From positions 521,001 to 585,000 of the forward strand of contig JAUJYZ010001538.1 in NCBI GenBank assembly GCA_033675265.1: DNA of 64,000 nucleotides, in the 5' to 3' direction. The DNA is from Actinostola sp. cb2023. Lineage: Eukaryota > Cnidaria > Anthozoa > Actiniaria > Actinostolidae. Position 1 is the stretch's first letter. Each line of letters begins with the position of its first letter. The notes below the pieces were generated by a model that was given only the letters and a program-made list of their open reading frames with translations, was not told the origin of the DNA and made no database searches. The position numbers were made by a program, and so were the translations under genes. Positions 1 to 64,000 of this stretch are shown in pieces.

Positions 1-322
1 CTTCAAATGAAACTATTCAACGGAAAACCTACGGATTGGCAGCCATTCATCGATTGTTTTGACAGTGCAATTCACTCCAACACGTCTCTTAGTGATATCG
101 ACAAGATGAATTACTTGAAATCATTACTGGAAGGCCCCGCTTTAGCGGCTATCAATGGATTATCGTTATCATCGGCGAATTACAAGTCAGCGAGGGATAT
201 TCTTCAACAAAGATACGGAAATAAACAGCTATTGATAATATTAAGGGTTTCCTTGTATGCAGGCATCAGATTAAATAAATTGTAGTGGCTTCATCTGCAT
301 TTAAAATTTGTTTAATGAACCA

Positions 323-351
323 AGCTTTCGGCCATTGCGGCCATCTTCAGG
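323..351 (-). ncRNA. Small hammerhead ribozyme-like core, left arm
   Basis: This is the mirror copy of the 516-544 core, read on the minus strand, with the same CUGANGA, GGCC stem and GAAA-AGCT-U ending. Having a core on each strand of one insert means either transcript could carry it. Confidence 0.45.
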
Positions 352-515
352 GTTATGAAAGTACACAATTCCTACGTAGCTAACAGAAAGCGGTATCCAT
401 GGAATATTAACTAGCTCGCGCTCTATTTAAAATCTAGTTAGCGCGCGCTGTTCAGTTAATATTCCATGGATACCGCTTTCTGTTAGCTACGTAGGAATTG
501 TGTACTTTCATAACC

Positions 516-544
516 CTGAAGATGGCCGCAATGGCCGAAAGCTT
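516..544 (+). ncRNA. Small hammerhead ribozyme-like core, right arm
   Basis: CTGAAGA (516-522) fits CUGANGA. It is followed by a GGCC/GGCC stem II with a small loop and by GAAA (537-540). The next bases form the palindrome AGCT then T, as expected for the tiny stem III and cleavage position of the dimer-forming hammerheads known from Penelope-like elements. Activity is untested. Confidence 0.5.
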
Positions 545-1740
545 GGTTCATTAAACAAATTTTAAATGCAGATGAAGCCACTACAATTTATTTAAGCTAT
601 TGATAAGTTCTCACATGGATGAACTGATTACATTACCACAAGTCAACTCAGTCGGAGACATCAAAGGAATAAGACAGCTCTATGATAAAACAGAAATCAA
701 TCTCAGAGGATTACAGAATCTTGGAATAGAGTCTAAGCAGTATGGAACATTACTCATCCCTATTTTACTCAACAAATTGCCACAAGAGCTTCGTCTTATA
801 ATCAGCAGAAAATTTGAGAGCAGTGACGGCTGGGAATTGGATGAACTATTAAAGGTATTTAAAGCAGAAGTAGAGGCGAGAGAAAGATGTAGTTTGTTGT
901 CATGTAGCAGTAACACAAAGGTAGAGAAGAAGCATCAATATTCCAAACCACCAATTTCAGCAGCAGCCCTCCTGTCTCCAGGCCCAGAAGTACAAAAAAA
1001 TCACATGCACATTTTGTAATGGAAGTCACAAAACTGTGGATTGTAGTGTTGTTACCAGTGTGGACGAAAGAAAGACTATAGTGAGAAGATAAGGACGTTG
1101 TTTTAACTGTCTAAGACGTAACCATGTAGTTAGTGCTTGTAACAACAAGAGAAATTGTACAAAGTGTTCACGACGACATCATACAAGTCTGTGCCCACAA
1201 CTACAAGAACAAGGAGAGGCAAGTGCCTGCAAAGATAAGGATCCTGTTGGTTCCGCCAAGCCATCAGTGAGTATGTATGTTGATACCAAGACATCAATAT
1301 TGCTTCAAACATGTATCGCCCAAGCTTCAAACCCTGGTCAACAACCTCCGCAAAATCAACTTGTGAGAATACTTCTCGATAGTGGAAGCCAGAGAACATA
1401 CATAACTCAACAACTAAAGGAAAGGTTGAACCTCAAGCCCATTACAAGAGAGAAATTGTGCATCAAAACATTTGGAGAACAATGTGATAAGGTACAGACT
1501 GTTGAAGTAGTTAACTTGTGCTTAAAGAATGCTAACAGCAAAGAGAACTTGGTCATCACTGCTCACGTTGTGCCAATGATCTGCTCCCCACTTTGTAATC
1601 AAGAAGTGAAGATTGCTAAAAATAATTATCACCACTTAGCTGATCTTACCCTATCAGAAAGTGCATGTGTTGCTGGACAATCTCTTGAAGTACATGTACT
1701 TATTGACTCAGATAATTATTGGAACGTCGTCAATGGGGAG

Positions 1741-2451
1741 GCTCAAGGTAGTTTAGGCCTGGGTTTGACCTTGTTTGACCTTGAGGACAGAATGAAGAAT
1801 TGCTTGACTATGGAAATACATTTTCAAGTCATATCTATATATTTTGTTAGTTTTGACATCCTTAAAATTTTGGTTTGCTTTTTGCGGTGGTCACGTGATC
1901 TATGACGTCATAATCCAGAAAAACACTAATTCGTGGATCCGCTTTCGAGTTTTGTAAGTGGCAAAAAAATGTAATATCAAAATCAATGCTTCTAATAGAG
2001 CTGAATAACATGCTGCATAGAGATCTTGTACTGTCATGTTGGTAATATAAATATTAAGGAAAATTGTTTAAAAGTTCAGGTTACGTGACCTGTTTTAGCA
2101 AATATATCCTTAAGTGTTAAAGAAAATCCTAATCTCTATGCAGAGATTCGTAGAACTCGGTAGTTGAAGTAAGATAGATACATCAGCTTGTATTTGTAAA
2201 TAAAACTCGTGAGCGGAGAATAAAACGAAATTTGTATGAATAACTAATGACATCACACTGGTCACGTGATCACTCTAACCCTTAAAATGAAGTTAAGTAT
2301 AATTGCCCTAACGTTTTGTATCCGATAGTGCCAAGTTTCGTCTAGTTACCTCTAGTCACCACGTTTAAACGTCAAAAAAACTATTTTTTCGAATTTAAGC
2401 TCCTGACCCAGGCCTTTTTTAACTACCTCAAGGTAGTTAAAACTACCTTGA
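1741..2451. mobile_element. Non-autonomous inverted-repeat element inside BEL/Pao
   Basis: About 710 bp separate protease from reverse-transcriptase coding sequence. The left end reads CTCAAGGTAGTTT then AGGCCTGGGT; the right end read in reverse begins with the same CTCAAGGTAGTTT, has about 24 extra bases, then AAGGCCTGGGT. Both internal flanks carry GGTCACGTGAT. No open frame or clear target duplication was found, so the superfamily is not assigned. Confidence 0.6.
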
Positions 2452-4931
2452 GGGTGAGAAGAGGTGATGGGGGCACAGTCGCTATGAACACTAAGTTTGG
2501 ATGGACAATCTCTGGCCCTGTACGTAATATACCTCATACTTCTACTCACTCAGTCAACTTGGCATCCACTCATGTTCTTAAAGTAGGAACCTCTCCGAGC
2601 AAGTGTGATTGTGACCAGGAACTTACCAATAAGCTAGATCAGTTTTGGAAACTAGAGTCAATCGGAATAAACACAAATGCAGATCCGGTTGTGGAGTTAT
2701 TCAACGATAACATTGTTTATCATAACATGAGATATGAAGTTGCTCTTCCATGGAAGGAAGTCCATGATCCATTGCCAGATAACTTTACTGTTAGTTTAAG
2801 AAGATTGAAGTCTTTATTGCAGAGACTCAAACCTAAGGAAGACCAACTTAGGGAGTATGACAATGTGATCAAGGACCAACTTGACAAGGGAATCATCGAA
2901 AGAGTCAACTCTGAAGGTGATGAAGACAACACACATTATTTACCTGATCATTGTGTAGTGAGAGAAGATAAACAAACAACAAAGCTCCGCATTGTATATG
3001 ATGCATCAGCCAAGCAAGATGGACCGTCCCTTAATGATTGTTTGTACACGGGACCCTCTCTGTCACCTGATATTTTCGACATTCTACTTAGATTCCGAAT
3101 CAAGCCTATTGCTGTGATTGCTGACATAGAGAAGGCATTCTTGATGATTTCAATCAAAGAGAGTGACAGAGATGTTCTGCGTTTCTTGTGGGTAGATGAT
3201 CCATTTAGCGCTGACCCACAGATGGTTACTTACAGATTTACCAGAGTAGTGTTTGGAGTTACATGCAGCCCATTCTTATTGAATGCTACCCTCAAAAAAC
3301 ACATTACAGAGTATGAAAGAGAAGATCCAAAGTTCGCAGAGTTGATGCTTTGTTCACTGTATGTAGACGATTTGACTGTGAGTGTTGAAGACGTTGAAAC
3401 AGCCTACCAGCTCTTCTTAAATGCAAGAAACAGAATGACAACTGGTGGATTCAACTTGCGCAAATGGTTGACCAACTCCACTGAGCTCATGAAAAGGATT
3501 GCAGAGGAATCCATCAGTAGTGAGGCCAACTTGTCCTCTAACAATCAAACTCATTGCACCGAAGATGATGAAACATTCAACCGAGTGACATCTGGTGGTC
3601 TCGAAGAAAGAGATGGCAGTACTGAACAGAAAGTGTTAGGTACCAACTGGAACTTTGTCGATGATGAAATCATATTCAAGTTTCAAAAACATGTTGATAC
3701 TGCAGGAACACTTGAACCTACAAGACGCAACGTGCTGCGAGTAGTCGCAGGGTTTTACGACCCTATGGGACTGATATCACCTGTTATTGTACAGATGAAG
3801 ATTCTGTTACAAGAGGTATACAAGCAAGATACTCCTTGGGACGCACCACTCATCCCAGAATTGAAGGCAAAATGGACGAGGCTGATAAAAGAGCTGAACA
3901 TTGTCAATGTCATTCAGATCCCCAGGTGTGTCAACCTTTTACCTCAAAACAAGGAATGTCACTACGAGCTAGAAGGATTTAGTGATGCATCGATGTTAGC
4001 ATACGCTGCAGTAGTTTATTTGGTCGTTAAATCGGAAGAAACTGTGCAAGTTAAACTGTTAGCATCCAAGACACGCGTCGCACCCTTAAAGAAACATACA
4101 ATTCCTAGACTGGAACTTCTCGGTGCCTTGATACTAGCGAGATTAGTTACTAGAGTTAAACAAGCAATCAGTCACTGCATTGTAGTATCCAAGATTAGAT
4201 GTTGGACTGACTCAAAGAATGTTCTGTATTGGATCCACGGCAAGGAAAAGGAGTGGAAGCAGTTTGTCAACACACGAGTCACAGAGATAAGACAACTCTT
4301 ACCCACAGAAGTATGGAATCATGTAGCAGATGTAGAAAACCCAGCAGACTTAGCATCGCGAGGAGCTAGTGCCTCGTCACTACTTAGCAACAGTCTCTGG
4401 TGGAGTGGTCCACCATGGCTTTCAAGTACGAATGAAGAAGGATCAACTGACTCTGCAGAAGTCCCAACCCCTACAGCCGTATGTCTACAAGAAATGAGAG
4501 CTCAAGCGTTATGTGAAACAAGGGACACAACCACGCTATTGGTTGGAAATAACACTGTGAATCTGTCTAATGTGATGAGATGTGAAGAGTACAATGACGT
4601 CAACAAGTTGTACAAGATTACAGCTTACGTTATTCGTGCCATACACAATTTCAAGGTACGAGCTAAGAAGTCTACAGAGAATATGGTATTGATTGGTAAC
4701 TTATCGTCTGAGGAGGTGGCCTTCAGTGAACTGCTGTGGATAAGGGAGGCTCAGAGAAGCATGCAGACAAACCTGAAGGCATTTAGTGATCAGTGCATTC
4801 AATTAGGAGTAGTAACAGACGAGATAGGAGTGATGCGATGTAAGGGCAGACTCGGCAACTCAACGCTGCCAGATCATACGAGGTACCCAATCCTCATTCC
4901 TAACGACCATCATCTAACCAAACTCTTTTAA
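2452..4931 (+). pseudogene. BEL/Pao reverse transcriptase and RNase H
   Basis: A long frame of about 827 codons begins with the BEL linker (TKFGWTISGP), continues through the palm and fingers of a BEL/Pao reverse transcriptase with the catalytic YVDD near 3360, and reaches an RNase H-like domain (EGFSDASMLAYAA near 3970). It ends in the region just before the integrase zinc-binding motif, where an indel near 4925-4950 shifts the frame. The domain block itself is nearly undamaged, so this copy is not very old. In life it would be part of one polyprotein with the gag and integrase parts. Confidence 0.88.
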
Positions 4932-6051
4932 AATTGAAGATTCACACAAGAGAGTAATGCACAACGGAGTCCGCGAAACGTTAAACGAATTGAGGTCCCG
5001 TTTCTGGCTCACAAGAGGGCGACAAACCATCAGGTACATTCTCCACAAGTGCAAGACTTGTAAAAGATACGAGGGAAGTCCCTATAAGAGTGAACCAGTC
5101 TCGGACATGCCAGCATTCAGATTCAAGGAAAGACAACCTTTTGCAACAACTGGAGTCGACTTCGCGGGCCCATTATTTGTAAAACTGAAGACAGGAAGCG
5201 AAGAAACAAGCAAGGCTTATATTTGTTTATTTACATGTGGAAGTTCACGCGCTACCCACCTGGAACTTGCTCCAGACCTGAGTACTGCCGCTTTTATGAG
5301 ATGTCTCAGGAGATTTATAGCTCACCGTGGGACGCCAGAACTTATGATATCTGATAACGCAAAAAGGCCGCTGCACGGGAACTTGTTAGAATTTACGAAG
5401 ATCCAGTCATAACGTCGTTCCTGACGAGACAGAAGATTCAATGGCAATTCAATCTGGAGAAGGCCCCATGGTGGGGGGATTCTTTGAGCGCATGGTCAAA
5501 TCTACCAAGAGATGTTTGAAGAAGGTACTGGGTAAGGCCCGTCTGACATACGAAGAATTGATGACGGTGTTAGTGGAAGTTGAGTGTATTCTCAACTCAC
5601 GACCCTTAACATACATGTTTCCCGATGAGCTTGAAGACCACTTACCCCATCGCATCTGATAAGTGGTCAACGGTTACTGTCATTGCCTGAACCTTCTGTG
5701 CAACCATCAATCGACCCGCCTAGCAATCGCGAAACAGTTACAAGGAGAGCAAGGTACCTCATACAGTTGAATCGATGGAAGCGTGAGTACGTAACATCGT
5801 TGAGAGAATTTCACCGATTGAAGACGGCAAAAAAAGGGCAGTCTATTAAAGTTGGAGATCAAGTTTGCATTCATGATGAGAATCACTCTCGAACCTTGTG
5901 GAAAACGGGAATCATCCAAGAAGTGATAAAGGGAGCTGACCACAAGGTTCGAGGAGCAGTAGTGCGCACATCCCATAATGGAAGAATTTCTACGTTAAGA
6001 AGACCACTACAACGTCTATGTCCATTAGAAGTAAACAAAGAAGGTTGTTAA
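4932..6051 (+). pseudogene. BEL/Pao integrase with DUF5641-like C-terminus
   Basis: Three frames must be joined. The first (4957-5412) has the HHCC-like zinc-binding part and the integrase core with first and second catalytic aspartates (GVDFAGPLF and MISDNA). A frameshift near 5360 leads to the frame holding the glutamate region ([11 protein letters not shown]). Another single-base shift near 5650 leads to 5683-6051, the basic tail typical of BEL integrases (KVGDQVCIHDE). The D,D,E residues are all visible, but the reading frame is broken at least three times including the junction with RNase H. Confidence 0.85.
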
Positions 6052-6085
6052 CAAACAAACTTGACGTTGTTAGTTAAGATGGGGG

Positions 6086-6262
6086 TGTAACGGACTTGCC
6101 CCCCCCCCCCCCCCCCCCCCGGTCGTTGTAGTTAGATTACATACCAGTTCAGTGTTCAGTGTGAGAGATCGTGTGAGAGAGAGTGGTCAGATTGTACGTG
6201 TACGAAGCTGTCAAACTTCAAAAGAAATTATTCAACCTCAACCAACGAGTCAATTCTTTACA
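6086..6262 (+). repeat. 3' LTR of the BEL/Pao element
   Basis: The segment starts TGTAACGG right after a G-rich purine tract and ends TTCTTTACA, giving the TG...CA borders of an LTR. It is short (177 bp) and contains a run of about 21 C residues near 6100-6120, which is probably length-variable. The 5' LTR is not in the window, so the borders cannot be checked by comparison. Confidence 0.65.
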
Positions 6263-6788
6263 AGTTCAAAGATCTAAGAGTAAAGAAGGACAAGTACAGT
6301 GGAGAAATATATGTCAACCCTGCAAAGGGGCTTAATGTCTGTTTACAAAATGTGAAGCTTTCACTGGGCAGTTGGCCATGCCACAAAACATGCCAACTGA
6401 GTTCCTGAATTCTCAAGTAACAACTTACATACTAGGAGTTGCAGATATTAAAAAAGAATTCTGCTGTTTAAGATGCAACATACAGGTGAACCCCCAGAAG
6501 ATAGCCACTTGCAATAACCCCAAGTGCAATTTAAAGCAAAAGCTTTCAAGTTGTCCACAACAGTGGTATCTAAGGGCTCTTGTTAATAATATTGACAATA
6601 ACAGTGTATATGTCATATTTCGACACAACATGATAATGGAAGCATTATCATTAAATGGCAAAGATGTGAATGACCATGACTTGTCAGAAGACACCATTGT
6701 AGAGGAATTTTTGACATTCCCATCTATGGAAATCACTTATGAAAACAAAAGCAAAGTTGTCATTAGTGTTTTACTAACAGGCGAGTAA
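6263..6788 (+). pseudogene. RPA-like OB-fold / zinc-ribbon protein fragment
   Basis: Immediately after the LTR the frame reads FKDLRVKKDKYSGEIYVN, resembling the end of an OB-fold in replication-protein-A-like proteins. After a frame change near 6370 it continues into CCLRCNIQV...ATCNNPKC, a CX2C...CX4C zinc ribbon like the C-terminal RPA large-subunit domain, ending in a stop at 6788. The N-terminal part is missing because the BEL element interrupts it. Such RPA-like single-stranded DNA-binding proteins occur as host genes and as passengers of Helitron-type elements; I cannot tell which. Family assignment is by pattern recognition and moderate. Confidence 0.45.
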
Positions 6789-7100
6789 CTTCATTGTTCC
6801 ATAAATATTGTCAGTGATTCACATACATGTAAGGTATGTAGTTTGACAAATGTTCCGTTTCAGTTCCATAAAAGTAGTCTGAAAACTACTAGATTTAGTA
6901 CATGACATGATTAGTTTACTACAGTAATGGCAAAGTTGTCAATTCACTGTGTTACTAACGAGAGTAACTGCTTCATTGTTCCATAAATATTGTCAGTGAT
7001 TCACACACATGTAAGGTATGTAGTTTGACAAATGTTCCGTTTCAGTTCCATAAAAGTACAAAAATGTAGTCTGAAAACTACTAGATTTAGTACATTACAA
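6786..7100. repeat. Two-copy tandem duplication downstream of the RPA-like frame
   Basis: About 120 bp starting at TAACTTCATTGTTCC near 6786 recurs near 6965 with few changes, including the shared block AGTCTGAAAACTACTAGATT. The copies are separated by about 60 bp. The first copy overlaps the end of the RPA-like frame. Confidence 0.75.
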
Positions 7101-7204
7101 TATGTATGTTGTGGTTTAAAAAAAAAGGATTTAAAATGTTTATACCAGTTAGTGCAATGTTGTACTATAATTTTATTTACTAATCATTTACGAGTGTACT
7201 GTAA

Positions 7205-7425
7205 AGTTCCCAAAATAGCGACCCCCCGAAAGTACGAAAGTAACAATCCCCCGAAAGTAGCGTTCCCCGGAAAGTAACTTTACTGTAAAAATTGATGCTT
7301 GCTAACAAATCCCGAAAGTAGCAACCCCCCGAAAACAGCGACCACCCAAAAGTAGCGACACCTGAAAGTAACAGTTACCTAAGGTTACTAAAGCCGAAAG
7401 TTACGACCTCGCTACTTTCAGAACT
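7205..7425. repeat. Degenerate CCCGAAAGTA repeats
   Basis: Imperfect units of the form GCGACCCCCCGAAAGTA recur about eight times, ending with an inverted form near 7405-7425. It looks like a decayed minisatellite. Confidence 0.55.
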
Positions 7426-7429
7426 TTAA

Positions 7430-8440
7430 TACGGTATGTATTTTTGGCTAGAATTACAACTCATCAGTAAATACAAACCATCTATTATAACACAGTGCAA
7501 TTGAATCATATTTTACATTTCCTATCTATAATTCGCTTTCGACTTGACCCACTAGCTTGTCTACAGATCTCAATCTAGACTGTCAGGACACACTAGTATT
7601 TCATGGCTCCCAAACTCCATAGTTACTGTTGCTATGTCCCACAAACCATCACATTTTATAAAAAATCAGCACTGGAAAAAGGAAGCGCGATTGAAGAATA
7701 TTGTATATGGGGTTTTATTAGCTAGATACTCTGGCCATCTAGTACAATTCAATTTGTAAAATGTTCAAAAGCTGTCTGTAAACAACAATTCAAGATGGTG
7801 TGGCTCATCAGCACTTCATTTGCATTATGTAACTACTAGTCATAACTACTAGTTTTACCTCTAGCTTTCTGTCCTGCTTGTCACACGTGTCAATCTTATG
7901 GCTAAACTTGAGGATCGTACGACCATTGCTTTCCTCGCCAGAGATCAGCTTGTAATCGTTGTGATCATGAAGTTTTGGGTAATGTCCGTCACCATGTCGG
8001 TGCTAATCGCAGATAATAATAAATGCCATGGTGTAAATGTTTTTGCCCCCGGGGTCAACGTGCATGCTAATCTATCGCATTGTTCTGGAAGTTTCTTGAA
8101 ATTTCGCCAATAAATTTGTATTCAGATAATCTCACATATTTTGTAATCGCGAAACAATATTTTCAGATGGAAAACATTTAGTGGATGAAAAATCCAACTT
8201 GTCGTCATAAATGATCGGTGCTTACTCATAGTTATACTCTTTGGAGAGATCTAGAGAGTGCTAGAGAAATCTTAGACTTTCGAAAAGGAAAGGGAAAGGA
8301 AAAGGAAAGGGTATCAATTTCCCATTTTTTCATCCTTAAATAGGTTCAGGGTTTCGACATCCCGGCGGGACACCCCTACCTTAAATTTCCGGGAGTACCC
8401 CCCTCCCCGGGATATGTCACCTCACCTTGTATGAAAATTT
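7430..8440. other. No gene recognised
   Basis: AT-rich intergenic or intronic sequence downstream of the DOMON exon on the minus strand. A purine-rich GGAAAGG run sits near 8285-8310. Later exons of the DOMON gene should lie here or beyond, but I could not recognise one. Confidence 0.4.
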
Positions 8441-8489
8441 TAGATTAAAATAAAGCATTCATTAATTCATTCGTTGGGTTAAGACTTAC

Positions 8490-8765
8490 CGTTAGAAAAG
8501 CCTTTCCATTCTTAACCCATCCAATGACCATATCAGCTTGATTCATCTTTCCCTGACCGGTTGAAATGCCGAAACCAACCCATCCGGCAGTTGCAGCGTC
8601 TAGGGCGAACGAGACCGTTTTGGAAGGTTTATCGACCGACCAGTACAGCTTGATCTTCTCGTCAGGGTCCAGAGCAGCAAAGTGATCATAATCCTCGATG
8701 AGACTTGCACGGGAGACGCACAAACCGGACAAGATTGCTAGAGACGCTAACAGCAAATACGCCAT
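8490..8765 (-). CDS. First exon of a secreted DOMON-domain protein (DBH/MOXD1-like)
   Basis: The ATG at 8765 begins MAYLLLASLAILSGLCVSRA, a clear signal peptide. It is followed by sequence typical of a DOMON domain start (KIKLYWSVD, then GWVGFGIS and ADMVIGWV). The frame reaches a consensus splice donor, GTAAGT, at 8484-8489 on the minus strand, so the exon is exactly 92 codons and phase 0. DOMON domains bind haem or sugar and form the N-terminus of copper monooxygenases such as dopamine beta-hydroxylase and MOXD1. The product would enter the secretory pathway. The frame extends upstream to 8834, but the signal peptide favours the 8765 start. Downstream exons were not identified, so the catalytic part is unknown and the gene could be truncated. 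Confidence 0.7.
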
Positions 8766-8940
8766 ATTGACCTTGATCAGAACACAGGTAACCCAGCTAG
8801 TATTTACGCAACTCTGATATCGTATTTCAAACAATAAGCCACTTCACGCTGTCGTCCGTCATTTTGAATTGGGACAAACTCGGCAAAATTTATAGAAATC
8901 TGGATCACTTTGACTTGCCCACAACTTGCCCAAATCTCCC

Positions 8941-10174
8941 ACAACTCGCATCTCGTATTTCCAGCAACTCGCATTTCCAGCAACTCGCATCTCGTATTTC
9001 CAGCAACTCGCATCTCGTATTTCCATCAACTCGCATCTCGTATTTCCAGCAACTCGCATTTCCAGCAACTAGTATCTCGTATTTCCAGCAACTCGCATTT
9101 CCAGCAACTTGCATCTCGTATTTCCAGCAACTCGCATCTCGTATTTCCAGCAACTCGCATTTCCAGCAACTCGCATCTCGTATTTCCAACAACTCGCATC
9201 TCGTATTTCTAACGATTCCAACAACTCGCATCTCGTATTTCCAACAACTCACATTTCCAACAACTCGCATCTCGTATTTCCAGCAACTCGCATCTCGTAT
9301 TTCCAACAACTCCCATCTCGTATTTCCAACAACTCGCATTTCCAACAACTCGCATCTCGTATTTCCAGCAACTCGCATCTCGTATTTCCAGCAAATCGCA
9401 TCTCGTATTTCCAACAACTCGCATCTCGTATTTCCAACAACTCGCATCTCGTATTTCCAACAACTCGCATCTCGTATTTCCAACAACTCGCATCTCGTAT
9501 TTCCAACAACTCGCATCTCGTATTTCCAACAACTCGCATCTCGTATTTCCAGCAACTCGCATCTCGTATTACCAACAACTCGCATTTCCAGTAAATCGCA
9601 TCTCGTATTTCCAATAACTCGCATCTCGTATTTCCAGCAAATCGCATCTCGTATTTCCAACAACTCGCATCTCGTATTTCCAACAACTCGCATCTCATAT
9701 TTCCAACAACTCGCATTTCCAGCAACTCGCATCTCGTATAGTTCCAACAACTCGAATCTCGTATAGTTCCAACAACTCGCATCTCGTATTTCCAACAACT
9801 CGCATCTCATATTTCCAACAACTCGCATCTCGTATTTCCAACAACTCGCATCTCATATTTCCAACAACTCGCATTTCCAGCAACTCGCATCTCGTATAGT
9901 TCCAACAACTCGCATCTCGTATAGTTCCAACAACTCGCATCTCGTATTTCTAACAACTCGCATCTCATATTTCCAACAACTCGCATCTCGTATTTCCAAC
10001 AACTCGCATCTCATATTTCCAACAACTCGCATTTCCAGCAACTCGCATCTCGTATAGTTCCAACAACTCGCATCTCGTATAGTTCCAACAACTCGCATCT
10101 CGTATTTCTAACAACTCGCATCTCATATTTCCAACAACTCGCATCTCGTATTTCCAACAACTCGCATTTCCAGC
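8941..10174. repeat. 23-bp minisatellite with 158-bp higher-order unit
   Basis: The array is built from CAACTCGCATCTCGTATTTC-type units of 23 bp, with a 16-bp short variant lacking seven bases and a 25-bp variant carrying an extra AG. From about 9695 to 10098 the same variant order repeats with a 158-bp shift, showing higher-order duplication. It begins about 175 bp upstream of the DOMON start codon. Long open frames on both strands come only from the stop-free unit. Confidence 0.95.
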
Positions 10175-10219
10175 ACATTGCGCATTTACGGAAGCGTCTA
10201 GGTACGCCCGGCAGTGCCA

Positions 10220-10346
10220 ATCGATCATCGATTTCCAATCGAAGTAATCGATAATAATCGATAATATTACTTAATTAATATCGATTGGTATTGATAATCG
10301 ATGAAAATCGATAGTCACAATGCCAGCGTCCTTAATTATTATCGAT
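10220..10346. promoter_or_regulatory. Cluster of eight ATCGAT motifs
   Basis: ATCGAT occurs at 10220, 10227, 10247, 10257, 10280, 10297, 10307 and 10341, several extended towards TATCGATA, the DREF-type element known from insects. The cluster lies between the minisatellite and a small open frame at 10461. It may be a promoter or simply simple-sequence decay; the regulatory reading is inference. Confidence 0.35.
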
Positions 10347-10460
10347 TTTCATTGATTTTCATTGATTACTGATTCCGCGTGGAGTAGCACTGCGTGACGA
10401 AATCCAGTACCGCGTGGACTGCACGTCATGACGGAGCCATGACCAAGCACGTTTAGTACA

Positions 10461-10598
10461 ATGGCCTCATCCACGGAGAAGTTTAGTTGTGAAGCATTTG
10501 TAAAGGGCTATCGTGAATGTGATTTCGAAGACATAGTTGGAGAAATGTTCTTAATAAATGGAATTGCATTGCCTGTAATGAACATTGATATAAACTGA
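10461..10598 (+). CDS. Hypothetical small ORF or first exon
   Basis: The frame starts MASSTEKFSCEAFVKGYREC and runs 45 codons to a stop. A possible donor (CTGTAATG) lies near 10573, so it could be a first exon. It sits about 115 bp after the ATCGAT cluster. I do not recognise the sequence; support is weak. Confidence 0.25.
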   Translation: MASSTEKFSCEAFVKGYRECDFEDIVGEMFLINGIALPVMNIDIN

Positions 10599-10728
10599 TA
10601 GTGCAGTTACCTTTAGTTTCTAATAAACATTGTTATACAGCTATTTTCACTTGAGCGAGCCGCGTGCCGCTTTTTTTGGTTTCCAGACGTTCACTAATTA
10701 TTCTGATTGAACTGTCAAACAGTCTGTT

Positions 10729-11037
10729 TTGGTCGGCCCAACGGCCAACGTTGCTCGAACGTTCGGTGAACGTTGTGATTTTACCGTGGGAACATTTCTT
10801 TCAAGTTATATCTCTTACGAGTCTGGAATGGAAAAATCTACCAAACCATCGACAATTTGTGAAAGATGCGAATCTCACAACAAGCTAAAAGTAAAAAGCT
10901 CAAGTCACACCGAGAGCTTTCCATCATGTTTGGTTGATCCATCCGTTCTTGATGTGGCAAACGTTGACTTGGCATCACAAGCTGTCACCAAGAATATGAG
11001 TGCAATGGAAAAAAGAAATGATAATTATGTTATATAA
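10729..11037 (+). CDS. Hypothetical open frame
   Basis: This frame is open for about 100 codons with a first ATG at 10828 (MEKSTKPSTICERCESHNK). It contains a CX2C pair and looks non-repetitive and hydrophilic, unlike random AT-rich sequence. I do not recognise a family. It might continue the small exon-like ORF at 10461 in another frame, but no splice pair is convincing. Confidence 0.25.
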   Translation: MVGPTANVARTFGERCDFTVGTFLSSYISYESGMEKSTKPSTICERCESHNKLKVKSSSHTESFPSCLVDPSVLDVANVDLASQAVTKNMSAMEKRNDNYVI

Positions 11038-11179
11038 TAATATAGTTTTTTTGTTTTTGTTTTGAGCCAGTCTACGTACAAATGTCCAGTTCAGATGTTC
11101 CGGGCTTATTCAAGTTTATTTAGAGTTCTACTGATTTCAGTTTAGTTACATGTTGCAGGTCAGAATTAACAGAAGTATA

Positions 11180-11390
11180 AATAAAATGGGGTTGCGTTTG
11201 ATTCGTTTCTTGTGGGAGAAAGTGGGAATTTGACGAATAAAATATGGGTGCGTTTGACTCGTTTCTTGTGTCCGTGTCGTTATTTTATTTTAGCTCGTTT
11301 GATTCGTTTCTTGTGGGAGAAAGTGGGAATTTGACGAATAAAATAGGGGTGCGTTTGAGTTGTTTCTTGTGTCCGTGTCGTTATTTAGAA
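11180..11390. repeat. Tandem pair of a TTTCTTGTGGGAGAA-containing unit
   Basis: The string GCGTTTGATTCGTTTCTTG with the following GTGGGAATTTGACG occurs twice, and a further partial copy lies right after the LINE at about 13008-13032. The LINE therefore appears to have inserted into this local repeat. Confidence 0.6.
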
Positions 11391-12993
11391 CATGCCAGCC
11401 CGACTCCTTAAAGATAGCTGCAATATCTTAGCACAACGACTGGCGGACATCATGAACAGGAGCTTGGCTGAAGGTAGCATCCCGGCCGATTGGAATCACG
11501 CCACTGTTACGCCGATATTTAAATCTGGACCTAAAACCAACCCTTCAAACTACAGGCCTATATCTGTACTACCTGTCTTCTCCAAAATATTAGAACGCGC
11601 AGTCCATCAAATGGTCTACACATACCTCCAAGAAAACATACTTCTATCTGTCTACCAGTCTGGATTCCGTCCATTACACTCAACAACTACATGCTTAACC
11701 GATATCACCAACGATCTACTCTCCAACATAGGCAAAGGTCAACTAACTGGGATGGTGTTTTTAGATCTCGCCAAGGCCTTTGATACTCTCGATCATGCTA
11801 AGATGTTACAGAAACTCTCTACACTAGGTTTCTCTGGTTCAGCTGTGCAAATGGTTCAATGCTTACCTGTCAAATAGAACGCAAAGTGTTGTAATAGACA
11901 GTATCCTGTCCGATCCACTACCAATCCCGCAAGGATCCATCCTGGGCCCACTACATTTCATAGTCTACATCAACGATCTGCCCACTGTAGTCATATCCTG
12001 TAATATCCAGTTGTATGCCGACGATACACTACTCTACTTTAGTAACGCCTCAGTTAATATGATTGAATCTGGACTGTCTAAAGACCTGAAACTTATTATC
12101 ACTTGGTTAAATGAAAATTTCTTGTTCTTAAACTACGATAAGACGAAGGTAATGCTGATTGGAACCCCTCAAAGACTATGCAAGGTTACAAGCTTCAATG
12201 TTAGAGTAAAGGACCCTGCAAAGCAGCACGAGACCACCCTCTCTAGGGTGTATCAATTGAAATATATTGGTGTGATGTTAGACCCAAGCCTTACATGGAA
12301 CGATCACATCGAATATATTGGCAACAAAATATCATCTAGACTGGGAATTAATGCTCAGAAAGGCTCGTAAAATTATTCCAAGGCAAGCATGTATAACACT
12401 TTACAACGCCATGATATTACCATTATTTGATTACTGTTGTGTTATATGGGACAGTTGTGGCAAGACCAACCAACTATATTTGGATAAGCTCCAGAGAAGA
12501 GCAGCAGGAATCATAGAAGGTCACAAAGTGCATCAAGCTGACCTAATCCACACCCTTAGTTGGCCTTCACTAAAATCACGTCGAGAATACCACATATGCT
12601 AAAACAACATGGCACCTAATTACCTGCTAAACGAATTCCATCACTCAGGTGAATTTCATAAGCACAACACAAGAAGTAGAGACTTACTTCGCCCTCCTGC
12701 TGCAAAAACATCTAAATATCAAAGTTCATTCAGGATAAATGGTGCAAAGACATGGAACACCTCCCAAAAGATCTAAGGAACAATCACACTTTATCAACTT
12801 TTAAGACTGGCCTCAAAAGGCATCTACAAGGAAAATAATCTGCTATTAATACATTGACTTTTTTTACTATTTATATCATCACTTGATTTGTTATTGACAT
12901 TTATAAGTTAACTTAAACACAGGGCTCCATTTAAACCAGCTTTGCTGAATTGGACACTCCCTGTTTAAAGATGGTTAATAAATAAATAAATAA
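11391..12993 (+). mobile_element. 5'-truncated LINE (CR1/L2/Jockey-like) reverse transcriptase
   Basis: Three frames join to give a non-LTR reverse transcriptase: 11392-11877 with SNYRPISVLP and AFDTLDH, then about 11860-12370 with ILGPLHFIVYINDLP and the catalytic YADDT near 12015, then 12318-12602 with the C-terminal thumb region. The start lacks the endonuclease and first reverse-transcriptase blocks, so the copy is 5' truncated, as is usual for LINEs. The 3' end is a (TAAA)n tail at about 12978-12993, after the conserved-looking GGTTAATAAATAAA. Frameshifts near 11870 and 12350 make it inactive. Confidence 0.88.
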
Positions 12994-13030
12994 ATTTTAT
13001 AATAGCTGCGTTTGACTCGTTTCTTGTGGG

Positions 13031-13053
13031 AGAACAGGTAGCCCAAGCTGTGT
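13031..13053. repeat. Isolated end of the CACAGG-type inverted-repeat family
   Basis: ACAGGTAGCCCAAGCT followed by GTGTATCAGT matches the terminus of the foldback at 20953-22444. No partner end was seen downstream, so this is a truncated or solo copy. Confidence 0.4.
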
Positions 13054-14400
13054 ATCAGTACATTATTATAAGAGAATGTATGTGGATAATGTCAATAAAA
13101 TCAATAAATAATAAAATGAAAATGAAAATGAAATCCTCTATAAAGTCCTCTGTATCTTCTTCAATTATTCCTTTATTGAGAAGGGCTACTTTTAAAATGG
13201 CTATAACTCGCTCAATTCTCGTCATCATTGTGTTTCGATAGTCGTAAATAACTCTCGCAAAAGTTAAAATTAGCATAGATGGTCGATCAGATAACAGCAA
13301 AATACGAATTTTGTTTAAACAACGTTTATACGAAATTCCACCCATTCAAGCAAGTATGAATTCTGTTTAGTATTATATTTTATGATTAAAACTATTATTT
13401 CATGCCGCAAAAATGTTTTTCGAAGGGCAGTAGCGTGACTTGCAGCAGCTACATTGCGTTACATAATTGGCTTGTCAACAAAGTGGAGCATCGTGTCAAA
13501 ATATCCGAACTCTTCATGATAAAGCGCCAGTTTGAACTAGAAATCAGTGCAATTGTTTGTAAATCTTATTTGGAGCAAACTCTAAGCATTTTAGAGTGAA
13601 GAACCACAATTTTCGGAAACGGTGTTTATATTTGATCAATGAATATGCTAATTGTCACTATTTTAGGAGCTTATGTGGCTGAAATAGCTCAAATATGGTT
13701 GAAAATAACTCTTATTAACTCCAACATTGTTTTCCATCAGCAGCAATCAACTAAAAATGCAAGATAGCCGTGTTTTGGCGTTAGGTTTTGTGTTTGGATG
13801 ACAAAAATGTCCGCCACAGGACGAAAATTATGCTAATTTTGGCAGTCCCAAGCATAATAGTTTTATTTCTCAAAAATGCTACATTGAATTCCCAAGCTTG
13901 AAACTTTCTAAACTGATAGAACAAACGTGAAGCTTTCCAGGGGCATGGCGTTTTCATCAAACATTTATGTACCAGATTCCTTTTTCGTACCTCAAACATT
14001 GCCTATATTTCAACATTCCGTTCATGATGGCGCTCAGTATACCTTTTTAAAACCAAATTTGAAAAATAACTACAGAAGTTACAGAACAATAAATTACACA
14101 GTAGAAAAGACCAAGAAACGTTTATTAAGTGTGCTTAATGTCATTGTTGTAGTTCTAGAGGTGAACACACACCGACTGTTCAAATTTGGCTTATTATTTA
14201 GCCCAAAAAATTAAGTAGACAGACGGGTTTTTAAAAACTGGAAATTTCTCCTAAAATAAAAATCGCTGGAACTTTTTAGTATTTTTCCCTAAAAGAGGTC
14301 ATCGAAAGGAATGATATGGCGAAATAAAATAAAATTCGAATTTTTTGAGTTGAAGAATTAGTCTCGATCCTTACTGGCATCCACTCTTAACCACCTCACT
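13054..14400. other. No gene recognised
   Basis: AT-rich sequence with scattered short open frames that resemble nothing I know. No clear repeats or splice-supported exons were found. Confidence 0.35.
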
Positions 14401-14403
14401 TCA

Positions 14404-15727
14404 GTGGTTGTGTGTCAACGCAACTTTGCCAAAATTTTCAATGTGGCATGGCACTCGAGTGTCACTCCTTCAATACTACAAAGTGGATTCAGGAAGTCTG
14501 GCATCTATCCCTTCAACCCTGCCATTTTCAACTACAACCAGCTAGCACCATCAGCGTATGTACACACCAGTGAGTCTACAATTGATCCATCCATTGATCA
14601 GCAACCTTTAACTTCTGTTCCACCATCAGTTCTGCCATCTGTTGCACCTCCATCAATTCCATCATCAGTTCTGCCATCAGTTCCTGGAAACAATACCACA
14701 ACTCCAGTACCTTCCTCACCACCCTCTGCCCTGTCATCACCAGATGCATCATTCCATCCAGAAATACCAACATCACCAGATTTACCATCCCCAACCAGCC
14801 ACTTGTTTAGCACTCCACCAGCAACTCCAGCCATGCCATCTGACTCAGTGATGTTGACAAACAGGATGCTTGATCTTTTCAACCTAGAAAAGATCATTGG
14901 GAGAGAGCAGAGAGACAAATTTAGGAAAAGGGTAGAAAATGGTTACGATCTGGAGAGTGATAGCCTCTATAATACCTGGAGGGAAACATTCATAGATGCA
15001 GGAGGCACAGAAGAGAGTGACGGTGCTTGTCCATGCAATAGTGCATGCAGTTGCACATGCAAAGGCCTTGGCTATTGCGACTGCATTGCAAGCATTGCAT
15101 CACCATCCATGCTTTCGACATCGCTTGCCACAACACCGCCATCATCATCCACCACCCAGTATAAAATATCCACACCATCTGGTGACATCTCCATCGATGA
15201 AGATCTGTGTGACATCATGCTAAAGCCGCAACGGTGCAAAGCCATGTCTAAGAAGAAGTGTAGGAAAGCGTTAGACCCAGGCAACACCTGTATCACTGGA
15301 GAAGTGTTCTTACAGGCTTTGAAATCTGAAAGTGAAAGGAAAGAAAGAGAGAAGAGAAAAAGAGGAGAAGAAGATGGAAAGACAGAAGGCAACAGAGAAA
15401 AAAAGAATGGCACTAGAAAAAAAAGAAAAAAGATTAGAAGAAAAAAAGAAAAAAGAAGCAGAGAAAGAAATGAAAAAGAGCCAGAAGAGAAAGCCCAAAA
15501 GACAAAGATCTGCTGCAGCAACAGAAGCAAAGGAGAGCTATGTTTGCTTGAAATGCCATAAAGATTATGAGAAATAAGAAGAGAGTGAGTGGATTGAGTG
15601 CGACTACTGTGATGGATGGTTTCACTTCTACTGTACTAACCTGCCTGTATTGGACTCTGTGGAAGACACAGTAGACTATACTTGTGAGAAGTGTGAAGCA
15701 CATGGCTTTCCTTCACATATTGAGTAA
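14404..15727 (+). pseudogene. pogo/Tigger-like transposase C-terminus with coiled coil and PHD finger
   Basis: The frame opens with FNVAWHSSVTPSILQSGF and RKSGIYPFNP, the end of a DDE_1 (pogo/Tigger) transposase domain. Then come a Pro/Ser-rich linker (about 14530-14840), a Cys cluster near 15020-15085, and a Lys/Glu-rich coiled coil. After a frame change near 15340 the other frame reads YVCLKCHKDYE, hits a TAA at 15575, and continues as WIECDYCDGWFHFYCTN and YTCEKC, a PHD zinc finger with the C4HC3 spacing. Catalytic aspartates would be upstream and were not found, so the copy is a 3' remnant with at least one frameshift and one stop. Confidence 0.75.
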
Positions 15728-16667
15728 CTATAATGTTTGGACAGTTATTATTAATTAGTCATTCATTGCATTATCAACGTTTTGAATTTATTTCTTACTC
15801 ATTATGGAATATTTGCTTTTTCTTCAAGTCCTCTGCTGCTAATCAGTGATATGTTCAGTCTTTAGAAATGTACTGTATGTAGCCCCTTGAAATTTTAGGG
15901 TATTTGTATTGCAGTCATTAGATTATCACATTCCTTATTTATATTTTACTGAGCAGAGCTAGAGCATGCAACATTAAGCTTATATTAACATAACCTGGAA
16001 CCAAAGTTTAATGTAAACAAATAACATTATAAATCATTTGTGTTTACTGTATGATTGTAAGATGTATATAAGCTTACTGTATATCAAGAAAGAACCAAGT
16101 TGTTTATATGACAAAAGCCATACTGAAACACAGGCTTCATACTATTTGATAAGCCTATTTGTGTACCTCACTATCCATTATCTATAGAATATAAACAACA
16201 CTAACAGAGAATAAGTCACCAGAGCAAACCAACAGCTTACCTTTTATCAGTCAATTGCTAAAAAGAAGGATGGCACATGTCTTTAGCAATGTTTTTCGAT
16301 CTTTTTTCGTGTTAAAAATGCGTGGACGAGAATAGGTTCCGAGCGGCCGACAATAGGTTCCGAGTTCCGAGTGGGGGACTTTGCTTATTATTATATTAAT
16401 ATTATTATTGCATATCCTTAGCTATAGAGTCATTCTCATATGAGTGGGAAACCAATGGCAGTACAGTATCATATGTCAAGGCATGACCATACTGCAACCA
16501 ATATAAAGAGTTTATAGCACAATACTTATTATGTTGCAGTATCACATTCACATACAATGTAGGAATTTAGTGATAGGAGTAAAACTGCCTTTGGTATTAG
16601 GAAAATTAAGGCTCTAATTATAGTTCAAATACACATTTTATGATTATGATTACTAATAATTAAAATT
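15728..16667. other. No gene recognised
   Basis: AT-rich 3' flank of the pogo-like remnant. The phrase AATAGGTTCCGAG occurs twice near 16330-16365. Nothing coding was seen. Confidence 0.35.
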
Positions 16668-16679
16668 AATAATTATTAG

Positions 16680-16887
16680 TATGAAAGAAATAACGAGAAG
16701 ATATCTCAGTTTGATTGCCATGTTTTACTGGAATATTTCGGTCTCTAAACCATCATCTGCACTGATTACTGCAGATGATGGTCACTAGCTAGAGACCGAA
16801 ATATTCCAGTAAAACATGGCAATCAAACTGAGATATCTTCTTGTTATTTCTTTCATACTCAAACTGTATGCCCAAATCAACATTTTA
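16680..16887. mobile_element. Hairpin insertion with degenerate hammerhead-like core
   Basis: A 12-bp direct repeat (AATAATTATTAG at 16668-16679 and 16888-16899) flanks a 208-bp insert. Inside are near-perfect inverted arms starting TATGAAAGAAATAAC and ending with its complement, plus about 30 bp of unique sequence at the right. The architecture matches the insert at 238-594 in mirror orientation. Confidence 0.75.
16772..16805 (+). ncRNA. Degenerate small hammerhead-like core
   Basis: CAGATGA (expected CUGANGA, so one conserved U is changed) is followed by a GGTC/GACC stem, GAAA and the palindromic ATAT then T. The mirror arm has the same substitution. Self-cleavage is unlikely if the U is required. 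Confidence 0.35.
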
Positions 16888-16899
16888 AATAATTATTAG

Positions 16900-17784
16900 C
16901 ATTTTTATTGAAATTTGTAGTGCCATGTAGTAGTGGTGATCACCTTGAACCCAAATGTAAAGGCAAACTTACATTCAAAGGTAACATTGATGTTAGAAAG
17001 ATAACAGAAGAAAAAATGTACAAAATAGTGATTATTGGACATACATGTACATGACATTGTAATAGTTTCACATCCTCACTGCATACTCATTACCTCATCA
17101 GATAAGGTTGAGGTATGGGGAGAATCCGCGACTGATGAGGCAATAGGCATACAACGAGGATAGGTGTTGCATAGGTTAGGTAGCCGCCACCAGAGGAGGT
17201 GGGTGGGTCACAAAATCTTGCTGCCGTCCCGGAATACCGTTGAAGTGACGACTTTAAGGTGGGACGGGTATTTATACTCACGAGCTAATTAATTATGCAG
17301 TGAGAATAGTCTGGATGTTATATTATTATGTCTCTGAAGCTAGAGAGCGAGGGTTTGATTTTCCAGTAGATTTTGTTTTGATAGCTAATCTCGCTTTGCT
17401 TGCTGCCTGACTGTCGTCACACGCCGTGAAAAACCGTTTAAAAAGTATCCGACAGTAAAACGAAACACATTTCTCAGATATATAATGATGGATGTTTATT
17501 TGATTCGACGTTTGAAAAATTCAGAAGGAAAAGAAATCGTAGAAATCGTACTTCAAAACTTCATCAAAGTAAAGGCGAGCAAGGTCAATGTACGAAATTT
17601 GGGATCATGCCAAAGTAGTTTTAATAGCCTATTTATATACTTGCACAATAGAGAAGCGCATTAATTTTAGAACCGCCGCGCAGCGCTATTTAAAGCAGAA
17701 TTTCCACGCTCAAAACAAGTCAGTGAACGGCAAAAATACAATCGAAATCAAAACGTCATTAGATATTAGGGATCTGTTACAGAA
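16900..17784. other. No gene recognised
   Basis: Includes a GC-richer stretch at about 17090-17275 that I checked for tRNA or rRNA features without success. Open frames here (for example 17588-17824) have no recognisable content. Confidence 0.35.
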
Positions 17785-18263
17785 GAAGACGTTCAATGAT
17801 CGAGCGTATAGTCGGGTATTATGACAATGACAGTTGCGTGACGAGGGAGACTATTTGTGTCGGTGAGCATCGATATAGATCTCCGACTCGTCGAGGTACG
17901 TCTGTGTACGTCTTTAAACGTACTTGAGGTCACTTGAGGTTGCATATTCATGGTCGGCAAAAACAGATCGAATAGTTTCCGAACGCCTATCGAACTAAAT
18001 CCGAAAGTATGATTCGCTCAAACGTGTCAAATAGTTTCCGAGCGTATATCGAACTCAACTGGACGTTCCAAGTACGTGGGGGAGGGGGGGTTACTACTGT
18101 GCTAGGAACGTACGAATCGGATATCTTTATCTATGCTCACCGGCACATATACATTAAACATAGTCTCCCACGTCACGCAACTGTCAGTCATTGTCAGGTC
18201 CCTCGTCACGCAACTGACATTGTCCTTGTCATAATGCCCGAGTGTATGCTCATTGAGCGTCTT
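17785..18263. mobile_element. Inverted-repeat element (MITE-like)
   Basis: Left GTCGGGTATTATGACAATGAC and right complement CTCGGGCATTATGACAAGGAC are imperfect inverted ends, and CAGTTGCGTGACGAGGGA recurs inside both arms. The centre is noncoding. Superfamily not assigned. Confidence 0.6.
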
Positions 18264-18308
18264 GTTGATTATAAAATTTATGATCTACATGCATATAATA
18301 TTTATTAT

Positions 18309-21300
18309 ATGTCGAATAATGAAGAAGGTTATAAATTATTGTCCAACGACGAGCTCCCAGTAGAAGGATCTAAGGATACCAAACACTTCAGGAATATACA
18401 TGTATGTATATGTACAGTCATTTGCAAAAATTCTGGCCACTACGAAATATCAATATATATATAGGGTGCATTATGGGTAATTAAATAATCAAAAATTCCC
18501 CTTAAAGCGGGTTAACGCCAGCAAAGTTGGTAGAAATATTTAGTTGTTTATTTTAATCTTACGTTTGTAATGTTTATAAATTTTGCTTCATTTAATAAGT
18601 TAGGAATCTAAAAATAGTATTATTTAATTACCCATAATGCACCCGATATATTGATATATTGAAATATATCGTGGCAGCCAGAAATTTTGCAAATGACTGT
18701 AGATAATGTATATAATATTATATATATAAGTAGAATAATAGTGGAGATCCAAGACAATCAACTTGTAACTGTAAAACTGTTTTTTATTATATATATATAT
18801 AGATCTTTATTATTTCTAGGTAATTGACCTCTATAAAGAAATACTAGACACTGGGAGCCTGCTTGGAGGACTACTTTCATTATCAGAAAGAAACGAGATA
18901 CAAAGTGAAGTTAAAAAGACCAAAGAAATATTCAATCTTGGATTAAAGTCAAACAAGGAAGTGGTCGATATCCTCGAGAAACTTGATCCATTGTATTTCA
19001 ATAATATTCTAGAGAGACTGAGATGTGAATGCCCAACTATTGTCAATATACTGGAGCAGTTAGTACTGTCATCCAACGCAAGCAGAAACACCAGAAAAAC
19101 GGAACATAATAAACTTAAATGTTCAGTTCATCTTTTGTCTTCCCTGATGGATGTAAGGGACCAATATGGAAGCAATGACATCCAAGTCCTTTTTGGTCTC
19201 CTTTGTTTGTCATTTGGCGCAGGACCGAAAATGATTGAGATGCTTCAACGTATTGGTCTAAGTGAATCTTTTCCTGTTATGTAAGTTGTTATTGGATGTA
19301 ATTACATTTATGATACATGTACGTGTGATGCTTACTCCATCATTATTGTAATGGCAGGTCAGAATATACAATACAATAATAGGGAGTTTAAGATTTGCAG
19401 AATCTACGACGGCGACGTCAAGCAGAAGTAGAAATAAGTTCTGTTCGGAGTTTCATACCTTCATAGTTATAATAATAATAACCTTTATTTCAAGTGGGTT
19501 ACAAATACAGCAATACAACAATACTGGTTTCCAATTTGGCCCACGGTTGGTATTCCCTGTGGATGAAGTAACCTCACAGGCTTAGGCTTGGACTAAATAT
19601 CTAACGGTACGAAACCCCGAACAGAAGTTATTGATACTTCCGGTTGACGTCACCGTCATAGATTTTGCAAATCTTAAACTCCCTAATGATATTGTAGAAC
19701 CCCATGTAACACCCAAAGCTTCTTGTCATGCTATAATCTTATTTGTCTGTGCCGAACATTGTTGATATGGAAGGCATGTACAGCATTCAAGAATGTAAAT
19801 GTTACACTTTAGTGCATATATATGTCTCTCAGGTGAAGCTTATGTGATTAATGAATAATGTCCAATATATAGTCTTTTATTGCCTTTTTATTCTTCATGT
19901 TAAGTGTCATTGTCTGAGAAAACCGGGCAGAGTTGAAAGATGGGGGTCGGCCGATTCCTTTCAAATTGCTATCATTTATTACCTATAGGAATAGATTAAG
20001 AATGGTCGTATTTAAAGTTTGGTTCAGGCTTTTGCTCGAAAGTTGACCACCCCCCCTTGTTTTGCATCAAAATCGCCCTGAAAGACGCTAAAATTTCGGG
20101 TCACTTTGGCGCTCTGTAAACCTCATATTACATGATTTTCTATGATACATTTAGTTTGGTTGTGATATTTAGCCTATGTAGAGCTGGGTTACATGCAATA
20201 ATGGTAAATTTTCGAAAAACATCTTATTTTCACTTCGAGTTAAAAGTCAGTTGTCGACGGCCTTCGGCGGTCGACTAAATTTAAGCCATTTTATGGAGGT
20301 CCGTTCTTAAAAGTGCGGCAGTTTATTTTCTTAATTTAGCCATTTTTAACAAGTTTATTCTTTCCTTTCTTGATTTCCAAAAACTCTTACTCGGATATTT
20401 TCAACGACTTCGCGTGAGCAGCCTCCGACTCTTCAAGGTAGTCGGCTCTTTTCCCGTCAAATTTTGTTTGTTTATCATCAATAAGTCGGACTTGGTTCTT
20501 CGTATACTGTCTTTTTAACCGCAAGCCCCTCTTTAGTGCTTTAAAAGACCTTAAAATCTTACAAGAACATGATAAAAGGTAAATAGCTTCGTTTCACACA
20601 TACTAATTTAATTTAATTTAATTTAATTTAATACTAATTTAAAAGTCAATAAACACTCAGTCAGTCAATTTCAGCAGATTGTGTGACAGAAGTGTTTGAT
20701 CGCGATTTTGCCGTGAAAACAAGGGTTTCAAGCTCTCTCTATGTACAACATATTACAATCCAATCAAAAGAAATATATGTAATGCCTAGATGGATTTATT
20801 CAGTAAATATACCATTATTAAACATTTGAGAGTTCGTCCGCAAATCATCATTTAGAATATGTATGTTACAGCGACACTAAATGAATACTAATTACTTCAT
20901 TGAACATGGTCACGCATCACTAATTTAAATTTGGCTGTATTCACCGTTAAAGCACAGGTAGCCCAAGCTCAGTATCAGTGGCGTAAATACAGTAAATGTA
21001 TAGGCTTTCTCGTTCTGGCGGAATAAATAAATAAAAAATCGTTTGCCTTTATTCGACTCGTACTTGTTCCTTGTATTGTCCTTTACCTCTGTAGGAATTT
21101 CTAGGCCATTCCGCTTGAAATTGAGAGAGTTACGGCGGTTTAAAAAAAAATTCCCTACCAGTAAGAAAATATAGAAGGTAGGTCACTCATGGCCGCCAGC
21201 GAACTCACATGGTCCCACTCAAATGCTCGTAAATCTCTCGAAACTAGACATAACGCCAAATTTCTTTCGGTAAACTGTAGTCCAATACAAGTCCGATAAA

Positions 21301-24300
21301 TCACACTGCCATCCCCTTCTCTTACTCATCGCTATCTGCATCCAAGAGCAAGGTTTTTGTGACTTTCATCGGCAACATGAACCTCTGTACCTTCAAGTCT
21401 GACACGGATTTTGAACGGCCGTACAAAAAATGCACACACCGGGGAAGGACAGAGGTACATTTGACACTTGAATACAATTTCCGTACCCTCCCGTGAGGTT
21501 GCAACCATATCTTGTCAGAGATTATAACAAAATCTTTTCTTCGAATTCGTGTTGATTTTCAATACCCCATTTGGAATTTGCTCCAAAGGCCTTTTCCTTG
21601 AAATCAGAAGGTACAATACAATACAATAGTTTATTTCAACACGTGTCGTCCAGGAGCGCGAAGCGCGTTAAAAATACGAACGTGCAGTATGTATAAGAAT
21701 CTAATCAAGTTGACACTTGAATAAAATTTCGTTCTATCATAGATTACAGTATTTCTTGTGTCAAATTATGCTTCTGATTTCAAGGAAAAGGCCTTTGGAG
21801 CAAATTCCAAATGGGGTATTGAAAATCAACACGAATTCGAAGAAAAGATTTTGTTATAATCTCTGACAAGATATGGTTGCAACCTCACGGGAGGGTACGG
21901 AAATTGTATTCAAGTGTCAAATGTACCTCTGTCCTTCCCCGGTGTGTGCATTTTTTGTACGGCCGTTCAAAATCCGTGTCAGACTTGAAGGTACAGAGGT
22001 TCATGTTGCCGATGAAAGTCACAAAAACCTTGCTCTTGGATGCAGATAGCGATGAGTAACGGAGAAGGGAATGGCAGTGTGCATGGTGTGATTTATCGGA
22101 CTTGTATTGGACTACAGTTTACCGAAAGAAATTTGGCGTTATGTCTAGTTTCGAGAGATTTACGAGCATTTGAGTGGGACCATGTGAGTTCGCTGGCGGT
22201 CATGAGTGACCTACCTTCTATATTTTCTTACTGGTAGGGAATTTTTTTTTAAACCGCCGTAACTCTCTCAATTTCATGCGGAATGGCCTAGAAATTCCTA
22301 CAGAGGTAAAGGACAACACAAGGAACAAGTACGAGTCGAATAAAGGCAAACGATTTTTTATTTATTTATTCAAGTACACCAGAACAAGAAAGCCTATACA
22401 TTTACTGTATTTACGCCACTGATACTGAGCTTGGGCTACCTGTGGTTAAAGTAGCATTGGATTGCTGATACAATAGTATTGTAATATCTTGTAATCCAGT
22501 GAGTTAAAAATGATTTGATACAACAAATCAACAAACTAGTGTGTTCAGTTACAGACATAACTGGACTATAATAGTGAACTCTCACCAGCCAATCTCTCTA
22601 CTGTCCAGTCGATGTCCAGTCTCATATTACGTCAGTCCACGCACTGAGCCGGCCCCGTCCACACTAATCCGTTTTCGTTTGAAAACGCATACTTTTTTAT
22701 CCGTTTTTAGCGATCGTCCACTAATAATAATAATATGTCGGTTCTTATATAGCGCATTCCACTGACAAACAATCAAATGAAAACATAGATGAAAACGCTT
22801 TCAAAAGTGGAGACGTTTGAAAACGCCGCATGCAGGTCTCAGATCCAGGAAAAGATGTGACCGTTTCCCGAACCGGCAGTTTTTGTATATGTACCTTTTT
22901 ATGAATAAATTAAACATTCAAGAGAGCTATATATATATTACTCTTACTTTGAAAAAATTGACCGTTCTCCGGAAAACGGCGTAAACCGGTCTGGATCTGC
23001 GCCTGGATCTATATTTGGTGCAAAAACGGAGCTTTTCAGAAACGCTTACGTCACAACTGGTTATGCAAGCCGCAGTTACCCGCAGGAAAAGAAGGGTATC
23101 TCCACAGGGCCCCCTAATTCATCAATAATTTCACAAAAATGCTAGTAAAAGAATAAAAGTAATTATAGAGAAAAAGCTTTGTTTGATTAAAACTCAGCAT
23201 AATGAACGTTTCCAGCTAAAATTACAAATTATATTACATTATATTGTTTTTTGTTTTTCTTTATCACGCGCGCGCGCGCGGTGTATCGCGGTGTACCACG
23301 CGCGCGCGTGACAAAGAAAAACAAAAAGCGATATAATTACTTTTATTCTTTTATTAGCATTTTTGTGAAATTATTGATTAATTAGGGGGCCCTGTGGTAT
23401 CTGGCGCTATTGGAGCGTGCGTTGGGGGAGGAAAGGGGAGGGGGAGGAAAGGGGAGGGGGAGGGGAAGGAGGAACGGTGGGCGGGGAAGGGGGGAGGAGG
23501 GTGTTTGGAATAAAATTACTTTTTTTAATTCAACGTGTCAATCGATCTAGCATTACTGCTAATTTGGGACACGACTCTCAACACTCATTTCTTACTACAT
23601 TCTCTATTATGTACTATACACCCAACGCTCATCTCACTAGTTCGTTTTTAATGAGGGAGGAAAACCGGAGTACCAGAAGAAAAACCCTCGAAACAAGGGA
23701 GAGAGAACGAACTGACAAACTCAACTCACATGAAGTGCCCGATTCGTGAATTGAACCAGGCACCACAGCGTTTCATGAGAGGCGAATGCTCTCACCACTC
23801 GGCCACCATTGCTCCCTAGAGGGGGGATGGGGAAAGGAGGAGGGGGAACGGGGGAAGGAGGAAGGGGAAGCGGGATGGGGGAGGGGGGAGGGAGGAGGGA
23901 GATGGGGTAGGGAGCAGGCGGGAGACGTGCCGCGAGGAGTTTGAGAGGTGCACTACAGTCAAAGCCAGGCTATAGAAACTGCTATAAACTACAGATGGTT
24001 TAACGCCTGTTCTTGACAATAACGGAAGCGCATAAATTAAAAATAAGGTACAGTACCAAAATCAACAATTTACGGCGTCGAAACCACCCCTCCCCTCCCC
24101 TCCACATTCTCCCATCCAGATAACCAAAACAGAAAATGAGAAAAGATAAGAATAAAAATCATAATCGTTAACTGTTTATACCACATACAAGCAATTCATG
24201 TTTTAGAGTAATGTTCAGTGTTTTGTACATTTGAAAATCAAAGGAATATATAAGTGTTCTTTAACGATAATAGTTTTTTCAGTTTTCACGCGTACTGAAA

Positions 24301-27300
24301 TAATGGTTCAAATGACGTTTCGGCTGCACTGGTGGCAGCCTTCACGTGAAAACCGTGAAAACTATTATCGTTATGTCTAACTCACGCGAAACTGGCCTAA
24401 AAGTACCTATTTGTTTTTTCTTAGAAAACTAAGCTAATGACTAGTAGATTAAAAAACTCACTTGACCCATGTTTGGGTATAGGGGTGCCGCTGAGGGTTT
24501 GAAACCCTGGTCCTGTTTAGGACAAAATATATATACTAAAATATCCACCCTGTCTAGGACAACACCCTCTATTTTATGACCCTATGACAAAGGACAAAAT
24601 ACTGTCTTCTGTCTGGCAGTTCTACTGATACAGTACACAAAAATTCATCACCGACGACAATCGTGCATTACCATACCCTGTTTAGGACAGACTCACATAA
24701 CATTATATACCCAGTCAAAAACCGATACCCTGTCCAGCGGCACGCCCCCGTATAGCCCAGACCCTACTAACAGAACTGCACCGTGAACTTTCAGATGAAA
24801 ACGAACAAATGATCGATATATCCATAGTGAAACACATGAGTTTCTCATACACACGAGGCAATTGTAACAATTATTTATTTCAGGTAACCACTCAGTAACG
24901 TTCATTTGTACGACTGTGTAATCTTGAAATTAAAACACTAATAACTATTAATTGTCCTGAATTACTCTGTGATAAATCAAATACAAAATTTTGATTCCAT
25001 TTTAATGATAATGAAGCAGATTATTTCACGGCAATGTTGTAAGAAATATCGATATTGTTGCAAAGTCATTGCATGAACATGTTCAATGAAGTAATTAGTA
25101 TTCATTCAGTACGTGTTGCTGTTGACATACAGATTCTAAATGATGATTTGCGGACGAACTCTCAAATGTTTAATAATGGTATATTTACTGAATAAATCCA
25201 TCTAGGCATTACATATATTTCTTTTGATTGGATTGTAATATGTTGTACATAGAGAGAGCTTGAAACCCTTGTTTTCACGGCAAAATCGCGATCAAACACT
25301 TCTGTCACACAATCTGCTGAAATTGACTGACTGAGTGTTTATTGACTTTTAAATTAGTATTAAATTAAATTAAATTAAATTAAATTAAATTAAATTAAAT
25401 TAGTATGTGTGAAACGAAGCTATTTACCTTTTATCATGTTCTTGTAAGATTTTAAGGTCTTTTAAAGCACTAAAGAGTGGCTTGCGGTTAAAAAGACAGT
25501 ATACGAAGAACCAAGTCCGACTTATTGATGATAAACAAACAAAATTTGACGGGAAAAGAGCCGACTATCTTGAAGAGTCGGAGGCTGCTCACGCGAAGTC
25601 GTTGAAAATATCCGAGTAAGAGTTTTTGGAAATCAAGAAAGGAAAGAATAAACTTGTTAAAAATGGCTAAATTAAGAAAATAAACTGCCGCACTTTTAAG
25701 AACGGACCTCCATAAAATGGCTTAAATTTAGTCGACCGCCGAAGGCCGTCGACAACTGACTTTTAACTCGAAGTGAAAATAAGATGTTTTTCGAAAATTT
25801 ACCATTATTGCATGTAACCCAGCTCTACATAGGCTAAATATCACAACCAAACTAAATGTATCATAGAAAATCATGTAATATGAGTTTTACAGAGCGCCAA
25901 AGTGACCCGAAATTTTAGCGTCTTTCAGGGCGATTTTGATGCAAAACAAGGGGGGGGTGGTCAACTTTCGAGCAAAAGCCTGAACCAAACTTTAAATACG
26001 ACCATTCTTAATCTATTCCTATAGGTAATAAATGATAGCAATTTGAAAGGAATCGGCCGACCCCCATCTTTCAACTCTGCCCGGTTTTCTCAGACAATGA
26101 CACTTAAATACAACACATGTTAATGTATACATTGTACTTCTAACATGACAAAAAGAAAGATGGAAAGGAATAATAAAAAGGCAATAAAAAACTATAGTTA
26201 TTGGACAGTTTGAAGTCATGATACAATTTAATTATGGGCATTTTTTTGATTTAGTTGCAACATCCTGAAAAAGCAATTGGAAAACTACAAGGCATTGATT
26301 GAAATGAGAGCACCAGGAGGCGCCCCTGTGATAACGTACCAAGATAACATGCAGCTACTAAGAACATCACTCAGGCACCTACGCCTTTCCAAGCTTCAAA
26401 AAGAAAAATCAAAGCAGGGAAAAATGTGGGACTTCACAGTCAGGGGTTGGAGGGTGGCAAATGTTGATGGCATCAGAGAGCTATTTGAAAATGCTCAAAC
26501 AGCTACAAAGTCCCAGAAAGATGTGACAAACATAACATATGAAGATACAAAAATAGGTAATGCAGGGATTCCCTAAATACTGACTTTGATTTTAATTACA
26601 AATGAAAAGCTTCAGCTTACTCAAGGATACTGCTGCTGCTAATGCATCATCTAGACTGATTCCATGAGTAGGTCCCAGTTCGCTCTCTGTCGATCCTGAT
26701 GAAAGGAGCGAAAACAGCGACTTATGGAGTCAGTCTAATGCATCATCATACATTATGTAAAAAGCACTCAGTACAATAGAAAAATCTTGAATGACCGAAA
26801 AACAAAACATAATGCTATATTTTATCTTTTTGTAAATTACATTTTTTTTATCCTGTAGAATCCAATACTGAATGGCAAAAGAAGTATATGGATTTCAAGA
26901 AAAGAGATATTTTAAGGAAAATGGATTTGGCCTTTAATGTTGTTCCATTGTCATGTGAGAGCCTTAAAACTGCCTCTTCACAAGAGTTAAAATCAGCTTC
27001 TGAGATGACTTCATCTGATCAAAAGAAGAAGTACATAATAGACATCCCAGAGGTACCTGAAGAGTTCCCAGACCTATCAACCAAGAAGAGTCAAATGTAT
27101 TCACTGCCACTCAGTTGTGAAAATCAGTGCACAACACTTGGAATGGGAGCTAACTTAGATAAGTTTACTGAAGAATTCAACTTTTTTTGCAAGAAAGAAA
27201 AAAACTTTCTACCTTTGAAAAAAAGCAGTAAAGAGTTCAACCTTAACCTTGCATATAAAAGGTTTGCTTTCTTAAAATCCATGGAAATGCACAAGAAAGA

Positions 27301-27424
27301 CCAACTTGAATATGAAAAATACCTTAGGCAATCAACCATCGAAAATGATAGTGATCAGTTTGCCATGGACGACGTGCATTCTGTTTCGAACGATGGTGAT
27401 GATGATGCATTTGAAAATAGTTAA
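18309..27424 (+). CDS. Four-exon gene of an uncharacterised multicopy metazoan family (DUF6589-like N-terminus)
   Basis: Proposed exons are 18309-18401, 18820-19280, 26255-26556 and 26859-27424. All junctions have GT/AG borders and phases agree (0, 2, 1), giving exactly 473 codons and a stop. The first exon (MSNNEEGYKLL) is the least certain. Exons 2 and 3 carry a helical region with ECPTIVNILEQL and LFGLLCLSFGAGPKM, then ITYQDNM and WDFTVRGW. From memory this resembles the N-terminal half of DUF6589-like proteins that are multicopy in sponges and cnidarians; function unknown. The C-terminus is acidic (about 27380-27420). Intron 2 is 7 kb because a 6.35-kb inverted-repeat element lies inside it; intron 3 holds an 85-bp hairpin. 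The ankyrin gene downstream looks like the other half of the same family. Confidence 0.65.
18415..18699. mobile_element. Tc1/mariner-type MITE
   Basis: The 285-bp element begins CAGTCATTTGCAAAA and ends with its complement, flanked by TA on both sides (18413-18414 and 18700-18701). The CAGT start and TA duplication fit Tc1/mariner. It sits in the first intron of the gene at 18309-27424 and contains no coding sequence. Confidence 0.8.
19382..19683. mobile_element. MITE with about 75-bp inverted ends, TA-flanked
   Basis: GGGAGTTTAAGATTTGCA at the left matches the complement at the right end, with further matching through the GTTCTGTTCGG region. TA flanks both sides. It lies in intron 2 of the 18309-27424 gene, just before the large element. 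Confidence 0.75.
20953..22444. mobile_element. 1.49-kb foldback of the CACAGG family, 7-bp target duplication
   Basis: The two halves are nearly perfect inverted copies of about 0.67 kb around a short centre near 21700. Ends read CACAGGTAGCCCAAGCT. The flanks carry the identical 7-mer GTTAAAG (20946-20952 and 22445-22451). Mirror-image 60-codon frames in the arms are by-products of the symmetry. It is nested inside the larger 19859-26207 element. Confidence 0.88.
23103..23396. mobile_element. Short CACAGG-family MITE with GCGC-rich centre
   Basis: Ends are CACAGGGCCCCCTAATT and its complement, with inverted arms of about 45 bp and a central GCGCGCG run. Flanking 7-mers GTATCTC and GTATCTG match in six of seven positions. 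Confidence 0.75.
23420..23505 (+). repeat. G-rich tract, G-quadruplex potential
   Basis: Runs of four or more G recur every few bases (GGGGGAGGAAAGGGG type). A similar G-rich tract occurs at 23820-23915 on the other side of the SINE. Confidence 0.6.
23550..23817 (-). mobile_element. tRNA-derived SINE
   Basis: Read on the minus strand it starts GGGAGCAATGGTGGCCG. It has an A box TGGCCGAGTGG (23795-23805) and a B box GGTTCAATTCA (23747-23757), the internal RNA polymerase III promoter of a tRNA-Ser/Leu-like head. The body continues to GAGTCGTGTCCC near 23567. A partial second copy is at 49592-50004. The exact 3' end is uncertain. Confidence 0.7.
24263..24376 (-). repeat. Penelope-type hairpin with decayed hammerhead core
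   Basis: Short inverted arms (CGATAATAGTTTT and its complement) surround, on the minus strand (24314-24345), TGAAGGCTGCC...GCAGCCGAAACGTC. The stem II and the GAAACGUC ending match small Penelope hammerheads, but the CUGA box is replaced by CACG, so it is probably inactive. Confidence 0.45.
24477..24755. mobile_element. MITE-like inverted repeat
   Basis: TATAGGGGTGCCGCTG at the left is mirrored by CAGCGGCACGCCCCCGTATA at the right. Inside, GTTTAGGACA-like phrases recur. No coding content. Confidence 0.6.
26651..26735. mobile_element. 85-bp hairpin insertion with 11-bp target duplication
   Basis: TAATGCATCAT occurs at 26640-26650 and 26736-26746. The insert has outer arms CTAGACTGATTCCAT / ATGGAGTCAGTC and an inner TTCGCTC / GAGCGAA pairing. 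It lies in intron 3 of the 18309-27424 gene. The long target duplication points to retroposition of a short structured RNA. Confidence 0.65.
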
Positions 27425-28758
27425 TTAATTTATTAGAGTACAATTGCCAGTAACAAAGGCAACCCAAAAACGAGCCTTATGAGACGGCTGAGGAGGCTAG
27501 TAATTACAGTCAAAGGACATGAAGCGTGCCTCTCTATCTAGACTGCAATATTAAATTCATTATTGAACTTAAAATTCATTATTTGTCGTTCTCGTCAATC
27601 TTCCGTAAACAAAAATAAATTCAAATCAACTCCATATATAGAAACTACACAGGAATACCATCAGTGCCATTAAACCCAAATCAACCAATCAGAGTGGACC
27701 GTTCCCACGCCTGAAATTGACAAGAGATGATCGCGAAGTCAGAACATTTTTACATGGAAGAATGTCAACATTGATTCAAGAATCAGAGTCTCTATCACGT
27801 GTATACAGCTATTTCAAAAAACGTTGATACTGAATAATAGTGTATTCCAAGACCGAAATGCATTTTGGGACTCGTGTATTATTGTCTAAAGTAATATAAA
27901 TAATAATAATTTACTTTATTTTTATGCACTATTCAGTATGCAGTATTCAGTTTTCAACGTTTTTTGAAATAGCTGTATCTCGAAAGCTATGAAAAGAAAG
28001 CTCAAGTATGTCTCAGATTACTGGGAAGAGAAACGCTAAATCCACGTAAACATAAAAAAAACAATAATGAATTGAATATTGCAGTATAGAGGGGCACGTT
28101 CCATTTGAGTGCACCGCGCGCTGATTTCATCGATTTCTATAACTTCAGTAATAAGCAATTATTGGACGAGGTTGAGCAAAATATCGTGATTTGTCAGTGG
28201 CGAGCAGATTAATTATTTGCCGATGCCGATGCCGGCCTATTCCAGACTCGAAAAAGAGATTTGTAGCCACTGCGGCACTGCCCTAGTGTTGTACACAGTG
28301 AAATCAAAACGACTGTTAATGGAAATCGCTGTAATACTATTTAGATTTAGTTAGTTTTCACGCTTTTCTAAATAAGAAGAGGAAAGAGGTGGAGAAAGTA
28401 TATCTACTTACATAATGTATGTATCGTCTAGATTTGTAATGTGTGTAGCCAGTTCAACAGGAAAACAATTTCACTTCCGGCTTAGGAATGTTTTGTACTT
28501 CCGTTAGCAGAAATCACTCTGCAAATTATTGGAATAATAAATATAAAATAATTCCAATGATGAATTTGTCCCTTCGAAGCTTCTCTTTCTAATTTTATTT
28601 TTGGAAATGAAGCGCAATGTTTGGTGAGAATCTAAAAGATAACACGGCTATCCGCTCTTGATTCTTGGCGGGAACTTTAGACCAGTGCGCGCAAACTATT
28701 AATAGGTGTGTGACGTGAACGATAAGCGCATCGCAAATTAAATGAAGTTTAATTCAAC
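27425..28758. other. Intergenic, no gene apart from the MITE
   Basis: AT-rich spacer between the four-exon gene and the ankyrin gene. Apart from the 27806-27975 MITE I see nothing assignable; the promoter of the ankyrin gene should lie in its last few hundred bases. Confidence 0.35.
27806..27975. mobile_element. MITE, CAGCTATTTCA family
   Basis: CAGCTATTTCAAAAAACGTTG and its complement form the ends, flanked by TAT. It is related to the larger copy at 49645-49953. Confidence 0.65.
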
Positions 28759-30325
28759 ATGAACTCTTCCTGGGAAGAATTGATTTCAAATATTGGCAAG
28801 CCGGCAGTCAATAAGAAGCTTGACGATAGAGTTAACCATATATACCGTACATTGCAAGAACTTACATCTGTTTGCACGAGAGATTATCTGTTATTATCAC
28901 GAATCAAGGATGACATTGGTACATGGTTTCCTGCTCGCGATCAGTTTGAAAGAAGTATTCTTCATCTTGCTGCGATGCACGATAACACTCGGTTGGTAAC
29001 ATTTCTCGTTAAAGCTGGATCTCTTATAAACGATCGCGATGGGATTTCCCAAACACCACTCACGCTAGCCATGCACAAGGGACATGTTAATACCGCAAGG
29101 GTTTTAATAGAAAATGGTTCTATGATAGATGAAGAGGATTACGATGAAACTCAGTCACCAGAGATGATTTCAAACATTTTGGAACAAAGATCGCTGGCAA
29201 CTGTAATAGAAAGTCTCAACATAAACGTAGCTAGGAGACCAAAAAAACACAGCCAACATTCAGGGATGCATAAATAGATGCCCTGATGTGTACTCATGCC
29301 ATACTCCAGGTGGAGGAGATTTTCATAATCGCGGCTACATAAATGAGTGCATAGCGAGAGTCAGTGGACCTGGAGGATTTTGGCATGTAGTTAAAGACAT
29401 AATGAAAAGGCCAACAGTCAACCCTATGTCATTTAAAAACAAATTTAAGGATAATAATTACAACAATAACGAAGAAGCTCTGCTAGACTATGACGATGGT
29501 ATGTCACTGGCAATGCTAAAGGAATTTCAGCATTCAGATTATTTTCCTTCGGAAATAGAGCTTGAAAGCTGCCTGGTAGAAAATGGTTGTCATAATCATG
29601 TATTACTGGATAAATACTTTCAATGGCTACCAACCATGGATAGTGACATCCAGTTTCATTACCAGTCACAGATTGTGAGTGACCTCATGCCCATCACGAG
29701 GTGGTATAAGGAATCTATAAGAAATGGTAATGGTGTGGCTGTTGAGGGAGCTTGGATGTTGTGCCCACAGCTGTATTCCACCTTGAATAAAGTTAATTAC
29801 AGAGATGAAAGTTTTACAATGATTGTGAATTCAATTGCAAAGTGGCCTTTGGCATATCGAAAGATGTACCAACAAAACAGATCTGTAAGCATTTCTGGAA
29901 ACAGAGGCAGGCAGCTTGCAGGTGATGAATGGGTGGAGGGCTACCTTGTTGCACCTGTTAAAAGGTATGCATCTGCCCAGACATCATTTCAAATGCTGGA
30001 AATGTTGTCATGCAGCACAAACCTCCTTGAAGAAACAAAGAAACTGTACAAAAGCCGGGAGGCATTCGATATCCATTCTACAAGAAAACACTGTAAACCA
30101 AGTTCATTGTATGACATCCTAAAGATAGCACAGTTTGCTATTACAGAAAGCTGGTTTACAAACTTCAATAGAAAGGATGCAAAGCTTTACCAATGGCCAG
30201 ACAATCGATGCAAGTCAGAAACTGTTCCAAACAAATATCTAAATGTCCTTCAAAGGGGAGATGATAAAGCAAGAGAAGAATTCCCTTCTTTTTTGAAAAG
30301 GGAATTTCCTAATGAGTTCCAATAA
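28759..30325 (+). CDS. Ankyrin-repeat protein of an uncharacterised family, one frameshift
   Basis: The ATG at 28759 starts a frame with about two ankyrin repeats (RSILHLAAMHDNTRLVTFLV, TPLTLAMHKGHVNTARVLI). Near the A7 run at 29241-29247 the frame must shift by one base; it then continues through INRCPDVYSCHTPGGGDFHN and about 340 more codons to a stop at 30325. The C-terminal part has EGAWMLCPQLYSTLN and AKWPLAYRKMYQQNR and no catalytic motif I recognise. Together they give a 520-residue product with no intron. From memory, sponges and corals have many such ankyrin-plus-C-terminal proteins. The shift may be a real mutation or an A-run sequencing error. The upstream gene encodes what looks like the N-terminal part of the same family. 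Confidence 0.65.
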
Positions 30326-31013
30326 GTAAATGACAGCTCTAGGGTGATATAAAGTAGGGACTTAGTTAGGCATAGTGATATGAAACTAAGTGATATGAAA
30401 CTAAGCGATATTAACAAGTGATGTTTTTCCGTATCATCATAACACCATTATCAAACTAAGTGAAAGTAAGATAGGATATATCTTATAAAAACAGATTAGC
30501 ATAGTTACTATAGCCTGCATACAATGTAGCTGGGGAAAGGGTCTACGGTCTACGATCATCTCTCTCTTCACCCTTCCCTTTCCTTAGCTGCTAAAACATT
30601 ATCTACACTATTCATTAATAATTCATTAGGCAGCTGTCCAATCTGTGCTCAGCATTCTGGTCACGTGGCTACCTTGTAACTCCCATACAATTTCCAAGAA
30701 ACTAAATGCACGGGGAGGGTTTGAATAGTTGGCAGGAAATAGGTGGGGTTGATTAATTACTGCAATTGTTCATAAGTATGATACAGAATAGTAATAAAGC
30801 TTATTAGTATTCTGTATCTGATACAGAATACTAATAAGCTCTATAAGTATTCTGTATCGATCAATGCATTATATGAGAGGAACAATACATTATCCTAAAA
30901 GCTAATTAAGAAAAATCAGTACACATTAGATTTTGCTCCGCAGTTTCTTTAATCAGTGTAACGCTCTCCTCTATTACTTACTAATGATACAATCATTGGA
31001 TTTCTAGCTTTGT
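30326..31013. other. Noncoding, with short palindromes
   Basis: Contains an inverted repeat around 30776-30860 built from GATACAGAATACTAATAAGC. No gene recognised. Confidence 0.4.
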
Positions 31014-33068
31014 CACAGGCAGCCCAACCATTGTTTCTGTGGCTATTCAGGTGGCTATTTATAATTATTAAAGAAATTTATTTGTATGCGCGCGTCTTTT
31101 TTTGATGGGTTTCCTGTGGTAGTGCGCGCGCGCGCGATACGTATTATATTGGGTTCCCTGTGCATAGAAATGTATAATGTTGGGATCCCTGTGTACATCC
31201 TGCGGGACGCGCCCGCAGCAATGTGTATATTGAAACAAGGTATGAAACTGATGGCGTATCATGGCCTGATGTGCGGTGGTACTTTTCTGGTGCACTTTTC
31301 CGTGAGCCGAAGAGCCGAAGTCGCCGTGCGCTACAGGCCCGTGGGGGGGTACCCAGGGTGAAGTCGCTGAAGTTTTGAAAAATGGCGGAGAAGTTGATGA
31401 AACAAAACATGATTTTTTTCGGTGTAATCGTTTGGATTCTATTATTCATCCATGGTAAGTTTAGAAGTTCACAATTCATGTCAACTTTACGTAACTTTAG
31501 AATAATTTCGACGGGTTTAAAGTAGTCCTTTTTCATTTTGAATGGCGGAAAATTGCATGTTGTGCTCGACACACGAAAGCCTTGTTGAAAAAAAAATATT
31601 TTCTGAAGTATTTTCTTGAGGTTTTAGTAGTTTTTGCTTTAACTGTTCTCTAATAAAAGCACTTGCCTGTACTAGGGCAGAAGGGCTGCTTAATAATCCT
31701 CAGCATTCAGTTATTTTTCATAAATTGTGACTGAGCTATTTGACTTGTGTAGTTGTCAATGATCGAAATACACCGACTTCAAAAGGAACCTCTCAAATGG
31801 CTGATAGTCCTTCATCTGTTTAATCATTAAGTCTTATGACTCTCTCACTGATCTACAAAGTGTTTGACGTTATTTTGTACTTTCTTACAGTACTTCTTAA
31901 AACACAAGCCGGAACAGACCTAAACCATATGAAGCAAAAATATAGACGAACTCAAATTCACTGGCATCGAAGGAGACATGAATGGCGATGGACTCGTGAA
32001 GCAGTTGAAGCTGCCGTGAACTAAAATATTAACAGTTGTTCATTATTGTCATTGAAATAGCACAACACATTTAGCAAATACTATCATCTGAGAGAAAAAC
32101 ACAGAGTAGTTTAAATACGATTTTCGTAAGAACGTAAGTAAGCTTATCGCTTCCAACTTCGATGTTTGCTATTGATTCGCAACTTGTCGATTGTGGTGTC
32201 ATGCATAATAAGCTGATTTATTAATTTCGTATTTAATATCCATAGTATTACTGATCAATATAGTGAATAAATTGTACCTGGAGAACGGCAAAACAGTATG
32301 TAAAAAGGTAGTAAACTTATTTTAACTGATTGTTGAAATAAATACGTTGTTTGTCATTTTGTTTATAAGCACTGATAGCAAAAATGTCTTGTGTAGTACT
32401 AAATATTGAGACTATTCAGCATTTATAAAACACAATGCCTCAATTTTAAAGCATTTTAATCGATAAAAATCAAAACACAATACAAATACTTTATAAAAGT
32501 CAAAACAGAAAGCAAATAAAGTATATTGTAGATGTTTTGACTTATGTTTAGTGAAAATATAAATACTAAAACTTGCAAAAAAGAGCACAATTCAGATTTG
32601 CCGAGCGCTTGCCGATGTCCTCTCGAAGGTAAAATCCGAATGCTTCACGGAAAAGTGCACCAGAAAAGTACCACCGCACATCAGGCCATGAGGCGCAAAA
32701 TGTCAAAATTAAAGTTTATCAGCGTACGGTGAAGTTAAAAGACTGACACTTATAAAGTGTTTAGAGAATACGGTAAAGTTTAGTTATTCGAAGAAAAATT
32801 GAATTTTCACGTCATTTTTACAAAGATTAGGAGCAAAAACGTATTTGTCACGTGACCTAGTTTCATACCTTGTGTAAATATACACATTTGCTGCGGGCGC
32901 ATCCCGCAGGACGCACACAGGAAGCCCAACATAGGACATTACTCAGCACAGGGAACCCAACAATTGCGCGCGCGCGCGCTTTACCACAGGGAACCCATCA
33001 AAAAAAGACGCAAATATCATTTTTTGAATTATTTAGTAGCCTCAAAAGCAATGGTTGGGCTGCCTGTG
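31014..33068. mobile_element. 2.06-kb CACAGG-family element, 7-bp target duplication
   Basis: Ends are CACAGGCAGCCCAACCATTG and its exact complement. The flanks carry the identical 7-mer GCTTTGT. Subterminal blocks (CACAGGGAACCCATC, GCGCGCGCGCG, GCGGGACGCGCC) are mirrored imperfectly, and a GGAAAAGTGCACCAGAAAAG block near 31280 recurs inverted near 32650. No transposase was found inside, so it is non-autonomous. Confidence 0.88.
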
Positions 33069-34140
33069 GCTTTGTGCGGCAATTCTTTCACAATCTCAAA
33101 TAATTTAAAACAAACTTTGAAAGACACGAGATTACTTCAAAATAAGGACTTCACACAGTTCTCGCTAAATATTGCGTTACTTGCTACATTATTATTTTCA
33201 AGAACCTCGAATTAGAAGATGGTAAAGTAATGTTAGTCGAACTAGAACTTCATACGGAATTTATGTGTCAAAAGAAAGTCAATAGACTCTTTCCTTGCTA
33301 CCTTGTTTATACGAGACATCTGCCAGACTTCAGAAATCTTTACACTCCACTTCGGTGCTAGTTTGGGCACATTCCCTCAACAACTGACTCTCTTGTGATG
33401 CACTTTTGGCAGTTTACGAAATTTGTCAGACATCGTCTCAAACTGATGCCCGTCTTAGCTCTATGACCTTCCTGTGAGAACTGTTCTTGATTTGATTGAA
33501 AAGAATCAAAACTCCATTCGCATTCACAATTAAAGCGCCCTTTGAAAACCAAACAAAAGTGTAAATGTATTCTAAATGAAAAAGCAGGCATATTACATAT
33601 TTGCCGTATTTGTTCTTTGTTATGTCTTAATGAGCAATCAACTCTATTCAAAAACTACCAAGTATGAAAAGGAATAAAACATTTATTAAACAATCGATAT
33701 CTTAATATAATACGAAACTGCTTTCATTGTTTAGTGCAGTCAAGCAATCGGAATGAGAATTGAATGCTAAAAGAACAGTTATTTAATTATTATATTATTT
33801 TCATCTCAATCAGATATTGACTACAATTCTGGTTGAAACGCCTACCTGGTTCAAACAATGATTAAACAATATCAATATCATTCGTGACAATGTTGTATCT
33901 TATTTACAATCTCTCGCCTTCGGCTCGAGATTGTAAATAAGATACAACATTGCCACTCATATTGTAAATAATACTTGTAAATTACAGTTGCGAACAATTT
34001 ATTGAACTGACTTTATCGAAATGAGTGTATGCCAAATATTATATATACACTCAGAAAGGTTGCAGTATACATCGATACAAATATCTAATGAGATACAAAA
34101 TACATGTACCTGTATCTATATATATAAGTAATTTCTCTTA
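33069..34140. other. No gene; perfect hairpin at 33888-33952
   Basis: The only notable structure is a perfect 26-bp inverted repeat (arms CAATGTTGTATCTTATTTAC and onward) with a short loop at 33888-33952. Open frames are short and unrecognised. Confidence 0.5.
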
Positions 34141-34175
34141 ATGTTTAACATATTTACAGCAACTTAGCTTTAAAG

Positions 34176-36060
34176 CTAAGAGATCATGTGCTTTAGCACC
34201 AAGTTTAACTTTAACATTAGCAAATGGAGAAATTTGTCAAGTAAAATAGTTGAAATAAATTTCTTACTCAAACAACTTAAATTGGACAATTGCTCAAAGT
34301 CATTCTGCTGTACAATTTTCTGGTGACTTCCAATAAGTATGAATTTGAGGGTATTACAAGTAACTTTGGAATTCCCTAACTCTACCAAAGTTTGAACAAC
34401 TTTCATTGCATCTCTTGTGCCATCAGATGTGTAGAATGAACCTTGCAGAACACAATTGTTACAATTTGCTAAACATCTGAATTCTTCTATCTGCTCACCA
34501 AAGTAATTCATTATGAGCTTGTGTCTGCACTGAACAGGATCTTCAAGAGATATTATCAGATCATTTAGCACATCACACTGTTGATCAAAGTTACCTTGGC
34601 GCTTAAATAACTTGTAAAGTAAAGACTTGTCTGAATAACTGTAGTATAAATAACATCAGGCAGGACTACCATCTCTTCCCCCTCTTCCACACTGCTGGAA
34701 ATATTCCTCCAAATATTCCTCCATTTTGGCATGTATGACATATCTGACATCTGGTTTGTCAATACCCATTCCAAATGATGCTTTAGCAATCATCACTTTT
34801 ACCTCTCCAGACATCCATTTTTCAAAATTTGCATTTCTTAATTTTCCAGAAAGCTGTCCATGATAAATAACACAATCCACATTCCTTTTTTTTAGTTCTC
34901 CTTGTATCTTTGACACTTCTTTTGCAAGAACACAGTAAATGATGCCACATTCGTCCTTGTGTTCTAAGATAAACTTTGACAAGTAGTTGATTTCCTTTTT
35001 CAACAACATTTAATGACAGATTGTCTCTATGCACTGAGTGTGCCACAACCTCCCAAAAATCTTTGCCAAATAAATATTTCAGCTGATCTAGAATTCTACT
35101 TGGAACAGTTGCGCTCAAGAGAAGTTTTGGGGCTTCAAATATTGCAAGTCTCTCTGCTATCTCTTTATATATCGGTCTAAAAGTAGAGCCCCAAGTAGAG
35201 ATAGTGTGCGCCTCGTCAAACACTATTCTTTCGAGCCCTCCCTCACTGTCGAGCAGAGTAATTGTTTCCATCAGTTGACCGTGAAGCATTTCTGGTGTGA
35301 CATATACCAGCTTGTACTCCTTTAAGTTTGCCAACTACTGATGCTCAACCACTGTTTCCATCCCACCTATAAACATACATGACGGAATGCTTAAATGGAG
35401 TGAGCGATCAAGGAGTTCTTCGATTAACGAGCGAATTGGAGAGACCACGATCGTTGGTTTCGATGAAACTGATGCAGGCAGCATGAATGTCAAACTTTTG
35501 CCTCCGCCGGTTCCCATAATTGCCAAAACAGTGTTCATTGTCAACGTTTTAAGAATCGTTTCTTACTGTAGTGGTTTAAAACTCGTGTGTCCAAATACGT
35601 TCAATAAAGCTGAGTCAATGAAATCACTTGAACTTGAAGAAGAGTCGTGTTCAATGGCGGTATTCCACCGTACTGCTGAATTATTTCCCCTCTGAGTGTT
35701 ATCTGCTGAGCAGTTGTTGGAGTTTTCTTCAACTTCACCAGAAACAACCAGCCTTCTGAGAACTACTCGTGGGAATAAGCCGCCGCGGTAGTTTCCTTCC
35801 TTTATGTCGTACTCGAACGTGGTTCTTGTTGAATATAATGATTCGACAAACAAGCACGATGCATCAATGTGGAATCGACTCAGGACACAAGCAGTCCTGA
35901 GAGCTGCTTCATAGCTTGACTTTGCTTTCAAAGTAACGTCGATTATATCGGCGTTAATTCTGAATTCCTTAACTTCTTCTTCTTCATCTACTGGTGGAAT
36001 ATCATGTAATACTGACAAAACAGCGAGAATGTTGTCATTATCCGCCATGTTGGTTTGCAC
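34176..36060 (-). pseudogene. RecQ-like ATP-dependent DNA helicase pseudogene
   Basis: From 36048 (MADNDNILAVLSVLHD) the minus strand reads an acidic N-terminal region, then helicase motif I (GTGGGKS near 35500), Ia region, motif II as DEAH (near 35220), motif III (LLSATVP near 35110), motifs IV-V (KVMIAKASFGMGIDKPDVR) and VI (QQCGRGGRDGS near 34680), then a C-terminal region with a Cys cluster (CLANCNNCVL) like the RecQ zinc-binding domain. Stops near 35550 and 35337, a frameshift near 34980-35020 and others near 34640 break it, so no full product is possible. RecQ helicases unwind DNA during repair; copies like this are often amplified in invertebrate genomes, possibly as element passengers. 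Confidence 0.85.
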
Positions 36061-36800
36061 GCAAATAATATTCGAGAGTGGTCCCCTGGTAAGCCAAATT
36101 CAAACTTCCCCTCCCTGATCAGTAGCAGTTGGATGCTCACTTTGAGATGCGCAGATGGGACAAACAATGTCGAGTTTTGGCAGGCAACTCCTCCGTTTTC
36201 TCCTTAGGGCCAAGTCCCTCTCGGCCTTCGCCCTCGCTGGGACAGGGATCCCATCACTCTCTCTGCCTTTTTTTTTTTCCCCGTTCCGTTGGAGTTGCAT
36301 GCGGAGGAGGCTAGTGTCGGTTGTCGTTCGGATAGCTGGTTATGTGCACGCGTGGTTTTCATGCTTCACCTATTTCTTAGTTTTATAATTAGTGCTAATT
36401 AGTACTATTTAGTTAGTTAATTATTTAGTACTAAATGGTATTATTTATGTTGCATGGTTTAAGTGTTTGTAATCTATGATAACACTATACTGTAAATAAA
36501 TCTATAAAAGCACCCACAAGGCAGTTCTCTCTATTACATCTATTCTAGCTTTTAGGAATAAAACTACTTGAAAAATGTGTAACCAAATAACAATATTATG
36601 TTTTTAAAATACTCATGAGAGTAAAAGTTCATGTTTTTATGAAAAAAGCAACATTGTGCAAATTTATAACAAAAAATGGCATGACATATACCATTTAACA
36701 GTTGGTTGAGTACTAAGTTAAGAAAAAAAAACAACCAAAAGCAATTCACTGATTAAAGCTACACTTTTACAGTCTGAAATATGATTGCCGGCTGTCATCA
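36061..36800. other. No gene recognised
   Basis: A GC-richer block (about 36100-36310) upstream of the RecQ-like start has an open but unrecognised frame on each strand; the remainder is AT-rich. Confidence 0.35.
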
Positions 36801-37110
36801 TCATACACTGTAGAAGTACTGTTGTTGCTGCTGTGTATTTATGCCACTAATAGCACTTGCCAGTTGCAGGGCCATGGAATCTGTGAATGCTTTCACTTCC
36901 TCCTTCCTCAGCTCAGCTTCTCTCTTACTTTGTTTTTCTAAGGCCTTAAGAAACTTTTCGTCACGAAACTCTGTCAAGGCATTTCCAAGCAAATTTCATT
37001 TTTGGATTTTTTGCCTTTCTTTTGACATCTCTTATCATCTGCAGTTTTCCTTTTTATGTCACTGGGATTAGCTGGTGGCTGTGGTGTTAGTTCAGGAAGA
37101 TTATCGTTAG
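36801..37110 (-). pseudogene. Harbinger Myb/SANT-like accessory protein, C-terminal remnant
   Basis: The minus strand reads KRKTADDKRCQKKGKKSK, then after a one-base shift LGNALTEFRDEKFLKALE and KREAELRKEEVKAF, a charged coiled coil as found at the C-terminus of the Myb-like DNA-binding protein encoded with Harbinger transposases. It lies about 0.7 kb from the nuclease remnant at 37827-38430 on the same strand, which supports the link. The Myb domain itself was not found. Confidence 0.5.
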
Positions 37111-37436
37111 TAGCTGTTTGATTGGAAAAACCCTTATCAGTATATCATTGATATTAATTTTATGATTTTAAACTACATAATGGTAATTCAAAAAATATTT
37201 GCATTGTGTTGAAAATTATCAGACTTCTTGAAATTGGTTCTACATATATCTGATTAATGACCAGATGTGAATATGACAGATAATGATATTAATTGCATGC
37301 ATTAATGTATAATCTGAGAATGTAACAATATGTCATACTTTCTTCAACAAAGCCACATTTCGGACAACAGAATTCATTAGAGTACAAAAATAGTGATATA
37401 TCTATTGTTTTCTATTTCTATTCTATTGTGCTATTT

Positions 37437-37674
37437 AGGGACTTGACATAAATTAGCAGGGAATAGGGGGATGGGGGTGGGTCATGGTTTGTAAAGACAG
37501 TAGAAAAGGGTGGGTCACCAAAAAAATAAGCTGTCAAAAAGGGTGGGTCATGATATTTTGAGCCATGGCTCAGGGAAGGGTCACCATATTTCATGCCAAT
37601 GTGCTGGGTGGGTCAGAAAATTTTCAGGCATTTAATCTGAATCAACACCCCCTGCTAATTTAGGTCAAGTCCCT
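37437..37674. mobile_element. MITE-like inverted repeat
   Basis: AGGGACTTGACATAAATTAG at the left is mirrored by CTAATTTAGGTCAAGTCCCT at the right. The inside has GGGTGGGTCA phrases. It separates the two Harbinger remnants. Confidence 0.7.
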
Positions 37675-37826
37675 TGCAGACCTCGTGCAAAACGTTGCAT
37701 GGATTTAGTGTTTGTACTCTAAAATAAAGGAGTTGAGCTGATAAAATTCAAGTTGAATAAAGCTGACTGATATTATCTAAAATTGTACATCAAAACTAAC
37801 CACTACTTTTTGTAAAGAAATTCAGT

Positions 37827-38430
37827 TCAGCCTTTTCTTATCTGTGTAGCTTCTGTAGTTGTGACTGACTGGCTTGTTGTTTCAAAAATATGTGTGGAGT
37901 CTTGTGCATTATTCATGTACCAATTTTCTTGAAATGCATCATCTGTTGCTTCACAAATGTTATGCAAAATACAACATGCTGAAATTTTATTTGGTAGATA
38001 TTTCACACTTTTCAGTAGACACCAACATCGGCCTTTTAATCGACCCAGTGTCCCTTCAACCACCATCCTGGCTCTACTCAGCTGAAAATTGAAGTTGATT
38101 TCTTTCTCTGTCAAATTTTCCCTATCAGGGTATCCCTTCGTCATCCAGGGTAAAAGAGGGTAAGCACCATCACCAATAAGCATTATTGGGACATCGACCC
38201 CACACATTTATTTGGTCAACTGAAAAGACCACAAGTAATTTATTATTAGTTTATTTTAAGAGTACAAAGTATGTAATGCAAGAATAGAATAGAAACACTT
38301 TTTATTAGATAAGCACATACATCAGGAAAAAGAGTTTGCTTTTGCCCCTTTGCACACAACCCTGAGTTGTAAAAAAACTCTAGCATCGTGTACTTTACCT
38401 GGCCATTTGATGTTAATGTCATGAACATTC
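37827..38430 (-). pseudogene. Harbinger (HARBI1-like) DDE nuclease C-terminal half
   Basis: On the minus strand, IKWPGKVHDARVF (near 38400) holds the first visible catalytic aspartate context, followed by a frame change and an insertion or intron. Then IMLIGDGAYPLLPWMTKGY gives the second aspartate and SRARMVVEGTLGRLKGRC the glutamate, as in the DDE_Tnp_4 family. The N-terminal half is missing and frames are broken, so it is inactive. The nearby 38532-39783 element has Harbinger-like ends and may be its non-autonomous partner, but shared termini were not shown. Confidence 0.8.
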
Positions 38431-38531
38431 ACAAAAAATGCTTTTGGTTAGATTTGAGTAGGCGCTACTAGCCTTCCATCTTTGAGAAATGCATTACTAG
38501 TGTCTTAAATAATAGAACATAATAACACTCA

Positions 38532-38635
38532 GGCCTAGTTCAAACGCCGTACTTTCCAAGAGCCGTTCTTATTATTACTACACGTTCGTATTTTGAACGA
38601 GCTTTTGCTCCTAGACGTTAACGTGGGTAAATAAA

Positions 38636-38676
<41 letters not shown>

Positions 38677-39783
38677 ACTCGTGCCCAGGCCAAAGGCACG
38701 AGGTATAAAATACAGCGAGTATTTTTATTTTTTTTCCAACGTCAGAAAATCTCAAAGTTGTACAATCTCCAGTCACATGCTCTCGAGACGCCATTTTGTA
38801 TTTTAGACAAAGCGAAGAAGGCTTCGGCGATTCATGTGGAGTTTCACGAGCAAAATCTTGCACTTTTTATTCGTCGGAGTGTTAAGTTGAGTGCTAAAGA
38901 CGAGAAGATCTACAAATTTGAGATCGCCACCCCTTCGATCGTGTCTTACGAAGTCGAAGAAGATGGCTATTTTGGACTCACCACACGAACTGAGACCAGC
39001 AAATGGGTCAAATGCCATGAGCTTCGCTCGATAAAACTGTCAACATGCCGATATTCACGAACTGAAACAATGACACATGGAAGCCTTGAAAACTTTTATC
39101 AGTTATACAAACTTGAAGTTAAACTGAAGCATTACATACCTAGCATGGAGGATGGATAACTGATCCGATCCAGAACGGCAAAAGCTTATGAGTCCGCCGT
39201 AGAGACTGACGAACTAACAATCAGTCAAGATTATATATGGACAATATACAGTATGCTATTCATATCTATAAACTTGAAGATGAATAATAATAAGGCTTCG
39301 GCGATTCATGTGGAGTTTCACGAATTGGACTTGAATTCCTTTCATTATTGCATTTGTGTATCGATTGCCATTTTCATTATTACATGTAATACTATTTTCT
39401 ATTACTTTCAAACAAGTTTTAAAATATATTTAAGCTTAAACTGCCGTGCTACATGTACGTCTGACAACCGTGCCCGAAACCCACTATTAAAATACGCTTC
39501 AAACCTTCAAATAACTATCAATCTTTATTTATAGCAAGTATTTCAAGAACGAGGTAGAAAAGGGAAGCTTTGAAGCGAAAATCAAACTCATATATACAAA
39601 CTTCGAAATCCACACTTCCACAGGGATCCAAATCCTTGAAGCATGTCAGTACATGTAGCTCATTCCCAACAGGGCACGAGTGTACATTGCCCATAGCAAT
39701 GTCTAGTTTCAAAAGAAGCCACCTCATTATCCATTGTTTTAAATGAGAACGGCTCATGATTAGTACGACGTCTGAACTAGGCC
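38532..39783. mobile_element. Non-autonomous PIF/Harbinger-like element with TCA target duplication
   Basis: Ends GGCCTAGTTCAAACGCCGTA and its near complement GGCCTAGTTCAGACGTCGTA are flanked by TCA on both sides (38529-38531 and 39784-39786), fitting the 3-bp TNA-type duplication of Harbinger. A (GATT)n microsatellite lies at about 38638-38680. A 35-bp phrase GGCTTCGGCGATTCATGTGG occurs twice inside (about 38820 and 39296). Confidence 0.75.
38671..39159 (+). CDS. Hypothetical ORF inside the Harbinger-like element
   Basis: The frame of 162 codons begins MITRAQAKGTRYKIQ and includes KASAIHVEFHEQNLALFIRR and TPSIVSYEVEEDGYFGL. It looks like genuine, non-repetitive protein sequence, but I do not recognise it. 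Part of it (ASAIHVEFHE) is repeated in the frame at 39253-39534. It could be a captured host exon or an element-encoded protein. Confidence 0.35.
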
Positions 39784-39870
39784 TCAGGTATTGATGTCTC
39801 CCATAATACTACAGCACTACATACAATTTGCAGCTGAAAATGGTACTGATATAATTATGATAATATAATA

Positions 39871-40060
39871 GACCTCTTTAGCTTGTATGCAAATTGCATT
39901 TTTCAAACCATGTGATGTAAACATGATATTCTCTGGAGAATTGTTCCTTTATATTTCTGAAATTTATTCGTTCATATTGAAAGGACTAATTCTCCAGAGA
40001 ATATCATGTTTACATTACATGGTTTGAAATGGGCAATTTACATACGAAGCTATAGAGGTC
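39871..40060. mobile_element. TA-flanked MITE
   Basis: GACCTCTTTAGCTTGTATGC and its near complement are the ends; TA flanks both sides. Longer inner arms share TTCTCCAGAGAATATCATG. Confidence 0.75.
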
Positions 40061-40169
40061 TAGTGAACTGTTTTTCTTTGGTGAATACAACGTATACATT
40101 GACCCAAGAGACTAGCTGAGAAGTAAAGTTATCTACTAAAGTCAATATGCGAAAAATGAAAAAACTAGA

Positions 40170-41023
40170 AATGTTGTCACTGACTAGAAATTTAATTTGG
40201 ACGTTTCGGTTGATGCTACAACCTTCCTCAGCAGCGATGTTATGACAGGCTATAATAATGTGGATCATTTACATAAACTGTTATATACACAAGGGAAATA
40301 AATATGTTCGTTAATTGAGTTGCATTCACGTATAGAATGCCACGCTTCCAAGAAAAGTCTCTTGCCCCATTGGGGTTCACGATCGATGATCCTGGCGTCT
40401 TCGAAGTTGAATTGGTGGCCCGTTTCAATGTGGTGTTTGGCTAACAAAGAATTGCGGTCAAGTGTGAACACGGCTTTAATATGTTCTTTGATGCGTGTTT
40501 TTAAGGCGCGTGATGTCTGCCCTATGTAGCACTTCTCACAATCTTTGCATCCAATGCGGTAGATGACATCAGTAGTGGCGTCTCTGTCTCCCCTGTCCTT
40601 GGGTTTCTTGAGTATAGCTGAGATAGTGTGTACTGGCTTGTGCACGACTCTTATGTTAAATTTGTTTAAGGTCCTGGTTATTTTTTCTGAAATCCCTTGG
40701 ATGTACGGAAGTACTACGAAACCTCGCCGTTCATGTTGTTCTTGTTGCGGTGATTGTTGGTTGGACTGTTGTTTACTTGGTCTGTAGTTCTGTAGAAAAT
40801 GTGTGGGGTAACCATTTGCATGCAATGCTTTGAAGACGTGCTTTTCCTCTGATGATCTTTCTCTGGGTGTAGAAGGAATATTGTGGGCTCGATAGAGTAG
40901 TGTTTTAGCAACCGCCCGTTTGTGTCCTGAATGGTGGTGCGAATTGAAATCGAGATATCGGTCGGTCAGGTCGTCAATTGGGTACCCTGTGTCAAAACAT
41001 GTCACGACATGTTTTATTCGCAA
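40170..41023 (-). mobile_element. Penelope-like element, 5'-truncated, GIY-YIG endonuclease end
   Basis: The 252-codon frame 41023-40265 ends with a GIY-YIG domain: DVIYRIGCKDCEKCYIGQTS then RIKEHIKAV and HHIETGHQFNFEDARII. This is the C-terminal endonuclease of Penelope-like elements, which follows the reverse transcriptase. The cysteine pair CKDC before the YIG block is also typical. The upstream part resembles the end of the reverse-transcriptase region; the catalytic block is absent, so the copy is 5' truncated. About 35-65 bp after the stop lies a small hammerhead-like motif, as is known for this class. Confidence 0.85.
40200..40231 (-). ncRNA. Small hammerhead ribozyme-like core of the Penelope element
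   Basis: On the minus strand: CTGAGGA (fits CUGANGA), a GGTTG/CAACC stem II with six-base loop, GAAA, then ACGT and C. The palindromic ACGU stem III and C17 match the dimer-forming variants reported for Penelope-like elements. This is the best-conserved core in the window. Confidence 0.6.
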
Positions 41024-41059
41024 TCTATTTCACTGTTTACGGACAATAATCACTTCCAC

Positions 41060-43240
41060 TGAATCGATCGATATCCTGATTTTATACACCAACCGTCAAG
41101 CTAAAATCTTAACGATATCTTATCATAACAAACATCTCCAAATTCGCAGTGATACTGGTAGATCTATGAATGGAGTTTCGTCGTTTTCAAAGCCCTCGTT
41201 CGATATCCTGATTTTATACAAACATCTCCAACAGTCAAGCTAAAATCTTAATGGTATCTAATCATAACAAACATTTCCAAATTCACAGTGATACTGGTAC
41301 ATGTAGATCTATGAATGGAGTTTCCCGTTGTTTAGCCTTCGATCGTTCTCCTGATTTTATACAAACATCTCCAACAGTCAAGCTAAATTCGCGGTGATAC
41401 TGGTAGACTCTATGAATGGATCTGTTTCGTCGTTTTCACTGAAGCCCTCGATCGATATCCTATCTATGAATGGAGTTTCGTCGTTATATAGCCCTGATAT
41501 CCTGATAATATAACTCTTCTGATAGTGATACACTCCACTAGCTGTCACTCAGTCCCCATTGGTCCTAGACCTTTTCAATGCCGAAGTACTACTTTTACAG
41601 TGATTTTATATAATAATCAAAACGTATTAAACAGATACGAACAATCTAAATGTAAACAAACATCGATCGCACGTACTGCATGGAACACATCCCGCTTCTC
41701 AATGCCGAAATACTGCTTTTACGATATAGCTAATGATGATACCAACAATAACTGGTCAACTGACAAACATCTACAACTGAACTAATATTGGTCAAGCTAT
41801 TAAATCGGAATGGAGTTTTTGATTATCCTGATAATAACAATCTTATACACATGCAGATTCTCTGAATGCCGAAGTACTGCTATCTAATGAATACCAACAA
41901 TAACTATACAAACATCTCCAACCGAATTAATCTAGATCAAGCTATTAATTCGCGGTGTCGTACTGAATGGAGTTTGGTCTTTTTCAAAGCCCTCGATATC
42001 CTGATAATAACAATATCGTTTGTTACACATCCCGTTTCTCAATGCCGAAATACTGCTATCTAATATGATACCAACAATAAGGGAGTATATATATATGCAT
42101 ATTATGTTATAAAAATGTTATATATAACAAAATAAATTATGCAAGTATCTCCTTATGTAAGTTGAATATTTTACATAATATTTTACATTATTTATAAATT
42201 CACTAACAGAACGGAATTTATGCAAATAATCAGTTGCATCAATTCATTTCGTTATGTAAGTGAAAATGTGTTTATATAACGGAATTTATGCAAGTAATCA
42301 GTTGCATAAATACATTTCGTTATGTAAGTGAAAATGTGTTTATATAACGGAATTTATGCAAGTAATCAGTTGCATAAATTCATTTCGTTATATGAGTGAA
42401 AATGTGTTTATATAACGGAATTTATGCAAGTAATCAGTTGCATAAATTAATTTCGTTATATGAGTGAAAATGTGTTTATATAACGGAATTTATGCAAGTA
42501 ATCAGTTGCACAATTAATTTCGTTATGCAAGTGAAAATGTGTTTATATAACGGAATTTATGCAAGTAATCAGTTGCATAAATACATTTCGTTATATGAGT
42601 GAAAATGTGTTTATATAACGGAATTTATGCAAGTAATCAGTTGCATAAATTAATTTCGTTATGTAAGTGAAAATGTGTTTATATAACGGAATTTATGCAA
42701 GTAATCAGTTGCACAATTAATTTCGTTATGCAAGTGAAAATGTGTTTATATAACGGAATTTATGCAAGTAATCAGTTGCATAAATTCTGTTATGTAATGA
42801 AACTTTTATTCACAGAAAAAACTTATTGCATAAATAATTTTGTTATATAGAAGAAGATAATCACATATTATGCGAATATAAGTTATCCCCAACAATAACT
42901 GTGGTCAACAAACATCTCCAACGATTAATTTTGATCAATTTGCGGTACTGTCAGATACTGAATAGTCAGTTTCGTGGTTTTCAAAGCACTCTATATCCTG
43001 ATATAACAATATCTTCTGATACACATCCTGTTTCTCAATGCCGAAGTACTGCTTTTACGATATCCGCTCTAACTGAATGATACCACTAGAACAATAACTA
43101 GTCAACAAACATCTATAACAATATGCGATCAAGCTAATTCGCGTTACGGGCCGTACTGACTGATGGAGTTTCGTAGTTTTCAAAGCCCTCGATATCCCGA
43201 TAACAACAATGTATTTTGATACACATCTCGCTTATAAAAG
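41060..43240. repeat. Degenerate repeats of about 130-170 bp
   Basis: Phrases such as GATATCCTGAT, ACAAACATCTCCAA, TCTCAATGCCGAA, and GAATGGAGTTTCGTCG recur in the same order about eight times, both before and after the 68-bp array. This is a decayed tandem repeat with no coding content. Confidence 0.65.
42190..42800. repeat. 68-bp tandem array, about eight copies
   Basis: GTGTTTATATAACGGAATTT recurs at 42268, 42336, about 42404, 42472, 42539 and 42607 onward with a 67-68 bp period. Units alternate small variants (TACATTTCG, TTAATTTCG), suggesting a two-unit duplication history. Confidence 0.9.
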
Positions 43241-43435
43241 CTTATAAATAACGAATCTCCAAGTGCTATTTCGCCTAATACCTGAGTGAATGATGCGAAA
43301 ATCTGAAAAGTGACTTGCGATCGTAATAAATTCAATGACTTTATATTCGATCGTTTACAAAGCCGGCAACCCAAACTTATGCCATTATAAACGTGTAAAC
43401 ATCTTCCTTCACTACTATTATCATGCTCGAGGATC

Positions 43436-44310
43436 CAGTCAAAGATCTGCCTCCAAAGGACTTGAATTTGTAGACAAAATACACACATTTCTTTTGTCAT
43501 GCCACTTAGTGAAAACTACCCTACCTTTTTGCCAAACAACATTCTCGTCGGATTTCAGTTTTGCCTTAGCGCAATTAGGCATTCCCTTCCTGTTGATTCT
43601 TACCGTACCACATGCGAAGGTGTCCTGTACTTCCAGATGCTCTAATAACCTCAATGAACTAAAACAGTTATTGAAAAAAATATGATGCCCCTTATTCATG
43701 AATGGTTGTACTAACCTTGTCACTACATGATATCCCAGTCCGTGTGTCAGGCTTTGTCCTATTTCCCTTCCGAGGTAGGTGTTGAAGTTCAAAACATAGC
43801 CATTGCTCGAGTCGGCGGCCATCCAAACTTTGATGCCATATTGTCGGTTTCGCTGGCATGTACTGTCGAAATGAAAGCCTACCTTTGTATGCGACCATCC
43901 CCTCATTGACGGAAATATTCTTGGAGGGCTGAAAATTATTTAAAAACTTACCTTTGATGTAATCTATGACCGGACGTACCTTGTAAAGACGATCAAAGTT
44001 GGCGGCTTCACAGGACGGTTCTTGAGTGGAGTCGTTGAAATGTAGATAGATTGTTATCTCTTGGAACCTGTTCTTGGTCATTACTTTCTTGATTCCCACA
44101 TTCCCAAAGAAGTCATCTGTACAGCGCAATACTTGGAAGTCGTACCATACCCATGATTATTCGTACACCAAAGTAAGCTTTCATCTCAAGGCGTGTCACT
44201 TTGGTAAACTTGGCGAGACGGTCGGGCGATGTTGTCAATTTCTGTCTTGCGTAACGGTTGGTTTTAGCAACAATCTGGTCCTATAAATCATCTCCAAAGA
44301 AGGCAGAACA
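43436..44310 (-). pseudogene. piggyBac transposase fragment with altered catalytic residues
   Basis: This minus-strand stretch aligns with residues about 104-395 of the intact piggyBac at 54058-55758. It is cut off at both ends and frameshifted near 43850-43900. At the first catalytic position the intact copy has SVDEGMVAYKG and this copy SVNEGMVAYKG; at the second it has FFDNYF versus FFNNCF here. Both aspartates are thus asparagine, each by one G-to-A change. It lies just outside the left end of the 19-kb TNP2/BEN element. Confidence 0.9.
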
Positions 44311-44612
44311 CGACGGTGTTCAGAAGATGAAAATGATCAATTTGAGCGTAGAACACCAAACAATGAAAGAGCTTGTCATCTCAGCCAGCATGGACTGCCA
44401 AGCTGAAAGTACCAAAACCCTCGGCGAAATTTGGTCCCAGGTTAACAACGTAAGTACATGTACTGCCAGTTGCTAAATAACAGTGATAGTGAAACGTACA
44501 TGGTAACCACGTATTTCGCAAATTACTCAATTGGGTAGACAAGAAGCCAACAAAGAGAGGACACGTCAAGTCGTGGTTTAGCCAGTTTTGGTACAAAAGA
44601 AGAATACATGTC

Positions 44613-45300
44613 CCCATACCAACAATTTTATCCGGGTTTTATATGGGTTATATATGGGCCATATATGGGCCATATATGGAAAATATATGGCACTGTATTT
44701 TTATATGCGGGCCATATATGGGCCCGAATTTTGGAGTCTCCCTGAAATTCAGAAATATATGGGATAAATAAGGCAACAAATACCCATATATGGCCCATAT
44801 ATGGGATATATATGGGCTGAGAATTTCAAAAATTGAAATATGTGGAAAATATGCGGGTTATATGGGCCATATATGGGCCGTATATTCACTGTTAAAATTG
44901 AATATGTGGAAAATATATGGGTAAAATATTTGAGAAATTGAAATATGTGGAAAATATGCAGGTTATATGGGCCATATATTCACTGTTAAAATTGAATATG
45001 TGGAAAATATACGGGTAAAATATTTCAGAAATTGAAAATATGCGGGTTATATGGACCATATATTCACTGTTGAAATTGAATATGTGGAAAATATCCAGGT
45101 AACATCATGGGCATGCAATTATATTGAAGAAATAGAAAACAGGTGTGCAGATCGGGACATTTTAAGGCAAGTTTTCAATTTTGTTCATTACAAAAATATT
45201 GCAGAATACGCATCCTTTGGTCAATCAGAGAGCACATTATATCAGTTATTTTATGAGCCATATTAATTTAAAATTGAAAAATGTGGAAAATATCTGGATT
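44613..45300. repeat. Left subterminal repeat array
   Basis: About eleven ATATATGG copies fall within the first 320 bp, many as CCATATATGG palindromes or GGAAAATATATGG. Longer units with ATGTGGAAAATATGCGGG and ATATTCACTGTTAAAATTGA follow. A small open frame here is repeat-derived. Confidence 0.85.
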
Positions 45301-45427
45301 TAAAAGATGCACTTCCTCTTGTAGCATGCACAAACCTCAAAGCGTGTTTGTATTCAAATAAGTGACGTTTCTACCACGCCCTATACTAATTTCTTACAAA
45401 CCCCTAGTATGACGATAAAACATGGTC

Positions 45428-45805
45428 TCTTGAAGGAATGGTTAACGCTCAGTGTGTGTCCATCGAGTTATGGATGCACGCGGGAGGCTGCTAAGCACGA
45501 GAAGTGTTTAGGGTCACACGAGGCGTTGCCGAGTGAGACTCTACATGTAGTTTCTTGAGTGCTTAATTAGCAGCCAACCAAGCTAAACGTGCATCCATAA
45601 CTCGATGGATGCACAGCTGAAGTGTTGACCATTTCTTTTATAACATAGTTACTATAAATTCAAATTGTCATAGAATTTTATTTTCCAACTGATTTCAGAG
45701 CGCACGCTATGCCAATGACGTGAGTTCATTGAGTTATGGATGCACACTCGCGCGCTAATTAGCCAATCAGAGCACACGTTATATATCAATGCTATGTTAT
45801 AACGT
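45428..45805 (-). repeat. Dispersed repeat family copy 1 (inverse orientation)
   Basis: Contains the self-complementary block GTGCATCCATAACTCGATGG and phrases ACGCGTGC/GCACACGT, TTGGCTAATTA and GCTATGCCAATGACGTGAG. The same blocks in opposite orientation occur at 47902-48200 and 53221-53462. Confidence 0.75.
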
Positions 45806-47901
45806 TTGATAAACTTCACTTATCATATCCACAGATGTATATAAAATCATGTTCTAGCTACTATAATCAGAAATACAAGCTCTGCCACGGTTGTGATCTC
45901 TATTGTGTTTCCCTCGTGAATTATTAATGAATATGATCATTAATTAAGCTAATTCCCTTGTTTTGCATTGCGCACGCTCTACTGCGCACGATTCTGAACT
46001 CGCGTGAGCTCGCGCACATTGGAGACCATCGGAAATCGTTAAATATTGCAAGTGTAACTGAAGTTTTTTCAAAATAAATCGAAAACGAGCACGGTGACCC
46101 CCATTGTTTATTCAATCTTTCATGATACTATAGTTCTTGAGTAAATAGCAAATTAAAGTATTAAAAAGGTAGGATTTCAAACGAAAAAAAAATTGAATGA
46201 AAGCATAGGGAGTATCAATTTTTCGACCATCTCGGTTAGTTCGAACATCTTTCCTTTTTGTTCTATTTTTCGACAACTATTCAAAATTCGAGCATTTCCT
46301 TACTATCAGATAGGCTAGGTATCTGATAGTTAGGTAGGCTAGAGATACAAAAGCTATAGCAAACACTTTAGTTCATTATTAATAGTTTGTCTTTGAAGTT
46401 GTGGAAAATTATTTACCCGATCCCGATGTCACGTGATCGAGACTCGACTGAAAGACCTAAAATACCATAATTTCAAAGCAGTGTAGGCAAAACAAGCACG
46501 GTTACCCCCTCTTTTTATTGCATTTTTTGAAACTCCATACCGTAATGTATCACCATGCCAATTAAGTTATAGAAAATTCTAGGATTTGCTTCTTTTTCAA
46601 GGGAATCACCTTATTAGTGCAGTTATAGAGCACACAAGAACTGCATGATCAGATGATCAGAACATGATATAATTATTGTGTTAGGAGGAAGTACTTTTCA
46701 TTCTCTAATCTTTTTCAAAGTGATTTGGTACCTGAGCAACAAATGCCATATCACTTCCACTGAAATGCATGTATACGCAGATATCAACAATATTTGTAAC
46801 ATCAGTTATAATAAAAGAATCAGATGGAGGATGGCATATTGCCATGTGATTGACTGGATACATATCCACCACATTACAAAAACCAGAGATTAATTGCTTC
46901 AGTTGTCTTCAGCTCCAAAGGGATCACTATGGCACAGGTTCTGCACGGCTCTTGTATTGTGTGGATAAAGGCTTCAACATGACCATAGTAACACTCATTC
47001 AGATGATGGAATACAACTGTAAAGGAGTTGCGTTGTGTAACTCACTTATACAATTTTGAATGGATGACTCTGTCTCCTACTTGTAATCGTGTAAACACTT
47101 TAAATTCCTCAACAGAATCTAGATCCAGACTTAGTAAAACTTCCTCCTGAAGATCAGGTCCCAAAGTTGTCCCAGTTAACAGAGCTCCAATCATGTATAT
47201 GCTACATGTATTTCCAATTAGAGCCTTATTTTCCCTGACAATAAATGTATTAATTAGTTCATCAGTATTGATTATTAATTAGTATTATTATTAAAGTTTG
47301 CACTCAGAGCTTTGACGAGGGTTCAAAGTTAAATGACGTCCCTCGACGAACAATGAAAACCGAGGTGATCGACCATCATGGTATTATTTCACTAAATATA
47401 TTTGTCCAGGTCTGTCTATCTGTGATATCATTAGATGTTGAATGTTTTTTTATAACGTTAATGAGACCCTAAACTTGGAAGAAAATCCATAAAAAATAGA
47501 ATTCATTGTAACTCCGTATTTACAACCTCAAATACTTCAACAATGTCCCTATATTAAATTATTTAAAAAAATTCCATTGGGAAGTACCACTTTTTTACCT
47601 TTGATTTACGGCAGCCATTGTGCTCACTGAATATCGACAGAACTCGGAAAGGAATGGGTCGAGACTGGTAGTGACGTCATGTACTCAACCATAACATTGT
47701 AAAACGTGTCTCGTATGTGTCAAAGTACCTCGAGTGCCGGTTAAAAAAATAATTTTCATTCGTAAAAAGTGTATCTATCTGGCTAAACATGTAATTTCAA
47801 AACTCATAGGACAAAAAAATGGTTATCATAGCTGGAAATTAAAGAGCTTGTTGAAATTAGTAAAAATATACATATGAATTAAAACCTTTGGAAATTTACG
47901 C

Positions 47902-48200
47902 TTATAACATAGCATTGATATAACGCGTGCTCTGATTGGCTAATTAGTGTGCGCTAGCGTGCATCCATAACTCAATGGATACACGCTCACGTCATCGGCA
48001 TAGCGCGCGCTCTGAAATCATTTTATTTGAATTTGCAGTAACTTACCATAAATGGTCAACGCTTCAGTTGTGCGTCCATCGAGTTATGGATGCACTTGGT
48101 CGGCTGCTATTTAGCACTCAAGAAGCTAGAGTCGCACTCGGCCACGCCTCGTGCGACTCTTACACTTCTCTCGATGGACACATGCTGAGCGTTGTCCATT
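47902..48200 (+). repeat. Dispersed repeat family copy 2
   Basis: Starts CTTATAACATAGCATTGATA, shares TCTGATTGGCTAATTA, GCATCCATAACTCAATGGA, CACGTCATCGGCATAGCGCG and TCCATCGAGTTATGGATGCA with copies 1 and 3. Sits between transposase exons. Confidence 0.75.
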
Positions 48201-49172
48201 CCTTAATTGGATGTAACTCTTGCTAACCAACAAAGGTTTTTAATTTCAATATCTTTGCAATTTGTGAAGCGATCTTTTCCAAACTTCACATTTTTACTAC
48301 TTTCAACAGCTCTTTCCAGCTATGATAATATTTTTTTTTGTCCTATGAGTTTTGAAATTACATGATAAAACCTCATTAAAACAGATGCATATTAATAAAC
48401 ACTTACTTTGGTTTTTCATTTCTTAATCGCATAATTAGGTCCCTGGCATGGGTTTCCTCTACCCCATCAATCAGATGTGGGATATTTTGCCTGCATGAAA
48501 CTGCAGTCATTATCTATGATATAAAAGAAATTATAAAGAAAGTAATAATTAATTAATGTTATTAAATAGCTATGATATAACGCACACTCTGATTGTAGCT
48601 AGAGTTCTATGAATTATTGCATGCTCTCATAAACCTCCCACTGACCTGACATCTGATCATGCGCACGCTGTTCGAAACAACACATCACATGCTCATTGGT
48701 TAAAATTGCTATGAACTATTTTCCCATGGGCTGCACGCTCTATAGATGCCATATTATAAATCAATTAGTCAACAATATACACAGCTTATTTGATGATTTG
48801 ACAGATATTACGTACAGATATTTTACGAGTTGTGTAAAAATTGAGTAAAATGTCAAACCATCAAATAAGGGGTTAATTATTATACCACAATTGGTTTTGT
48901 TTCTTTGTTTCATGAAGTTTTTGAGCTAGTTTTATACGTCTTTCATGCTCGTGAGAGCTATTAATTACTATGTGTAATAAATTAGTAGCGTGCGCACTTC
49001 AACTGGAAATGTATTCAAAAACACAACAGAATCCTCAACTTTCTTGTCATGTTTGTCACCATTATAATTGTTCTTTTTTCATCAAAAATCCATAGTTTTG
49101 GTATATCGCAATGTTTTCAACGAGCCCGAGCCGTGGTTTTACACAATAGCCTTCAACTTCTCCCAAACTTCC

Positions 49173-49203
<31 letters not shown>

Positions 49204-49591
49204 GAAACGTTTTCTATGTGTTAATCAGTATCATTTCCATACTACTTGATGAAAACTCAGGCACAAAAATATACAAATACAATAAAATGATTAACATTTT
49301 AACAGTTACCTGCTTAGGAACATTTTGAGTTCCATGGTAGTAGTCTGTGATATCTCCATTCCAATCCTCAAAGACAAAGAGTGACGATGACCAGAGGGGA
49401 CCATGTGCCCTGACACTCTCTACTAAATGTAGCAATAAGTGCTGATTCATCAGCAGGTGGCGAGGTCCTGCAATGACAATAATGATGCCCTTGAGCTTAA
49501 ATTCTTGTTCTAATGCAATTCGATTCAAAAATAAAAAATAATATAAATTGCTGTTTAACATGTCAGTGTTTATAGCAGTACTGCTAGTGCA

Positions 49592-50004
49592 TGGGGACAC
49601 GACTCTCACACTCACTTCTTACTACATTCTGTATATTCTATATACAGCTAATTCAGAAAACGTTGTCGGCGATCGACTTCAAACCTACGCGACTAGACCG
49701 AAAAGGAGTATGGGTAAAAATCAATGAGTCTATAAATACACTATCAAAAAGGAACGTCTCTCACGGAATATGAATCATATCTGCTTCTGTTTCCTTGTTT
49801 TAAAACGCGTAGGCATACATTTACAGATTCACCTGCCATTGTCACCAAATACGAATAGCATGCAAGTGAATTATCATATCTACCCATACTCCCTTTCGGT
49901 CTAGTCGCGTAGGCCTTGAAGTCGATCGCCGACAACGTTTTCTGAATTAGCTGTATACACCTGGCAACACTCATCTCACTAGTTTGTTTTTATTGAGGGA
50001 GGAT
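49592..50004 (-). mobile_element. SINE fragment split by a MITE
   Basis: GGGACACGACTCTCACACTC and CTTACTACATTCT match the SINE body at 23567 onward, then the MITE intervenes, then CACTCATCTCACTAG resumes. The tRNA-like head is missing. Confidence 0.7.
49645..49953. mobile_element. MITE, CAGCTAATTCA family, TATA-flanked
   Basis: CAGCTAATTCAGAAAACGTT and its complement are the ends, with longer arms sharing GTCGGCGATCGACTTCAA. TATA flanks both sides; the uninterrupted SINE at 23.6 kb has a single TATA at this point, confirming the duplication. Confidence 0.8.
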
Positions 50005-50007
50005 TAG

Positions 50008-50352
50008 ACCAAATTGTGAAGAAAACAAACCAAGCGCGCGCGCTCGATGGCATAACTGGCGTCAGTAGCGCGCGCACTTCACTCGCTAAAATGTTATTCA
50101 AAAACAACAGAATCCTCAACTTTCTTGCCATTTTTCTCACCATTCTATATAATAAAGCAAATAGAACAGCTTATTCCGTTCTCCGTTCAGTAATACAGCC
50201 GAGAGCACTCATCAAGAAGTGTGGTCTCCCTATACACTTCTTTCGTGCTCTCGTCACTTCCTTCGTGCTGTTACTGAACGGAGCACGGAATACAGCACGA
50301 AGGAAGTGATGAGAGCACGAAAGAAGTTTGTTTTCTTCACAATTTTGGATCA
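50008..50352. mobile_element. Inverted-repeat element with nested palindromes
   Basis: CAAATTGTGAAGAAAACAAAC and its complement form the ends. Inside, CACGAAGGAAGTGATGAGAG-type palindromes occur. The stretch CCAATCAGAGCGCGCGGATT just after it (about 50420) recurs at about 62520, and the AACAGAATCCTCAACTTTCT block recurs near 49024. Confidence 0.65.
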
Positions 50353-53220
50353 AACCAAACAGCCGAAAAATAGCGTCATCAAACCGTGCTCCATTCTCTG
50401 GTACAGCACAGTTTTCAGCCAATCAGAGCGCGCGGATTGACTTCACTATATAATAAAGCCTATATGGCATCATTTCAGACCTATTAAGCTGTTTGAGCCA
50501 AATATGATACCGTATCATGTGCGTTCTTAAAACATTTGCAGTACTAAGTTAAAATGACAATAAATTACTTCTTACCATAGTAAATATCCACCATCTCCAC
50601 AAAATGAATGAGTAGTTTGGATGCTCTTGTAAGATCTTGTGTAGAGATAGACTCCTTAGTTAAAATAAAAATAGCTCCAACTAACAATGAGTAGTGGCTG
50701 TAATACTCCTCATTGAGCAATCCTCTCATACATGGCAAAGAATAGTAGAACAGCCAACTTCGATATTCTGCAGCTGTAGATTGAAAAAGCGACCATTGAA
50801 ATTACTCTATATTGTGACTGCACTTTACCTGGGATAGGTGACATCTATTATGGGGAATAATATTACTGAAGTGAGCCGTGATCAATTCAGCGGTAATCTA
50901 CAATTAAAACTCAAGTTTCTTCTCCATACAAATAAAAACACATTTATAATGTTGTCCAGCTAAAACGAGATTAACATTGCAATAAATACTGACAATGTCA
51001 CGTGTCTCGATCATCATATATCTGTTTTGCGCATATGAAAAAAAACGCTTGCTATTTGTTAAATAGATATGTTGCATGAAATATCACTGTATTCCAATAG
51101 TCTGCATGATCTGACTGCATGTCATCCTCGGGAACCCAGTGTCTGGGGTATATTCTGCATGCAGACTTCAATTATTGCAGGATTCACATTTTTGATCATC
51201 AAGATATGTAATTTTTGTTACAAACATGTACAATAATTATTGTACATTATATTAAGTATATTATTTTAATGTAGTACAAGTAATTAATACTCATGACAAC
51301 ATTAATTTAAATAATACCTTTCCAGTGTTTTCGGTGAGACTCCAAGCTTCTAGGCACACGATTAATGAAGTTTGGAGGCTTTATTTGCAGCAGTCTGGAA
51401 TCAACTTCACTAATCTTTGATCCACAATACAAAGGCTTGTCAGAGTTTGTACTGTTGAACCATAGTGCAACCAAAGCCTTCACCACACCCAAACATACAG
51501 AATGCATGTAATCAATGGCTACTGATGCTGGTATTTTAAAGCTTGACAACTTCAAAAGTTGGGATGGAGCTTTGAATCCATTCACCTTTTATATCAAAAA
51601 CAGATTATATATAATTATTAATAGAACACTACGGTAGTGGAAGAGGTTTAAAAAAATGGATATGTGATCTTAATGAACATACAATGTCATTATTTCTCCA
51701 AGAATTATGAATGGGTTCAAAATACAGTGCATGACATTGTATATTTCAGTGACATCTCTTAATATATATAAATACATACTTACCTTAGAGTTATTTTCAA
51801 TGGCATCAGAGCAATTTTCAAGGACTGTGTTGTGCTTCTCTTAACTTTTCATGACCAGTTACTGTTTGTCGAAAGGGAAAAGTCATAACATGTCCTCTTT
51901 GTGAAGTTTTCACTACTTCACCCTTTTCCAAACAATAAAGGCAACTGTGGTAACCAGTATATGGCACCTACCAATAAATAGACCAATTAATAATTTTAAC
52001 TTACTATATGCTTACTATATCTGTGATATGTGTGCTATGCATCAATAATTAATTCATACCAGAATAAATACAGCTTATTACATGTAGATGTTTTCTCTGG
52101 TATTATATGCACTAGGCAATTCCAAGAGTGCCCATGCATCCCCCTCACCCCCACATATATAGTGGGAATTTGACGCTGAATAAAGCTCCGACCAGCGGGC
52201 ATTTGACTATTGACCAAATATTGGTCAGCGCGGTCCTCATCTAATTTGCATAGGTGGGGGGGGGGGGGGGGGCTCTTGGAATTGACTAACTAGTGCATTA
52301 CGGGCTAATATTTTACGAGCAACGAGTAAAATGTCAGTCTGTAATACCCAAGAAAACATCTAATAAGGGATTTATTATATAACTGTGACGTAATTTTATC
52401 AAACCAGTTGTGAACAGGGCATATTACTGATTTATACAGCCTGAGCATTAATGCCTCATATTGGCCCTCAAAAATGACCAAATTTGGTAAAACTATGTCA
52501 TAGTTAAATATAATAATACAGTGTATGTGAAGAAATGAATTTAAATTCATCAATGGACTTAGATCATTTATCAACCTGCTCTAGGATATCAGCTCTTGCA
52601 GGTAAATCAAAGTGACCTGACAAAACCATTATATGGCTTGTTTCCTCCTCTCCATTGGCAAATGTCACTGGTATACCTGCAGAAAATAACAATCATGAGG
52701 GTTTTTTTTTTCATGTATGTGAAAAAGGAATTGAGAAATAAAAAAAACCATATAATTCAGAAATCTCTGTGATCTGATTGGCTGTTACCCGGTAATGACG
52801 ATGAGTAAAAATATAATAATGTAAACACATTTGTATTAATATTTAATATATAAAAGAAATATAATAAGTTTATTCTGTGTTTGCAAACACTCAGGGGTTT
52901 GGGAGAACAGAGCTCGACTTTTCCCAAACTCCCCCTTCAGACCTTTGCAAACATGCATTAATTAGCATATTTATATATTTTTAATATATATTTTTAATTA
53001 TTCAGTGATTTGAAAAAGCAGACTCAGCAGCAGCACATTTTATCACAGGCTAATGAGCTACATTTAGCTTGGAGTTCCAGGAACTTGATACCATGCAGAA
53101 CTAATGGGCCTTTCATATACATTTTTGTTATATTTTTTGTTACAATACAATACAATACTTTATTTCAACATGTCAGCTATAAAAAAAACTGTAAAACTGT
53201 AAAACATGTCAAGGAATTAT

Positions 53221-53462
53221 TATAACATAGCATTGATATAACGCGTGCTCTGATTGGCTAATTAACGTGCGCGAGCGTGCATCCATAACTCAATGGACAC
53301 ACACTCACGTCATCGGCATAGCGCGCGCTCTGAAATCAATTGGAAAATAAAATTACTTTATTTGAATTTGCAGTAACTATGTTATAAAAGAAATGGTCAA
53401 CGCTTCAGCTGTGCGTCCATCGAGTTATGGATGCACGCGGGAGGCTGCTAAGCACTCATAGA
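53221..53462 (+). repeat. Dispersed repeat family copy 3
   Basis: Same blocks as copies 1 and 2, ending GGAGGCTGCTAAGCACTCA. It ends about 30 bp short of the 53493 transposase exon border. Confidence 0.75.
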
Positions 53463-53778
53463 GTCGTTCATTGTATCGAGTTATACATGTACCTTGAAGC
53501 TCAGCATAATTAAGTTCTTCTATGAAAGGTGTAAGGAAAGTAGAGAAAAAAGGTTTTTGCTCTCCAAACCACAGACCAGAAAACAGTCGGTACTTTCTTT
53601 GAGTTCTGAAAAGATTAAGATATTGTAACATCAATGAATATAAATAAATAAATTATCATTTGTCCCAGGGTTGTGTTTATGGTTTGAATATTGAACTGAT
53701 TTATTAGTAAATCTAGAAAAATGTAGAAAATGAAAAGATGCATTAAAATGGTTCCTACTATAATAATATTATGTTTAA

Positions 53779-56198
53779 CCCTTTGACACCCACGGCGCCC
53801 GAAACCGCCCGTGCGAAAAACACCCCTGAAATGCCTACGGCGCCCGAAACCGCCCGTAAAAAACGCGCGTCAGAAAAAAATTCGTATCTCCCCTCCACGG
53901 GATTTTTCGTTGTCTTTATTTTGACATCACAAACGTCAATGATTAACCAATCAGATGCCGCCTTTTGCGCATATTTTTTCAGTATAAATAGGGAGAGCAC
54001 GAGGTTTTCAAACCGGCTTAGATGAGCTCGCGCGTTGTCAAAAAGTGACAGTTAATTATGGCAGATTTAGATGGTGATATTTCAGGAGAATTTGAAGATT
54101 CGGGTGATGACAACAGCTTCTACGGTTTTGAAGATGACGAAGAACATTTCAGGCAAGAATCAGACGAATCAGATGTGGATTTCGATGGAATAGAGAGCGA
54201 AGACGAAGACAATCCAGCACCTCCAAGCACCGATTCCGATCCCGAAAATGAAGAAGAAGAAGAACAGTGGACTGACCGACTTACCGATTTCCAGATTCCA
54301 GACTTCCAAATGACCGCCGAAATTAGATTTCCCCTGCCAGCAGTTCCGAAAGAAATTGACTTCTTTTCTGCCTTCTTTGGAGATGATTTATGGGACCAGA
54401 TTGTCGCTGAAACCAACCGATACGCAAGACAGAAATTGACAACGGCGCCCGACCGTCTCGCCAAGTTTACCGAAGTGACACGCCTGGAGATGAAAGCTTA
54501 CTTTGGTGTACGAATAATCATGGGTATGGTACGACTTCCAAGTATTGCCGCCTACTGGTGTACAGATGACTTCTTTGGGAATGTGGGAATCAAGAAAGTA
54601 ATGACCAAGAACAGATTCCAAGAGATAACAAGCTATCTACACTTCAACGACTCCACTCAAGAACCGCCCCGTGAAGCTGCCACCTTTGATCGTCTTTACA
54701 AGGTACGTCCGGTCATAGATTACATCAAAGGTAAGTTTTTAAATAATTTTCAGCCCTCCAAGAATATTTCCGTTGATGAGGGAATGGTCGCATACAAAGG
54801 TAGGCTTTCTTTTCGACAGTACATGCCAGCGAAACCGACGAAATATGGCATCAAAGTTTGGATGGCCGCCGACTCGAGCAATGGCTATGTTTTGAACTTC
54901 AACACCTACCTCGGAAGGGAAATAGGACAAAGCCTGACACACGGACTGGGATATCATGTAGTGACAAGGTTAGTACAACCATTCATGAATAAGGGGCATC
55001 ATATTTTTTTCGATAACTATTTTAGTTCATTGAGGTTATTAGAGCATCTGGAAGTACAGGACACCTTCGCATGTGGTACGGTAAGAATCAACAGGAAGGG
55101 AATGCCTAATTGCGCTAAGGCAAAACTGAAACCCGGCGAGAAGGTTGTACGGCAAAAAGGTAGGTTAGTTTTCACTAAGTGGCATGACAAAAGAGATGTG
55201 TGTATTTTGTCTACAAATTCCAGTCCTTTGGAGGCAGATCTGGTAGCTCAACGACGTGGGCGTCAAGACATCGCAAAGCCGGCCGTTGTAGGTTTGTACA
55301 ATTCACACATGGGAGGTGTTGATCTTAGCGATCAATTTCGTAAGTATTATTCAATTGGACGGTCATCTTACAAGTGGTACAGGTATTTGTTTTGGTATAT
55401 GGTTGACGTTAGTATCTGTAATTCCTTTATTTTGTTTAATCATTTGAAGGTAAGTAATGGGGAAGCTAGATTAAAACAGGTAAGTTTCAGGACTAGTCTT
55501 GCGAAGCAGTTGATTGCCGGGTTTTCAGTTGAGGGTGCGAGTAAGCGCAAGAAGATCGACTCCCTTTCACTCGATCCAGAGAATGCAGGTAAGCACTTCG
55601 TTGTCAAGATCAAGGGCAGGAAAAGAGGATGTGTGCAGTGTAAAAAGAATGGCAGTACAACCCCCAAAGGACGAACCATCGAGTCAACTTTCGAGTGCCT
55701 GCAATGTGGAGTGGCCCTGTGCAAGATGGACTGTTTTCGCGACTACCACCAAGGCTGAGCTGCTGTCACTCCGAGATCTTCATATTCTCTTCTGCAAATA
55801 TTAAGAACTTGAAATACATTACTTTACAACACTTCTCCTTCAATTTGGCTTGATTTTGAAACCATTTGGCCTTTATTTGGCTTAATTTTGTTGATTTGTT
55901 TGGCTCTGTTTTGTGCGCGTTTGAATTCCATTTTGACGCACCAATCGCAAAAAAAATATTTTTTATACTTTTGGCTTCTTGTTTTTGGCCATTTTAATCA
56001 CTTTTGGCAGAAATTTTGGCATATTTAGGCCTTTCATTTATCCCTTTCGACAATAAAATTTGTTTGGATTTGATATCTTGTGTCTGTATTTACTGCGCAT
56101 ATGGTTTATATCCACGTGTCATATTTCTTAATGATTTTGCGAAAAACACCCAGGGAGAGGGGACCTGTCGCGCGTTAAAGTTCCCGGGTGTCAAAGGG
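53779..56198 (+). mobile_element. Complete piggyBac transposon, 2,420 bp
   Basis: TTAA at 53775-53778 and 56199-56202 flanks the element. The terminal inverted repeats are CCCTTTGACACCC and its exact complement GGGTGTCAAAGGG. A subterminal direct repeat CGGCGCCCGAAACCGCCCGT occurs twice at the left (53793 and 53841). One intact transposase ORF fills the centre. It sits in an intron of the TNP2-like gene, transcribed opposite to it. Confidence 0.97.
54058..55758 (+). CDS. piggyBac transposase, intact
   Basis: This 566-codon ORF has the full piggyBac layout: an acidic N-terminus (residues 1-75, many Asp/Glu), the DDE_Tnp_1_7 domain (about 95-460), and a Cys-rich C-terminal finger (CVQCKKNG...CLQCGVALC, about 524-566). 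The catalytic aspartates are in NISVDEGMVAYKG (about residue 242), HHIFFDNYFSS (about 320) and MGGVDLSDQF (about 423). The enzyme excises at TTAA without footprint in the nucleus, and both termini here are complete. Length matches active family members. No stop or frameshift is present. The start at 54058 gives MADLDGDISGEF and is preceded by a TATA-like AGTATAAATAG near 53980. Together with the perfect ends this copy is a candidate autonomous element. Confidence 0.96.
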   Translation: MADLDGDISGEFEDSGDDNSFYGFEDDEEHFRQESDESDVDFDGIESEDEDNPAPPSTDSDPENEEEEEQWTDRLTDFQIPDFQMTAEIRFPLPAVPKEIDFFSAFFGDDLWDQIVAETNRYARQKLTTAPDRLAKFTEVTRLEMKAYFGVRIIMGMVRLPSIAAYWCTDDFFGNVGIKKVMTKNRFQEITSYLHFNDSTQEPPREAATFDRLYKVRPVIDYIKGKFLNNFQPSKNISVDEGMVAYKGRLSFRQYMPAKPTKYGIKVWMAADSSNGYVLNFNTYLGREIGQSLTHGLGYHVVTRLVQPFMNKGHHIFFDNYFSSLRLLEHLEVQDTFACGTVRINRKGMPNCAKAKLKPGEKVVRQKGRLVFTKWHDKRDVCILSTNSSPLEADLVAQRRGRQDIAKPAVVGLYNSHMGGVDLSDQFRKYYSIGRSSYKWYRYLFWYMVDVSICNSFILFNHLKVSNGEARLKQVSFRTSLAKQLIAGFSVEGASKRKKIDSLSLDPENAGKHFVVKIKGRKRGCVQCKKNGSTTPKGRTIESTFECLQCGVALCKMDCFRDYHQG

Positions 56199-56490
56199 TT
56201 AATATATAAATTATTGTCATTTTCTTTTAGGACCTTAGTGATCTAGGCATCCTCATTAAAGATTATTATTGTTGACCCAGCTGGGGCATTTTGATCAAAT
56301 TAGACTTATTTTCTTTTGACTTATTTTATATTTATATAATAAAGGGTGGGGTATTTGAACAAAAATCCTCAAAAAAAATCCTCAAAAAAGGTCAACTAAA
56401 CATTGATACTCATGCACACATTAGTTAAAAATGTTGGAACATGTGAACGTATAAACTGAAGCTACATTGTACATGTACATTGTACGACTA

Positions 56491-56712
56491 AAGCCACGGC
56501 TACACGAGCGATTTTTTGCTTGCACAGGCGACGCGATTTTTTTAGGAAATCGAAAATTGCTAGTTCAATTCTGATTTTAATGAGTTATATAAACCGGAAA
56601 TCAGAAATTGAAATGATAATTATCAACAAAAATTAAAAACGGTGATACGGCAGTTTTTCAAAAAAATCGCGTCGCCTGTGCAAGCAAAATATCGCTCGTG
56701 TAGCCGCGGCTT
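56491..56712. mobile_element. MITE with AGCCACGGCTACACGAGCG ends
   Basis: AGCCACGGCTACACGAGCG and its near complement, with longer arms sharing GCGACGCGATTTTTTT. Flanks TAA/TTAA-like. Located between the piggyBac and the 57182 transposase exon. Confidence 0.75.
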
Positions 56713-57639
56713 AAGAAACTAGCCCTAACAACAATTGTATGGCTTTCACAGTAAGATTCAGGTCAAATTAGCGGAGTTACGAACTGGAATTATGTCCCTG
56801 ACTAATTTCCGGTTATAATATTTACATTTTAAAAATTGAATTGCAACATCACAATTGTTACAAATACAAAGTATCTAGTACAAGTGTTCCGACCTGTAAA
56901 GCTGCAGTAATAATACATTGTAAGGGTTTATATTTCTAAATTACCTTAACTTCGGTGGTAACTCATTTATGGCGAAAAACAGTGGCCACACTGAAAAGTT
57001 GGATGATTTAAAAAGCGAAACACCATCTGTGTTTAACTTCAGCGATAAATTCAGAGGATTGTGTAGGAATTCTCCAGGTTTAAAATATTCTTCGTATAAA
57101 GAACCATGAATGGTGTCCCCAATGACTCCAGGTTCGGTGTCGATTTGAAATCTATAATCGATTGCAGAAACAAATTCGGGATCTGAAATGAAATTGAAAG
57201 AAGATACAGAATCTCAGAGGTTTAGTTTCACAACTGAAAGAAGCATAAGGATGCTGGAATTTAAACTTAATCGGGCGTTTTCGTACAGTTTTTGGTTTCC
57301 TTCGGGAGTAACTTCCTCGTCGCTATCTTCGCTGCTTGTATCATGGTCGAAATTCTCGTCGTCACTTTCACTTTCACTTTCTGCTTGATCTTGTTCTAAT
57401 GTTGCATGCAGTACCATTTCTTCATGATCCGCATCAGATTGAAGAGGATCTTCCACCAACGACGTATCGCTCTGGTGATCTACAGTACTTGACGACTCCT
57501 GAACCTCATCAATATTTGTAACAGGTTTTGTTTTAAGTTTTTTCCTCACACACCTACGTGCGGAAGCGGCAGATAAAGGCGTATCATGCCGTAAATATGT
57601 GCGGTAACTACTTTTACGAGCACGTCCTTCCGCCATCAT

Positions 57640-57956
57640 GCTGAGATCGATAGTGAGAAGCAGAAACGGACCAGTACACTTTTTGTTTGAATCGTAGTAG
57701 TCATGGTATCGTCATGGTAATGTATGTTTGAATCATAGTAGTCATGGTATCGTCATGGTAATGTATGTTTGAATCGTAGTAGTCATGGTATCGTCATGGT
57801 AATGTATGTTTGAATCGTAGTAGTCATGGTAATGTATGGTTACCATAGAGAATGTCATTCATCTGTCATCTGAAAACTGCTAAAATGCAATGCAAGCTCA
57901 AGGACGGCCTCTTTCTCCGAGTGGCGTCGTGCGTGCAAGATCGACCAGAAAGAATC
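57640..57956. promoter_or_regulatory. Divergent promoter with 41-bp tandem repeats
   Basis: The spacer between the two start codons is 317 bp. It contains a 41-bp unit starting GTTTGAATCGTAGTAG at 57685, 57726, 57767 and 57808 (last one shortened), each with TCATGGTATCGTCATGGTAA. Such a repeat in a shared promoter could be a binding array that co-regulates both genes; that is inference. Confidence 0.6.
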
Positions 57957-60026
57957 ATGAATGCAACTACTAGCGAGGCAATGGCAGAGAGGACTAAGCG
58001 GGCGGTTACGAAGAGAAAAAGAATTGGAGAAGGTAAGATATTAGAAACTATCACTACTGTAAGTAATGCGGAGGAGTACAAGTATGCTCAGCAGTGCCCG
58101 AGTGCATGCTGTGCGCGCACAAGTACGTTCTTTCTTTTGGAGTCATTTTCTCTATCCTTTTTCCTAAAAACTACGTAAACATTCCATTTAAAAGTAGCTT
58201 ATTTATTATGAAGAACGAATTAGGACCCACTGAATGTCTTTTTTCCTTAATTCGTCCAAACAATTTACCATTTCACCCATCGTATCTTTTCACTTTTCAA
58301 ATTTCGCACGTCGACTGAAAAATGAAAATTATTTTTGGCTTCAAACTTTCGTTTCTGATCTTTACGGATTGATTTCGAAATTCTTAGTCCATGTGGATGT
58401 GTTTTTGATTTCACATTGAATGATTTTAAGATCAATACAGTGTTTAAAATCTGTTTTATCTCCGGACAAAGGTATTTTCTTACCAAAGCAAGAGGCAAAA
58501 CTGAAACGCCGGGAAAGCAACAAATTTTCTGAAAAAGGAGAAAATAGTTTCTTTTCGATTTTTTGCTGAAAGAAGACTTTCTTCCTTTGAAACAAGCATT
58601 TGATCAGTACTAAAAATATCATTATATTATCTTAGAACTGTCAAGGAAAAATATTTTTAGTCAATTTTGAGTTGAAATACGCGCGGTGTTCACAAATGTA
58701 AAATTTTGAATTGGTAAAGAGGGGGGAGGGGACGGGAAATTATTCTGTTTTTCCAAAACTCGGCAAAAGTAAGGAAATCATTTCAAAACCAATAGGAAAC
58801 TAAGACAACACACAAATTACCAGAGAGAAAACACATTTATAAACTGAAGAACAAACGAAAACCCATAGATACAATCGAAGCGATCTCAATATATTAAAGC
58901 TTACATAATTTTTCTACGAATTAGCTTATTTTAAAACAAAACTGATCAAACAATCTTAATCGAAAATGGATATTTCGTTTATGGAAAAATGTAGCCGACC
59001 CGAATACCCGATCTATCTTGCAATTCGTGTTTTGACGAGTTCATGCGTTGTTTTTTCTTTTTAAGTTCTTAAAATCGGCTGAAATTATTAAGCTTACTGA
59101 AGCTCGAATTGAAATTATCCAACGTCTAGTAAGTTCTGAGACTGTAGCTGAATCAACTGAAATGGATGTTCGGCAGATTACAAAAACATGAAACTATCTA
59201 TGTTAGTAATTACCTGTTATAGAGGAATATAGCACCAGTATGTCGTAAGTTTACATATAGCTTTAATATGCTAGATGTCAGTATGCAATGAAGAAATGCA
59301 GTTCATCAAATTCAAAACCAGCGATTTGTTTCCTTCCAAATATCCAGATCTTGCATCATGTAGCTTTTCACTTGAATTGTTAATCCTTTAGGATATTTAA
59401 ACGCAGTTGAAGAGTTTTGACAAGTATATAAGCGCGGAATTTAGAATGTAGTCCACCAAGAACAAGATTGGTGAAACTGCAAGTATGCTTGTTTTTCTTG
59501 TGTGTGTGCGCATGACAGAAATCCTGTACGTAAAGCGGAAGTAAAAGTACATTTTTCCGGAAATGTATTTCCTATAGTGTAGGTTCCTCGTGTAAAGAAG
59601 CATAAAGATTCAGAAATGAGAAATTCCATGTCTTACATCTGTTTTAAGGACTTATTTGCTTGTTTAATAGTGTGTTTGTATATTTGTTTCATTGTCCAAA
59701 AAACTATACATATATATGTCTGTCTGTCCGTCCGTCCGTCCACCTGTATTTTTATTCATCATTTTTTATATTTTTCTCTTTTAACAGAAATGTGTTACCT
59801 TGTACGCTTCGAGAGCGATGGATTACTTGAAGTGCTTGTGGGCGAGCAGTCTGTTCGCCCATTTGATCATTGTGAAGATTTGGAAGATGAGTTTCTGTAT
59901 GATGGATTACTGCGAAGCGCTCTGGGAGCCAGATGGAAAATATTACGAAGCACAAATTCTAGAAATTAGCGGTAATCAACGACATTTTATGCAATGACAT
60001 TATTATTATTGTTATTGTTGTTATTA

Positions 60027-60064
<38 letters not shown>

Positions 60065-62837
60065 GATCCTGATATTCAAGTATATTTGCTTTTTAAACTC
60101 AGATGACAAGGACGATCTATTGAAAAAGAAACAACAAAAGAAAAAACAAAAAGCTGATGATCACAAGGAAGAAGACAAAGAACAGGAAGACGACAAACGA
60201 CCAGAACGACCCGCGACAACAAAAAAGGAACAGAAAAAAGAAAAGCTGAGCCAGATTAAAACGATGGCTGCTGTGCGGAAAGCACAGTCCGCAATAAACC
60301 TGCAGCAATACGAACTGGACGTCTCACAGCAACAACGACAACCACTACAACAACAACAACCACAACGACGACGACCACAACAGGAACAACGACCACAACA
60401 GGAACAACGACCACAACAGGAACGACCACAACAGAAACAACGACCACAACAGAAACAACAACGACAACAACAGCAACAACGACCACAACAGGAACAACAA
60501 CCACAACAGCAACAACGACCACAACAGGAACAACAACCACAACAGCAACAACCACAACAGAAACATCAACGACAACAACAACGACCACAACAGGAACAAC
60601 GACCACAACAACAACAACGACCACAACAACAACGACCCCAACAACGACAACAACAACAACAGCAACAACAACAGCCACAACAAGTACCTCCACAAGCTAC
60701 TAGCAGCGACGACGAAGATCAGCCGGCATGCTCAAACAAAGCATGCCAGGATGTGTACACTGTGTACACAACTTTGAAACAAAAATATGTAAAACTACAA
60801 AAGCGACTGGACGCTGTCAGTAAGTATTTTTATCAATATCACAACTTTCACACTTCACAATTAATCATTTACTCTTCTTTCTTAACAGTCAAGTCTAAAA
60901 CCCCGGTCGATGAGGCCAACACCCCAAAATCAGGGATTCTCGATCCCCAAGTTGCTGAATCATACCAGGTAAAAATGATGTTATCTCGAAATATTTTAGA
61001 TTGATGACGTGTAATTAGTATCTATCTTTTTCTACCCGGCAACACAGTAGTGCGCGCGCTAAGTATTTGAATTTACGCGCGCACACAGCTATGTATAGTT
61101 CAACGCATTATATTTTTAGCGAACTGAGGAGGTTGAGAAAACGAAACTAGTTTTCGCTAAGGTAAGTTAATAAATTAAGTGCGTATACTATGACATGTAA
61201 TTAGTAGGAATTCGAAAAAAGAACTGAAAAAAATATATACCTTTCCAAATACGACTGTACGTCAGTTGAGCTCAGTTGTCGCTTTCAAAGCAACAATCGT
61301 CAAGTCAAGACTGAAATGTTCAACTTTATCAAATATTACAATTTTACAACATTTGTCAAATTTCTCGTACGCTGATTGGATAAGGACTGAGACGCATATA
61401 GAATGACGTTTCGCTCGCGCACGGAACCAGCGCGCACTTGAATCAGTTTTTCTTGCAAATCTATTTGTCGTTTTGGGAGTCTTTTCGAATTCCGCTTTCC
61501 TGAGTAAAGGCCCAGACACACGGTGCAACTTTTCTTGCAATGTTGCGCGCAACAGTTGCAGAAGTAGGATCGAGTTCTACTACTACAACCGTTGCGCGCA
61601 ACGTTGCATCGTGTGACACCCAAAAAAAAGTCGCTTTTTGCTTATTTCCACACATGTATGAACATGTATATATAATATACCAATCAGCGTGCAAATACAC
61701 AGGTGAATGCAAAAAAAAAAAAAAAACAAGCGCAAGAAGGTACGCAAAAGACCATACATTGAAAATCGTACTCTAATTGTTTTCCACTACACTTAAACAG
61801 CTTTAGACAATATAATTTATTCCTTCCTTACTTTTTGTTCTAGATGAAAGAAGTTGTACAAGGCACCAACATTTTTTGGCACCAGGGCCAGAAATTAATG
61901 GCAAACTCAGCTGGCTCCTGGAAGGAGTACTTGTCAGTATTCCTCGACATCTTCTTCGGCAAAACAATACTTGCAAAGTCTTGTGCCAAGGGCACATTTG
62001 CGGGAAGAAGGAGAACCGACACTGTGCCTCTCCCACCAGCTATTTTGAACACTATAATAGGTGAGTTTATCAATAATAATTGTTTTTATCTTGAGCGATC
62101 TTGAGATTTCTGTTTTGCAGGTTGCAAAACTTTGTTACGTAAAGTACAAGCTCTTTCTACTTCATGCAACAAAGTTTGCAACCTGCAACAAATGACCGAA
62201 AATTTAATTTGTTGCGCGACAAGTTGCGCGAACGATGGTAATACGTGAAACATTGCTCTGCAACTTGCAACGCAACAATGTTGCGCGACAATAGTTGCAC
62301 GATTTTGTTGCTCGTATTACCGCACCTTTATGCCATCGCGCACGCTGGGTTTGTTTTCTTCAGAGATATGATACGAGTCGATTTCGTGTGATTGTGAAAA
62401 ATCACGGCGCACGACACGGCACGGATATAAAGTTTTTCACAGTCATACGAAATCTACTCAGATTGCTTTTTCGTCAGTGTCTACAACTCAAAACCATCTG
62501 TAATTTGTTAAATTTTCAGCCAATCAGAGCGCGCGGATTGACTTCACTATACAAAAATAACAAACAATTATAACTTACACCGTGATGACATTCTAAACTT
62601 ACATTTTCAGCTAAAGTCTGCCAACGTTTCAAAGATGTGGGGCCTTCTCAGATAATCATGAAGGTTAACCAAAAGTGCAGCGAAGCACGAAGGCCACCAA
62701 GAATGAGGTGCCCTGTACCTTCAACTGGCACTTCCACATCCACTTCCACTGAAGCATCTACAGTACTAGGTTGCGATACTGACCTAGCTAACGACTCCGA
62801 CTCCGACTCCGACGATAATGAAAGCTTCCAAGTGTAG
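57957..62837 (+). CDS. BEN-domain protein, seven exons, Gln-rich
   Basis: Exons 57957-58032, 59788-59971, 60103-60819, 60889-60968, 61120-61161, 61844-62060, 62611-62837. Every junction is GT/AG and phases agree. Removing one base in exon 2 (near 59900, where the frame of CYLVRFESDGLLEVL must switch to that of CEALWEPDGKYYEAQIL) gives exactly 513 codons. Residues about 162-283 are almost only Gln/Pro/Arg. A CX4C-like CSNKACQDVYT precedes a short coiled coil. The BEN domain spans exons 6-7 (SWKEYLSVFLDIFFGKTILA, then PLPPAILNTIIAKVCQRF). The tail is Ser/Thr/Asp-rich. BEN domains bind DNA or chromatin proteins in the nucleus. Here the gene is divergent from a TNP2-like transposase within one inverted-repeat unit, so it may be the element's DNA-binding protein. 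An alternative is a host gene. Confidence 0.8.
61508..61621. repeat. Short inverted repeat in BEN intron 5
   Basis: AGGCCCAGACACACGGTGCA at the left and TGCATCGTGTGACACCC at the right are imperfect inverted ends, and GTTGCGCGCAAC occurs in both arms. MITE-like. Confidence 0.6.
62105..62335. repeat. GTTGC-rich inverted repeat in BEN intron 6
   Basis: GCAGGTTGCAAAACTTTGTT and AACAAAGTTTGCAACCTGC pair, and TTGTTGCGCGACAAGTTGCG is related to the intron-5 repeat. Followed by the dispersed CCAATCAGAGCGCGCGGATT block. Confidence 0.6.
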
Positions 62838-63029
62838 TTAATTACGTTTTTACAGCTCAGCAGCCTACTTTTATGTATGCTATACTTTACTGGCTTTTAT
62901 ATTGGCCAATTGATTCCCATGTATTACGCAAAGAAAATTAAAATGTTATCATTGTGGACGAACAAATTGAAGCATTGATATGGGTAGGGTATAATAGGGC
63001 TTATATATAAATGACAACAAATATATGCA

Positions 63030-63751
63030 ACCATCATGTTTATACTTTTTTCCTATAAATTTCTTATATTTTCCATATTTATTCCGTATTTGTTTCCTAT
63101 AAATTTCTTATATTTGCCATATTTATTCCGTATTTTTTTCCTATAAATTTCTTATATTTTCCGTATTTATTCCTCATTTTTTTCCTATAAATTTTTTATA
63201 TTTTCCGTATTTATTCCGCATTTTTTCCTATACATTTCTTATTTTTTACGTATTTATTCCATATTTTTTCCCTATAAATTCCTTATATTTTCCGTATTTA
63301 TTCCGTATATTTTCCGTATTTCACTCAAATCAATGCCTTATATTATTCATATATATACCGCATTTTTGTCAGATAAATTCCTTATTTATCCATTATTTTC
63401 CCAGATATAATCCACATTTTTTTATTTCCATTTACCCGCATTTTTTCCATATTTGACTTTTAAATCAATATGCGGGCCGCATATTTTCCATATAAAAAAT
63501 ATATGGAAAATATCTGGAATTCGACCAAATCCGGATTTTTTCCATATATTTACGTATATTTTCCATATATTTTCCATATATCCGATATATGGATTATATG
63601 TGGCCCATATTTTTTCCATATAAAAACCTTGAAATACGGATTAAAACTGGCCATATAAATTCCATATATTACCCGGATATTTTCCATATATAATTCCATA
63701 TATTTTCCGCATTTGGCCCATATATGGCCCGTATAAATATTTTGGTATGGG
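63030..63751. repeat. Right subterminal repeat array
   Basis: A 44-bp tandem unit (CCTATAAATTTCTTATATTT at 63052, 63096, 63140, 63184, 63227) grades into CCATATAT-rich sequence (at least eight copies at 63480-63730) and the terminus GGTATGGG. Read inward it gives GGAAAATATATGG and AAATGCGG, mirroring the left array. Confidence 0.88.
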
Positions 63752-64000
63752 TCTTCCGCGCCTTCAAAGGTGCAACAGTTCCCAATACAAACATGGCAGA
63801 GGTAGGCCACTCGCGAAATGCAACAAGGGGTGCCAAAAACCAATCACTGGCAACATTGTGGAATGTGCCCTCCTTAAATCGAAACTACAAATGTATGAGA
63901 ATGGTACATAGGAGGTTCGAAACTACAAATGTATGAGAATGGTACATAGAGGAGGTCACTGCCAAACTCAATAGCAAAAGGAAACAACAACATTTAGTTT
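63752..64000. repeat. Flank with a 38-bp tandem pair
   Basis: CGAAACTACAAATGTATGAG with the following GGTACATAG occurs at about 63880 and 63918. No gene recognised in this last segment; an open frame (63724-63936) is unrecognised. Confidence 0.5.

Follow-up and report, generated by a model that had tools for sequence, protein, structure and literature searches.

Positions 44613-63751 of the window (by which we mean the whole 64,000-nucleotide stretch analysed here) are a DNA transposon, and the copy that they hold is decayed. On balance we consider it probable that this is a TRC-type (CACTA-related) cut-and-paste element encoding two divergent products, a TNP2/Transposase_21 transposase and a BEN-like DNA-binding protein that would act on arrays next to the element's ends. 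The sequence itself establishes the ends, the target duplications, past movement of the family, the repeated occurrence of the two genes together and constraint on their codons; the functional roles proposed below are predictions. The novelty lies in the separate BEN-like second gene and not in the element type: in an element of animal type, the second gene has similarity to an established DNA-binding family, diverged copies have kept it, and the arrays on either side of it look like binding sites. The question of the DNA-binding partner therefore becomes directly testable.

Termini, subterminal arrays and other copies

The left terminus (CCCATACCAACAATTTTATCCGGG, from 44613) and the reversed right terminus (CCCATACCAAAATATTTATACGGG, ending at 63751) are identical at 20 of 24 positions, the chance of at least 20 matches being 3e-9 for one fixed pair of termini, and the element has TC on each side. 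The inverted termini carry CCC and lack a CACTA core (CCCATACC). The left end holds 23 ATATGG/CCATAT motifs within 518 bp and the right end 15 within 312 bp; the rest of the window, excluding 44613-45200 and 62901-64000, averages 0.47 per kb. A recount returned the same values for the terminal match and the flanks as the preliminary description, and the mirror-image arrays and the head-to-head order of two divergent genes are as described there (Table 1).

Table 1. Features of the transposon in the window
Feature	Position	Strand	Remarks
Left terminus	44613..44636	+	CCCATACC...; 20/24 match to right terminus; TC precedes
Left subterminal array	44639..45130	+	ATATGG/CCATAT-rich (palindrome CCATATATGG) and GGAAAATAT; homologous arrays at other left ends
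TNP2-like transposase gene	46708..57639	-	borders set by hand; Transposase_21 match
TNP2 exons 1-5 (approximate)	57639-57226, 57177-56944, 53610-53488, 52677-52573, 51967-51780	-	by hand
TNP2 exons 6-10 (approximate)	51588-51319, 50774-50570, 49486-49310, 48510-48405, 47236-46708	-	by hand
Nested piggyBac element	53779..56198	+	transposase ORF 54049-55758; TIR CCCTTTGACACCC; TTAA on both sides
BEN-like gene	57957..62837	+	exons by hand
BEN-like exons (approximate)	57957-58032, 59788-59971, 60103-60819, 60889-60968, 61120-61161, 61844-62060, 62611-62837	+	by hand
Right subterminal array	62960..63727	-	mirror-image motifs (CCATAT, TATTTTCC); homologous arrays at other loci
Right terminus	63728..63751	-	...TTTTGGTATGGG; then TC

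Among the left-end matches listed, 32 of 134 start at most 5 bases from the terminus. Defining a both-ended locus as two ends in matching orientation at most 25 kb apart, we recovered 19 such loci in the genome, C1206 included. Only two of them, the window and C465, span at least 19 kb, and both carry the two genes head to head; the other 17 span 0.4-13 kb and are therefore not full-length copies missing a gene, so that no full-length both-ended copy lacking either gene was found. A 2-bp target duplication flanks six of the seven copies with both termini readable (TC in the window, CT in C465 and C205, TT in C274, TA in C313 and AT in C333), the seventh, C1310, having none. The C313 copy is inserted in a 57-bp satellite, the repeat units of which display the unfilled target: of 28 unit joints without an insertion, 21 have the sequence CATACTACTGC, and the filled site reads CATACTA, then the element, then TACTGC. 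These sites record past movement of the element family. The short both-ended copies that we fetched resemble the window mainly at their ends. C643 (13 kb) has both arrays, is missing the last bases of the right end and contains other sequences inside, with neither the TNP2 nor the BEN gene found in it; neither gene was seen at C920 or C526, two loci with a left end for which a right end was not found.

The transposase and BEN-like genes

The hand-spliced minus-strand exons of the window match the Pfam Transposase_21 model with an E-value of 4.8e-11, and those of C465 with 9.1e-9, both above the curated cut-off, which confirms the TNP2-like transposase claimed earlier. The GT-AG boundaries of its exons were verified on the C465 counterpart; the window copy has frame breaks and a stop, and is without about 725 bp present in C264. 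A piggyBac insertion sits inside a TNP2 intron. We rejected its ORF as a component of the element since the TTAA site is unoccupied in C264, and the piggyBac is not part of the ancestral element.

The BEN-like protein combines a weakly Tudor-like second exon (E 0.049), which in the window copy has a frame break, with a Q-rich linker and a BEN-like domain spread across the last two exons with an intron between them. The Pfam BEN model gave no match to the domain up to E 10 and none to the whole protein up to E 1, and we therefore name the protein BEN-like. The domain nonetheless shows whole-domain similarity to a solved structure: the PDB chains 7bv9 and 8yzs, which we take to be the BEN domain of NACC1, match it with E 2e-4 as a single sequence and 8e-8 as a four-copy profile (8.1e-8 and 1.4e-7 respectively; the next chain, ANKS1B, at 0.005), over profile positions 3-103 of 106, the best E in a reversed-sequence control being 1.2. 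The BEN-domain assignment of the preliminary description is backed by the resemblance to NACC1 and not by the Pfam model. Protein searches with the domain as query found no relative. NACC1 (NAC1) is a host BTB protein, whereas the similar domain here lies inside a transposon. The BEN domain is said, in the title of a 2013 paper by Dai and colleagues, to bind DNA sequence-specifically.

Known systems and the predicted role of the second protein

TRC elements include SmTRC1 of Schistosoma mansoni, others in Tribolium and Aedes, and Spongebob/EnSpm-4N1 of Hydra (PMC1636069; PMC4298943). They share with the present element a Transposase_21 or CACTA-type transposase, CCC inverted termini and a 2-bp target duplication, but are 4.5-9.2 kb long in the cases consulted against 19 kb here. 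SmTRC1 obtains its extra proteins, which are without known relatives, by alternatively splicing a single transcription unit; the present element instead has a separate, divergently oriented gene for a BEN-like protein, and its subterminal arrays are long and palindromic. The SmTRC1 authors held that DNA binding must fall to the extra protein, for which they had no known kin, and that experimental verification was warranted (PMC1636069). The earlier supposition that no animal element of this construction had been described must accordingly be narrowed: the type has been on record in animals since 2006, under the name TRC (PMC1636069), and the separate BEN-like gene is new. Literature searches for an element with TNP2 plus BEN found none; in the available part of the one paper with both BEN domain and CACTA (PMC5704228), BEN occurs in a reference title only.

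The plant CACTA elements (maize En/Spm and the 20.5-kb soybean Tgmt*) are similar in their tnp2 transposase, great length and asymmetric subterminal repeats, but differ in their CACTA termini and, in Tgmt*, a 3-base duplication, neither of which is found here (CCC termini, 2 bp). Maize En/Spm requires, besides the transposase, a second DNA-binding product that recognises the subterminal repeats (PMC2613891); here a candidate second gene and arrays are present. VANDAL elements with VANC are alike in bearing a second protein that acts on clusters of short motifs, and differ in being plant elements with a Mutator-type transposase and a protein unrelated to the BEN-like one. The BEN-like gene is a candidate for the TNPA counterpart of animal TRC/CACTA elements. 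TNPA is encoded by the same gene as the plant transposase and is not known to be a BEN protein.

In the mechanism that we propose, the transposase would cut at the termini, and the BEN-like protein would bind the palindromic ATATGG/CCATAT arrays and, in the manner of TNPA in maize En/Spm, would then join the ends or counteract silencing; copies of 0.4-13 kb may use these proteins in trans to move. A possible alternative, with the odds somewhat against it, makes the BEN-like protein a regulator and not part of the transposition machinery, its binding to the arrays repressing or de-silencing the element's own promoters. A Q-rich linker together with a weakly Tudor-like exon would suit a chromatin factor, and VANC and the demethylating activity of TNPA offer analogues; according to the SmTRC1 paper, TNPA restores activity to a promoter that is methylated and represses one that is not (PMC1636069). 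The observations fit either role, machinery or regulator, and both may hold.

Recurrence of the gene pair

C465 repeats the ends, the two genes and their order between two termini, with exon identities of 35-89% for TNP2 and 26-59% for BEN; its exons are open and, where checked, have GT-AG borders. This bears out the reading of the window as one element with two genes head to head between such ends. The pair is also found in the same order at C264, C252 and C771, with one or no terminus found at each (within 20 kb, C264 is without a left and C252 without a right terminus, and at C771 neither was read) and with frame breaks or a stop in C264 and C771. Across the clade, a BEN gene lies at most 20 kb away in head-to-head order at 5 of 11 TNP2 loci (C874, C264, C465, C771 and C252), as against 0.015 pairs expected by chance (P 5e-12 by a simple Poisson estimate), and we rejected the BEN gene as a chance neighbour. 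No nearby BEN match was found at C808, C330, C1441 and C252:159331 (a 65-residue match), C310 runs off the start of its contig, and the BEN exon at C135 does not lie on the expected strand but on the other one. Conversely, 7 of 14 BEN loci (C1575, C1162, C252:17676, C252:83188, C455, C333 and C979) are without a nearby clade TNP2 match, and a right terminus lies 0.4-3.1 kb beyond BEN in the expected orientation at 6 of the 14, two of which are tandemly duplicated on C264. The unpaired loci could be the outcome of loss or decay.

Between C264 and C465, TNP2 has a pN of 0.172 and a pS of 0.687 (dN/dS 0.11) and BEN a pN of 0.345 and a pS of 0.799, with a dN/dS of 0.22 for BEN between C264 and C252, synonymous change between the lineages being saturated or nearly so. 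With pN well below pS between lineages, these substitution patterns show codon constraint on both genes. Since diverged copies keep both genes adjacent, the data suggest that the second protein aids movement of the element or its escape from silencing. A host gene captured once and carried as a useless passenger might account for the short both-ended copies without BEN and for loci with one gene but not the other; this reading is disfavoured and very unlikely, however, as the pair order persists in lineages with such divergent BEN exons and with pN well below pS. We can scarcely credit, and have rejected, an origin from two unrelated elements (the termini from a non-autonomous family, the genes from elsewhere and either nested in it or next to it), for although short copies make up most of the both-ended set and the ones retrieved resemble the window mainly at their ends, C465 repeats the whole arrangement at the above exon identities, unless by independent coincidence, and BEN lies just inside a right terminus at the six loci noted. 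More tentatively, and with the odds somewhat against it, animal TRC/CACTA elements may have taken on a BEN-domain protein as an indispensable partner that reads palindromic subterminal arrays, in which case the pair would be old and some BEN genes of animals may descend from those of elements.

At C771 an additional TNP2 fragment is present past BEN, on the opposite strand.

Ends and genes of the window element

Comparison of the two termini of the element (44613 against 63751) bore out the matching inverted ends of the preliminary description, with 20 of 24 positions identical and TC beside both; a repeat finder recovered the 56-bp terminal arms as an inverted repeat that is 73% complementary. 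The motif-rich subterminal arrays that it had described are likewise present: ATATGG/CCATAT is dense at both ends, the left having 23 occurrences in 518 bp and the right 15 in 312 bp, whereas the rest of the window, with both end regions set aside, has 0.47 per kb. The two divergent interior genes also stand, namely a minus-strand TNP2-like transposase gene (TNP2) with a Transposase_21 match (Pfam, E = 4.8e-11) and a plus-strand BEN-like gene (BEN), whose final two exons form the BEN-like domain. Nested within a TNP2 intron of the window copy is a piggyBac element (DDE_Tnp_1_7, E = 4e-99), the site of which is unoccupied in the related copy C264, with a single TTAA there.

The Pfam BEN model did not match the second protein, including when the domain was tested alone. 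Among solved structures, the best two matches of a single sequence of this domain were NACC1 chains (E = 2e-4 and 6e-4), which we take to be the BEN domain of NACC1. A four-copy profile recovered NACC1 chains with E = 8e-8 and 1.4e-7 in an alignment spanning positions 3-103 of 106; ANKS1B ranked next (E = 0.005), and a reversed-sequence control against the solved structures gave a best E of 1.2. On sequence comparison we named the domain BEN-like rather than BEN. The protein also contains a Q-rich linker, and a Tudor-like region in it was matched weakly (E = 0.049).

Recurrence of the gene pair and of the ends

Searching the genome (424 Mb, 1594 contigs) with a 288-base left-end query recovered at least 134 matches, at least 32 of which begin within 5 bases of the terminus; these counts are lower bounds, as only the best candidates were scored. 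Left and right-end matches in matching orientation and no more than 25 kb apart define at least 19 both-ended loci (Table).

Both-ended loci of the family and other features of the window
Feature	Location	Length	2-bp duplication
Both-ended locus	C465	22.1 kb	CT
Both-ended locus	C874 (window 44613-63751)	19.1 kb	TC
Both-ended locus	C643	13.0 kb	
Both-ended locus	C998 (a)	8.1 kb	
Both-ended locus	C1206	5.5 kb	
Both-ended locus	C243 (a)	4.8 kb	
Both-ended loci	C313, C274, C1310, C333 (a)	3.7-3.8 kb	TA, TT, none (CC/GG flanks), AT
Both-ended loci	C846, C205, C1164, C498, C454, C86, C1494	2.1-2.4 kb	CT (C205)
Both-ended locus	C986	0.9 kb	
Both-ended locus	C943	0.4 kb	
Pao-type retrotransposon fragments (within 2346-5412: Peptidase_A17, E = 5e-52; RVT_1; integrase zinc-binding)	window 1093-6051 (+)		
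Reverse transcriptase ORF	window 11389-12370		
DUF6589-like ORF (E = 4e-5, below cut-off) and RecQ-like helicase ORF	window 29231-30325 (+) and 34656-35334 (-)		
DDE_Tnp_4 fragment	window 37827-38207		
GIY-YIG ORF	window 40265-41029		
Second, broken copy of the nested piggyBac family	window 43439-44156		
(a) One of the two end matches begins 15-68 bases inside the terminus.

As to the possibility, raised in the preliminary description, of full-length copies lacking either gene, both genes are present in 2 of 2 both-ended loci of at least 19 kb, since C465 and the window copy each carry TNP2 and BEN. C465 has CCCATACC termini and both genes ordered as in the window; those of its exons that were checked are open with GT-AG borders, and exon by exon the locus is 49-89% identical to the window for TNP2 (35% in the variable N-terminus) and 26-59% for BEN. 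Neither window protein was matched in the locus sequences of C274, C313, C1310, C205, C643 and C986, and the same search found that C333 retains BEN exons with no TNP2. The remaining 10 short both-ended loci contain no TNP2 of this clade and no BEN among the genome-search matches listed.

Taking as this clade any TNP2 locus with at least 60% in the core search or found by a C-terminal search, we identified at least 11 (C874, C264, C135, C330, C465, C808, C771, C310, C1441 and two on C252). Head-to-head co-occurrence was found at 5 of these 11, with BEN no more than 20 kb away; a simple estimate of the chance expectation for pairs within 20 kb is 0.015. C264 combines BEN exons with a TNP2 gene including about 725 bp absent from the window copy; it has lost the left terminus, and one of its TNP2 exons is spread over two frames. 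The right half of the element and its flank are tandemly duplicated there (C264:88900-98899, L032), with an identical 12 bases after both right ends. C771 has a third, more diverged pair (41-73% to the window in TNP2 exons, 39-49% in BEN). One of its BEN exons contains a stop, and an extra TNP2 fragment lies past BEN on the opposite strand. C252 carries three TNP2 exon matches and a BEN gene behind a left end, with no right end within 20 kb. At C135 a BEN exon lies near TNP2 in the other orientation, the C310 locus begins at a contig edge, and no BEN match was found within 20 kb of TNP2 at C808, C330, C1441 and C252:159331.

Conversely, 24 genome-wide BEN matches define 14 loci, 7 of which are without a nearby TNP2 match of this clade. 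At 6 of the 14 a right terminus lies 0.4-3.1 kb beyond BEN in the correct orientation (C874, C264 twice by duplication, C465, C252:83188 and C333). Other TNP2 families (22-49% identity) are numerous among the at least 158 core-search matches listed, and inspection by eye found no BEN match within 20 kb of them among those listed.

Selective constraint and target duplication

In the C264-C465 comparison, TNP2 has pN 0.172 against pS 0.687 over 657 codons, and BEN has pN 0.345 against pS 0.799 over 231 codons, pS being near saturation between diverged lineages. In the closer pair C264-C252, dN/dS is 0.22 over 208 codons of BEN and 0.25 over 117 codons of TNP2. Two of the five C264 BEN exons used are from the duplicated copy. 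Selection thus maintained both proteins as the lineages diverged. Close pairs including the decayed window copy give 0.42 for TNP2 and 0.25-0.53 for BEN. Synonymous change between the close copies (window, C264 and C252 exons) is several-fold higher in BEN than in TNP2 (0.131 versus 0.018 for C264-window), which may stem from uneven exon alignment or recombination.

Nine both-ended copies, including that of the window, were read for duplications. One terminus is lost in C643 and C986; 6 of the 7 with both termini readable have a 2-bp duplication, C1310 being the exception, and each terminus of C333 is one base off CCCATACC. An empty site, as sought in the preliminary description, is provided by the non-autonomous 3.8-kb C313 copy (L002, L025), which lies within a 57-bp satellite array: unfilled joints of the satellite units read CATACTACTGC in 21 of 28, and across the occupied joint the order is CATACTA, element, TACTGC. 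This comparison fixes the element ends and the 2-bp duplication.

Relation to known elements and neighboring features

Animal CACTA-related (TRC) elements have CCC ends, a 2-bp duplication and Transposase_21, all as in the window element (PMC1636069), and Spongebob of Hydra likewise has CCC and 2 bp (PMC4298943). The TNP2 relatives found number 28; three of them are from Clytia, Saccostrea and Stylophora, and another, the closest, is 62% identical. An invertebrate host is accordingly probable. The novel part is the separate, divergent BEN-like gene: listings of papers on BEN together with transposons and of papers naming SmTRC1, drawn from outside subscription journals and Repbase, contained no such element. 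Maize En/Spm requires both TNPD and TNPA, the latter of which recognizes its subterminal repeats (PMC2613891). SmTRC1 makes a second protein whose ancestry is unknown and which the authors proposed to be the DNA-binding one (PMC1636069). TNP2 would presumably cleave the element at its CCC ends, and we propose that the BEN-like protein takes the DNA-binding second role by reading the palindromic subterminal arrays. A chromatin or de-silencing function would also be compatible with the Q-rich linker and the Tudor-like match.

The window contains further features besides the element (Table), among them a possibly Penelope-like GIY-YIG ORF. The DUF6589-like and RecQ-like ORFs lie near each other, and on C920 (L019-L022: C920, C526) a left end of this element family has similar-looking ORFs together behind it, which suggests another mobile gene pair.
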